The notes beneath the pieces are model-generated. The model saw only the letters and a program-made list of their open reading frames with translations, had not been told where the DNA came from and did not search any database. Position numbers and translations under genes: made by a program. From positions 1-41,603 of the forward strand of contig JAJFUP010000075.1 of NCBI GenBank assembly GCA_021372395.1: 41,603 bases of DNA. Reading direction: 5' to 3'. The DNA comes from Deltaproteobacteria bacterium (lineage in GTDB: Bacteria > Desulfobacterota > Desulfomonilia > UBA1062). Positions within the stretch are counted from its first letter, which is position 1. Each line of letters opens with the position of its first letter. This document shows, piece after piece, positions 1 through 41,603 of this stretch.

Positions 1-134
1 ATCCTTTGAGTCCACGCAGACCTTGCTCCCCTCTGTCTCTGCCTTGAGCCCCTCGTCGATCCCCTTGTATATGAACGTGGTGGAGGCCTTAATGATGGCG
101 CGTGCGGAAAGCGGCGCCCTTTCGGACAGGGAGG
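1..134 (-). pseudogene. Inverted C-terminal fragment of a second enoyl-CoA hydratase gene
   Basis: Read on the minus strand, this stretch encodes about 44 residues of a crotonase C-terminus (LSERAPLSARAIIKAS, then YKGIDEGLKAE). It matches the reverse complement of 570-703, the 3' part of the hydratase gene immediately to the right, with about 11 differences in 134 bases by hand count. Eight of the 11 fall in third codon positions, as expected for a gene that diverged under selection rather than for sequencing error. The match stops abruptly after base 134. It is cut by the window edge, so it may be the end of a complete paralogue, a rearranged remnant, or one side of a chimeric assembly join. 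Confidence 0.8.
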
Positions 135-763
135 CCCGGGCGCTCGTGATTACCGGTGCCGGGGACCGGTGTTTTTGCGCAGGCATGGATGTGGCGGATG
201 CGATCAGCCACCCTGAAGTCGGCGAAGTGGGGAGGGCCTTGTGGACGAAGGTCGACCTCTTCGAGAAACCCACCATCGCGGCCATCAATGGTCACGCACT
301 GGGGGGCGGGTGCGAGCTCGCGCTGGCCTGCCACTTCCGGTTCATGGCGGAAAACCCCAAGGCCTTCATGGGCTGCCCCGAGATCAACCTGGGCATAATA
401 CCGGGCTGGGGCGGGACCCAGAGGATGACCCGGCTCCTGGGAAGATCCAAGGCCCTGGATCTCATGCTCAACGCAAGGCGGTTGAGCCCCGGGGAGGCTT
501 TTGCCGTCGGCCTGGTGGACAGGCTCTTCGCGCCTGAGCAGCTTATGACTCAGGTCATGGAGATCGCCACCTCCCTTTCCGAGAGGGCGCCGCTTTCGGC
601 ACGCGCCATCATTAAGGCCTCTACCGCGTTCATGTACAAGGGGATCGAAGAGGGGCTCAAGGCAGAGGCGGAGGGGAGCAAGGTCTGCGTGGCCTCAAAA
701 GATGCCACCGAGGGCTTCACCGCGTTTATGGAGAAGAGAAAGCCCGTGTTCAAAGGCGAATGA
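131..763 (+). CDS. Enoyl-CoA hydratase (crotonase family), 5' end lost
   Basis: Hydrates 2-enoyl-CoA to 3-hydroxyacyl-CoA, the second step of beta-oxidation. The visible protein begins at EARALVITG and runs about 210 residues to KRKPVFKGE; a full crotonase has about 260. It retains the CoA/oxyanion-hole segment (CAGMDV, then ALGGGCELALA) with the first catalytic Glu, and the second catalytic Glu in PEINLGIIPGWGGTQR. The first roughly 50 residues, normally starting with a NIIV...AIVTINRP-like strand, are missing because bases 1-134 are antisense to another hydratase gene. The reading frame stays open leftward to a TTG at 23, but that translation is antisense noise. The 3-hydroxyacyl-CoA dehydrogenase gene follows after 23 bases, which supports a shared transcript. 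Confidence 0.85.
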   Translation, partial: EARALVITGAGDRCFCAGMDVADAISHPEVGEVGRALWTKVDLFEKPTIAAINGHALGGGCELALACHFRFMAENPKAFMGCPEINLGIIPGWGGTQRMTRLLGRSKALDLMLNARRLSPGEAFAVGLVDRLFAPEQLMTQVMEIATSLSERAPLSARAIIKASTAFMYKGIEEGLKAEAEGSKVCVASKDATEGFTAFMEKRKPVFKGE

Positions 764-786
764 AAAGTTGTGTTGAGGAGGAGAAT

Positions 787-1926
787 ATGGACGTGAAAAA
801 GATTGCAGTCATCGGCGCCGGCGCCATGGGCAACGGCATCGCCCAGGTTGGGCTCATGGCAGGCTTCACCGTTGCCATGCACGACGTGGAGCAGCGCTTC
901 GTGGACAGGGGCGTGAACACGATCAAGGAGAGCCTTGATAAGTTCGTGGGCAAGGGCAAGATCACCGAGGACCAGAAGAAAGACATGCTTGCCCGGCTCC
1001 TGCCCACCACCGACCTCAAGGCCGCGGTGGCGGATGCGGACCTGGTCATCGAGGCCGTGTTCGAGGATCTGGGCCTCAAGAAGAAGATCTTCGCCGACCT
1101 GGACGCCTTTGCCCCGGAGCGGACCATCCTGGCGAGCAACACCTCGTCCATGAGCATCACCGAGATCGCGTCGGCAACCAAGCGGCCGGGGAATGTCGTG
1201 GGCATGCACTTTTTCAACCCCGCGGTGCTCATGAAGCTGGTGGAGGTCATCTATGCAAAGCATTCAGCGGATGCGGCCATCCAGGCCACCTTTGAGGTGG
1301 CAAAAAAGATGAACAAGGTCCCGGTCATCGTGAAGAAGGATTCGCCGGGATTCATATACAACCGGGTGAATGCGCCCACCGCACTGCTGCTCCAGCTCAT
1401 TCTGGAAAGCAAGAGCCCCACTCCTGCCCAGTTCGACGCAGCCTTCAAGACCCTCATGCCCATGACCCCCTTCGAGCTCCTGGACTACGTGGGTCTGGAT
1501 ATCGTGGAGCACACCCAGAAATACTATTCCGAGACGCTGTCAAAGGATTACACCCCGCGGAAGGCCCTTGTGGATCTTGTATCATCAGGAAACCTCGGGA
1601 AAAAAACCGGCAAGGGCCTCTACGACTGGTCGGCAGGCAGGCCCGCCATCGACACCTCCAACCCCACCACAGAGTACGACTTCACGCACATGGTGGCGCT
1701 CCAGGTCAACGAGGCCACCAAGCTGCTGGAGGAAGGCGTGGTGAATGACCCCAGGGACATCGATCTCGCCATGGCCAACGGCGGCGGCGGGATAGGACCC
1801 TTCACCATTGCCAAGAGTATCGGCTACGACAAGCTTGTGGCGAGGTGCACCGAGCTGGCCGACAAGTTCGGGATCGAAACCTTCCGGCCCACAAGGACCA
1901 TGAAAGAGGGCAAGATCCAGGTCTGA
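787..1926 (+). CDS. 3-hydroxyacyl-CoA (3-hydroxybutyryl-CoA) dehydrogenase
   Basis: NAD-dependent oxidation of 3-hydroxyacyl-CoA to 3-ketoacyl-CoA, third step of beta-oxidation. The N-terminus holds the Rossmann motif GAGAMGNGIAQ, followed by the family segments SNTSSMSIT and GMHFFNPAVLMKLVEV and the 3HCDH C-terminal domain (DSPGFIYNRV, then FELLDYVGLD). At 379 residues it is about 100 longer than the usual 280-residue form, because a second copy of the C-terminal helical domain follows residue ~290 (VNEATKLLEEGVV, then MANGGGGIGPF). Duplicated 3HCDH_C domains are known in FadB-like proteins. The ATG at 787 is preferred over one at 760 because GAGGAGG lies just before it and the nucleotide-binding strand starts at once. 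Substrate length cannot be told from sequence. Confidence 0.93.
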   Translation: MDVKKIAVIGAGAMGNGIAQVGLMAGFTVAMHDVEQRFVDRGVNTIKESLDKFVGKGKITEDQKKDMLARLLPTTDLKAAVADADLVIEAVFEDLGLKKKIFADLDAFAPERTILASNTSSMSITEIASATKRPGNVVGMHFFNPAVLMKLVEVIYAKHSADAAIQATFEVAKKMNKVPVIVKKDSPGFIYNRVNAPTALLLQLILESKSPTPAQFDAAFKTLMPMTPFELLDYVGLDIVEHTQKYYSETLSKDYTPRKALVDLVSSGNLGKKTGKGLYDWSAGRPAIDTSNPTTEYDFTHMVALQVNEATKLLEEGVVNDPRDIDLAMANGGGGIGPFTIAKSIGYDKLVARCTELADKFGIETFRPTRTMKEGKIQV

Positions 1927-1933
1927 TCCGTAC

Positions 1934-1965
1934 ACGGGGCCCGGCCGGCTCGTGCCGGACCCCGT
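1934..1965 (+). terminator. Hairpin terminator after the dehydrogenase gene
   Basis: ACGGGGCCCGGC at 1934-1945 pairs with GCCGGACCCCGT at 1954-1965 (11 of 12 bp, 8-base loop), eight bases after the stop codon, followed by a pyrimidine-rich CATCTTCTCCTCCT stretch. The position fits the end of the hydratase-dehydrogenase transcript; the U-run is imperfect. Confidence 0.6.
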
Positions 1966-2081
1966 CATCTTCTCCTCCTGTCTCGTGAGATTCCCCGCAA
2001 CGGCGTTACATGAGCTTTTTTTATGCCATGCGCGGTCAATCCCATTGATTCCCAGCCCGGGAATGAGGTAACCAGACAGCT

Positions 2082-2750
2082 ATGAGGATCCTCGTGATCG
2101 AAGACGAGAAGAAGGTGGCTGAATTCATCGGCAACGGACTTGCCGAGGAAGGCTATGCCGTGGATGCGGCCCATGACGGAGAACAGGGATATTTCCTCGC
2201 GTCAACCAGCGAATACGACGTCATCCTGCTTGACGTCATGCTCCCGAAGATCGACGGCATCACGCTGTGCACGAAGCTGAGGGCCGAAGACTGCCAGACC
2301 CCCATCCTCATGCTCACGGCAAAGGATGCAGTCAAGGACAAGGTGCGGGGACTCGATGCCGGGGCGGACGATTACGTAACAAAGCCCTTTGCCTTCGAGG
2401 AGCTCCTGGCGAGGATAAGGTCGCTGCTGCGCAAGAAGTACCTCCACCAGGGGACCCGGTTCCAGGTGGACGATCTTGTGCTGGATACCGCGACCCACAC
2501 GGTGACTAGGGCAGGCGCCGTGATCCCCTTGAGTGTCAAGGAATACGCGCTGCTGGAATATCTCATGGGGAATGCCGGCAGCGTGGTGACCCGGGCCATG
2601 ATTTCCGAGCACGTCTGGGACATCAATTTCGATACCTTCACGAATGTGATAGACGTCTACATCAGCTACCTCAGGAACAAGATAGACAAGGGCCAGAAAA
2701 CCAGGCTGATCCACACGGTGCGGGGCAGGGGATACGTCCTGAAGAGCTGA
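2082..2750 (+). CDS. OmpR/PhoB-family response regulator
   Basis: Cytoplasmic transcription factor, 222 residues, the normal length for the family. The receiver domain (about 1-115) has the acidic pair in IEDEKK, phospho-acceptor Asp51 in LLDVMLP, the Thr switch in LMLTAKDA and Lys in TKPFAFEELL. The winged-helix effector domain (about 125-222) has SVKEYALLEYLM, VISEHVWD-like ISEHVWDINF, and the C-terminal wing HTVRGRGYVLKS. Its partner kinase starts one base after this stop, so the two are translated together. The OmpR type commonly answers envelope, metal or phosphate signals; nothing here identifies the signal. The exported protein at 4399 is a possible target by position only. Confidence 0.95.
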   Translation: MRILVIEDEKKVAEFIGNGLAEEGYAVDAAHDGEQGYFLASTSEYDVILLDVMLPKIDGITLCTKLRAEDCQTPILMLTAKDAVKDKVRGLDAGADDYVTKPFAFEELLARIRSLLRKKYLHQGTRFQVDDLVLDTATHTVTRAGAVIPLSVKEYALLEYLMGNAGSVVTRAMISEHVWDINFDTFTNVIDVYISYLRNKIDKGQKTRLIHTVRGRGYVLKS

Positions 2751-2751
2751 T

Positions 2752-4239
2752 ATGATCAAGTCCATCAGGCTGAGATTCATCTTCTGGTACACGCTCATCC
2801 TCGCGGTGACCTTCTCTGCGTTCGCCTTTGTCCTGTACTTCCACGTGAGCACGAGCCTGAAAAACGAGCTGGACGACGTGTTGCTCACCAAGGCGGAGGG
2901 GATCGCGAGATCCATCAACACCTACTGGGACACCGAGAAGATGGATGCCCTCAGGCATGGGGCCAGAAAGAACGTCTTCAGCAAGATCAACAACTCGAAT
3001 TTCCTCAAGATAGCAGGACGCTGGGTGGAAGAGCGCTCGAACGATGCCGAGCTCATGGATATCAGCGTGCAGATCTACAAGCCCGACGGCAAGCTCATTG
3101 CTTCTTCACCGAATGCCCCGCCGGAACTGAACATATCCGAGAAGATCCTCCCTGTTCTCGTAACCCGGAAGACCTTCTATGAAGACCGGCACATCCCCGT
3201 TGCCCAGGATGCATTTCTCGACCTGCGTGTTCTCCAGATCCCTGTGCTTGAAAACGGCAAGGCGGCCTACATCGTCCAGGTGGCGGCCCCCCTGGAATCC
3301 ATCTGGACGGCACTTCAGGGGCTCAAGTTCATCCTCTTCCTCCTGCTCCCGGTTACCGTGGTTCTGGCCAGCATGTTTGCCGGGGAGTTCCTTGCCAGCA
3401 TAACCTTGAAACCCCTCAAGGCCATGATCGGAACAGCTCGGCAGATCACTGCGGAGAACATGAGCCTGCGCATACCTCCGCCGGAGACCAAGGACGAAAT
3501 CAGGCAACTGGCAGAAACCTTCAATGACATGCTCGAAAAGATCCACCGGGTGCTGATCTCCCAGAAGCAGTTCATCCAGGATGTTTCCCATGAACTGCGG
3601 ACCCCGCTGACCATCATGCGGGGCGAGCTCGAGGTTGCCCTCAAGAGGCCGCGCTCGCCTGAGGAATACGGCGCTATCCTCCAGAGCAACCTCGATGAGG
3701 TCATGAAGATCGCAAAACTCCTGGAAGAACTTCTGGCCCTGGCCCGGCTGGACAACAGCACGACCGGCCTTACCAGGGAACCGACCAATATCACTACCCT
3801 CATGAGGGATATCCTCGATGACATGGGCATCCTCGCCCGGCAGAAGGGCATCGGGATAGAATTCACCTTCCGGGATGAGATCACGGCACCGCTCGACCGG
3901 GACAAGATCATGCGCGCATTCATCAACCTCCTGGACAATGCCATCAAATATACCCATGACAACGGAAAGATAGCGGTCGATGTCCGCAGGGACGACTCCG
4001 GAGCGATCATCACGGTCAGCGATACGGGCATCGGCATACCGGAGCCAGACCTCCCGCGGATCTTCGACCGTTTCTACCAGGTGGACAAGTCTCGCAGCAG
4101 TGCGGGGTTCGGCCTGGGGCTGAGCATCGCGAAAGCGATCATCGATGCCCACGGAGGCTCCATCCGTGTGGCAAGCGACCAGAGCCAGGGGACGACCTTC
4201 CTCATATCACTGCCCATGGAAGGCCATAACCCCCGATAA
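2752..4239 (+). CDS. Membrane sensor histidine kinase
   Basis: Partner of the preceding regulator, 495 residues. A first membrane helix spans about residues 9-31 and a second about 192-214, enclosing a roughly 160-residue periplasmic sensor region with no recognised fold. A HAMP linker follows (about 215-265), then the HisKA dimerisation helix with phospho-acceptor His280 in QDVSHELRTPLT. The HATPase_c domain carries the N box NLLDNAIKYT, G1 box SDTGIGIPE, F box RIFDRFYQVD and G2 box GFGLGLSIAKAI. The arrangement matches CusS/heavy-metal or QseC-like kinases, but the ligand cannot be read from sequence. ATG at 2752 follows the regulator stop directly. Confidence 0.94.
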   Translation: MIKSIRLRFIFWYTLILAVTFSAFAFVLYFHVSTSLKNELDDVLLTKAEGIARSINTYWDTEKMDALRHGARKNVFSKINNSNFLKIAGRWVEERSNDAELMDISVQIYKPDGKLIASSPNAPPELNISEKILPVLVTRKTFYEDRHIPVAQDAFLDLRVLQIPVLENGKAAYIVQVAAPLESIWTALQGLKFILFLLLPVTVVLASMFAGEFLASITLKPLKAMIGTARQITAENMSLRIPPPETKDEIRQLAETFNDMLEKIHRVLISQKQFIQDVSHELRTPLTIMRGELEVALKRPRSPEEYGAILQSNLDEVMKIAKLLEELLALARLDNSTTGLTREPTNITTLMRDILDDMGILARQKGIGIEFTFRDEITAPLDRDKIMRAFINLLDNAIKYTHDNGKIAVDVRRDDSGAIITVSDTGIGIPEPDLPRIFDRFYQVDKSRSSAGFGLGLSIAKAIIDAHGGSIRVASDQSQGTTFLISLPMEGHNPR

Positions 4240-4398
4240 GCGGTCAACGGGAGGGCCGGGTTGCCGGCGATTGCCCCTTCCCGTTCCCCCAGCGATCATG
4301 CCCCTTGAGAAAATTCTCATCATCCTGATCCTTGTATCCCAAGATCTGGTCTTTATTAATATGGCATAGCGGAACCAAACACACAGGAGGGACGGATC

Positions 4399-4758
4399 AT
4401 GAAAAAACTGATTGGCTGTCTGATGGTGGTACTGGCACTGGTGTGCTTCACTTCCTTGGCCTTTGCCGCAAAGGGGACCGGAAACAAGCCCTCCGAAGAG
4501 GCAAAGATGCCGTCGCTGGCAGCATCCACCACGTGCGCGGTAAATGTGATCGGCACGGTGGTGTCCATCGACAAGGCAAAGAACCAGATCGTGGTGAAAG
4601 ACCAGTATGACAAGATCGACAAGACCATCGTGGCGAAGCCGAGCGAGATCGCGAAGCTCAAGGTCGGGGATGTGGTGAAGTTTGTGTTGCCTGCATCCAA
4701 CGTGGCTGATAATCTCGGCATATTGAAGCCTGATGAGGGGAAAAAGGGGAAAAAGTAA
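4399..4758 (+). CDS. Small exported protein of unknown function
   Basis: 119 residues. It begins with a classic signal peptide (MKKLIGCLMVVLALVCFTSL, cleavage likely after AFA near residue 26). The mature part contains a single Cys (TTCAVNVIGTVVSID) and a beta-rich section (NQIVVKDQYDK, VGDVVKFVLP) that looks like a small OB- or SH3-like barrel, ending in a Lys/Gly-rich tail GKKGKK. A good ribosome binding site (AGGAGGG) precedes the ATG. It follows the two-component genes by 159 bases and probably has its own promoter. The overall plan (signal peptide, then VxGTVvsid/vkGtVael and KxGDxVxv) is shared with the protein at 16334, so both may belong to one broad periplasmic family. Confidence 0.75.
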   Translation: MKKLIGCLMVVLALVCFTSLAFAAKGTGNKPSEEAKMPSLAASTTCAVNVIGTVVSIDKAKNQIVVKDQYDKIDKTIVAKPSEIAKLKVGDVVKFVLPASNVADNLGILKPDEGKKGKK

Positions 4759-4925
4759 AAAGGGTCCACCCCCTGTCAAGAACTCCGGGAGATGAAAGGG
4801 AGAACGATCCAGCCCTGTTCTCCAAGCACAGCTGAACCCATCAAGCCTACAGGGAACCGGCAACGATTACGGCCGTCAGTATGTCTCGTGGAGTTCTCTG
4901 TATGCCCGAATTATGTGAAAGGCAA

Positions 4926-4953
4926 CGGGGGTTGCCGGAACCGGCAGCCCCCG
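4926..4953 (-). terminator. Strong hairpin below the CoA-disulfide reductase gene
   Basis: A GC-rich inverted repeat CGGGGGTTGCCGG / CCGGCAGCCCCCG (about 12 bp after allowing one G-U) lies 16 bases beyond the minus-strand stop. On the minus strand it is followed by TTGCCTTTCAC, a weak U-run. Its core TGCCGGAACCGGCA recurs exactly in the hairpin at 26743-26770. Confidence 0.6.
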
Positions 4954-4969
4954 TGATTGGCTGAAGGCC

Positions 4970-6670
4970 TCATTTTTCTCGAGGGTATGGCCAGGCCATG
5001 ATGCCGCCTTCCATGACCTTGACGTTCCTCCATCCGTTTGCCTCCAGGACCAAAGCCGCTTCATATCCCCTGAGAGATATCTTGCAGTAACAGATGATCT
5101 CCCTTTCTTTATCCTCGGGTAGTTCGTTCATCCGTCTCCGAAGTGCACCCAGGGGGATGAGCCTCTCACCGATACCCAGGCGCATCTGTTCGAACTCGTC
5201 AGGCCCCCTCACGTCGATGATGAAGGGTGTTTCGCGATTATCCAGCTTCTCCTTGACCGTCATGGAAGAGATACCCTTGAGCCGGCCTTTGATCTTGTTC
5301 TGCATGATGTGGGCCGTTGCAATGAAATGATCGATGGCAAGCGAGAAGGGTGGGGCATACGGGAGATCTGAATTGACGAGATCTTCCACGCTCAGCCTTC
5401 CCTGGATAGCCATGGCCCACTGGGCAATCTGCTTGCTCACATTGCCCGGCCCGATGCATTGGGCGCCGAGGACCCTTCCGGTTTTTTTCTCGGCAACCAG
5501 TTTTGTCACCAGGAGAAGTCCGTTCATGAACCCCGGTTTATCCGGGCTTGCATTGATGACCGTCACGATGTCCGAATACCCCAGTTTACGGGCCTTGCCT
5601 TCAGAGAGGCCGGTGGTCCCGGCTGCATAATCGAAGACCTTGCAGATTCCCGTCTGGATCGTTCCCGGGAAGGTAACGGTATTATCCGAGGCCGCATTTT
5701 CGCCCGCCACACGGCCCTGCAGGTTTGCCAGGTCTCCATAGGGGGCATGGACCTTCTGACCCGAGATACGGTTCACTGTCTCTATGCAGTCCCCCACTGC
5801 ATAGATGTCGGGGTCCGAGGTCTGCAGATACTCGTTGACTTCTATGCCGCCGGTTTCCCCTATCTTCAGCCCAGCTTCCCGTGCCAGCCGGACATTGGGT
5901 CTCACGCCAATGGCCACCACTGCAAGCTCGCACGGCAATTCTGTGCCGTTCTGGAGCTTCACCCCTATCAGCTTCCCGTTTTCCCCGAGAAACTCGGCAA
6001 TGCCGTTGCCGGTAATGACATTTGCCGATTTGCTCCTGACATGGTTCTCGACGAGTTTTGCCAGCTCCCAGTCAAGGAAGGTGAGGAGCTGCGGCAGAAG
6101 CTCGATCACCGTGATCTCGATACCCGCCAGCTGAAGGGCTTCACAGGTTTCGATCCCGATCAGCCCCCCCCCGATCACCACTGCCTTCTGTATCTGATGG
6201 TCTTCCCTGACCTTCCGGAGAAAATCCGCATCTTTCATTGACTGCAGCGGGGTTATGCCCTCGAGGTTTGTCCCCGGGACAGGCGGCATCTGGGGTACAG
6301 CCCCGGTGGCGATGATGAGTTTGTCGTATGCGAGTGTTCCGGACTCTCCGGTGAGCAGGTTTTTGAAAGACACCGTATGATCTTTTCTGTCTATGTCAGT
6401 AACTTCCGTATTCGTTCTGGCATCGATAGCCTTTGCGTTGAGGTAGAACTGGGGGTTTCGCGTAACACCGGTAGGTGTGCTCAAGAGCATGTTTCTGTCA
6501 TCGAAGTATCCCCCCACATAGTAGGGATAGCCGCATGATGCCATGGAAAGATCCGCGTCTTTCTGTATAATGACCACTTCTGCATCGTTGTCTATCCGTC
6601 TCGCCTTGGCAGCAGCCTTCGGTCCTGCCGCCGAACCTCCTATGACAATAATTCGCTTTTTCTTGGTCAT
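4970..6670 (-). CDS. CoA-disulfide / persulfide reductase with C-terminal rhodanese domain
   Basis: FAD- and NAD(P)H-dependent oxidoreductase of 566 residues. The N-terminal FAD site is IIVIGGSAAGPKAAAKARR. The single redox Cys sits in SMASCGYPYYVGG, the hallmark of CoA-disulfide reductases (SFxNCGLPYY) rather than of two-Cys reductases. The NADH-binding motif is VVIGGGLIGIE, and the second FAD motif is DIYAVGDCIE. After residue ~470 comes a rhodanese-like domain with candidate active-site Cys in ICYCKISLRGYEA. This fusion is known as CoADR-Rhd or NADH-dependent persulfide reductase, acting on CoA persulfides in sulfur metabolism. ATG at 6670 has GGAG upstream; an upstream in-frame start at 6751 would add non-conserved residues. 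It is a single-gene unit. Confidence 0.9.
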   Translation of the reverse strand: MTKKKRIIVIGGSAAGPKAAAKARRIDNDAEVVIIQKDADLSMASCGYPYYVGGYFDDRNMLLSTPTGVTRNPQFYLNAKAIDARTNTEVTDIDRKDHTVSFKNLLTGESGTLAYDKLIIATGAVPQMPPVPGTNLEGITPLQSMKDADFLRKVREDHQIQKAVVIGGGLIGIETCEALQLAGIEITVIELLPQLLTFLDWELAKLVENHVRSKSANVITGNGIAEFLGENGKLIGVKLQNGTELPCELAVVAIGVRPNVRLAREAGLKIGETGGIEVNEYLQTSDPDIYAVGDCIETVNRISGQKVHAPYGDLANLQGRVAGENAASDNTVTFPGTIQTGICKVFDYAAGTTGLSEGKARKLGYSDIVTVINASPDKPGFMNGLLLVTKLVAEKKTGRVLGAQCIGPGNVSKQIAQWAMAIQGRLSVEDLVNSDLPYAPPFSLAIDHFIATAHIMQNKIKGRLKGISSMTVKEKLDNRETPFIIDVRGPDEFEQMRLGIGERLIPLGALRRRMNELPEDKEREIICYCKISLRGYEAALVLEANGWRNVKVMEGGIMAWPYPREK

Positions 6671-7042
6671 GATGGGATCTCCTTCTCCTCTTTTTTGTGC
6701 AACCATCCTTCGTTGTTCGAGAAAAGCCGTAGCAATAAGCAGAAGGCCCAAGGGAACGGAGCGCCCTCCCGGTGTCTTTTCCGGGAATTTGAGCAGAAGA
6801 AAGATCCTCCGCAGACCCAGGGTTTTTCGCTCCCGTGGTGAGATTGATTCCCTTGCCTCCTGTATTATCTATCATCGACGATAAACGATATAATGAGCCG
6901 ACAGCTTCTGTCAAACACAATTTTTGGAGAGGAAAGTGTGGAGTCCTTTCAATCGATTCTTTCTCTCCTCCCGCCCCTTGCTTTCCTGGGACCGTGTTTT
7001 TCCCGGTTCGCCTCTTGACGTGAGCTTAAAAGGCACAGGTGT
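6671..7042. other. Intergenic region with the reductase leader
   Basis: 372 bases between TrmO and the reductase. A candidate promoter and palindrome lie at 6870-6914 (separate entry), giving the reductase mRNA a leader of roughly 200 bases. No convincing gene is seen; open frames here lack ribosome binding sites and family features. Confidence 0.5.
6870..6914 (-). promoter_or_regulatory. Candidate sigma-70 promoter with palindromic operator
   Basis: On the minus strand, TTGACA (6914-6909) and TATATC (6892-6887) are separated by 16 bases. Overlapping the expected transcription start is TATCATCGACGATA (6883-6870), a palindrome broken only at one symmetric pair (TATC.TCGA.GATA). An operator at the start site would suit a repressor controlling the reductase gene. 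Confidence 0.45.
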
Positions 7043-7558
7043 CTAGGGGGTTTTTTTCTCAGCAGAGGTATCTTCAGGTCGTGAGAACCGTTCGTCCGAC
7101 CTTATCCGGGACACGGTCTCGCCCACACCCTCGAGCCAGCCTGTACGCACATCTGTCTGATTGTCGAATTCAGGGACATGGGGTTTGATATCCAGCAGGG
7201 GGGTATTGTCGAGGATGTCCACGTTCTCGATATGGAGGATCCAGCCCTCGATCCTCAGGAGTTTGACCACCGACAGGCCGAGGGAATTCGGGCGTCTGGG
7301 TGCCCGGGTTGCAAAGACCCCCCGGGGCGAAGTGTCCAGGAAAGGAACAATCTGGAGCTTGAAATCCTTGCTGCAATGAAAGTGATACAGGAGGATAATA
7401 TGGCTGAACCCGTCGAGGTCCTTCAGGCCATCCCGGTACTCGGGGAAGATCTCCACCGAACCCTTGATCCCGACAGCACCTGTCGGCTGGATGGGCATAC
7501 CTTCGAGCTCGCTGAACGGTGAATGAATGATGCCGATCGGCGTGTACTCAACTTTCAT
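7043..7558 (-). CDS. trmO: TrmO-like tRNA (N6-threonylcarbamoyladenosine37-N6) methyltransferase
   Basis: 171 residues. It starts with the family hallmark YTPIGIIHSPF, followed by LDGFSHIILLYHFH, and the characteristic GVFATRAPRRPNSLGLSVVKL motif, which places it in the UPF0066/TsaA (VirR) family. E. coli TrmO uses SAM to methylate t6A37 of tRNA-Thr. ATG at 7558 is preceded by GGGGGAG. It is the last gene of the minus-strand ORP-type operon, 59 bases below the CGGC gene. TrmO-like proteins are found in several anaerobe metal loci, so a role other than tRNA modification cannot be excluded. Confidence 0.88.
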   Translation of the reverse strand: MKVEYTPIGIIHSPFSELEGMPIQPTGAVGIKGSVEIFPEYRDGLKDLDGFSHIILLYHFHCSKDFKLQIVPFLDTSPRGVFATRAPRRPNSLGLSVVKLLRIEGWILHIENVDILDNTPLLDIKPHVPEFDNQTDVRTGWLEGVGETVSRIRSDERFSRPEDTSAEKKTP

Positions 7559-7617
7559 GGGTGATCTCCCCCCCGTGACGGAAAACAAGTGTTGGCGTAT
7601 TTCCGGTTCTAGATCCA

Positions 7618-8064
7618 TCAGTCATACAAGAGGCGTGTTTTTTCATCCGTCTGTGTTTCGCGGGTGATTTCCTCCCACCCCGGACCTGACCACGTTCCCA
7701 GGCTCTTGTGCATGAGGAGGTATTTCTGAGGTATGGGATGGGTTCCATAGACGACTTCGATCTCATATCTCTTTGCGATGAACTCACGGAAATACGTCAG
7801 ATGGGGGCAGGGAGGATACCCCACGATGAGCCCCGTGGCGAGATGTATCACCGTTGCACCGTTCTTTTTCATTTCTTCTACCGCATATTCCACATTGCCG
7901 CCCGGACACCCGGCACACGTTGTATACCCGACCACTTCAACCGGGACAGAACGATATCTGCTGAATGCACCTTGTCTGTTCCGCAATGACCTGAAGCACT
8001 TTCCGCCTGCGCAACTGCGGTATCGATCGCAGATGATTATACCGATCTGTATCTTCTCCTCCAT
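7618..8064 (-). CDS. CGGC-domain protein
   Basis: 148 residues rich in conserved Cys: ICDRYRSCAGGKCFRSL at the N-terminus, TTCAGCPGGNVEYAVEEMKK in the middle, and VGYPPCPHL later. This matches the CGGC domain (named for its Cys-Gly-Gly-Cys motif), proposed to bind metal or an iron-sulfur cluster; no enzymatic role is established. ATG at 8064 has AGGAG seven bases upstream; the longer frame from 8160 adds residues unlike the family. It sits in the minus-strand operon between the CoA-binding protein and TrmO. Confidence 0.8.
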   Translation of the reverse strand: MEEKIQIGIIICDRYRSCAGGKCFRSLRNRQGAFSRYRSVPVEVVGYTTCAGCPGGNVEYAVEEMKKNGATVIHLATGLIVGYPPCPHLTYFREFIAKRYEIEVVYGTHPIPQKYLLMHKSLGTWSGPGWEEITRETQTDEKTRLLYD

Positions 8065-8178
8065 GGGGTCTCCTTCTGGAAAAAGGGTTATGCCACATCG
8101 TCTACCAGGATATATCCCGCCGGTCATGCACCGAATACCGTCGGGAGGGTCTCGCCGCACGGTGTGCCACGGTTCTTT

Positions 8179-8553
8179 TCAGAACACGCCTGTCCGCAGA
8201 AGCACCAGAGTACACGATTCCTCGGTCCGTACCCCCATTTCGTTCAAGGCTTTCCGGACGGCAGGGTTCTCTGACCCCGGGTTGAAGATGACCCTGGCCG
8301 GCTGAAGAGCGAGAATCTGTTCGGCCATGGCCGCGGATATCTCGGGGGAAACATAGATGGACAGCGTGTCAACCGTACCATCGATGTGAGTCAGGTCTGG
8401 CCTGACCTCAATTCCTTCAACCGACTTCAGTCTGGGGTTTATCGGTACAACGTCGTGGCCGTGTTCGATGAGGAGGCGGACAGCCTTATTGGCGTAGCGA
8501 ACCGGGTTGTCGCTCGCCCCGAGAACAACGACTCGTTGTTTTTTCTCACTCAT
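8179..8553 (-). CDS. CoA-binding (YccU-like) Rossmann protein
   Basis: 124 residues with the start of a CoA-binding domain, VVVLGASDNPVRYANKAVRLL, then GHDVVPINPR and VIFNPGSENPAV. Proteins of this small family bind CoA in a Rossmann fold like that of succinyl-CoA synthetase alpha; their physiological role is unclear. ATG at 8553 (AGGAG upstream) is preferred over one at 8568. The gene lies 83 bases below the metallo-beta-lactamase gene on the same strand. Confidence 0.85.
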   Translation of the reverse strand: MSEKKQRVVVLGASDNPVRYANKAVRLLIEHGHDVVPINPRLKSVEGIEVRPDLTHIDGTVDTLSIYVSPEISAAMAEQILALQPARVIFNPGSENPAVRKALNEMGVRTEESCTLVLLRTGVF

Positions 8554-8636
8554 GTATGCTCCTGACATCAGACGTTACTTATCCAATGAAACACGAAAGA
8601 ACCGATCCCCCTGGCCGTGGTGTGGAAACCGCAGGT

Positions 8637-9479
8637 TCAGAGGTCAAAGCTGAGGATGCTCCCTGTTCCGCAGGGCTGAAAGACCTCTGCATGGTGTTTC
8701 CTGAGGTGCTCGGTTGCCACCTCTCCCGTGCAGTGGCACGGTGCCAGGAGCCCGATACCCAACTTCTTCAGGGCCTGTGCCGTGGCATCGATTCTCCCGG
8801 TACTCGAATTCATGAGGTGCATGCCCCCGACCACTGCACGGACGGTATGTATACCGCTCAGCCGCCGCATGAACTCTATGGTGTTGACCACCCCCGCGTG
8901 GGCGCACCCCAGGATCACGACAAGCCCCTTGCTTGTTTCCAACCACAGGGACTGATCGTCATGAATGTGGTCCGGAGTACTGCAGTTCTCGTCGAGCCAG
9001 AAGTCTTCGCCGATAGTCTCGAAGTCGGTCTCCCTGGGGACAGGACCTGTTATGAATGCATGCTCGGAGATGCGGGTGGGTTTTCCTGTCCAGCGACATT
9101 GAGCGTGTTTGGCTTCGAGGGCCTTCCGCGAGGGATCCGGCATGCCGATCTGCAGAACGGAGTTCGGGGCGAGCCTGATGTACCGGGTGACGAGCGCGTC
9201 GGGGTGGAGGTAAATTCGGACATCCGGACACTTCGTCAGTGCGTGGGCGATGCCGCCCGTGTGATCGAAGTGCCCGTGGCTCACCACCAGGAAGTCGGCT
9301 TGTTCGAGGGGGACATTGATCCGCTCCGCGTTCCGGGCGAAATTGTCACTCTGACCGGTGTCGAAGAGGATCTTCACCCCGTCAACCTCGATCCACAGCG
9401 ATAACCCATACTCAGGTTTCAAGCCATCGTCATGCGCAATATTTTCTGAAAGGACCGTGATGCGGCAGGTATCGACCAT
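8637..9479 (-). CDS. Metallo-beta-lactamase-fold hydrolase, dihydropteroate-phosphate synthase-like
   Basis: 280 residues. The metal-binding motif SHGHFDHTGG (HxHxDH) is intact, with later His ligands in GCAHAGVVN and near the C-terminal PCHCTGE. The overall plan, including ILFDTGQSDNFARNAERI and GGMHLMNSS, matches the archaeal/bacterial MBL subgroup that includes the 7,8-dihydropterin-6-methyl (beta-D-ribofuranosyl)-aminobenzene phosphate synthase. The true substrate is unknown. AGGAGG precedes the ATG at 9479. In the operon it follows the small NifX protein by 154 bases. A decayed C-terminal piece of a related gene sits in the second module at 24003. Confidence 0.85.
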   Translation of the reverse strand: MVDTCRITVLSENIAHDDGLKPEYGLSLWIEVDGVKILFDTGQSDNFARNAERINVPLEQADFLVVSHGHFDHTGGIAHALTKCPDVRIYLHPDALVTRYIRLAPNSVLQIGMPDPSRKALEAKHAQCRWTGKPTRISEHAFITGPVPRETDFETIGEDFWLDENCSTPDHIHDDQSLWLETSKGLVVILGCAHAGVVNTIEFMRRLSGIHTVRAVVGGMHLMNSSTGRIDATAQALKKLGIGLLAPCHCTGEVATEHLRKHHAEVFQPCGTGSILSFDL

Positions 9480-9633
9480 ACCCGAACCTCCTCTTTCTCA
9501 GGCAACGACCAGCCAGCAGATAACCTGTAACCCGTTAGTCTGCCTGACGGAATCAATCAAGAGCGATCAGAGGGGAATGGAGCGGCCATGCTGAGAATCG
9601 TATCCCATTCAGGCCGCTCTTTCCCCGCCCATT

Positions 9634-9972
9634 TCAGTGATCGCAGATGTTTTCCCCGGACTGGAGAATACCCGAGAGATAGTCAGCCACCAGCTTTTCA
9701 GGGATTTCCGCTGGCGCTCCCACGACGACACTGATCCCATTTTCTTTAAACAACTGCTGGGCCCGCGATCCCATGCCGCCGGCGATGATGACCGTTGCCC
9801 CGCGATCGTGAAGCCACTTGGGGAGCAATCCCGGCTCGTGTACGGGAGCAGGGATTTCCTCCTTCTTGAGAATGGCCTTGGTCTGCTCGTCAATGTCGTA
9901 CAGAGCGAACTTCTCGCAGTGTCCAAAGTGCATACAGAGTCTTTCGTCATGGACCGGTAAAGCGATTCGCAT
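9634..9972 (-). CDS. NifX/NifB-type (ORP-family) cluster-binding protein
   Basis: 112 residues of the dinitrogenase iron-molybdenum cofactor family (IALPVHDERLCMHFGHCEKF, then ATVIIAGGMGSRAQQLF and VVVGAPAE). In Desulfovibrio MrpORP a similar domain is fused to the C-terminus of Mrp; here it begins 12 bases after the Mrp stop as a separate gene with its own GGAGG site. The CxHFGHC motif near residues 13-19 and a C-terminal ENICDH could bind metal. Inferred role: carrier or acceptor of the metal cluster built on the adjacent ATPases. Confidence 0.88.
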   Translation of the reverse strand: MRIALPVHDERLCMHFGHCEKFALYDIDEQTKAILKKEEIPAPVHEPGLLPKWLHDRGATVIIAGGMGSRAQQLFKENGISVVVGAPAEIPEKLVADYLSGILQSGENICDH

Positions 9973-9984
9973 ACTATCCTCCGA

Positions 9985-11268
9985 TTAATTGATTTCTTCT
10001 TTGTGATCATCCATGCCGGGCGAGTCTTTGTCTGAAAGGGCCAGGATCGGCCGGATAATCTTTTCAAAGGCCTTGGCGGTCTGGGAGAGGGCGTACTGAT
10101 GGACAAACGGGGTCCCCTCGTCGCACGCCTTGCCGATGGACGCATCCAGGGGGATGCGGCCGAGAAATTTCACCCCCATTTCGCGTGCCATCGTCTCCCC
10201 TCCCCCGGAATTGAAGATGTCTGTCACCTCTGCGCACTTGGGACAGACGAAACCGCTCATGTTCTCAACCACCCCCAGCACCGGCATGTCGAGGGCCCTG
10301 CAGAAGGAGATGGATCTCCTCACATCGGCGGTTGCCACGTCCTGCGGGGTGGTGACGATGAGGGCGCCGTCGGCATTGCCGATGAGCTGGCAGATGGACA
10401 GCGGCTCGTCGCCCGTCCCGGGGGGGGAATCCACCACGAGGTAGTCCAGTTCGCCCCACTCCACGTCCGCGAGAAACTGCTTTATGACCCCCATCTTCAT
10501 GGGTCCGCGCCATATCACCGCATCGTCGGTGCTGCCCAGAAGGAGGCCTATGGACATGACCTTCAGACCCCCGATCTCAATGGGGATCATTGCCTCGTTC
10601 TCCACCTTCATCTTGGCATTTTCGAGATGGAGCATCTTCGGTACGCTGGGGCCATGGATATCGATGTCGAGCAGGCCCACCCGTTTGCCTTCAAGAGACA
10701 GCGAAACCGCCAGGTTGACGGCCACCGTGCTCTTGCCTACGCCCCCCTTGCCCGACAGCACGAGGATCTTGTGTCTTATTTGGCAGAGGCGTCGCTTTAG
10801 GGCCTGGCGTTCCTCAAAATCCTTGCTGCTCTCCCCGGGTTTGGTGGCCTTTGCGGTACAGTCCGCTTTGCTGCAGGAGCCGCAGGATGCTTTTGCTTTG
10901 GATTTCTTCTGCACATTGAAGTCCACAAGGGCAGCCTTGAGCGTGTTGGATGCCAGGAGTGCGCAGTGGGTGGATTCTTCGGAGAGATTAACCAGCGCGT
11001 CCAGGATTTCCTTCTGCCCGATCCGGGCGGCCTCATCGATATGCCTGCCCCGGGCCAGGGTTGCCGCCGTGTAGCCGCAGGCGCTCGAGTGATCGCACCC
11101 GTCGGTGGTAAAGGTGACTTTTGTGATATGGTCACCCTCGACTTTCAGCCAGAACTCCATGGTGTCTCCACACGGCCCGGTGATGCGGGCGTGTCCATCG
11201 GGGTTTTTCATGGGCCCGAAGGTGTTCTCCAGACCAGCAGGATCCCCGGTTATGCAATCATGTGACAT
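9985..11268 (-). CDS. IscU-like scaffold fused to Mrp/NBP35 iron-sulfur carrier ATPase
   Basis: 427 residues in two parts. Residues ~25-120 resemble an IscU/NifU N-terminal scaffold, with Cys in GPCGDTMEF, GCDHSSACGYTAA and THCALLAS at about the spacing of the three IscU ligands. A Cys-rich linker (CGSCSKADC) resembles the NBP35 N-terminal cluster motif. The ATPase domain has Walker A GKGGVGKST, switch LLDIDIHGPS and Walker B-like VVDSPPGTGDE, then the CPKC pair that bridges an iron-sulfur cluster between Mrp subunits. Mrp proteins build and hand over 4Fe-4S clusters. ATG at 11268 overlaps the preceding MinD gene by 19 bases, so translation is coupled. Confidence 0.9.
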   Translation of the reverse strand: MSHDCITGDPAGLENTFGPMKNPDGHARITGPCGDTMEFWLKVEGDHITKVTFTTDGCDHSSACGYTAATLARGRHIDEAARIGQKEILDALVNLSEESTHCALLASNTLKAALVDFNVQKKSKAKASCGSCSKADCTAKATKPGESSKDFEERQALKRRLCQIRHKILVLSGKGGVGKSTVAVNLAVSLSLEGKRVGLLDIDIHGPSVPKMLHLENAKMKVENEAMIPIEIGGLKVMSIGLLLGSTDDAVIWRGPMKMGVIKQFLADVEWGELDYLVVDSPPGTGDEPLSICQLIGNADGALIVTTPQDVATADVRRSISFCRALDMPVLGVVENMSGFVCPKCAEVTDIFNSGGGETMAREMGVKFLGRIPLDASIGKACDEGTPFVHQYALSQTAKAFEKIIRPILALSDKDSPGMDDHKEEIN

Positions 11269-12134
11269 AGTTCTTCCCATCCTTTCCTGATGTCGTGTGC
11301 TGCCAGTGTATCATCATGCTCAACAACGGCTTGGCCGTGTACCTGCGCCTGCGTGACGGAGCGGTCATAGTGGATCCTGCCGATGACGGGGGCGTTGCAG
11401 CGTGCGGCCTCGTGCTCGATATCCTCGGTCATGTCCGGGTTCAGGTCCCACTTGTTCACGCACACCGCAGACCTGACGTTGAAATGCCTTCCCAGTTCGA
11501 GCACTCGCTTCATGTCGTGAATCCCCGAGAGGGTCGGCTCCGTTACCACGACCACGAGGGAGGCCCCGGTGATGGAGGCGATGACCGGGCAGCCGATGCC
11601 CGGGGAGCCGTCGACAATGACCAGATCTTTGCCCTGTTCCCTGGCAAGCTGCTGGGCCTTTGAGCGGACAATGGTGACGAGTTTGCCCGAATTCTCGGCC
11701 CCGATATCGAGCCTGGCGTGGACCATGGGACCGCAGCGGGTGGCCGAGACATACCACTGGCCGCAGGTCCGCTCGGGGAAATCAATGGCATTCTCGGGGC
11801 AGAACCTCACGCACACCCCGCATCCCTCGCAGGAGATCGCATCGATGGTGTAGTGATCGTCTTGCCCCTGCTCTTTTGTCTTCAGAACCGCATCATACCG
11901 GCAATTGTCCATGCACACCCCGCACCGGGTGCAGTCTTGCCGGCGGATGTGCGCCACTCTCCCGCTTTGAAATACATGCGTCTCGCTGACCATCGGAGAG
12001 AGGATGAGGTGAAGGTCTGATGCGTCCACATCGCAATCGGCAAGCACCGCATCCTTTGCCAGCACAGCGTACGATGCCACGATGCTCGTCTTGCCCGTTC
12101 CCCCTTTTCCGCTTATGACCACGATCTCTTTCAT
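11250..12134 (-). CDS. MinD-superfamily ATPase with inserted ferredoxin domain (second copy)
   Basis: 294 residues. The deviant Walker A is GKGGTGKTS. After the first switch region (ADCDVDASDLHLIL) a two-cluster ferredoxin insert appears at about residues 65-115: CTRCGVCMDNC and CEGCGVCVRFCPENAI. The ATPase fold then resumes with IVDGSPGIGCPVI. Such Fe-S MinD proteins occur in pairs in ORP loci of sulfate reducers (DVU2103/2104 type), where they form part of the ORP complex. Here the pair is adjacent (21-base gap) and precedes Mrp. Inferred role: ATP-driven cluster assembly or delivery. Confidence 0.9.
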   Translation of the reverse strand: MKEIVVISGKGGTGKTSIVASYAVLAKDAVLADCDVDASDLHLILSPMVSETHVFQSGRVAHIRRQDCTRCGVCMDNCRYDAVLKTKEQGQDDHYTIDAISCEGCGVCVRFCPENAIDFPERTCGQWYVSATRCGPMVHARLDIGAENSGKLVTIVRSKAQQLAREQGKDLVIVDGSPGIGCPVIASITGASLVVVVTEPTLSGIHDMKRVLELGRHFNVRSAVCVNKWDLNPDMTEDIEHEAARCNAPVIGRIHYDRSVTQAQVHGQAVVEHDDTLAAHDIRKGWEELCHMIA

Positions 12135-12155
12135 GATGACCTGCTTTTTCTCATG

Positions 12156-13031
12156 CTAATCGCACCGCCTTGAGCTGCATTGCTCTTTTTCCCCGCAGCG
12201 GATCGTTCCCGTGATGACCTTGTAGAGGTCTTCGAATTGCACAGCGAGCTCCGGCAGGGCCCTGACTGCCGGCACCCCGCGGGAGTAAGCCTGTGCGATC
12301 CTGAGGTCGTCCGGGATCGTCAGGAGGATGGAGATTCTTTCCCCTGTGCAGTATTCCTCCACTCGCGCATCTCCGATATCGCACCGATTGATAATGACCC
12401 CGAGCGGCAGCCCGAGCTTGCGTATGGTGTCGACCGCCAGCTTCAGGTCGTGGAGGCCGAAGGGGGTCGGCTCGGTCACGAGGAGGACAAAGTCGGCGTC
12501 CCGAACGGCTTCGATCACCGGGCACGAGGTTCCCGGGGGGCAGTCGATGATCGTTGTGCCGACCGTGAGAACATACTGCTTCACTGCCCTGATGATCGGA
12601 GGCGACATGGCCTGGCCGATGTTCATTCTTCCCTGGATGAACTCAAGATCGCCGGACACCCCTGCCTCCACTGCTCCCACCACGCGCGGGACCTCGGTGA
12701 TGGCCGATACCGGGCAGATCTTCATGCACCCGCCGCAGCCGTGACAGAGTTCGGGGAACGGATACGCGCACCCCCCGACACAGGCAATGGCATTGTACTC
12801 GCAGAACGCTGAACACTCGCCGCAGCCCGTACACGTATCTTCATTCACCGACGGCACGGGTACGGTGACAGGATGAGCTTCCTTGATGTCCGGCTTCAAA
12901 AAGATATGGCAGTTGGGCTCTTCCACGTCGCAGTCGAGCAGGCGCACATGGCCCGGAATACACAGGGCGAGGTTGACGGCGACCGTGGTCTTGCCCGTTC
13001 CCCCTTTTCCCGAGGCGATGGCTATCCTCAT
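12156..13031 (-). CDS. MinD-superfamily ATPase with inserted ferredoxin domain (first copy)
   Basis: 291 residues, paralogue of the following gene. Walker A GKGGTGKTT; LLDCDVEEPNCHIFL; two 4Fe-4S motifs, CTGCGECSAFCEYNAI and CHGCGGCMKICPVSAI, with extra Cys between them (ACVGGCAYPF); then IIDCPPGTSCPVIEA. The ferredoxin insert sits at the same place in both proteins, so they probably act as a heterodimer. The C-terminus is Cys-rich (RCGEKEQCSSRRCD), which the second copy lacks. The gene lies 12 bases below the 120-residue NifX protein. Confidence 0.9.
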   Translation of the reverse strand: MRIAIASGKGGTGKTTVAVNLALCIPGHVRLLDCDVEEPNCHIFLKPDIKEAHPVTVPVPSVNEDTCTGCGECSAFCEYNAIACVGGCAYPFPELCHGCGGCMKICPVSAITEVPRVVGAVEAGVSGDLEFIQGRMNIGQAMSPPIIRAVKQYVLTVGTTIIDCPPGTSCPVIEAVRDADFVLLVTEPTPFGLHDLKLAVDTIRKLGLPLGVIINRCDIGDARVEEYCTGERISILLTIPDDLRIAQAYSRGVPAVRALPELAVQFEDLYKVITGTIRCGEKEQCSSRRCD

Positions 13032-13043
13032 GAGGCGGTCATC

Positions 13044-13406
13044 CTATGCCCAGTGACCATCGACATTCGCAGCGGTTGCCTCGGTGAGCTTGCCTGAGTT
13101 GAATTGATCGACAGCCTCACCGACAGTGCCTTTGGCTCCGGTATAAATTTTTATGCCTGCCGCCTGAAGCGCACGGAATGCCTTTGGTCCGCAGTTGCCG
13201 GTGATCAGGCATTTTGCGCCGAGCCGCGACACCTTCTCCGCTGCCTGGATCCCCGCCCCCTGAGGGGCATTCAGGTTCTGGGCGTTATCAACGGCCTGGA
13301 AATCGCCGCTTTCGGTATCGATGCAGATAAAGTACCCGGCGCGACCGAACCGGGGGTCCATCTGCGCATGGAGGTCTGTTCCACTGGATGTAATGACTAT
13401 CTTCAT
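13044..13406 (-). CDS. NifX/NifB-type (ORP-family) protein
   Basis: 120 residues with the complete family pattern: MKIVITSSGTDLHAQMDPRFGRA-type N-terminus, GAGIQAAEKV, and CLITGNCGPKAFRALQAAGI. This form, with PRFGRA and TGNCGP, is the one closest to the Desulfovibrio orange protein that holds a Mo-Cu-sulfur cluster noncovalently. Its close paralogue is at 23507, in the second module. AAGGAG precedes the ATG. It is followed by the two MinD ATPases, its likely maturation partners. Confidence 0.92.
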   Translation of the reverse strand: MKIVITSSGTDLHAQMDPRFGRAGYFICIDTESGDFQAVDNAQNLNAPQGAGIQAAEKVSRLGAKCLITGNCGPKAFRALQAAGIKIYTGAKGTVGEAVDQFNSGKLTEATAANVDGHWA

Positions 13407-13460
13407 ATGATGTGCTCCTTTTCTGTCTGTTGTTATGCCCGGTATCTTCTTTTCCCGGCG

Positions 13461-13652
13461 CTATCTCTGCCGAGTATTCCCCTGACCTCTTCTCCTTCCG
13501 GGTCCGCGGCTCGCTGGGGTCGATTCCCCCTGTTTGGGCTCCGATTGAGGGGTTTCGTTTCCCGGGGATATCCCCCTTCCGCCACACTGCCCCATGCCTC
13601 TGCCCGTTTTTGCTCCTAGGCCTCTCGGCCCTGTTCCATCACCTCTCGGCAT
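13461..13652 (-). CDS. Small Gly/Arg-rich DUF5320-like protein
   Basis: 63 residues starting MPRGDGTGPRGLGAKTGRGM, the usual N-terminus of DUF5320 proteins, which accompany NifX/ORP proteins in many anaerobes. The remainder is low-complexity Gly, Arg, Pro and Gln. AGGAGG precedes the ATG at 13652; a longer frame from 13739 lacks support. It overlaps the end of the upstream hypothetical gene by 14 bases. The counterpart at 23030 is longer and has a predicted C-terminal coiled coil, which is missing here. Confidence 0.75.
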   Translation of the reverse strand: MPRGDGTGPRGLGAKTGRGMGQCGGRGISPGNETPQSEPKQGESTPASRGPGRRRGQGNTRQR

Positions 13653-13941
13653 CGTCGTTCCTCCTTTCCTGGAATTCGATTTCCAGGCGGTCCTCTTTCG
13701 GGGTTTCTTCTGTCTCCACGCGAGGCACATTCCCTCCAAACGTGATTCTCTTTGCCCCGGATAGTTTCTTTATGACTCTTTTTGCAGCATTCCTCAGATA
13801 CCCGTTCGGATCAGTCAGGTCCCAGGCGATGAGCCCGAGGATGGCCGGCCCTATCGAGCCTTTGCCGCGAAGCAGTCGTCCCCCCGCCTGGAGCCCCCCT
13901 CGCAGGCGTAAACGGTATCTCATGGTCTGTCGCATGATCAT
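13639..13941 (-). CDS. Hypothetical protein of the ORP-type operon
   Basis: 100 residues, not recognised. It begins MIMRQTMRYRLRLRGG, has a basic N-terminal half, a short hydrophobic stretch (IGPAILGLIAWDL) too short and polar-flanked for a sure membrane helix, and a charged C-terminus (EETPKEDRLEIEFQERRNDD). ATG at 13941 has AAGGAG seven bases upstream; an in-frame start at 14013 would overlap the NifX gene. Overlap with the next gene and the even spacing show it is part of the operon. Predicted pI and the basic N-terminus might suit nucleic acid or protein contact, but no function is proposed. Confidence 0.65.
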   Translation of the reverse strand: MIMRQTMRYRLRLRGGLQAGGRLLRGKGSIGPAILGLIAWDLTDPNGYLRNAAKRVIKKLSGAKRITFGGNVPRVETEETPKEDRLEIEFQERRNDDAER

Positions 13942-13987
13942 AACCGCTCCTTCTTTTTTACGGCGCAGAGATCCGCCGGCATCCGCT

Positions 13988-14383
13988 TCAGTCATGATGG
14001 TCCTCACGGTCATCTTGTTTTCCGCTGCACCGTTGCCGCCTTCCCTGCCGTCTACACCCCGGCATGGTCAGCTCGGGGGCTGGCAGACCATCACTCATGA
14101 AGGCGTTTATGACCTCCTGGATATCGCCCGCGATAAAGGAAATAACCTTGATTCCGCAAGCACTGAAGGCGCTTGCCAACGGTCTGGATATGGCCCCGCA
14201 GATCAGGGTGTCCACCTTCAGCTCGGCGAGCCTGGATGTCTTATGCATCGGTTCGTCGTGCTCGAACGACGCCTCCTCCCGAGCTATGACTCCATCGTTT
14301 CTCAGTTCAAGGAGAAGAATCCGCCGCGACACATCGAAGACCGGGGATATCCGACCATTGAAGATCGACAAGGCCACCTTCAT
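13988..14383 (-). CDS. NifX/NifB-type protein, first gene of the ORP-type operon
   Basis: 131 residues of the variant NifX type that begins MKVALSIFNGRISPVFDVS and carries VDTLICGAISRPLA and VISFIAGDIQEVINAFM. The C-terminus is Cys/Arg-rich (MPGCRRQGRRQRCSG). The same variant, with the same SPVFDV motif and MPGC tail, is the first gene of the second module (22588). Each copy therefore lies directly behind a sigma-54 promoter, which suggests it was part of the ancestral module. Role inferred as metal-cluster carrier or sensor. Confidence 0.88.
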   Translation of the reverse strand: MKVALSIFNGRISPVFDVSRRILLLELRNDGVIAREEASFEHDEPMHKTSRLAELKVDTLICGAISRPLASAFSACGIKVISFIAGDIQEVINAFMSDGLPAPELTMPGCRRQGRRQRCSGKQDDREDHHD

Positions 14384-14426
14384 TCCGTTTCACCCTTGAT
14401 GAACTGTTCCATACTGGGAAAGAAGA

Positions 14427-14441
14427 GCAACTCTTGTGCCA
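14427..14441 (-). promoter_or_regulatory. Sigma-54 promoter of the ORP-type operon
   Basis: Minus-strand TGGCACAAGAGTTGC matches the -24/-12 consensus (TGGCAC, five bases, TTGC) exactly. The predicted start is near 14415, giving a leader of about 32 bases before the ATG at 14383. The next gene upstream on the same strand is a sigma-54 activator. Confidence 0.9.
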
Positions 14442-14533
14442 GGTGTTCCCGGGAAGGGACATTCGTCTATAAAAACCCTGATAACAAATAGGTAGGGGGA
14501 ATCTGTGGATGGGGTACACGGCAAGGAGAGCGG

Positions 14534-14561
14534 TGCAAAAATACGACGGAATGGGTTTGCA
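14534..14561. promoter_or_regulatory. Possible activator site (TGCAAA ... TTTGCA)
   Basis: TGCAAA at 14534-14539 and TTTGCA at 14556-14561 form an inverted repeat with a 16-base spacer, centred about 105 bases upstream of the sigma-54 -24 element. The divergent promoter at 22561 has a similar arrangement (GCAATA, 15 bases, TATTGC). Only the arm sequences and spacing support this. Confidence 0.4.
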
Positions 14562-14580
14562 GAGGCGCGCGAGAGCTACT

Positions 14581-15969
14581 CTATTCAGAGGGCCGGCGGG
14601 AGCGTCCGTCCTGCTCGGGGAGATCGATGCCGAGGCGCCTGACCTTTCGGAACAGGGTGCTCTTGTGCATGCCGAGCTCGCGGGCGGTTGCGAGCCTGTT
14701 ATAGTTGTTCCTTCGCAGCGCGTCGGTGATGGTTCTGGCCTCCATGGTTCTCATGGCGGCATGGATAGTTGTGCCGTGGGGCGGTGGAGAAACCCGCGGA
14801 AAGATCTCTTCCGGCAGATGGTCCTGCCTGATTTTTCCCCTGTTGCACATAACGAAGGCATGTTCGATGATGTTTTCCAGCTCCCGGACATTTCCCGGGA
14901 AGTCATGGGCCATCAGGTACGCAATTGCCTCGGCGCCGATACCTGTTAGGGATTTCCCCTGCAGGGCGTTAAACCGCGCAATGAAATGGTCGACCAGCAA
15001 GGGGATGTCCTCTTTGCGTTTTCTCAAGGGAGGGAGCTCTATTTTCACCACATTGATCCGGTAGTAGAGGTCCTGCCGGAAGACGCCCCTTTTCACCTGG
15101 GCGGCCAGATCCCGGTTGGTGGCAGCGATCACCCGCACGTCGGCCTTGAGCGGTCTTGTCCCCCCCAGCGGCTCATAGATCCTGTCCTGGAGAACCCTGA
15201 GGAGCTTCACCTGCAGGGCCTGGCTGATCTCGCCGATCTCATCGAGGAGGATGGATCCTCCTTCGGCGAGTGCGAAGCGGCCGGGCTTGTCCTTGTCTGC
15301 GCCGGTGAAGGCCCCTGCCTTGTAGCCGAACAGCTCTGATTCCAGAAGCGTATCCGGCAGGGCACCGCAGTTGATCGCGATAAAGGGTTTTTTGCTCCGG
15401 GAGCTGAACGCGTGAATCGCCCGTGCCAGGAGCTCCTTCCCGGTTCCGGTCTCCCCAAGGAGCAGCACGGTGCTGTCACTGGCGGCCACGTGAGGGAGGA
15501 TGTCGAATATCCTGCGCATGGATGCGCTTCTGCTCACCAGGTCGCCGATCTTGAAACGTCCTTCGATCTCCTTCCTGAGCTCTTCCACCAGGCTCAGGTC
15601 GCGGAAGGTCTCTGCTCCGCCGATGATGCGGCCTTCGGCATCCCGAAGGATCGCGGTGGATACGCTGATGGGTATGCGATGCCCATGGGCGTCGACGATG
15701 AAGGCGGATTTGCTGATGATGGGGGAGCCTGTCTCCATGGTGTGCCGCAGGGCGCAGTCCGACTCGCACATGCTCGCCCGGAAGACCTCGGAGCAGGGCT
15801 TGCCCACGGCCTCCTCCCTAGGGACCCCGGTGATCTCCTCAGCTGCGCGGTTGAATGACGTGATGCGCCAAGCACCGTCGACCGTGAAGACCCCGTCGGA
15901 TATGCTCTCCAGTATCGACTCCGTCGGCGCGGGTGATGATGACCGATTCTCTCCCTGTTCCTTTTTCAT
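14581..15969 (-). CDS. PAS-domain sigma-54-dependent activator (first copy)
   Basis: 462 residues. An N-terminal PAS domain (about 15-130: SILESISDGVFTVDG, ITSFNRAAEEITG) carries three Cys (59, 68, 72: GKPCSEVFRASMCESDCAL). The AAA+ domain has Walker A GETGTGKE, the sigma-54 contact loop GAFTGA, Walker B GGSILLDEIGE, and the R-finger region. A Fis-type helix-turn-helix closes it (NNYNRLATARELGMHKSTLFRK). It is the obvious activator of the operon that starts 140 bases beyond its stop. The start is uncertain: ATG at 15969 fits the family, but no clear ribosome site is seen and the frame is open to 16182. Paralogue at 21046. Confidence 0.92.
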   Translation of the reverse strand: MKKEQGENRSSSPAPTESILESISDGVFTVDGAWRITSFNRAAEEITGVPREEAVGKPCSEVFRASMCESDCALRHTMETGSPIISKSAFIVDAHGHRIPISVSTAILRDAEGRIIGGAETFRDLSLVEELRKEIEGRFKIGDLVSRSASMRRIFDILPHVAASDSTVLLLGETGTGKELLARAIHAFSSRSKKPFIAINCGALPDTLLESELFGYKAGAFTGADKDKPGRFALAEGGSILLDEIGEISQALQVKLLRVLQDRIYEPLGGTRPLKADVRVIAATNRDLAAQVKRGVFRQDLYYRINVVKIELPPLRKRKEDIPLLVDHFIARFNALQGKSLTGIGAEAIAYLMAHDFPGNVRELENIIEHAFVMCNRGKIRQDHLPEEIFPRVSPPPHGTTIHAAMRTMEARTITDALRRNNYNRLATARELGMHKSTLFRKVRRLGIDLPEQDGRSRRPSE

Positions 15970-16333
15970 AAGTACGCTGACCCCGTGGCCCGTGATGAAT
16001 CGCTCCTGAAAAGTATGGATATGCCCTCTATGCATTCTACCAGATTGCTCTGCAGACATCACGAGATTTCCCGGGATACGGCCGGAACCAAGATGAATGC
16101 CTGCACTTTCCGATGCGGAGGAGAGGCCTTGGCATGCCATAATCGGCGCATTTGACCGCAGAAACATCGGCTCATGCAACACCGGGCAAGCTTCTCCCCT
16201 TGCCGAGATGCACGACTATGGAACGGGCACCAACGGGGACAGGAGACTGCGAGTGGACCTTTTCCCGACTCACCCCGATTTCACATAGAACGCAGCCGGG
16301 ATTTTCGCCAGGCCCCTGTATTTCACCCGTTGT
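15970..16333. other. Region between activator and exported protein gene
   Basis: 364 bases. The activator frame stays open on the minus strand to 16182, so a longer N-terminus is possible. No promoter consensus, terminator or further gene could be supported here; the activator may be read through from the sigma-54 promoter at 16916. Confidence 0.4.
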
Positions 16334-16798
16334 TCACCTCCTTCTCCAGCCTGACCAGACAGGGACTCCAGCCTTGTTCCTCAGGACCAGGACATCTTTT
16401 CCCCTCTTGACCTCTGCTGCGACGATCCACGTTTTACCGGAATAGCTTGTCTTCGACCCCATCACCTCGACAATGTCGCCTTTCCGGATCTGGGTATCGA
16501 GTCTCCCGACATACCACTCAGGCCCGAGGTGCACCTCCAGGGTTTCCGTGTCCGTCTTCACCATGAGGGCCACGGCCTGATACATGCCTTTCATGGGCGC
16601 AACCGTCGTCAGTTCCGCCACGGTTCCCTTGACGGTCACTATTTTCGACGGGTCGTACATGCGCTGATAGGGTGTTCCCATGCCCCAACCTCCGCTGCCG
16701 TGCCATCTGAACCCCGGGCCACCTTGCGCGAATGCACCAGGCGTGAGAAGAAAGGCGAAGAGCAAGATCGCTGCCGCAAAAATTGTTGACTTTTTCAT
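16334..16798 (-). CDS. Exported OB-fold-like protein behind a sigma-54 promoter
   Basis: 154 residues. Signal peptide MKKSTIFAAAILLFAFLLTP, cleaved near AFA|QGG. A short Gly/Trp/His-rich segment (FRWHGSGGWGMG) follows, then a beta-rich domain: IVTVKGTVAEL, TETLEVHLGPEWYVG, IRKGDIVEVMGSK, WIVAAEVKRG and a Trp/Arg tail. The pattern suggests a small periplasmic OB- or SH3-like barrel; similar sequences (LGPxWY motif) occur near metal and redox proteins, but no function is established. AAGGAGG precedes the ATG. Its promoter at 16916 and its position next to the activator link it to the ORP-type regulon. Confidence 0.78.
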   Translation of the reverse strand: MKKSTIFAAAILLFAFLLTPGAFAQGGPGFRWHGSGGWGMGTPYQRMYDPSKIVTVKGTVAELTTVAPMKGMYQAVALMVKTDTETLEVHLGPEWYVGRLDTQIRKGDIVEVMGSKTSYSGKTWIVAAEVKRGKDVLVLRNKAGVPVWSGWRRR

Positions 16799-17202
16799 GG
16801 ATTCCTCCTTGTAAGGAAATTGTTGCGTATTTAGACGATGCAGGGGATGATTATGATTCCAAGGCAACTGATAGATGCATCCCCGTTTGAGCTGTTCCCC
16901 CCAGGAAAGAGAGAAGCAACGGGTGTGCCAGGAACTCACAGGCAAGGGAGGGATGGTCATGATGGTGCCTGGTAACAGCAGGATAGGAGAGGTTCCGCAA
17001 ACCGGATCCATGAGCGGAGAGGCGCATGAGAGCGACCCATCAGGAAGCGGTGGATGGACAAGTCGAAAGGGTGAATGGGAAAGCCACAGGGGATACGGTT
17101 GCCAGGTGCCGACCCTCATCCCCTCATCGCTAGGGGCAAGGACTTTGACCGGTCTCTCGCAGGGTCGGACAGTTCGGGAAGAAAAGGGAGGATGAAGAGG
17201 AC
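16799..17202. other. Divergent intergenic region
   Basis: 404 bases between the exported protein (minus) and the transglutaminase-like gene (plus). It contains the sigma-54 promoter at 16916-16930. The remaining sequence shows no gene or strong hairpin that I can support, and no clear promoter for the plus-strand gene. Confidence 0.45.
16916..16930 (-). promoter_or_regulatory. Sigma-54 promoter of the exported protein gene
   Basis: Minus-strand TGGCACACCCGTTGC is an exact -24/-12 match. The predicted start near 16904 leaves a leader of about 105 bases to the ATG at 16798. Transcripts could run on into the activator gene at 15969. Confidence 0.85.
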
Positions 17203-17856
17203 ATGAGTGACCTGGAAGCATACCTCAGGCCGACCGACACCATTGACTGCAACCACGAGCGGATCCAGGCAACAGCTCACGAACTGATTACGGGCTGCAC
17301 TTCGACGGGAGAAAAGGCTCTCAGGCTCTTCTCTTTTGTCCGCGACGAGATTCCCTACAACCTCTACATGATCTCGGTCTTCAAGGAAGACTTCATGGCG
17401 TCGCGTATACTCGCGTGGGGCAAGGGCTACTGCGTACAGAAGGCGGTCCTGCTCGCCGCCCTGGCACGGGCTTCAGGCATCCCTGCAGGCCTCGCCTTTG
17501 CCAGGATCCGTAACCACAAGGCCCCTGCAAAGATCGTACAATTCACCGGGACCAACATTTTTCCCCGCCACGGATACACCCGGCTCTTCCTGGGAGACGC
17601 CTGGGTGAGCGTAGCCCCGACCTTTGATCGAGCCCTGTGCGAAAGGATCGGCGTTCCTGTCGTTGACTGGGACGGACAGGCAGACGCCACCCTCCCCGCA
17701 GAGGATTCCCACGGAGGGAAGTACATCGAGTACGTCGAAAAGTTCGGGTTCCATGCCGATCTGCCCTTTGACTGGATCGTGGCGGAGACATCGAAGAACG
17801 TGGGAAAAGACAAGAGACCCTGGATTACACGGGAAGACGTCCCGAAGGGATCCTGA
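17203..17856 (+). CDS. Transglutaminase-like cysteine protease-fold protein
   Basis: 217 residues. The likely catalytic triad is Cys in WGKGYCVQKAVLLAALARA, His in PRHGYTRLFLGDAWV and Asp in VAPTFDRA, the order found in transglutaminase/peptide N-glycanase-like domains. The N-terminal part (AHELITGCTSTGEKALRLFSFVRDEIPYNLY) matches the usual preceding helices. No signal peptide or membrane helix is seen, so it is probably cytoplasmic. Many bacterial members are proteases or amidases of unknown substrate. GAGG before the ATG supports the start. It stands alone on the plus strand between minus-strand operons. Confidence 0.82.
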   Translation: MSDLEAYLRPTDTIDCNHERIQATAHELITGCTSTGEKALRLFSFVRDEIPYNLYMISVFKEDFMASRILAWGKGYCVQKAVLLAALARASGIPAGLAFARIRNHKAPAKIVQFTGTNIFPRHGYTRLFLGDAWVSVAPTFDRALCERIGVPVVDWDGQADATLPAEDSHGGKYIEYVEKFGFHADLPFDWIVAETSKNVGKDKRPWITREDVPKGS

Positions 17857-17897
17857 TCGCGTCCCCTCGGCGGAGCTATCTTGAATGGGGTCTCCAT

Positions 17898-18935
17898 TCA
17901 GAAGATATGCACGGCAGATGTCTTGAACGAGATCCGCACGTTCGTGCCGATGTCCAGGCCCAGATCAACGGCCGAGCCCTTGGTGACGAGTGAAGTAAAC
18001 ACCACGTCCTGCACGGAGACGAGGATTTCGGAGAGGAAACCCTGGTCGATGATGCTCCTTATGACACCCTCAAACGAGTTGCGCATGCTCGATTCCAAGG
18101 GCTTGAGGCTGATCACGATATCCTCCGGCCTGACTGCGATGTTGCCGCTGGAGTTGTGGTGTGCGTGCGGTACCTCGACGGAGAGGGTGCCAACCCTGGC
18201 AGAGGTGCCGTTGAATGCGGCGGGGAAGATGTTCTTCATGCCCACAAAATCGGCTACGAAGGAGGAGGAAGGCCGCTGAAAGATGTCCCGGATCGTCCCG
18301 GTCTGCACGATTGCACCTTTGTTCATGATGGCCGCCTTGGTGGCGAGCGTCAGCGCCTCGGAAAAGTCGTGTGTCACCATGAAGAAGGTTATGCGCGAGC
18401 TCCGGTGAATCTGCTTGAGCAACGACCTGATTTCCTCCCTGAAGATCTGGTCGAGAGCCGAGAGCGGCTCGTCAAGGAGGATCACCCGGGGCTCCACCAT
18501 GAGTGCCCGTGCCAGGGCCACCCTCTGAAGTTCCCCGCCGCTCAGCGTTTCCGGGTGCCGGAGGAGCAGGTTGCCGATGCCGAGGTCATCCACAAGCTGC
18601 CCGAGCCGTTTCTCGGCAGACCTCCTGTCATGCCTTTTGTAGCGCAGGCCGAAGGTGATGTTGTGAGCGACTGTCAGGTGCGGGAACAGGGCATAGTCCT
18701 GGTACATGATGCCGACACCCCGTTTCTCCGGCGGCAATCGGGTCATGTCCCTGCCTCCGATGGCGATGCTCCCGCCTAGGACAGGAACCAACCCGGCAAT
18801 AGCCTCCAGCAGGACGGTCTTGCCGGCACCGGTGGGGCCCATGAGTACGAAGAAACTCCCGTCGTCAATGGAGAGGTCGATGTCTTTCAGGCGAAATTCG
18901 CCTAGGTGCGCCTTGAGTCCTCTGATTTCGATCAT
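17898..18935 (-). CDS. wtpC: Tungstate/molybdate ABC transporter ATP-binding protein
   Basis: 345 residues. Walker A GPTGAGKT, Q-loop MYQDYALFPHLTV, signature LSGGELQRVALARAL, Walker B VILLDEPLSALD and H-loop VTHDF are all intact. The C-terminal ~110 residues form a TOBE-like regulatory domain (IAVRPEDIVIS, GFLSEILVSV), typical of oxyanion and sugar importers. ATG at 18935 overlaps the permease gene by 4 bases (ATGA). The solute-binding protein identifies the substrate class; tungstate cannot be distinguished from molybdate by this subunit alone. Confidence 0.92.
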   Translation of the reverse strand: MIEIRGLKAHLGEFRLKDIDLSIDDGSFFVLMGPTGAGKTVLLEAIAGLVPVLGGSIAIGGRDMTRLPPEKRGVGIMYQDYALFPHLTVAHNITFGLRYKRHDRRSAEKRLGQLVDDLGIGNLLLRHPETLSGGELQRVALARALMVEPRVILLDEPLSALDQIFREEIRSLLKQIHRSSRITFFMVTHDFSEALTLATKAAIMNKGAIVQTGTIRDIFQRPSSSFVADFVGMKNIFPAAFNGTSARVGTLSVEVPHAHHNSSGNIAVRPEDIVISLKPLESSMRNSFEGVIRSIIDQGFLSEILVSVQDVVFTSLVTKGSAVDLGLDIGTNVRISFKTSAVHIF

Positions 18936-19717
18936 GATGTCTTCTTTCTCGGGAGGGCGAGGATCCTGAGGACCAGGAACAGCGTCAGGCATATGAGGAC
19001 CAGCCATACCGCCACTGGCTGGGAGTATTTGAGCCCGTACCCCTCGTAGCGTTCATAGATGAGCACCGGAGCGATCATCGGGTGATAGGCAACCACCACA
19101 ACGGCCCCGAACTCGCTGATGGCACGTGCACAGCACATGATGAGCCCGACCAGAACGCTTCGCCATGCAAGGGGGAAGGTGATCCTGACAAACGTGCTCC
19201 ACATGGTGGCGCCAAGGCTCCGGGAAACGTTTTCCAACCGGGGAGAGATGGCCTCGATCCCGGACTTGAGCGTATTGATATAGAAGGGCATGCCCACGAA
19301 GGTGAGAACGGTAATGATGCCTGTGGTGCTGCCCATGATCCTGATACCGATCTCACTCATGAAATGGCCCAGCCAATGGTTCCTTCCGGCCACGCTCAGG
19401 ATGGCGATGCCGACCACGGGATGCGGTATCACGATGGGCAGGTCAATGATGCCCTCGATGAGGTGCTTGCCCCTGAACTGTGATCGGGCGAGCACAAAGG
19501 CCAGCGGCGTGCCGAGCACGAAGGATATGCCCGCCGCCGAGACCGCCGTGTATATGCTCAGCCAGATCGAGTGTACGACCTCTTTGTCTTTGAGCGTTTC
19601 TTTGAGCATGGCAGAGGAGGGGGCCGTCATCATTTCAACGAGCGGCAGGAGAATGAATGCCAGGACCACGATGCCACAGGACACCGACACCCAGTAAAAC
19701 GGCTCCCTCCTCACCAT
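18932..19717 (-). CDS. wtpB: Tungstate/molybdate ABC transporter permease
   Basis: About 261 residues with five to six membrane helices, starting with FYWVSVSCGIVVLAFILLPL. The conserved cytoplasmic EAA-type loop is visible (ISPRLENVSRSLGATMWSTFVRITFPLA), followed by the oxyanion-permease segment CARAISEFGAVVVVAY. GTPLAFVLAR and DLPIVIPHPVVGIAIL are typical of ModB/WtpB. ATG at 19717 is chosen from family N-termini; a TTG at 19747 with AAGGTG upstream would add ten residues and overlap wtpA by 17 bases. Confidence 0.9.
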   Translation of the reverse strand: MVRREPFYWVSVSCGIVVLAFILLPLVEMMTAPSSAMLKETLKDKEVVHSIWLSIYTAVSAAGISFVLGTPLAFVLARSQFRGKHLIEGIIDLPIVIPHPVVGIAILSVAGRNHWLGHFMSEIGIRIMGSTTGIITVLTFVGMPFYINTLKSGIEAISPRLENVSRSLGATMWSTFVRITFPLAWRSVLVGLIMCCARAISEFGAVVVVAYHPMIAPVLIYERYEGYGLKYSQPVAVWLVLICLTLFLVLRILALPRKKTS

Positions 19718-19730
19718 GACAATCTGCCTG

Positions 19731-20720
19731 TTAGTCCTTAACTTCAACCAACACCTTCAGCTCTGCCGGCAGAAGGGATTTCATCTTTTCCGTAGGAACC
19801 CTGCAGGGAATGAAGGGCGGCTGGCCCTGGTCTTTCAAGACCTTCAAGCCGCCATTGGGGTCGAGCAGGTATTTGAGGAATGCGATCGCCGCCTCTTTGT
19901 TTGGGGCATTTCTGATGAGAGTGACCCCATACGTAACAGAATCTCCCTTCATTTCCATGAATTCACCGGGTTTATTCCCAGTCACCTTTACCACGGCCTG
20001 GGAATAGAACGGGTCCTGTTTGTAATTGCCGAGGTTGATCTCGTCAGGGAGGACCACATACTTCAGTCCTTGCTGCACGGCAACGGAGAGATACTCCCAC
20101 GCATAGTCCATGTTGCCGGACTGGAGCAGGGACACCAGCTCGACCGATTTGGGCCGGACATTCTCCTGGGGGCGGTTTGCAAGCAATTTGTCATACAGTC
20201 CTGGCTTTTTGTAGTACTTCTCCGCGAGCTGGAGCACCATCAGGGCACGGTATCCGCAGGGATCGAGGTTCGGGTCGGAGTGACCCCAGACAACCCCTTT
20301 GGTCTGGAGGATGTCATACCAGTTTTTCGCATTCACCTTACTGGCGAGCCTGCTCTTGTCCGTGTAACAGAGCACGAGCTGATTGGTGGCGAACCGGATA
20401 TTCCAGTCGGCATACTTGGGGACGAGAAGTTTGTCGATTACCTTGAAATCGGCGGATACCATGATATCGCAGGGTTTGTTCAGGTCGGTTACCTTGCGTG
20501 CAGCAGACTGGCTGCCACTGGCTTCACGCTGCAGGTCCACGCCCGGATACCTGGCCTCGAATGCCTTTTCCATGGCATCAAAGGGCATGGTCAAACTTCC
20601 CGCATGGAAGATGACGAGGGTCCCCTTCGGCTCAGCCAGGGCATGCGGCGGCGCTACGAATGCAACGACACCCATGATGATAAAAACCGCGGATATCTTA
20701 CTCAGACATGATTTTATCAC
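19731..20720 (-). CDS. wtpA: Tungstate/molybdate-binding periplasmic protein
   Basis: 329 residues with a signal peptide cleaved near HALA|EPKG. The binding-protein signature is [46 protein letters not shown] and [15 protein letters not shown], with [16 protein letters not shown] and AWEYLSVA later. These match the WtpA/ModA-like subgroup that binds tungstate and molybdate with octahedral coordination, better than classical ModA. The start is GTG at 20720, with AAGGAG eight bases upstream. First gene of wtpABC. The location between two ORP-type modules suggests it feeds their metal cluster. Confidence 0.9.
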
Positions 20721-21045
20721 GGTACATTCTCCTTATCGTAAGATTTTTGAATGGTTCTCGTCTGCTCTGGACGATCCATCTTGACCCTGCGACCAGCACA
20801 GACCATGCCAGGAAATATCCGGGGTGATACATTTCATAAACACGGCAGGATACCGGGATTATCCGATGAGCGGTGGGTGTGCGGACATGCCTCTAGAGTC
20901 TCTAATATGCGACCCATAAGCGACGTTATGTAGCATGCCTGCTACTGTAGCACCTGCGGCGGACCGGAAAGCACATACCGAGACATACTTCACCGATGCA
21001 GTCAATAAGGGGCTTCACGTCAAGACATCATTGCACAATGCACGT
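20721..21045. other. wtpA upstream region with inverted repeats
   Basis: 325 bases between activator stop and wtpA. GTAGCA / TGCTAC (20930-20935 and 20940-20945) is a perfect 6-bp inverted repeat, and CATAA / TTATG flank 20920-20925. Either could be an operator, or the first a weak terminator. A weak sigma-54-like site is listed separately. No gene is seen. Confidence 0.4.
20796..20810 (-). promoter_or_regulatory. Weak sigma-54-like promoter before wtpA
   Basis: Minus-strand TGGCATGGTCTGTGC agrees with the -24 element except for its last base and with the -12 element except for one T (GTGC for TTGC); spacing is correct. Predicted start near 20784, about 64 bases before the GTG. It is a plausible but unproved link of the transporter to the regulon. 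Confidence 0.35.
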
Positions 21046-22398
21046 CTATCTTCGTCTGCCTCGCCCGTCCGATTCAGGTATTTCAATACCGTGTGCGAGT
21101 ATCTTTCGGTAGAGCGTGCTGGCATTGATTCCCAGAGCATGGGCTGCTCTTTTCCGATTTCCGCTGTAGCGTCTGAGTGTTTCGACGATGAAGTGCTTTT
21201 CCATGGTATGCAGACTCATGGGGCCGAAGACGTCAGATCCCGATGCCGCAGCCGGGCGCAGTTCGGGCGGCAGATGGTGCAACTCGATGACGCTGCCGCG
21301 GCAGAGCGCGAAGGCCTGTTCTATGATGTTCTCCAGCTCGCGGACATTGCCCGGGAAGTCGTGCTCCATGAGGCGGGCCATGGCCTCTGGGGAAACGCCG
21401 GCTATGTCCTTGTCCTGCAGGTGATTGAACCTGGAAACGAGGTGGTCGACGAGCAGTGGGATGTCCTCCCGGCGCTGCTTCAGGCCGGGCAGCATAAGGT
21501 GAACGACGCGGATCCGGTAGTACAAGTCTTCCCGGAACGTGCCGGAACGGATGAGTTCTGCAAGGTTCTTGTTCGTGGCCGCCACCACTCGCACATCCAC
21601 CTTGACCGGTTCGACAGACCCCAGGGGTTCTATGATGTGATCCTGGAGAACCCGCAAAAGTTTTGCCTGCAGAGCCGGCGATATGTCCCCGATTTCGTCA
21701 AGGAAGAGGGTTCCACCGTGCGCAAGGGTGAACCGGCCTGCTTTGTCTCGCCTGGCATCGGTGAAAGCCCCGGCCTTGTGCCCGAACAGCTCGCTCTCCA
21801 GCAGGGTATCAGGCAGGGCCGCGCAGTTCACCGGGACGAAGCGTTTCTTCCTGCGGGGAGAGAGGTTGTGGATGGCCCGGGCGAAAAGCTCCTTTCCGGT
21901 GCCGCTGGGACCTTCAATGAGTACCGTACTGCTGCTCTGGGCGATCTGCGGCAGGATCTCGAAGAGATTCATCATGGCCGGGCTCCGTCCGATGATATCC
22001 TCAAAGGTCCGACGTCCCTCAAGTTTCTTCCGGAGCTGCTCGACCTGGCTCAGGTCCTGGAACGTCTCCACCCCCCCGATGTGGTTTCCTTCTTCGTCCC
22101 TGAGGATGGCCGACGAGATGCGGATCGGCACGCGCTGTCCCAGGATATTGATGATGTGGGCCGTGGCGTTCACCGTGGGCGTGCCGGTTGCGAGGGTACG
22201 CCGCAGGGCGCAGGCCTTCTCACAGATGTCCGCATGGAATACGTCGAAGCATGTCTTACCCAGAGCCTCTTCCCGGGATACGCCGGTAATGCGCTCGGCC
22301 GCACGGTTGAAAGAAGTTATACGCCAGTCCGAGCCCACCGTGAAAACACCCTCGTTGAGGGAATCCAGGATGATGTCACGTTCCTTCTGCTTCCCCAC
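21046..22398 (-). CDS. PAS-domain sigma-54-dependent activator (second copy)
   Basis: 450 residues, same plan as the activator at 14581. The PAS domain has Cys 50, 59 and 63 (GKTCFDVFHADICEKACAL) at identical spacing. The AAA+ domain has Walker A GPSGTGKE and Walker B GGTLFLDEIGD, but the sigma-54 contact loop reads GAFTDA instead of GAFTGA. The Fis-type HTH is SGNRKRAAHALGINASTLYRK. GTG at 22398 with AGGAGG five bases upstream is chosen; a TTG at 22461 opens the same frame without such a site. It is divergent from the second module and has likely binding sites in the shared gap, so it may also control itself. Confidence 0.92.
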   Translation of the reverse strand: MGKQKERDIILDSLNEGVFTVGSDWRITSFNRAAERITGVSREEALGKTCFDVFHADICEKACALRRTLATGTPTVNATAHIINILGQRVPIRISSAILRDEEGNHIGGVETFQDLSQVEQLRKKLEGRRTFEDIIGRSPAMMNLFEILPQIAQSSSTVLIEGPSGTGKELFARAIHNLSPRRKKRFVPVNCAALPDTLLESELFGHKAGAFTDARRDKAGRFTLAHGGTLFLDEIGDISPALQAKLLRVLQDHIIEPLGSVEPVKVDVRVVAATNKNLAELIRSGTFREDLYYRIRVVHLMLPGLKQRREDIPLLVDHLVSRFNHLQDKDIAGVSPEAMARLMEHDFPGNVRELENIIEQAFALCRGSVIELHHLPPELRPAAASGSDVFGPMSLHTMEKHFIVETLRRYSGNRKRAAHALGINASTLYRKILAHGIEIPESDGRGRRR

Positions 22399-22442
22399 CG
22401 GTTCCTCCTGTCGCACAAACTCCCCTTTACATTTTTTAGTAT

Positions 22443-22485
22443 TGCAACATGCAATAGTCAAGATTCTGATTTATTGCATATTGCA
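22443..22485. promoter_or_regulatory. Likely enhancer site for the second activator
   Basis: TGCAACATGCAATA (22443-22456) and TATTGCATATTGCA (22472-22485) are inverted copies with 13 of 14 matches. The centre is about 97 bases upstream of the sigma-54 -24 element, the usual place for an enhancer-binding protein. It also lies 45-90 bases before the activator's own start codon. Confidence 0.65.
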
Positions 22486-22560
22486 CGTATATTTTCTAAA
22501 AGCATTTTTAAACAATGTCTATCATGCTGAAATAATTGCTGGATTATCAATATGTGGAGA

Positions 22561-22575
22561 TGGCATCCCTATTGC
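22561..22575 (+). promoter_or_regulatory. Sigma-54 promoter of the second module
   Basis: TGGCATCCCTATTGC matches the -24/-12 consensus except for T at the last -24 base, which is a common variant. The -12 element ends only 12 bases before the ATG at 22588, so the predicted start falls on or next to the start codon. Confidence 0.8.
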
Positions 22576-22587
22576 TGATACATTCTC

Positions 22588-22980
22588 ATGAAGGTTGCGA
22601 TAGCCCATTGGGGAGAACGTATATCACCGGTCTTCGATGTGACAGATAGCCTGTATGTCGTCGAGATCGAGGGCAACAGGGAGATCCTTCGTGAAAGCAG
22701 GGCACTGATCAGCCGTCACCCCTTTCAGAGGGCCAGGGAGGTATCCGTGCTCGGGGTGGACGTGCTCGTGTGCGGGGCCCTGTCCCATGTTCTGGAAACC
22801 GCGCTCATGAGAGAAGGCATACAGGTGGCCGGATTCATCTGCGGCGACGTGGAGGGCGTTGTCGATTCCTTTATGGACAGACGGCTGACCGACGATCGTT
22901 TCATGATGCCCGGCTGTTGCGGCAACCGGCGGAGGCTCCGCATCCAGGGACGGAGGGGCGGGCATCGCTGGGGACGCTGA
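22588..22980 (+). CDS. NifX/NifB-type protein, first gene of the second module
   Basis: 130 residues, paralogue of the protein at 13988. Shared features are MKVAIA/MKVALS, RISPVFDV, VDVLVCGALSHVLE, GIQVAGFICGDVEGVVDSFM and the MPGC tail (MPGCCGNRRR). No Shine-Dalgarno sequence precedes the ATG (CATTCTCATGAAG), which together with the promoter position suggests leaderless translation. It is followed 49 bases later by the DUF5320-like gene. Confidence 0.88.
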   Translation: MKVAIAHWGERISPVFDVTDSLYVVEIEGNREILRESRALISRHPFQRAREVSVLGVDVLVCGALSHVLETALMREGIQVAGFICGDVEGVVDSFMDRRLTDDRFMMPGCCGNRRRLRIQGRRGGHRWGR

Positions 22981-23029
22981 AAAAAATGAACAGAATAAGA
23001 AAACCGATGGAAGAAAGGAGGAAAAGATC

Positions 23030-23404
23030 ATGCCGTTTGGAGATAGGACTGGACCTGTCGGGTTTGGACCGATGACGGGACGGAGGGGGGGATTCTGTTC
23101 CGGCTTCACTGCCCCCGGATACGTGAATTCCTTCCTCGGACAAGGCTTCGGGGGCCGGGGCAGAGGGTGCGGCCATGGCTGGCGGCACTGGTACCATGCA
23201 ACCGGCCTTCCGGGCTGGGAACGTTCGGCGGCCTTCCATCCCGCATGGGAAAGGGGTTGGCCTTGCGCTGAGCCAGCGGTCCCTCCTCTCGCGAGGGAAC
23301 AGGAGATTGAAGTTCTGAAGGGGCAGACAAAGTACCTGGAACAGACCTTGGAGGGTATCCGAAAACGGGTCGAAGAACTCCAGGTGAAGGGTATGCAGCC
23401 CTGA
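23030..23404 (+). CDS. DUF5320-like protein with C-terminal coiled coil
   Basis: 124 residues. N-terminus MPFGDRTGPVGFGPMTGRRG plus a Gly/Cys/Trp-rich middle (GQGFGGRGRGCGHGWRHWYH) is typical of DUF5320. The last ~40 residues form a predicted coiled coil (AREQEIEVLKGQTKYLEQTL, then RKRVEELQ). DUF5320 proteins regularly sit beside NifX/ORP genes; function unknown, though the His/Cys-rich middle could bind metal. AAAGGAGG precedes the ATG. The paralogue in the main operon (13461) is half this length. Confidence 0.82.
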   Translation: MPFGDRTGPVGFGPMTGRRGGFCSGFTAPGYVNSFLGQGFGGRGRGCGHGWRHWYHATGLPGWERSAAFHPAWERGWPCAEPAVPPLAREQEIEVLKGQTKYLEQTLEGIRKRVEELQVKGMQP

Positions 23405-23506
23405 GCAGCACCCGAATGGAGAGAAGCACACAAATCCGCCGGGACGATCGCCGGATGATTGTCATACTGGAGCGTTCCCTTCGGCAGAGAGAAAGGTAGG
23501 TGTTTC

Positions 23507-23950
23507 ATGAAGATTGCGGTTAGTTCAACAGGTCCTTCCCTGGACGCACAGGTAGAACCACGTTTCGGCAGGTGTCCGTGGTTTCTGGTGATGGAGACGG
23601 ACACCATGGAATTTCAAGCAATGGAGAATCCCAACATTGCCCTTGGAGGGGGGGCCGGCATCCAGGCTGCTCAGTTCGTGGCTGAAAAAGGGATTACGCA
23701 TGTTCTCACCGGCAATTGTGGACCCAACGCCCACCAGGCGCTTTCCGCGGCAGGGATCACCATCGTGGTCGGCTGTTCAGGTGTGGTCCGGGACATGATC
23801 GAAAAGTTCAAGAGTGGTCGGCTGTCCGCTTCGACCGGGGCTAACGTAGCCGATCATTTCGGTATGGGGCAGGGCTTGGGCAGAGGCGGCGGCATGGGTA
23901 TGCGTGGTGGTCGCGGCATGGGTAGAGGCGGCGGTAGGGGGAGGGGGTAG
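23507..23950 (+). CDS. NifX/ORP-family protein with Gly-Arg-Met-rich tail
   Basis: 147 residues. Residues 1-~115 match the orange-protein-like NifX protein at 13044: DAQVEPRFGRCPWFLV, GAGIQAAQFV, HVLTGNCGPNAHQALSAAGI. The remainder is a low-complexity tail of Gly, Arg and Met (GMGQGLGRGGGMGMRGG and similar) that the paralogue lacks. In such proteins the conserved domain carries the metal-sulfur cluster; the tail may be an interaction or metal-sequestering element. ATG at 23507 is set by the conserved first strand MKIAVSS; an in-frame GTG-like start at 23459 adds unrelated residues. A perfect hairpin begins at the stop codon. Confidence 0.9.
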   Translation: MKIAVSSTGPSLDAQVEPRFGRCPWFLVMETDTMEFQAMENPNIALGGGAGIQAAQFVAEKGITHVLTGNCGPNAHQALSAAGITIVVGCSGVVRDMIEKFKSGRLSASTGANVADHFGMGQGLGRGGGMGMRGGRGMGRGGGRGRG

Positions 23951-23970
23951 GCATCACAGGTGATGCCTAC
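23947..23970 (+). terminator. Perfect hairpin at the end of the second module
   Basis: GTAGGCATCAC and GTGATGCCTAC form an 11-bp perfect inverted repeat around AG, beginning in the last codons of the NifX gene. No U-run follows, so it may stabilise or attenuate rather than fully terminate. Confidence 0.55.
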
Positions 23971-24002
23971 CCTGTGCCACAGCGTGCCCGACCCGGTGAG
24001 AG

Positions 24003-24230
24003 ATGGCTGGAGAGGATGAGTTGGTTATGTTAAAGCGGACCCGCCGTCTGGCGGGTCCTAAGGCTGGCAGGGAGCGCATGGACAGGACCGTGGATGCATT
24101 GAAAGACCTCGATATCCAGCAGCTCTTCCCGGCCTACTGCACCGGCCGGGACTTGGTGGAGCGCCTCCAGCACGAGTTTCCCCAGAGGCGCTTTTTTTTT
24201 GCCTGCACGGTCCTGAATCTGGAAGGGTAA
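24003..24230 (+). pseudogene. Relic of a metallo-beta-lactamase-fold gene (C-terminal end only)
   Basis: An open frame of 75 codons whose last ~55 residues (MDRTVDALKDLDIQQLFPAY, then CTGRDLVERL and [10 protein letters not shown]) line up with the C-terminus of the intact protein at 8637 (IDATAQALKKLGIGLLAPCH, CTGEVATEHL, CGTGSILSFDL). The metal-ligand His is replaced by Tyr (AYCTG for CHCTG), and the HxHxDH half of the protein is absent. A perfect 9-bp hairpin, GGACCCGCC / GGCGGGTCC, lies at 24037-24058, where the sequence similarity begins. It is probably a truncated remnant, though the frame is still open and could be expressed. Confidence 0.6.
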
Positions 24231-24234
24231 AGGA

Positions 24235-24732
24235 ATGGAATCGTATGCGCGCATGATCAGATCCCTGGTGGGCACACAATGCATCTTCGTGCCAGGGGTG
24301 CGCGCTCTTATCATCAACGATGAGGGAGAGGTCCTGCTCCAACAGCGCTCCGATACCGGGTGCTGGGGTCTCCCCGGAGGGTGCGTGGAGCTCGGGGAAA
24401 CGGCCCTTGAGGCACTCAGGCGGGAGGTGCTCGAGGAGACCGGGCTCACGGTCGTCTCGGCCGAGCCCATGGCGCTATATTCAGGCCCGCAGCAGCGGTT
24501 CACCTACCCGGGTGGCGACGAGGTCCAGTGCTTTGCCGTGGCGTTCATCGTGAGGCAGTGGAAAGGCAGGCCCTGTCCGGACGGGAACGAGGGCACACAG
24601 GTGAGCTTCTGGCCGCGCACACGGCTACCGCATAACCTCGTGCCGGTGCACGTGGAAACCCTCGCAGACCTTGAACGCTACCAGGGGCGGTTTCTCCTCT
24701 CCGGAGGAAACGGGCAGGGTGATGACGAATAA
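24235..24732 (+). CDS. NUDIX hydrolase
   Basis: 165 residues with an intact Nudix box, [18 protein letters not shown] followed by LEETGL, which fits GX5EX7REUXEEXGU. The preceding strand is [26 protein letters not shown]. These enzymes hydrolyse nucleoside diphosphates linked to another group; the substrate cannot be inferred. The gene starts four bases after the relic frame and overlaps the radical SAM gene by 11 bases, so those two are co-translated. Confidence 0.92.
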
Positions 24733-25687
24733 TCCAACCCCGGGCAGCCAAAAGGCGCGACACATCTTCGGGCCGGTCCCGTCCAGGCGGCTCGGCCGTT
24801 CCCTCGGGGTCGACCTGGTCCCGTTCAAGACCTGCACCTATGACTGTATCTACTGCCAGCTCGGCCGTACCGCCAATCTGACCGTGGACCGACAGGAGTG
24901 GTTTCCCCTGGACGAGATCGTTGAAGAGCTCAAAGGCAAGCTGGCATCCCGGCCGGACTGGATCACCCTGAGCGGTTCCGGTGAGCCCACCCTGTACTCG
25001 CGGGTCGGCGAACTCATCGGGCGTATCCGCTCCCTGACGGACATCCCGGTCGCCGTCCTGACCAACGGCTCGCTCCTCTGGCAGGCAGACGTCCGGGAAC
25101 AGCTGCTGGAGGCCCAACTGGTCATCCCCTCCCTGGATGCAGGGGACGGCCGCATGTTCAACGCAGTCAACCGGCCGCACCCCTCCATCTCTTTCGAACT
25201 CATGCGAGACGGTCTTGCCGCCTTCAGGGATCGCTACCACGGCAGGTACTGGCTGGAGGTCTTCATCATGGGCGGTCATACGGCACTTAAGGACGAGGCC
25301 TTGAAGATCGCTGCATGCGCTGACAGGATCAGGACGGACCTGGTGCAGCTGAACACGGTCACCCGGCCCCCTGCCGAAGATTTTGCAGCAGGCGTCGATC
25401 GAACCCTCCTGGAAAAAATCGCCTTACTGTTCACTCCACCGGCCGAGGTCATTGCAGACTTCCGGGGGGTGCACGGCGCCGCAGAGTTCTCTGCGACGAG
25501 GGACATGGTCCTGGACCTGCTCCGCAGACGACCGTGCACCATTGAGGACATTGCCTTTGGCCTCGGCATCCACCGGAACGAGGCGGCAAAATATGTCGAG
25601 TACCTGCTGGGTAGGAGGCTCACCGAACAGGTCCGGATGAAGGGCCGGACCTGTTTTCGGGCCTGCCCCGCACGACAAGGGTCTTAA
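24722..25687 (+). CDS. Radical SAM protein (COG0731-like)
   Basis: 321 residues. The SAM-cluster motif is CTYDCIYC (Cys 38, 42, 45), preceded by [20 protein letters not shown], the signature of the COG0731-type Fe-S oxidoreductases related to wybutosine synthesis. SGSGEPTL is the SAM-contact 'GGEP' equivalent, followed by AVLTNGSLL. The C-terminal ~75 residues look like a winged helix ([20 protein letters not shown], then [19 protein letters not shown]). Substrate unknown. ATG at 24722 gives the family N-terminus. The 3' end has a diverged duplicate at 26681. It converges with the peroxiredoxin gene 12 bases later. Confidence 0.9.
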
Positions 25688-25699
25688 GGGGGGCCGGCA

Positions 25700-26419
25700 T
25701 CAGTCAAAGGCCATGGAGGTCTTCCAGACCTCCCAGACCTTGCCCACAAGATCAGGACCGGGCTTGAGGGTGATCTTGCCCGGCTTCCAGCCCGACGGCG
25801 TGGCCTCGGTGCCCTTGCTGTCCCGAATGAGCTGGAAGGCCTGGATCTGGCGGAACGTCTCGCCCACGTTCCTTCCCACGGGAGGTGTAAGAACCTCGTA
25901 GCCCTGGATGACCCCGTCAGGGTCGATGAGGAAGCGGCCCCGCATCTCCACCCCGGCATCCGGGTCATAGACGCCGTACACGCTGCCCACCCGGCCGCCG
26001 CCGTCGGAGAGCATGGCGAAGGGCACTCCGCCTGTGACCATCTTGGAGAGCTCATGGTCGTTCCACATCTTGTGCACAAACACACTGTCCACGCTCATGG
26101 ACAGGACCTCCACCCCGAGTTTCTGGAACTCGCCATATTTCTCGGCAACTGCCGAGATCTCGGTGGCTCAGACAAAGGTGAAGTCGCCCGGATAAAAGCA
26201 GAGCACTACCCACTTACCGAGGTAGTCCGAGAGCTTAGCCTGCACGAACTTTCCCTTGAGGTAAGCCGGGGCCGTAAAATCCGGGGCCTTGCCTCCAACC
26301 TTGACCATGACCTTCGCCTCCTTTCGTGGTCCCTCCCCTGCGGGAGGGGCTGTCTGCGGATCTTCTCCCACCGGCCCGCCTGTGGGCCGTGCACAACCTG
26401 CCTTGATTTCCTCAGGCAT
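25700..26419 (-). CDS. Selenocysteine-containing peroxiredoxin
   Basis: 239 residues if the in-frame TGA at 26168-26170 is read as selenocysteine (residue 84). The context is [21 protein letters not shown]; Cys stands at this place in ordinary AhpC/Prx proteins (DFTFVCPTE), so the Sec would be the peroxidatic residue reducing H2O2 and organic peroxides. The rest is intact: [14 protein letters not shown] before, and [34 protein letters not shown] and [11 protein letters not shown] after. No C-terminal VCP resolving Cys is seen, so the recycling partner may be a separate thiol. ATG at 26419 (GGGAGG upstream) gives an N-terminus with [11 protein letters not shown] at 26308 (AAAGGAGG) is a good alternative. 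Confidence 0.9.
26141..26170 (-). promoter_or_regulatory. Bacterial SECIS element with UGA codon
   Basis: In the mRNA, UGA (26170-26168) is followed after 11 bases by CUCGGC-AGUU-GCCGAG (26156-26141), a 6-bp perfect stem with an apical loop containing GU, about 20 bases from the UGA. Position and loop fit SelB-recognised bacterial SECIS hairpins. Confidence 0.75.
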
Positions 26420-26680
26420 GACTTCCCTCCCTTTCGCTCGATTCATTTCAGGCAATCCCCGTCCCCGGGACTTTTCACCCGAAGAACGATCCATGCTTGC
26501 CTATAGGAATTAAGAATAGCATCAATATGCAAGATTGCAAGGGACCCCCACAAGCACATCCCCTGACCTTATATCAAAACATCTCAGCGAGTTGCGGCCA
26601 GATTACAAAGACATTCCCCGCCCTTTCTGACAAATGAGAGGAGTAGTGGGACTTTCGTTTCAAGACATTTAACCACAATT
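26420..26680. other. Upstream region of the peroxiredoxin gene
   Basis: 261 bases between the peroxiredoxin start and the radical SAM relic. It is AT-richer than its surroundings (around 26500-26680) and probably holds the peroxiredoxin promoter, though no clear -35/-10 pair could be fixed. The minus-strand frame is open to an ATG at 26494 without a ribosome site. Confidence 0.4.
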
Positions 26681-26740
26681 GAACAGGTCCGGCTGAAGGG
26701 AAAGACCTGTTTCCGGGCAATGCCAAGGGACCGAAGATAA
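26681..26740 (+). pseudogene. Relic of a radical SAM gene (last 19 codons)
   Basis: Reads EQVRLKGKTCFRAMPRDRR then TAA, against [20 protein letters not shown] at the end of the gene at 24722. About 80% of bases agree over the first 45, with several silent changes. Upstream of 26681 the similarity stops and a stop codon appears in frame. A strong hairpin follows two bases after the TAA, as at the end of a real gene. Confidence 0.65.
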
Positions 26741-26742
26741 GA

Positions 26743-26770
26743 GGGGTGCTGCCGGAACCGGCAGCACCCC
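26743..26770. terminator. Strong hairpin terminator
   Basis: GGGGTGCTGCCGG / CCGGCAGCACCCC is a 13-base perfect inverted repeat around AA. On the plus strand it is followed by TTTGC, on the minus strand by TCTTATCTTC. It lies just beyond the relic stop and 26 bases beyond the thiolase stop, so it can serve both strands. It shares the TGCCGGAACCGGCA core with the hairpin at 4926. Confidence 0.7.
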
Positions 26771-26796
26771 TTTGCGTGCTTCTCGTGGATCCGCTC

Positions 26797-28011
26797 CTAG
26801 TCGCAGAGCTCGAACAGGGCTGCGGCACCCATGCCGCCGCCGATGCACATGGACTCGACGCCGTACTTGACGCCTCTGACCTGCATCTCGTTCATGAGCT
26901 GGGCGCAGAGCTTGGCGCCGGTGCATCCGAGCGGATGGCCGAGCGCAATGGCGCCGCCGTTGACGTTCACGATGCGCTGGTCACTCTCGTGTGAATAGTA
27001 CTTCTCGTCAAAGAGCCCGATCTGCTGGAGGCTGTAGATGGCCTGGGATGCGAACGCCTCGTTGATCTCGAAGATGGCGTTGCCTGCTATATCGAGCGCC
27101 GTTCCGAGGCCCGCGACCTTGAGAAGCTTGGGAATCGCATAGGCAGGGCCTACACCCATCTCGTCGGAGCGGCAGCCGGCGACCACGTAGGCCTTGAACT
27201 TGGCAATGGGCTTCACGCCGAACTTCTTGACCGCCTCGCCGCTCATGATCAATGAACAGGCAGCCCCGTCGGTGGTCTGGGATGAGTTGCCCGCCGTGAC
27301 CGATCCCATGGCCGCGAAGGCCGGACGGAGCTTTGCAAGGCCTTCCATGGTCGTGGGCCTTACGCCGTCGTCGAAATCCTGGATAAAGGTTTCTTTCACG
27401 GTGATGCCGTTCTTCTCTTTGAACCTGACCGCCTCGACCGGGACGATCTCCTTGTACTTTCCGTTTTTCTGGGCTTCGGCCGCCTTGGCCTGTGAGCCGA
27501 ATGCAAATGTGTCCTGCATCTCGCGGGTGATCTTGTAGCGGTTGGCAACGTTCTCTGCCGTCATGCCCATGGATATGTAGGCATCCGGGTATGTCTTTGC
27601 CAGCTCCGGGTGAGGCCTGGGCAGGTTACCGCCCATGGGAACGATGGACATGGACTCGAGCCCGCCGCCGATGGCCACATCGCACATGCCGCCCATGATC
27701 CTCATGGCCTGGAGTGATATGGCTTCTAGGCCGGAGGCGCAGAACCTGTTGACCGTGGCGCCGCAGGTTTCGTCAGGGAACCCGGTCATCTGGGCAATAA
27801 TCCTGCCGATGTTGAGCCCCTGCTCAGCCTCGGGGAAGGCACACCCTATCAATATATCTTCCACGTCCTTCTTCTCAACACCCTTGGCACGCTCCATGAG
27901 CCCGAGGATGGCTGTCTTCAGGAGATCTTCGGGCCTGGTATATGCGAGAGCCCCCCTGCCCCTTCTGCAACCGGGAGTCCTTACTGACTGTACGATATAT
28001 GCTTCTCTCAT
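26797..28011 (-). CDS. fadA: Acetyl-CoA C-acyltransferase (thiolase)
   Basis: 404 residues. Thiolytic cleavage of 3-ketoacyl-CoA to acetyl-CoA and a shortened acyl-CoA, last step of beta-oxidation. Nucleophile Cys91 is in VNRFCASGLEAI; the His of the second active-site loop is in NGGAIALGHPLGCTGAK; the second Cys is in SMCIGGGMGAA close to the C-terminus. NEAFASQ is also intact. AGGAGG precedes the ATG. It lies 34 bases below the FadN-type gene, the same pairing as fadN-fadA in Bacillus, and the last gene of that unit. Confidence 0.94.
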   Translation of the reverse strand: MREAYIVQSVRTPGCRRGRGALAYTRPEDLLKTAILGLMERAKGVEKKDVEDILIGCAFPEAEQGLNIGRIIAQMTGFPDETCGATVNRFCASGLEAISLQAMRIMGGMCDVAIGGGLESMSIVPMGGNLPRPHPELAKTYPDAYISMGMTAENVANRYKITREMQDTFAFGSQAKAAEAQKNGKYKEIVPVEAVRFKEKNGITVKETFIQDFDDGVRPTTMEGLAKLRPAFAAMGSVTAGNSSQTTDGAACSLIMSGEAVKKFGVKPIAKFKAYVVAGCRSDEMGVGPAYAIPKLLKVAGLGTALDIAGNAIFEINEAFASQAIYSLQQIGLFDEKYYSHESDQRIVNVNGGAIALGHPLGCTGAKLCAQLMNEMQVRGVKYGVESMCIGGGMGAAALFELCD

Positions 28012-28045
28012 TGGTTTCCTCCTAGTTCTTTCTCATGTTTTCCGA

Positions 28046-30448
28046 TTACAGGAACAACGGCTTGCCCGTGGCCATGATGTTCTCGGCCATCTTCTGCGTG
28101 TTCTCGGTCTTCCACAGATCGACGAACGCCTCTCTCTCGAGCTTCATGAGGTGCTCTTCGCTGACCAGAGTTCCACAGGGCACGTCGCCGCCCGACATGC
28201 AGACGCAGATCTTCTTGGCGATGAATTCCATGTGCGGGGTGATGTATCCGCCGCCCTTCATGTTGTTCATCTCTGCCCAGACCATACCGTGCGCCTCGCG
28301 TCCGAACACGGGGATCTTTGTCTTCAGCGGAGGGGCATACCCGTCATCCACCATCTTCAGGACTTCCTTCTTGGCCTCGCCAATGAGGTTGTCGCGGTTC
28401 ATGACGATGCGGTCCGAGTCCTTGAGGAACCCGCTCTTGCGTGCCATGGCAGCCGAGTTTGACACCTTGGCCTGGGCCACTGCCATGAAGGCGTTGAGGA
28501 AGAATCCGCCGTAATCGGTGACCTTTGCCGCATCGGGCTTGGACATGATGAAGTTTCTCCAGAGGTTGATCATGCCGCAGCCACCCGGGACCAGACCTGC
28601 GCCGATCTCCACCAGACCCATGAACAGGTCGGCATGCGCCACGATCCTGTCTGCAGTCAGACACATCTCGCAGCCGCCGCCCAGGGTGAGCCCGTAGGGT
28701 GCTGCAACGGCCGGGAAGTTTGCATACCGTACGCCCATGATGCCTTCATGGACGGTCTTTATGAACGAGTCGATCTCGTCGAACTTCCCCGCCTTGGCAA
28801 GTCCCAGCATGAAGGCCAGGTCTCCGCCTGCGGAGAAGGCGCCCGGCATGCCGCCCGCCTGGTTGCCGATGACCATGCCGACGCCGTTCTGACTGACGTA
28901 CTCGCCTGCCTTGGCCATGAAGTCCACCATGTCCTTGTTGATGGCGTTCATCTTGGAGTGGAACTCGAGGCAGTATACGCCGTCTCCGATGTCGACCAGC
29001 GAGCAGGAAGGCGTGGACAGGGCGACTTTGTTCTCGGCCTTGAAATTGGCGATGACCAGGGCCTTGGGGCTCGTCTTTACCGGCTTATAGCTCTCGGAGG
29101 CGAAGTCATAGAATGATTTCTGGCCCTTCTCGACCTTGTAGAAGGAAGTGGCGCCCTTGGCCAGCATCTTCTTGACGTTCTCCGGGACCTTGAGGCCTTC
29201 CTTCGCCATCTTTTCCACGGATTCCTTCACGCCCACGGCATCCCAGGACTCGAAGGGACCGAACTCGAAGTTGTAGCCCCACTTCATGGCGTTGTCGATC
29301 TCGACCACCGTGTCGGAGATCTCGGGGATGCGGTTGGCTGCGTAGATGAACGAGGCTGCTAAGACCTTCCAGGCGAACTTGGCGGCCTTGTCGTCGCCGG
29401 CGAGTACGACTTTGAGTTTCTCGGGAAGGGTCTTTGCCTTCTTCGCGGCATCGATGCAGGGGAAGCTGACCTTGTCGAAGGTCTCGTATTCGCCAGTGGC
29501 GGGGTTGATGACCTTCTTGATCTTCTTCCAATCGATGATTTCTTTCTTGTAGAAGCCGGCCTTGGTCTTGTTGCCGAGCAGCTTCTTGTCGATCATGGCC
29601 TGGAGGAAGTCGGGGAGCTTGAACACATCCCTCTCCTCGTCATCTGCGCACAGATCGTAGGTGTTCTTCATAACGTGGGTCATGGTGTCCAGACCGACCA
29701 GGTCGCTGGTGGCGAAGATGGCGGTCTTGGGGCGGCCGAGGGGAGCGCCGAAGATGGCGTCGACCTCGGGGATGGTGAGCCCGTCCTCGAGCATGGCCTT
29801 CATGGTTGCGCCGATGCCGTGGATGCCGATGCGGTTGCCGATGAAGTTCGGCGTGTCCTTTGCCCAGACGATGCCTTTTCCGAGTCTGTTCTCTCCGAAC
29901 TCAGCCACGAAGTCCAGGACCTCTTTCTTGGTGGCCTCCCCGGGGATGATCTCCAGAAGGTGCATGTAGCGGACCGGGTTGAAGAAGTGCGTGCCCAGGA
30001 AGTGCTCCTTGAAGCCCGCGCTCAAGCCTTCGGACATGGCCTTGAGCGGGATGCCGGAGGTATTGGAGGATATGATGGCGTCCGGCTTGCGGACCTTGTC
30101 GATGCGGGCGAACAGCTGCTGCTTGATCTTGAGGTTCTCGACGACCACCTCGATGATCCAGTCGCACTCGGCCAGCTTGTCGAAATCGTCTTCCAGGTTG
30201 CCGGTGGAGATGCGCATGGCATCGTCCTTGCTGTAGAACAACGGCGGTTTCGCCTTGATGGCGCCTTCCAGCCCCATAGTGACGATCCGGTTCCTGGCCT
30301 TCTTGTCCTGCTTCTCTTCATCCTTCAGGTCGAACGGAACGATGTCGAGCAGGAGCATTTCCACGCCTGCAGCGGCGAGGAGCGCAGCAATGCCACCCCC
30401 CATGATTCCAGACCCGATAACCGCGGCCTTATTGATTCTCCTGACCAT
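28046..30448 (-). CDS. fadN: 3-hydroxyacyl-CoA dehydrogenase / enoyl-CoA hydratase fusion (FadN type)
   Basis: 800 residues with the dehydrogenase first and the hydratase last, the reverse of E. coli FadB and the same as FadN. Rossmann motif GSGIMGGGIAALLAAAG at residues ~11-27, SNTSGIPLKAM and GTHFFNPVRYMHLLEI, then the helical 3HCDH domain (DTPNFIGNRIG). The crotonase domain occupies about residues 480-700: GAFSAGGDLAFML, the first catalytic Glu in GLTLGGGCEMCL, and the second in GLVEIGAGLVPGGCG. It carries out hydration and oxidation on one chain. GAGGAGGG precedes the ATG; a FadR-like palindrome lies 56 bases upstream. Confidence 0.94.
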   Translation of the reverse strand: MVRRINKAAVIGSGIMGGGIAALLAAAGVEMLLLDIVPFDLKDEEKQDKKARNRIVTMGLEGAIKAKPPLFYSKDDAMRISTGNLEDDFDKLAECDWIIEVVVENLKIKQQLFARIDKVRKPDAIISSNTSGIPLKAMSEGLSAGFKEHFLGTHFFNPVRYMHLLEIIPGEATKKEVLDFVAEFGENRLGKGIVWAKDTPNFIGNRIGIHGIGATMKAMLEDGLTIPEVDAIFGAPLGRPKTAIFATSDLVGLDTMTHVMKNTYDLCADDEERDVFKLPDFLQAMIDKKLLGNKTKAGFYKKEIIDWKKIKKVINPATGEYETFDKVSFPCIDAAKKAKTLPEKLKVVLAGDDKAAKFAWKVLAASFIYAANRIPEISDTVVEIDNAMKWGYNFEFGPFESWDAVGVKESVEKMAKEGLKVPENVKKMLAKGATSFYKVEKGQKSFYDFASESYKPVKTSPKALVIANFKAENKVALSTPSCSLVDIGDGVYCLEFHSKMNAINKDMVDFMAKAGEYVSQNGVGMVIGNQAGGMPGAFSAGGDLAFMLGLAKAGKFDEIDSFIKTVHEGIMGVRYANFPAVAAPYGLTLGGGCEMCLTADRIVAHADLFMGLVEIGAGLVPGGCGMINLWRNFIMSKPDAAKVTDYGGFFLNAFMAVAQAKVSNSAAMARKSGFLKDSDRIVMNRDNLIGEAKKEVLKMVDDGYAPPLKTKIPVFGREAHGMVWAEMNNMKGGGYITPHMEFIAKKICVCMSGGDVPCGTLVSEEHLMKLEREAFVDLWKTENTQKMAENIMATGKPLFL

Positions 30449-30832
30449 TATACCCTCCTCTGTTTTGTTTGTTGGTTAATTCGTTTTTCGAACAAGTGAA
30501 ATGTGAATCAACATTCAATCTACACGCGAAAAGGGATTTAGTCAACAGAACTGATACGATTGCACTCAGATTTATCAGGTATTAAGAGATACTCCATGAT
30601 CCCGTTGCCACCAGCCTGCAATCGGGGCTGCGCCGGCTGCACAAAGCCTTGCACCGGGCGCTTACCCTGAGGCAGGTATGCGACAATGCTTTTAGAATCA
30701 GTGTCCTTGTGGTGGGTATCCGTCACGCCCCGTATCCACGAGGGTCAGACCCGATACTTTGGGCAGAAGGCAAAACCGGAAAGATAGCGGACAATGAGGA
30801 GGCATAGCTTGGAGGTGCAAATATGCCCGTGG
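30449..30832. other. Upstream region of the fadN-fadA unit
   Basis: 384 bases. The part next to fadN is AT-rich and holds the candidate operator at 30504-30517 and presumably the promoter. The rest (about 30545-30832) shows no gene I can support; a short Cys-rich plus-strand frame and a 62-codon minus-strand frame both lack ribosome sites. Confidence 0.45.
30504..30517. promoter_or_regulatory. Candidate fatty-acid repressor operator
   Basis: TGAATCAACATTCA is a palindrome with perfect TGAAT / ATTCA arms and a 4-base spacer, in an AT-rich stretch 56 bases before fadN. The arms equal the outer halves of the Bacillus FadR box (TGAAT...ATTCA), although the spacing is shorter. Confidence 0.4.
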
Positions 30833-30982
30833 CTAATCCGGGTCGGGGGAAACGGGTTTCTGCCTGGACAGGAAGGCGGTGATCCCGTGGATGCATTCCC
30901 CGCTTGCAACGAGCGAGACCGCCTCTTCGGTCTCCAGCTCCAAGGCCTCGGCGCAGGTCATGACGTGAGTGCTCCTGATCAC
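30833..30982 (-). pseudogene. Relic of an enoyl-CoA hydratase C-terminus
   Basis: The minus strand encodes VMTCAEALELETEEAVSLVA then SGECIHGITAFLSRQKPV before a TAG. This is the usual end of a crotonase (AxxLExExxxxLxxSxDxxEGIxAFLEKRKP), with Lys/Glu changes. Nothing of the catalytic core is present upstream, where the nitroreductase gene ends 24 bases away. It is taken as a remnant of a deleted hydratase gene in this fatty-acid locus. Confidence 0.55.
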
Positions 30983-31005
30983 CCTCCCGCCTACGCCCGA
31001 TACCC

Positions 31006-31560
31006 TTAGAAGGGCTTCCCGAAGGTATCGAGGTGTACGAAATCTTTCAGCTCCTTGCGGGGTGGCCCCTGGCTGCCTTTCACTGCGGGCTTGCCGACGG
31101 GGAGGACTGCCACCACCTCGAATCCATCTGCCAGGCCGATGATCTTCTTGCAGGCGTCGTGGTCCATGAGCCCGACAACCACGGTCCCCAGCCCCAACTC
31201 GTGCGCCTTGAGACAGAGGTTCTGGACGGCGATGCCAAGATCGAACATGAACCAGTTCGGGAATTTGGTCACGTCATGGCCGCCGTAGCAGCCGGAAATG
31301 CCGGTCTTCGCACACGCCACGATGAGGGCCGAGGATGCGAGAGAGCCCTTGGTTGCGGGGTTCTTGTCCACGTAGGTGCCGGTTACCTGCTCGATGAGGC
31401 CCTTGTCGCGCACCACCACAAACTCCCACACCTGGGTGTTGGCCCAGGAGGGGGCCCACCTGGCGGCCTCGAGAATCTGCCTGATCTCGGCGTCCGTGAC
31501 GACGTAGTCGGTGAACTTTCGTACGCTCCTGCGGCCAAGGATTGCATCATTGAGCTCCAT
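31006..31560 (-). CDS. Nitroreductase-family flavoprotein
   Basis: 184 residues. FMN-binding start ILGRRSVRKFTDYVV, then ILEAARWAPSWANTQVWEFVVV and the conserved late segment HELGLGTVVVGLMDHD. These enzymes pass electrons from NAD(P)H to quinones, nitro-compounds or other acceptors; small anaerobe members often have unknown roles. AGGAGG precedes the ATG at 31560. The gene is separated from the acyl-CoA dehydrogenase by a terminator, so it probably has its own promoter. Association with beta-oxidation genes might mean an electron-transfer role, but this rests on position only. Confidence 0.9.
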   Translation of the reverse strand: MELNDAILGRRSVRKFTDYVVTDAEIRQILEAARWAPSWANTQVWEFVVVRDKGLIEQVTGTYVDKNPATKGSLASSALIVACAKTGISGCYGGHDVTKFPNWFMFDLGIAVQNLCLKAHELGLGTVVVGLMDHDACKKIIGLADGFEVVAVLPVGKPAVKGSQGPPRKELKDFVHLDTFGKPF

Positions 31561-31690
31561 AACGACCTCCTCTCTTCAGGGGTGAACCTCGGGAACAGGG
31601 AAACAATACTCTTGTTGACGATGAAAAGCCACTTTTCACCATGCTATTACGTCAAAAAGGGGAGGGGCTGATGAAGAAAAAGCAGTGCGG

Positions 31691-31733
31691 AGAAAAATGA
31701 AACCGGCCGCAGCATGCATGGCTGCGGCCGGTT
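31691..31733 (-). terminator. Rho-independent terminator of the acyl-CoA dehydrogenase gene
   Basis: AACCGGCCGCAGC (31701-31713) and GCTGCGGCCGGTT (31721-31733) form a perfect 13-bp stem with a 7-base loop. On the minus strand it is followed at once by TCATTTTTCTCC, giving a U-run. It lies 33 bases beyond the dehydrogenase stop. Confidence 0.85.
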
Positions 31734-31765
31734 GAGGTGGCAACGGTGTGTTTGCGGGGGAGTCT

Positions 31766-33481
31766 CTAAGGGTTCATCTCGTAGGCTCCGTTCAGGGAGA
31801 AGACGTACGTATTCCAGACCCTCTGATACTGGGCATCGTCCGGCACCGCCTTGATGAGCATGATGTCCTTGCAGAAGGCCCGCTGTTCGTCTTTGGTGCT
31901 GTGGTTACCGTAGATCTGCAGGGCGAAGTGGGCGAAGTCGCGCACCATGAAATCGAAGATCTGGTTCAAGATGTCCGGATCAAGGTTGTCGAACTTGGCC
32001 TGTTCGAGGATGAGCTGGCCGTAGACCACGATGGAGAACATCTCGCCCAGCGGCAGCGAGAAGGTGGGGTCCATGTCCTGCACCTTGTCGGGGCCGGCCT
32101 TTTCCAGGAGTTCCTTGAAGATCTCTATCTGCTTGATGAAGGTCGCTACATTCGGCAGACCCTTGTTGGCCTCGAATACAGGCTTGTAGTCGTGGAACTG
32201 GACCTTGCCCAGGCCCTTGGTGGGGCCCTGGTTGAAGAGGAAGGAGTCGTCCTCGAGCGAGAAGTCAGGGGTCGCAGGGGCGTACTCGGCCGGGTTGAAG
32301 AAGTAGTTCTTCATGAATTTCCGGATGAGCTGCACGTTCACGTGCACCGTGCCCTCGAGCTTGGACGGTCCACGAACATCTGCTGCCGCCATGTGGAAGA
32401 TGGTGTCCTTCTCGAAGCCCTTGGCGGCAATCACATCCCAGAGCAGGTTGATCACGTCTTCGGACTGGAGGGTTACCTTCATCTTGCTCGTGGGGTTGTA
32501 GAGGAGGTAGCGGCGGTCATTCTCGCCGGCTCCCCGGAAGTAGTCGGTGGAACGGCGCTGATAGATCTTCATGCCGATAAGGCGCAGCCAGGCATCCATG
32601 AAGTTCTTTCGCACGTGCGGCATGTCGGTTACGCGCATGCCGTAAAGGATGCGGTTCGCCGCATGGGTGATGGCCTCGTAGAAGCAGTGCTCGGCAATAC
32701 CGATGGAGGCCGGTCCGATGTTGAATTTGCCGATGTTTACGGTGTTCAGGGCCGAATCCCAGGCATGAGGACCGCGGGAGAGGATGTCGTCTTCGGTGAT
32801 GGGGTAGTCGTGTAGCGCGAAGTTGGATACGTACTCCTGGTGGGAGATGACGTTTTTCTTCAGCTCGTAGGCCTTGTGGCGGTAGTTGGTGACGAAGAAG
32901 GTGTAGTCGTCCGTGCCGTCCTTGACCTTGCCCAGGGTAGACACCATCTCGGCCTCGTTGCCGTTGCCGATGTAGTACTTCTCGCCGTTGGCCAAAAATG
33001 TGCCGTCGCCCTTCGGGGCCAGCGCCGTCTCGACGGAGTAGATGTCGGCGCCGTGTGTCCGCTCGGAGAGACCGAAGGCGAAGATAGCGCCTTCCTTGAG
33101 GAGCTTGGCTGCCTGCTGCTTTGCCTTTTCATTCGGGCTCATCCAGATGGGTCCCAGGCCCAGAATGGTCACCTGGAAGCAGTACCAGTAGCCCAGCCCG
33201 TAGAATGCCAGCAGTTCGCTGTACTCGCTGTTGCGGGCCGTATCCCATCGGCAGTCCGGGTCTCCGCCGGCATACTGCTTGGGCGTGAGAAGCTTGGCAA
33301 AGATCTGCTCCTTGCCGATGAAATCGACGAACTCCCGGTACCAGACCTTCTTGTTGTAATCGTCGAGGAGTCTGGTCTTGCCCATGGTCTCGAAGAAGGT
33401 GATGGTCTTGTCCATGATGGCGCGTGATCCTTCGTCGGTCATGAGGCTCTTGTACTTTTTCGGATGCAGCAGAAAATCCAT
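31766..33481 (-). CDS. Long acyl-CoA dehydrogenase-family protein
   Basis: 571 residues, about 180 more than a standard acyl-CoA dehydrogenase. The middle beta-domain is recognisable: GAIFAFGLSERTHGADIYSV (equivalent to the LTEPxAGSD segment), FLANGEKYYIGNGNEAE and LSRGPHAWDSALNTVNIGKFNIG. FAD-dependent dehydrogenation of acyl-CoA to enoyl-CoA is the expected first step of beta-oxidation. The C-terminal ~170 residues (after KFMKNYFFNPAEY) resemble the extension of the long FadE-like or very-long-chain subgroups, with no family name that I can assign. The catalytic base could not be fixed by eye. GAAAGGAG precedes the ATG; terminator after the gene. Confidence 0.87.
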   Translation of the reverse strand: MDFLLHPKKYKSLMTDEGSRAIMDKTITFFETMGKTRLLDDYNKKVWYREFVDFIGKEQIFAKLLTPKQYAGGDPDCRWDTARNSEYSELLAFYGLGYWYCFQVTILGLGPIWMSPNEKAKQQAAKLLKEGAIFAFGLSERTHGADIYSVETALAPKGDGTFLANGEKYYIGNGNEAEMVSTLGKVKDGTDDYTFFVTNYRHKAYELKKNVISHQEYVSNFALHDYPITEDDILSRGPHAWDSALNTVNIGKFNIGPASIGIAEHCFYEAITHAANRILYGMRVTDMPHVRKNFMDAWLRLIGMKIYQRRSTDYFRGAGENDRRYLLYNPTSKMKVTLQSEDVINLLWDVIAAKGFEKDTIFHMAAADVRGPSKLEGTVHVNVQLIRKFMKNYFFNPAEYAPATPDFSLEDDSFLFNQGPTKGLGKVQFHDYKPVFEANKGLPNVATFIKQIEIFKELLEKAGPDKVQDMDPTFSLPLGEMFSIVVYGQLILEQAKFDNLDPDILNQIFDFMVRDFAHFALQIYGNHSTKDEQRAFCKDIMLIKAVPDDAQYQRVWNTYVFSLNGAYEMNP

Positions 33482-33738
33482 CTCTCTCTCCTTTCGTGCG
33501 GGGTCATGATATCTTCGATAAAAGAATTTCTATAGTATACATACATTGTTCTCGAATATCCACGGTTTTGTGTGCTGCCGCTGTCCGAAAAGCGGCGCAG
33601 ATGAACCGGGATGGATTCTCACGTACCATCCGGTTGCCGTCCTGGCCTTAACCCCACTATGACCTTGATGTATTCGGGAAAAAAAGGTACTTTTCAAAGG
33701 TGCGGCTGGTGCGGTTTTTTCCATGACAGGGGGTGCGG

Positions 33739-34923
33739 ATGAAGGTCCTTATCATAGATCCCGTGGGTGGGATCAGCGGCGACATGCTCCTGGGAAGTCT
33801 GGTTCATCTCGGGTGTCCCGTGGGGTACCTGGAGGGTGTCTTTGCGTTGCTTGGTATCGGCCCGTTCCAGGTGCATGCGGAAGCTGATTCCATTAGCGGC
33901 ATCTCCTGCGTGAAGATGAAGTTCGACGTGCCCGATTCCCATGAAACGAGAACATACGCATCCATCCGTGACGAGATCCTCCCACGGCTCCCGGAGACGA
34001 TCAGGCTGAAGGCCCATGAGATCTTTCAGGCCCTCGCAGAGGCCGAAGCCTCTGTTCACGGAGGCCCCAGCGACGAGGTGCACTTCCACGAGGTCGGGGC
34101 CATGGATTCCATCCTCGATGTGGCGGGCATCTCCGCAGCGCTCGATTGGCTCCGTATAGAAAGGATCTATGCCAGGCCCGTGCCGCTGGGCTGCGGGCAG
34201 GTCGATTCCCTGCACGGCAGGATCCCTGTTCCTGCACCGGCAACCGTGAAGCTGCTCACCGGCCTCAAGGTGAGGTTCACCCCCATGGAGGCCGAGCTCA
34301 CCACGCCCACGGGAGCGGCGGTGCTCAAGGCCCTTGCCCAGGGTGCAGACCCGCCGGGAGATCTCGTCATGCAGGGGGTGGGTTACGGCTGCGGCACCAA
34401 GCGGTTCGAGAACTGGCCGAACCTCTGCAGGTCCATCCTGTGCGAAGCTGTCCAGGGAAGGGAAGACCGGCACGGCTACCTGGTGGAGGCGGACATCGAC
34501 GACATGACGGCAGAAGACGTGGAGGCTGCCCTGGGGAGGATCACGGACGCAGGGGCTCTGGATGTGAGTGTAACCCCGAGGATCATGAAGAGGGGAAGAC
34601 CCGGTGTCGGGATCAAGGCGATCTGCGACCAGGCGACCCTGCCCGAGGTCATGAAGGCGATCTTCCTGCACACCACCACCATAGGGGTGAGATACCATGC
34701 CATCGAGCGCGCGGTGCTGGCCAGGAGGCAGTACACCATTGCCACGCGATATGGAGAGGTGGGGATCAAGGAGGTAACCACCCCCGACGGCAGGGTGCGC
34801 TCCAAGCCCGAGTACCGGGACCTGTACGGGATTTCGTGCGCCTCGGGCATCCCCCTGTCGGACCTCAGGGCGGAGGTGGAGAGGGTCATGGCCGGGGGGA
34901 ACCGCAGAGGACGGGACGAGTGA
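33739..34923 (+). CDS. larC: Nickel-pincer cofactor nickel insertase LarC
   Basis: 394 residues. The start KVLIIDPVGGISGDMLLGSL and the internal VHFHEVGAMDSILDVAGISAA-type segment (HFHEVGAMDSILD) are diagnostic; PTGAAVLKALA and GYGCGTKRFENWPN follow. LarC is a CTP-dependent enzyme that inserts nickel into the dithio-carboxylated nucleotide made by LarB and LarE. It is a single continuous frame, whereas in Lactobacillus the two halves are joined by frameshifting. ATG at 33739 with AGGGGG upstream is preferred over a GTG two codons earlier. First gene of a plus-strand operon. Confidence 0.94.
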   Translation: MKVLIIDPVGGISGDMLLGSLVHLGCPVGYLEGVFALLGIGPFQVHAEADSISGISCVKMKFDVPDSHETRTYASIRDEILPRLPETIRLKAHEIFQALAEAEASVHGGPSDEVHFHEVGAMDSILDVAGISAALDWLRIERIYARPVPLGCGQVDSLHGRIPVPAPATVKLLTGLKVRFTPMEAELTTPTGAAVLKALAQGADPPGDLVMQGVGYGCGTKRFENWPNLCRSILCEAVQGREDRHGYLVEADIDDMTAEDVEAALGRITDAGALDVSVTPRIMKRGRPGVGIKAICDQATLPEVMKAIFLHTTTIGVRYHAIERAVLARRQYTIATRYGEVGIKEVTTPDGRVRSKPEYRDLYGISCASGIPLSDLRAEVERVMAGGNRRGRDE

Positions 34924-34972
34924 CGGATGGACCGTCACGGAGAATGATTCCCCAAAAGACAAGGAGTCGTGG

Positions 34973-35746
34973 ATGAAGAACCTGCTCGAGGCGTACAGGC
35001 GCGGAGAGCTCTCTGCCGAAGAGGTGGGAGAGCGGATGATGCGCATGCTCTACGATGAGGGGGAAGAGTTCCTCCTCGATCTCCACCGGGGAAAGCGCAT
35101 CGGTTTTCCCGAGGTCGTTTTTGCCGAGGGCAAGAGTGAAGAGCAGCTCCTCGCCATTACCGGATCCCTGTTCGCAAAGAACGGCCACGTGTTCATCTCC
35201 ACCATCGACGAGACAAAGGAACGCCTGGTCAGGGATGCCTTCCCCGGAGCCGAGATCAGGAAGGCGGGCAGAATCATGGCCCTCAAGAAGCAGGACCTCC
35301 GGGACGAAGGGCTCGGCTGCGTGGGAATCATCACTGCAGGCACCGCGGACGCCCCGTACGCGCAGGAGTGTGCGCTGATTCTCGAGGAGATCGGGGCCGA
35401 GGTCATCATGGCCATCGATCTCGGCGCCTCCGGGATGCACAGGCCGCTGCTCGGCCTCAAGAAGGCCCGTGGAGCCGACCTCCTCATCGTCTTTGCCGGC
35501 ATGGACGGCGTGCTCCCCACCCTCATGGGATCTCTCACAGATCAGCCCATCATAGCGGTCCCCACCCCGGTGGGATACGGGTTCGGAGGAGGAGGCATGG
35601 CAGCCCTTTCCACCATGCTCCAGTGCTGCGTGCCCGGGGTGCTCGTCGTGAACATCGGCAACACCGTGGGAGCGGCAGGTGCGGCCATACGGATCCTGAA
35701 GGCCATGAAGAGGGGAAAGGGTGAACGGGCGCAACACACTCTATGA
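34973..35746 (+). CDS. larB: Pyridinium-3,5-biscarboxylate mononucleotide synthase LarB
   Basis: 257 residues. The C-terminal half is a PurE-like domain: CVGIITAGTADAPYAQECA, IDLGASGMHRPL, VVFAGMDGVLPTLMGSL-like (FAGMDGVLPTLMGSL) and AVPTPVGYGFGGGG. LarB carboxylates and hydrolyses nicotinic acid adenine dinucleotide as the first step of nickel-pincer nucleotide synthesis. ATG at 34973 lies 49 bases after larC, and its end overlaps larE by 26 bases. Confidence 0.94.
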   Translation: MKNLLEAYRRGELSAEEVGERMMRMLYDEGEEFLLDLHRGKRIGFPEVVFAEGKSEEQLLAITGSLFAKNGHVFISTIDETKERLVRDAFPGAEIRKAGRIMALKKQDLRDEGLGCVGIITAGTADAPYAQECALILEEIGAEVIMAIDLGASGMHRPLLGLKKARGADLLIVFAGMDGVLPTLMGSLTDQPIIAVPTPVGYGFGGGGMAALSTMLQCCVPGVLVVNIGNTVGAAGAAIRILKAMKRGKGERAQHTL

Positions 35747-36527
35747 GGCCATATCGGCGAAGGGCAGCCTCCTGGTGCTCTTCTCGGGCGGACTCGACAG
35801 CACCGTGCTCGCGAAGATCGCCCTGGATGTCCTCGGAGGGGCTGCTTGCGCGCTCACCATCTCCTCGCCCATCATCCCCCGGGCCGACCTCGAAGAGGCC
35901 AGGGAGACGGCAGGGCTCATCGGCATCAGGCATGTGGTCCTGGAGCTGAACGAGCTCGAAGCAGACCCCGGATTTTCCGCGAACCCGCCCGACCGCTGCT
36001 ACCGGTGCCGGAAGCTCAGAAACGCCATTGTCCTCCCGTGGGCACACGGCCACGGGTTCGCCACGGTGGCGGACGGCCTGAACAGCTCCGAGCTCAAGGA
36101 TTACCGACCGGGGATCAAGGCCTCCTCCGAAGACGGGATCTGGCAGCCCTTCATCGAACTCGGCATCACCAAGGAAGAGCTCCGCACCATGGCGAAAGAC
36201 CTCGGTCTGCCGCAGTGGGACAGACCCGGCACGGTATGCCTGTGCTCCCGCTTCCCCTGCGGCTTTCCCCTCAGGGAAGAGCTGCTGAGGCGCGTGGAGG
36301 CGGCCGAGGAGTATGTGAGGGGACTCGGGTTCCTGGAGGTCAGGGTCAGGTATTTCCCCTATGACGTGGCCCTCGTGGAGGTGGATGACCCGGACAAGGC
36401 CGTCTACCACCGGAACCCCATCGTCGGGAGGCTTCGGGACCTGGGTTTTTCCTTTGTCAGCCTCGACCTCGAAGGGTTCGCGAGCGGGAAGATGAACCGG
36501 GTGATACCCGGGGCACAGAGATCATGA
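35721..36527 (+). CDS. larE: Sulfur transferase LarE, three-cysteine (4Fe-4S) type
   Basis: 268 residues. PP-loop ATP pyrophosphatase motif SGGLDST at residues 22-28, CYRCRK at ~93-98, and TVCLCSRFPCG with Cys 173, 175 and 180. LarE adds sulfur to both carboxylates of the cofactor precursor. In Lactobacillus a single Cys is sacrificed; proteins with three Cys here (as in Thermotoga) bind a 4Fe-4S cluster and can act repeatedly. This copy belongs to the latter type by motif. The start is GTG at 35721, within the end of larB, with AGGGGAAAGG just upstream. Confidence 0.93.
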   Translation: MNGRNTLYEAISAKGSLLVLFSGGLDSTVLAKIALDVLGGAACALTISSPIIPRADLEEARETAGLIGIRHVVLELNELEADPGFSANPPDRCYRCRKLRNAIVLPWAHGHGFATVADGLNSSELKDYRPGIKASSEDGIWQPFIELGITKEELRTMAKDLGLPQWDRPGTVCLCSRFPCGFPLREELLRRVEAAEEYVRGLGFLEVRVRYFPYDVALVEVDDPDKAVYHRNPIVGRLRDLGFSFVSLDLEGFASGKMNRVIPGAQRS

Positions 36528-36671
36528 GGTGTGATGCCGTGTCTCCCCTTCCCGGGGGATTGGGCAGGGAAGGGAGAGGCCGGGTGGAAGAGGAAACAGC
36601 GTGCTTTTGACCCGGACAGGGTTAGGGTGTCTGAAGGCATGTCCGGGCGTGAAGGGGGAGACATCTCGCGG

Positions 36672-37502
36672 ATGAAGCCCATTACCGCCATGACAGGACA
36701 AGAGATCGACAGGATAAAGGGTGTGCTCTTCGATATCGACGACACCTTTACGCTTGCCGGCCGGCTCATCCCCGAGGCCTTTTCCTCCCTGTGGAAGCTC
36801 CATGACAGGGGCCTCATCCTCGTGCCCATAACCGGCCGGCCTGCCGGATGGTGCGACCATATCGCCCGCATGTGGCCCGTGGACGCCGTGGTGGGTGAGA
36901 ACGGGGCCTTCTACTATTGCTACTGCACCCGGGAACGCAGGCTTTTGCGGAGATATGTCTCCGAGCCCGAGGCTGCGCGGGAAAAGAGGGCTTGCCTGGA
37001 GGAGATCAGGCAAGAGGTCCTCAAGCGGGTACCGGGGGCCGGTGTCGCTGCTGACCAGCATTTCAGGCTCTTTGACCTGGCCATCGATTTCTCCGAGGAT
37101 GTACCGGCCCTTTGCCCGGCTGATATCCGGGAGATCTGTGAGGTGTTCAAAAAGCACGGCGCCACCTGCAAGGTGAGCTCCATCCACGTGAATGGCTGGT
37201 TCGGAGGCTACGACAAGCTCTCCACCACGAAGCTGTTTCTCAGGGAGAGGCTCGACCTCGAGTGGGAGGATGCACGGCAGTCGTTCCTCTTCATCGGTGA
37301 CTCCCCCAATGACGAGCCCATGTTCGAGGCGTTTCCCCTCTCCGTCGGGGTGGCCAACCTGAGCAGGTTCGCCCCCACGATGAAATCTGTGCCGATGTTC
37401 ATCACTGCCGGCCAGGGGGGGCTCGGCTTTGCCGAGATGGCGCACCTCATAGCAGACGATGGTGCCCGCAAGACGAATCACCGCGAGGGGAGGCATCCAT
37501 GA
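36672..37502 (+). CDS. HAD-superfamily (IIB) phosphatase
   Basis: About 276 residues. HAD motif I GVLFDIDDTFT, motif II PITGRPAGW, and motif IV FIGDSPNDEPMF are all present, with the type-IIB cap between (GENGAFYYCYCTRERRLLRR onward). Sugar-phosphate phosphatases such as trehalose- and mannosyl-phosphoglycerate phosphatase have this plan; the substrate here is unknown. The frame is open from a GTG at 36531, but the 47 extra residues look unlike the family, so ATG at 36672 (AGGGGGAG upstream) is chosen with moderate certainty. It overlaps the DUF362 gene by 4 bases (ATGA). Confidence 0.87.
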   Translation: MKPITAMTGQEIDRIKGVLFDIDDTFTLAGRLIPEAFSSLWKLHDRGLILVPITGRPAGWCDHIARMWPVDAVVGENGAFYYCYCTRERRLLRRYVSEPEAAREKRACLEEIRQEVLKRVPGAGVAADQHFRLFDLAIDFSEDVPALCPADIREICEVFKKHGATCKVSSIHVNGWFGGYDKLSTTKLFLRERLDLEWEDARQSFLFIGDSPNDEPMFEAFPLSVGVANLSRFAPTMKSVPMFITAGQGGLGFAEMAHLIADDGARKTNHREGRHP

Positions 37503-38875
37503 GTGAAAAGGCCAGGGTTGCAATCGTCAGGGGGGAATTCCCCCTGAGCACCGCTCAGATAGAAGGGATGGTCGAAAGATCCCTTGACCTCATCGGGGGT
37601 CTCGCCGGGAGGATCGCTCGAGGCGACCACGTGGTGATCAAGCCGAACCTCTTTGCCCCGTACCCCCCGCCCGTCTCCGTGGACCGGCGGGTCATCGCCG
37701 CAACGGTGAGGCTTGCGCGCGAGGCTGGAGCCGCCAAAGTCACGGTCATCGAGGGGGTGAGCGTGGGCACGCTCATGAAGCGCGTGAACCCCGAGCGGTC
37801 CGTCTGCGGCGCCAGCCGGGGATACGGATCCGCCGAGGTGATGAAGATGCTCGGCGTCAAGAAGGCCGTGGAGGATGCAGGCGGCGAGGTGCTCGGGGTG
37901 GAGGATGCCGAGAAGGTTTTGGTGGACATCGAGGGAGGCATGGCCCTGCACCGGGTCTTCTACCCGAAGGTCGTGCTCGAGGCGGACTGTTTCATCAACA
38001 TCCCTGCCATGAAGACCCACACCATGACCATGGTGACCCTCGGGCTCAAGAACCTCCAGGGGCTCCTGGACGAGAAGGGCAGGTATTTCGCGCACCGGGA
38101 CGACCTGGACCAGCACATGGTTGACATCGGCAAGATCAGGCTGCCGGACCTGACGATCCTCGATGGCCTCATCGCCATGGAGGGCATGGGAGCAGGCGAA
38201 GGCGGCAGCCCCGTGGAGATGGGCCTCATCCTGGCAAGCAGCGACCCCGTGGCGCTGGACTGCGTCGCCTCCCAGTGCATGGGCATCGAGAACCCGCTCG
38301 TCGTGGGGACCACCCGCATTGCCAACCACGACGGACTCGGGTGCGGGAACCCGTTCCTCATCGAAGTAGCGGGCACCGGCATCCAGCAGGCCAGGAAGAA
38401 GCTCACGCTCCCCATCAACTACACGCAGCCCCTGGAGAGCATCGTGAGCGGCGTGTACCCGAACATCGATCTCTACATCGGGGGCGCCTGTCAGACGTGC
38501 TGGCTCATGGCCGCCATGGTTGAGGCCTCCCTTTCAAAGGTGCCGGAGAGATTTTCCCTGATCGTGGGCATTGATCCGAAGGTGCCGCCGAAGCTCAGGA
38601 CCGATCTCGAGCACACCTTTTTTCTCGGAGAGTGCGCCCTGGCTGCCACCGGTGAATTGCGCGAGATCCGAAACGAGATGCAGCTCAAGGGCATAGATCA
38701 TTTTCTCGGGGGCTGTCCCCCGTACGAGCAGGCCCTGGTGAAGCTGGAAGACGTCCTCATCGCCAGGGGAAGCCTCAAGGAGGAGGATCTGATCCACAAG
38801 GCCGTCGAGCACCGGGAACGGTTTTTCGACTACTACCGGTCCCACGACAGCACGTGGGAGCCGGAGATTTCCTGA
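37499..38875 (+). CDS. DUF362-family protein linked to the lar operon
   Basis: 458 residues. The DUF362 signature is clear: VVIKPNLFAP near the N-terminus, FINIPAMKTHTMTMVTLGLKN-type segment in the middle (PAMKTHTMTMVTLGLKNLQG), LTILDGLIAMEGMGAG, and SSDPVALDCVASQCMG. The last 130 residues contain conserved-looking Cys (IGGACQTCWLMAA and FLGGCPPYEQA) but no CxxCxxC ferredoxin motif. DUF362 members have no settled enzymatic role. Being co-translated with a lar operon that lacks larA, it could be a partner or user of the nickel cofactor; this is inference. Confidence 0.87.
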   Translation: MSEKARVAIVRGEFPLSTAQIEGMVERSLDLIGGLAGRIARGDHVVIKPNLFAPYPPPVSVDRRVIAATVRLAREAGAAKVTVIEGVSVGTLMKRVNPERSVCGASRGYGSAEVMKMLGVKKAVEDAGGEVLGVEDAEKVLVDIEGGMALHRVFYPKVVLEADCFINIPAMKTHTMTMVTLGLKNLQGLLDEKGRYFAHRDDLDQHMVDIGKIRLPDLTILDGLIAMEGMGAGEGGSPVEMGLILASSDPVALDCVASQCMGIENPLVVGTTRIANHDGLGCGNPFLIEVAGTGIQQARKKLTLPINYTQPLESIVSGVYPNIDLYIGGACQTCWLMAAMVEASLSKVPERFSLIVGIDPKVPPKLRTDLEHTFFLGECALAATGELREIRNEMQLKGIDHFLGGCPPYEQALVKLEDVLIARGSLKEEDLIHKAVEHRERFFDYYRSHDSTWEPEIS

Positions 38876-38914
38876 TGATGAAGAACCAGGAACGATCTGC
38901 CAAGGGAGGGGGTA

Positions 38915-40474
38915 ATGGCTGATAAAAATTATGTCATCGCGTTGGATTCGGGTACGCAGAGTGTCAGGGCGGTCCTTTTCGACAGGAAGGGCAGCGTGGT
39001 TGCCATGGCGCAGGCACCCCAGGAGCCATACTTCTCCTTGCAGCCGGGGTGGGCTGAACAGAGGCCCGAGGACTACTGGGCAAAGCTCTGCCAGGTGACG
39101 AACGCCCTGATGAAACAGATCACTATCGATCCCGGGGAGATCGCGGGCGTCGGGATCACGACCCAGCGCGGCACCTTTGTCCCGGTGGACAGGCAGGGCA
39201 ATGCCCTGCGACCTGCCATCATATGGCTCGACGAACGCACGGTCCCGGACCCGCCGCCGCTTTCCATGGCCGCCAAGGTGCTGTTCGGTGTCGCAGGGCT
39301 GTCCGAAGCCATCAACTACGTGAGGAGGCACTCGAAGTTCCTCTGGATAAAGCGAAACGAGCCCGACATCTACCGGAAGGCGTACAAGTTCATGCAGGTG
39401 TCCGGCTGGTTCGTGAACCGGCTCACGGGTGAGTTCAAGGACTCCGTGGGCATGGTTACCGGCATCTGGCCGCTCGATTTCAAGAAGCTCGCCTGGCACG
39501 GCCTGAAGGTTGCCTATGAGGCCTTCGGTCTCGAGCCGGAACACATGGTGGACATCTTCACCCCGGATACCGTGCTGGGACACATCTCCTCCCAGGCCAG
39601 CGCCGAGACCGGCCTGCCCGTGGGCCTGCCCGTAGTGGTGGGAGCGGGGGACAAGCAGTCCGAGCTGCTCGGCGCGGGTGCCATCGACCAGAGCATCGGG
39701 GTGATCAGCTACGGCACCGCCACCTGCATGGAGATCATCACCCGGAAGTACATCGCAGACAAGAACTTGCGGTTCTTCACCTGGCCGGCTGCCCTGCCGG
39801 GAGCGTGGGACATCGAGCTGTTCATCCACCGGGGTTTCTGGATGGTGACCTGGTTTAAGCAGGAATTCGGCTACCGGGAAGCCCTGGAGGCCGAGAAGCG
39901 CGGCATCGCACCCGAGGTGGTCTTCGACGAGAAGGTCAAGGACATTCCTCCCGGCTCCATGGGCCTGATGGTCCAGCCCTACTGGTCGCCCATGGTCTCT
40001 GCCAAGTATGCCAAGGGCTCCATCATCGGGTTCGGCGACGTGCATACCAGGGCCCACATCTACCGGGCCATCCTCGAGGGCCTCGGGTATGAGCTTCGCA
40101 GGCTCTACGAGGTCTTCCACGGCAAGACCGGGGTTACCCTTCAGGAGATCCGGGTCGGGGGCGGAGGGTCTCGGAGCGACGTGGCCGTGCAGATCGCCGC
40201 CGACATCTTCAATCTCCCCGCCTCACGGATGGCTACCTCCGAGATTTGCGCCCTGGGCGCTGCCATCGATGCAGCGGTGGGCACCGGCATGTTTGCCTCG
40301 TTCGACGAGGCGGTGGCCTCCATGGTGAAGAAAGGCCGGGTCTTCGAGCCCGATGCCGAAAATCACCGGGTGTACGAGGACCTCTACCAGGGGGTGTACC
40401 TGAAGACGTATGGCGCGCTGGAGCCCCTCTACAGGAAGATCGCTTCCATCACCGGCTACCCCCCGGAAGAATAG
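38915..40474 (+). CDS. FGGY-family carbohydrate kinase
   Basis: 519 residues, standard length. The first phosphate-binding loop is IALDSGTQSVRAVLFD; WAEQRPEDYW and GVGITTQRGTFVPVD follow. The catalytic Asp is in VGAGDKQSELLGAGAI, and the C-terminal nucleotide site is IRVGGGGSRSDVAVQIAADI. The family phosphorylates sugars and polyols such as xylulose, glycerol or gluconate; the protein is not close enough by eye to name the sugar. GGGAGGGGG precedes the ATG. Following larCBE and a phosphatase suggests a pathway for a sugar or hydroxy-acid. Confidence 0.92.
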   Translation: MADKNYVIALDSGTQSVRAVLFDRKGSVVAMAQAPQEPYFSLQPGWAEQRPEDYWAKLCQVTNALMKQITIDPGEIAGVGITTQRGTFVPVDRQGNALRPAIIWLDERTVPDPPPLSMAAKVLFGVAGLSEAINYVRRHSKFLWIKRNEPDIYRKAYKFMQVSGWFVNRLTGEFKDSVGMVTGIWPLDFKKLAWHGLKVAYEAFGLEPEHMVDIFTPDTVLGHISSQASAETGLPVGLPVVVGAGDKQSELLGAGAIDQSIGVISYGTATCMEIITRKYIADKNLRFFTWPAALPGAWDIELFIHRGFWMVTWFKQEFGYREALEAEKRGIAPEVVFDEKVKDIPPGSMGLMVQPYWSPMVSAKYAKGSIIGFGDVHTRAHIYRAILEGLGYELRRLYEVFHGKTGVTLQEIRVGGGGSRSDVAVQIAADIFNLPASRMATSEICALGAAIDAAVGTGMFASFDEAVASMVKKGRVFEPDAENHRVYEDLYQGVYLKTYGALEPLYRKIASITGYPPEE

Positions 40475-40594
40475 GTCGTCAGGGAAAGTAAATAGATGCA
40501 AGCAAAGAAATACGTGGGGGTTGGCGGGTGCCGAGCAGGGCCTGCCCAGGGAGATCGCTTACCTTCGGCGCAAGAATGGTGTATAAAAGCGGCC

Positions 40595-41017
40595 ATGACG
40601 AAGACAGAAAAAGCTCGTGCTCTTTTCTCCGAGGGGTACTCCTGTGCCCAGTCAGTGCTCATGGCATTTTCAGCGCCCCTGGGCCTCGATGAGGCCCAGG
40701 CTGCAAAAGTTTCCTGCGCCTTCGGCGGAGGGATCTCGCACATGGGGCTCACCTGCGGGGCTGTGACCGGAGCGCTCATGGTCATCGGACTCAGGCATGG
40801 CGGGGGCCCGGAAACCAAGGCCCCGACGTACGTCGTCGCGAACGACTTCATCTCCCGGTTCTCCGCCGTCCACGGCTCCATCAACTGCACCGAGCTCACC
40901 GGCTACGATCTGAGCGACCCTGATCAGCTGGCCGAGGCAAGGGCCAGGGGCGTCTTTACCGCGCGATGCAGAAGGTACGTCGAGACTGCCGTAACGATCC
41001 TCGAAGAGCTCGGGTAG
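40595..41017 (+). CDS. C_GCAxxG_C_C family redox protein
   Basis: 140 residues. The motif pattern is visible: ARALFSEGYSCAQSVLMAF, CAFGGGISHMGLTCGAVTGAL and INCTELTGYDL, with a final Cys (ARCRRYVETAV). The family is named for these conserved Cys and Gly; some members are thought to bind iron-sulfur clusters or act in redox, function unproved. No clear ribosome site precedes ATG 40595; a longer frame from 40496 is possible but starts with unrelated residues. Last gene of the plus-strand run, 120 bases after the kinase. Confidence 0.85.
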   Translation: MTKTEKARALFSEGYSCAQSVLMAFSAPLGLDEAQAAKVSCAFGGGISHMGLTCGAVTGALMVIGLRHGGGPETKAPTYVVANDFISRFSAVHGSINCTELTGYDLSDPDQLAEARARGVFTARCRRYVETAVTILEELG

Positions 41018-41060
41018 GACCCCCGGCCCCCTTTTCCCCCGGAGATCCCCACGAAGGCCC

Positions 41061-41603
41061 TCAGTTCTGTGCAGCGCGAGGGATGAACGCATGCCTCGGA
41101 ACCCCATAAGCCCTGTCCCCGGCACGCTCCGGTGCCTCTGATTCCAGGGCCCTGGCATTCTTCTCGTAAAACATGGCCGGTTCATAGGTCCAGCCCTGGC
41201 CAAGCTTCTGCTGCTCTCTTTTTATGGCAAAATAGACATAGCGCCCCAGCAGCGGGGCAGTGATCCGGGTCTTCCACCCGAATTCCTCATAGAACTCCTG
41301 CAAAAGGGACCCGATCATGGCGCGCATCCGGGGATCACGCCGGTACCATTTTTTCATGGCCCACAGTGCTGCGGCATAGGTGGTCCTCAGGTCTCTCATC
41401 TCCCAGTGGAAGCGTTCGCGTATACAGGGGTCGGGGTGGTTCTTGTATCTTTTCCATCCAACAAGCATGGTGCGCATCATCCTGGCCAGGCTCGGGCCAT
41501 TCACCTCGAAGTCCCGTCGGAATGCGTTGCGCAGATAATCCTTTTCTTGGCCCTCGCGGATGTGTTCGTGCGCAAAGTTGAAACGGTACTGGCCATGGGT
41601 ATC
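41061..41603 (-). CDS. Partial protein, possibly the C-terminus of a B12/radical SAM enzyme
   Basis: The frame is open from the window edge to the stop at 41061, so the N-terminus is missing and the start is not in view. The 180 visible residues are rich in Arg, Tyr and Trp: GQYRFNFAHEHIREGQEKDY, then NGPSLARMMRTMLVGWKRYK and KKWYRRDPRM. No cofactor motif is present. The style resembles the C-terminal helical region of B12-binding radical SAM proteins in related bacteria, but this is an impression only. It converges with the C_GCAxxG_C_C gene. Confidence 0.5.
   Translation of the reverse strand, partial: DTHGQYRFNFAHEHIREGQEKDYLRNAFRRDFEVNGPSLARMMRTMLVGWKRYKNHPDPCIRERFHWEMRDLRTTYAAALWAMKKWYRRDPRMRAMIGSLLQEFYEEFGWKTRITAPLLGRYVYFAIKREQQKLGQGWTYEPAMFYEKNARALESEAPERAGDRAYGVPRHAFIPRAAQN

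Follow-up and report, generated by a model that had tools for sequence, protein, structure and literature searches.

Which enzyme is served by the nickel-pincer nucleotide (NPN) that the larCBE genes of this locus would make? The window, meaning the whole stretch of 41,603 nucleotides that was analyzed, carries at 33733-41017 on the forward strand seven open reading frames in which the three cofactor genes are followed by genes for a HAD-IIB phosphatase, a DUF362 protein, an FGGY kinase and a C_GCAxxG_C_C protein. No Lar_N gene was found within the window. The original prediction was that NPN might serve an enzyme acting on a sugar acid or related hydroxy-compound, and DUF362 was singled out as the only large protein of the set that had no assigned role. 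The features are as follows.

33733..34923, forward strand: larC, last step of NPN synthesis (NCBIfam TIGR00299, 183.7 bits, cut-off 90; NF052512, 125 bits, cut-off 50; Pfam PF01969).
34973..35746, forward strand: larB, pyridinium carboxylase/hydrolase of NPN synthesis (NCBIfam NF033503, 218.4 bits, cut-off 175).
35721..36527, forward strand: larE, sulfur insertase (NCBIfam TIGR00268, 247.8 bits, cut-off 150).
36672..37502, forward strand: HAD-IIB phosphatase, a conserved partner of DUF362 (NCBIfam HAD-SF-IIB).
37499..38875, forward strand: DUF362 protein of 458 aa (Pfam PF04015; AlphaFold model; Foldseek; alignments).
38012..38095, forward strand: K172-x-H174-x9-K184-x14-H199 motif of the DUF362 protein (hhalign; conservation in alignments).
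38915..40474, forward strand: FGGY-family carbohydrate/polyol kinase, a conserved module partner (FGGY_N/C over the Pfam cut-offs).
40496..41017, forward strand: C_GCAxxG_C_C redox protein (over the Pfam cut-off), likely start about 40595.

Families were called at curated cut-offs, those of NCBIfam equivalogs for LarC, LarB and LarE and those of Pfam for DUF362, FGGY and C_GCAxxG_C_C, and all seven reading frames were confirmed in the order, strand and families predicted. Equivalog-level matches were obtained for all three NPN genes within the one cluster. The larC gene is a single unbroken frame with LarC1 and LarC2 and no programmed frameshift; in three other genomes (G061, G081, G090) the LarC1 and LarC2 parts lie at separate places on different contigs. 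The LarE sequence carries CYRC and CLCSRFPC motifs and may resemble the three-cysteine [4Fe-4S] type of LarE (PMC9283937). The FGGY kinase scored under every NCBIfam equivalog cut-off, the nearest being XylB, AI-2 kinase and glycerol kinase.

The genes had been described as joined by overlaps or short gaps, which holds for larB/larE (26 nt overlap) and HAD/DUF362 (4 nt overlap) but not for the larE/HAD joint. The HAD frame is open from 36531, but its start is very probably at 36672, as the alignments to homologues begin only at residue 37-48, and larE and HAD are therefore about 144 bp apart. One transcript over the gene set is plausible; a search for promoter and terminator signals in the set returned none above chance. 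Elsewhere in the window a nitroreductase-family gene lies at 31006-31560, with an acyl-CoA dehydrogenase gene between it and larC. Two further stretches of the window, 9985-13031 and 17898-20720, were interpreted from their ORFs alone: they appear to hold Mrp/ParA-type ATPase genes that carry ferredoxin motifs and, next to PAS-sigma54 regulators, an ABC importer of oxyanion (tungstate/molybdate-like) type.

A genome-wide search was performed for LarA in the source MAG (2.99 Mb, 98.7% complete) and returned a single clear hit (G000:C301:8969-9559, reverse strand, E 5e-52). The original statement that LarA is missing is correct for the window and incorrect for the genome, and the proposed orphan supply of cofactor is not upheld. 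The LarA of contig C301 is 429 aa long, has all canonical LarA residues and adjoins two subunits of a 2-hydroxyacyl-CoA dehydratase (HGD-D), neighbors that would suit a role as 2-hydroxyacid racemase. Among 42 genomes of the class, LarB was over its cut-off in 38 and LarA was found in 33, and comparison of the listed places showed that the two loci are never neighbors; LarC and LarA loci are likewise never neighbors in Chloroflexota. As larA does not adjoin larB or larC in any of the relatives surveyed, a window that shows larCBE but no larA is ordinary. A larA elsewhere that is clearly served by the operon had been named as one of two observations that would speak against the prediction, and the C301 LarA, which could be served by larCBE, goes part of the way. 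DUF362 is not needed to explain larCBE, since the genome also has LarA. This gives rise to a reading that we regard as a real contender short of even odds: larCBE serves only the C301 LarA, a 2-hydroxyacid racemase feeding the 2-hydroxyacyl-CoA dehydratase, while DUF362 is LarA-like yet NPN-free and belongs to a mobile module that landed here once. The intact catalytic residues of the C301 LarA, its HGD-D neighbors and the gap between larE and HAD all speak for it.

The kinship of DUF362 with LarA was evaluated by fold and by sequence profile. The window protein matches PF04015 with 157.5 bits at a cut-off of 24 over domain positions 1-199 of 200 and gives a weak match to NF052623 (NCBIfam); of the two Pfam families DUF362 alone was reported for it, with no match to Lar_N (PF09861). 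An AlphaFold model (pLDDT 79, pTM 0.80) was compared with the PDB using Foldseek, and all 19 matches at E < 0.001 were LarA-family proteins (top matches 6c1w at 1.4e-7, 5huq, 9q3k, 9eia, 2yjg and 6d6z), the best of them NPN-loaded forms; the first protein of another kind was at E 0.018. The two-domain LarA fold is predicted across the full length, with alignments of up to 531 columns for the 458-residue query. TM-scores are low (0.31–0.38), pLDDT falls to about 62 around H174 and H199, and identity in the structural alignments is about 10–16%. In hhalign the DUF362 profile scored 39.8–46.6 against LarA (E 3.5e-4 to 3.9e-5) and 81 against a bridging LarA-like group (E 6e-10), as compared with 17–21 for nine unrelated control families; these values came with broader DUF362 sampling, narrow alignments being not significant (E 0.17–0.2). 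Some single proteins of Chloroflexota match both Pfam families, DUF362 and Lar_N. As phmmer and a profile search against PDB sequences returned no relative of the window protein, the kinship is visible only by fold and profile-profile comparison. DUF362 and DUF2088 (Lar_N) belong to one Pfam clan, CL0471 (PMC11770544). Predicted structure and profile comparison together place the window DUF362 protein among the remote members of the LarA fold family.

In the hhalign alignment H174, K184 and H199 of DUF362 correspond to H190, K200 and H216 in the LarA of the same genome and to H174, K184 and H200 of L. plantarum LarA, which are the catalytic histidine, the NPN-tethering lysine and the nickel-ligand histidine respectively (PMC11770544). 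Spacing of the three positions is nearly identical in the two families, and K184 and H199 are invariant in alignment A3. A counterpart of the catalytic His108 of LarA was not found, the aligned stretch EGVSVG having no histidine; the stretch aligned to the phosphate-binding R75 region of LarA has diverged, with invariant K48 and N50 close by. The LarA-like N-terminal domain is followed by a C-terminal domain with conserved C331, C334, C379 and C406, of which C334, C379 and C406 are invariant across the window, c8 and L007 types of DUF362. Many DUF362 proteins bear ferredoxin domains, and the window protein belongs to a subtype that has the four cysteines and no ferredoxin domain. The K-x-H-x9-K-N motif occurs in nearly all sampled DUF362 sequences, ferredoxin-bearing ones included (for example HFKGHLASGFGGAIKN, as compared with HVHVGFGGGAK in LarA); the search pattern matches about 7% of shuffled sequences by chance.

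Linkage of DUF362 to lar genes was surveyed next to the window and beyond it. A divergent nitroreductase gene is often found upstream of larCBE in the window's family, and this different fixed neighbor favors a larCBE set that serves LarA only. Nitroreductase-family genes divergent from or close to larC were seen at L100, L101, L113, L114, L115 and L031. Two genomes, that of the window and G024 (L031/L083), have HAD-DUF362-FGGY downstream of larCBE, and probably so does G028, in which one contig (L108) ends with larC-larB-larE-HAD and another (L088) begins with the end of a HAD gene, an alkyl-DHAP synthase gene and DUF362. The full arrangement of nitroreductase, larCBE, HAD, DUF362 and FGGY thereby occurs in two genera, with a third probable; in G022 larCBE is followed by FGGY only (L113). 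The module adjoins larCBE in at most 3 of 17 carriers, which counts against the reading of DUF362 as an NPN enzyme.

A second type of DUF362, 432 aa long, about 25% identical to that of the window and of the same DUF362-plus-cysteine architecture, is the convergent neighbor of larE in nine relatives, among them G030 and G033 of the window's own genus. It lies about 5 kb from larE in G032, also of that genus, which brings the total to 10 relatives. The chance of a DUF362 gene within 5 kb is about 3% (7 DUF362 genes in 3 Mb), and the presence of two different arrangements in one family exceeds this, a suggestive result that was obtained post hoc and with genomes of each arrangement that are not independent. 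Outside the family, a Streptomyces plasmid (NZ_CP109481.1, 2.35 Mb; positions 30000-54000 read as L214) has larE, larB, larC and DUF362. Within 8275-16380 of L214, larE, larB and larC are packed closely together with genes for DAHP synthase and isochorismate synthase in a single run. A cyclase gene and a gene for a DUF362 of window-like architecture are transcribed away from this run, and an NRPS gene is adjacent at 17053-23952; no match to LarA was obtained in the 24 kb read. This looks like a natural-product cluster making NPN or an NPN precursor.

Widespread larCBE-DUF362 linkage was rejected for the sister family, as DUF362 was found within about 7 kb of larB in none of 20 loci, a result that also favors the LarA-only role of larCBE. 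In Chloroflexota 1 of 32 larB loci had a DUF362 gene nearby (G104; L143:5414-6526), in which larB-larE-larC is followed 2.1 kb downstream on the same strand by a frame-broken DUF362, which may be a true pseudogene or reflect a misassembly. The survey that had been suggested for the linkage therefore gave a divided answer: it recurs in the window genome and 1–2 others, in the 10 relatives with the second type and in Streptomyces, but it is not general. Linkage in the window is suggestive, but limited to certain lineages.

The HAD-DUF362-FGGY module was then considered in its own right. Orthologues of the window DUF362 (58–81% identity) were found in 8 genomes from the window's family, with a fragment in a ninth, and further orthologues in MAGs labelled Chloroflexi/Dehalococcoidia, Aminicenantes, Desulfobacteraceae and, in one case, Spirochaetes. 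Where the contig suffices the FGGY kinase directly follows (not found in L082), and HAD precedes except at contig ends and in L094, where it was not found. The C_GCAxxG_C_C gene is absent beside orthologous modules and falls outside the conserved set. In most genomes, across phyla, the module is complete without larCBE, again in favor of an NPN-free DUF362. Many copies include an alkyl-DHAP-synthase-type FAD enzyme, for which the best PDB match is alkyldihydroxyacetonephosphate synthase (2uuu, E 6.6e-76), and other copies include a glycerol-3-phosphate dehydrogenase/oxidase-like protein; in L092 and L093 a glycerol-1-phosphate-dehydrogenase-like protein follows FGGY. The window genome has its alkyl-DHAP-synthase-type and GlpD-like genes apart from the module, side by side on contig C178. 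We read the module as a pathway of glycerol-phosphate or ether-lipid type that would make or break ethers. The sugar-acid substrate of the original prediction is not supported by name, as the partner genes point to glycerol-phosphate/ether chemistry.

A conserved gene set of anaerobes was also seen around DUF362 (L089:3558-12574, L092:367-4718, L093:325-4749, L164, L165), comprising the alkyl-DHAP-synthase-type FAD enzyme, a GlpD-like protein, FGGY kinases, HAD and DUF362 and in places the glycerol-1-phosphate-dehydrogenase-like protein, possibly a glycerol-ether pathway. Right after FGGY in Chloroflexi MAGs lies a protein of 650–671 aa (L089:12974-14989, L091:3557-5569, L095:13270-15223), and for the copy in L089 neither Pfam nor NCBIfam gave a match.

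Co-occurrence with NPN genes was examined at the level of genomes. LarB or LarC is present in 15 of the 17 genomes with an orthologous module, the two others being an 82%-complete MAG and the Spirochaetes MAG, in which our guess is that the module contig is mis-binned. Among 61 Chloroflexota genomes LarC was present in 14 of 16 with a strong DUF362 match as compared with 18 of 45 without (p 0.001), and all 15 genomes with a strong, motif-intact DUF362 have LarC or LarA as compared with 36 of 61 overall (chance 8e-5). In seven Chloroflexota genomes that have a DUF362 relative and in which LarC and LarA were not found, the histidine and lysine are lost; six of these are of one clade and the seventh is G077. 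The proteins with the lost motif are L190-L195 and L153 (G059, G088, G112, G079, G096, G070 and G077). DUF362 tracks LarA as much as LarC, and the correlation with LarC could arise from shared anaerobic life. The idea that DUF362 generally replaces a missing LarA was not supported in Chloroflexota, as DUF362 is present in 2 of 10 genomes with LarC and no LarA. A 6.9 Mb Chloroflexota genome (G063) has a strong LarA, 13 DUF362 hits and no LarB or LarC found, and represents either an incomplete assembly or a LarA without cofactor genes of its own.

Several observations count against an NPN role, among them the missing counterpart of His108, the uncertain equivalent of R75, the low TM-scores and the low pLDDT around H174 and H199. 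Three archaeal MAGs (L097-L099) keep H-x9-K with no NPN genes found, a Parabacteroides DUF362 known from the protein alone keeps it as well, and Bacteroides ihuae has DUF362 with LarC not found. H-x9-K alone was rejected as proof of NPN, since it is kept in the DUF362 of organisms without detected NPN genes. In 14 control genomes LarC was present in 6, DUF362 in 5 and both in 4; the latter include S. elongatus and H. volcanii, in which LarA was not found.

Taken together, we favor, at a probability of about one half, that the window DUF362 protein is a LarA-fold enzyme that carries NPN and acts alongside a kinase and a phosphatase in a pathway connected with glycerol-phosphate ether chemistry. 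From gene content, fold similarity, residue correspondence and conserved partners we infer NPN binding, hydride chemistry and a type of substrate. In this scheme DUF362 would be loaded with NPN from the LarB, LarE and LarC encoded next to it. Lys184 would form the tether, His199 would supply the fourth ligand to nickel and His174 would act as general acid/base; the cofactor would take up hydride transiently from a hydroxyl-bearing substrate. The HAD-IIB phosphatase and the FGGY kinase would belong to the same pathway as DUF362. Since this pathway in relatives also has the alkyl-DHAP-synthase-type enzyme and glycerol-3-/glycerol-1-phosphate dehydrogenases, a polyol resembling glycerol(-phosphate) or alkylglycerol is the probable substrate. 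The same larCBE set would also serve the true LarA on contig C301.

The reading in which that LarA is the only client leaves unexplained the second DUF362 type beside larE in 10 relatives, same genus included, the larEBC-DUF362 cluster of Streptomyces, the conserved H/K/H residues and the loss of the motif in those Chloroflexota that have neither LarC nor LarA. That DUF362 instead uses another cofactor, a pyridine or flavin nucleotide or Fe-S/Zn on its C-terminal cysteines, as a redox or carrier protein with an ancestral resemblance to LarA only, is improbable: motif-intact DUF362 in Bacteroidota and archaeal MAGs where NPN genes were not found, the three cysteines invariant across types and the frequent ferredoxin domains would fit, but no other cofactor family rose above noise in Foldseek, and the lar linkage and the motif loss in NPN-less Chloroflexota would have no explanation. 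The proposal of DUF362 as an NPN enzyme gains support from fold, NPN residues, recurrent linkage and motif loss, and by homology and residues the protein is a serious candidate, and a candidate only, for NPN binding.

It is conceivable, if on balance unlikely, that a large part of DUF362 constitutes a second, unrecognized family of NPN-dependent enzymes that ranges from glycerol-ether metabolism to natural-product clusters. Equally tentative is the suggestion that the family accounts for some NPN-making microbes without LarA, such as S. elongatus and H. volcanii. If true, DUF362 would be a second large enzyme family using this organonickel cofactor, and a domain of unknown function would acquire a function. 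DUF362 is a widespread family, and a LarA-fold DUF362 with tether and nickel-ligand residues beside lar genes has now been seen in two phyla and possibly a third. No proposal of NPN in DUF362 was found in the literature searched; the sole mention joining both families is the use of DUF362 as a phylogenetic outgroup, its only role in that study (PMC11770544).

Compared with LarA and the nickel-dependent hydroxyacid racemases (PF09861, CL0471), the window DUF362 is alike in its two-domain fold, three residue positions and adjacent larCBE, but scores as DUF362 rather than Lar_N, lacks His108 and has C-terminal conserved cysteines. LarA_Bw and LarA_Sp (PMC12611868, PDB 9q3j/9q3k), which are among the best structural matches, resemble it in having one catalytic histidine and a carbohydrate-like gene context. 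These proteins keep His108 and lose His174, whereas the window DUF362 keeps His174 and has no His108, and unlike DUF362 they are true LarA homologues by sequence. Within the DUF362 family (PF04015), which includes the cyanobacterial Npun_F2552 family, the window protein matches full-length and differs in its linkage to larCBE and to the HAD/FGGY/alkyl-DHAP-synthase-type module. About 15% of genomes have larB, larC and larE without larA, and NPN-binding proteins beyond LarA have been predicted there (PMC11796402). The window genome differs from these in having LarA, with DUF362 offered as an additional NPN user, and DUF362 thereby becomes a named candidate for the missing NPN users of larA-less genomes.
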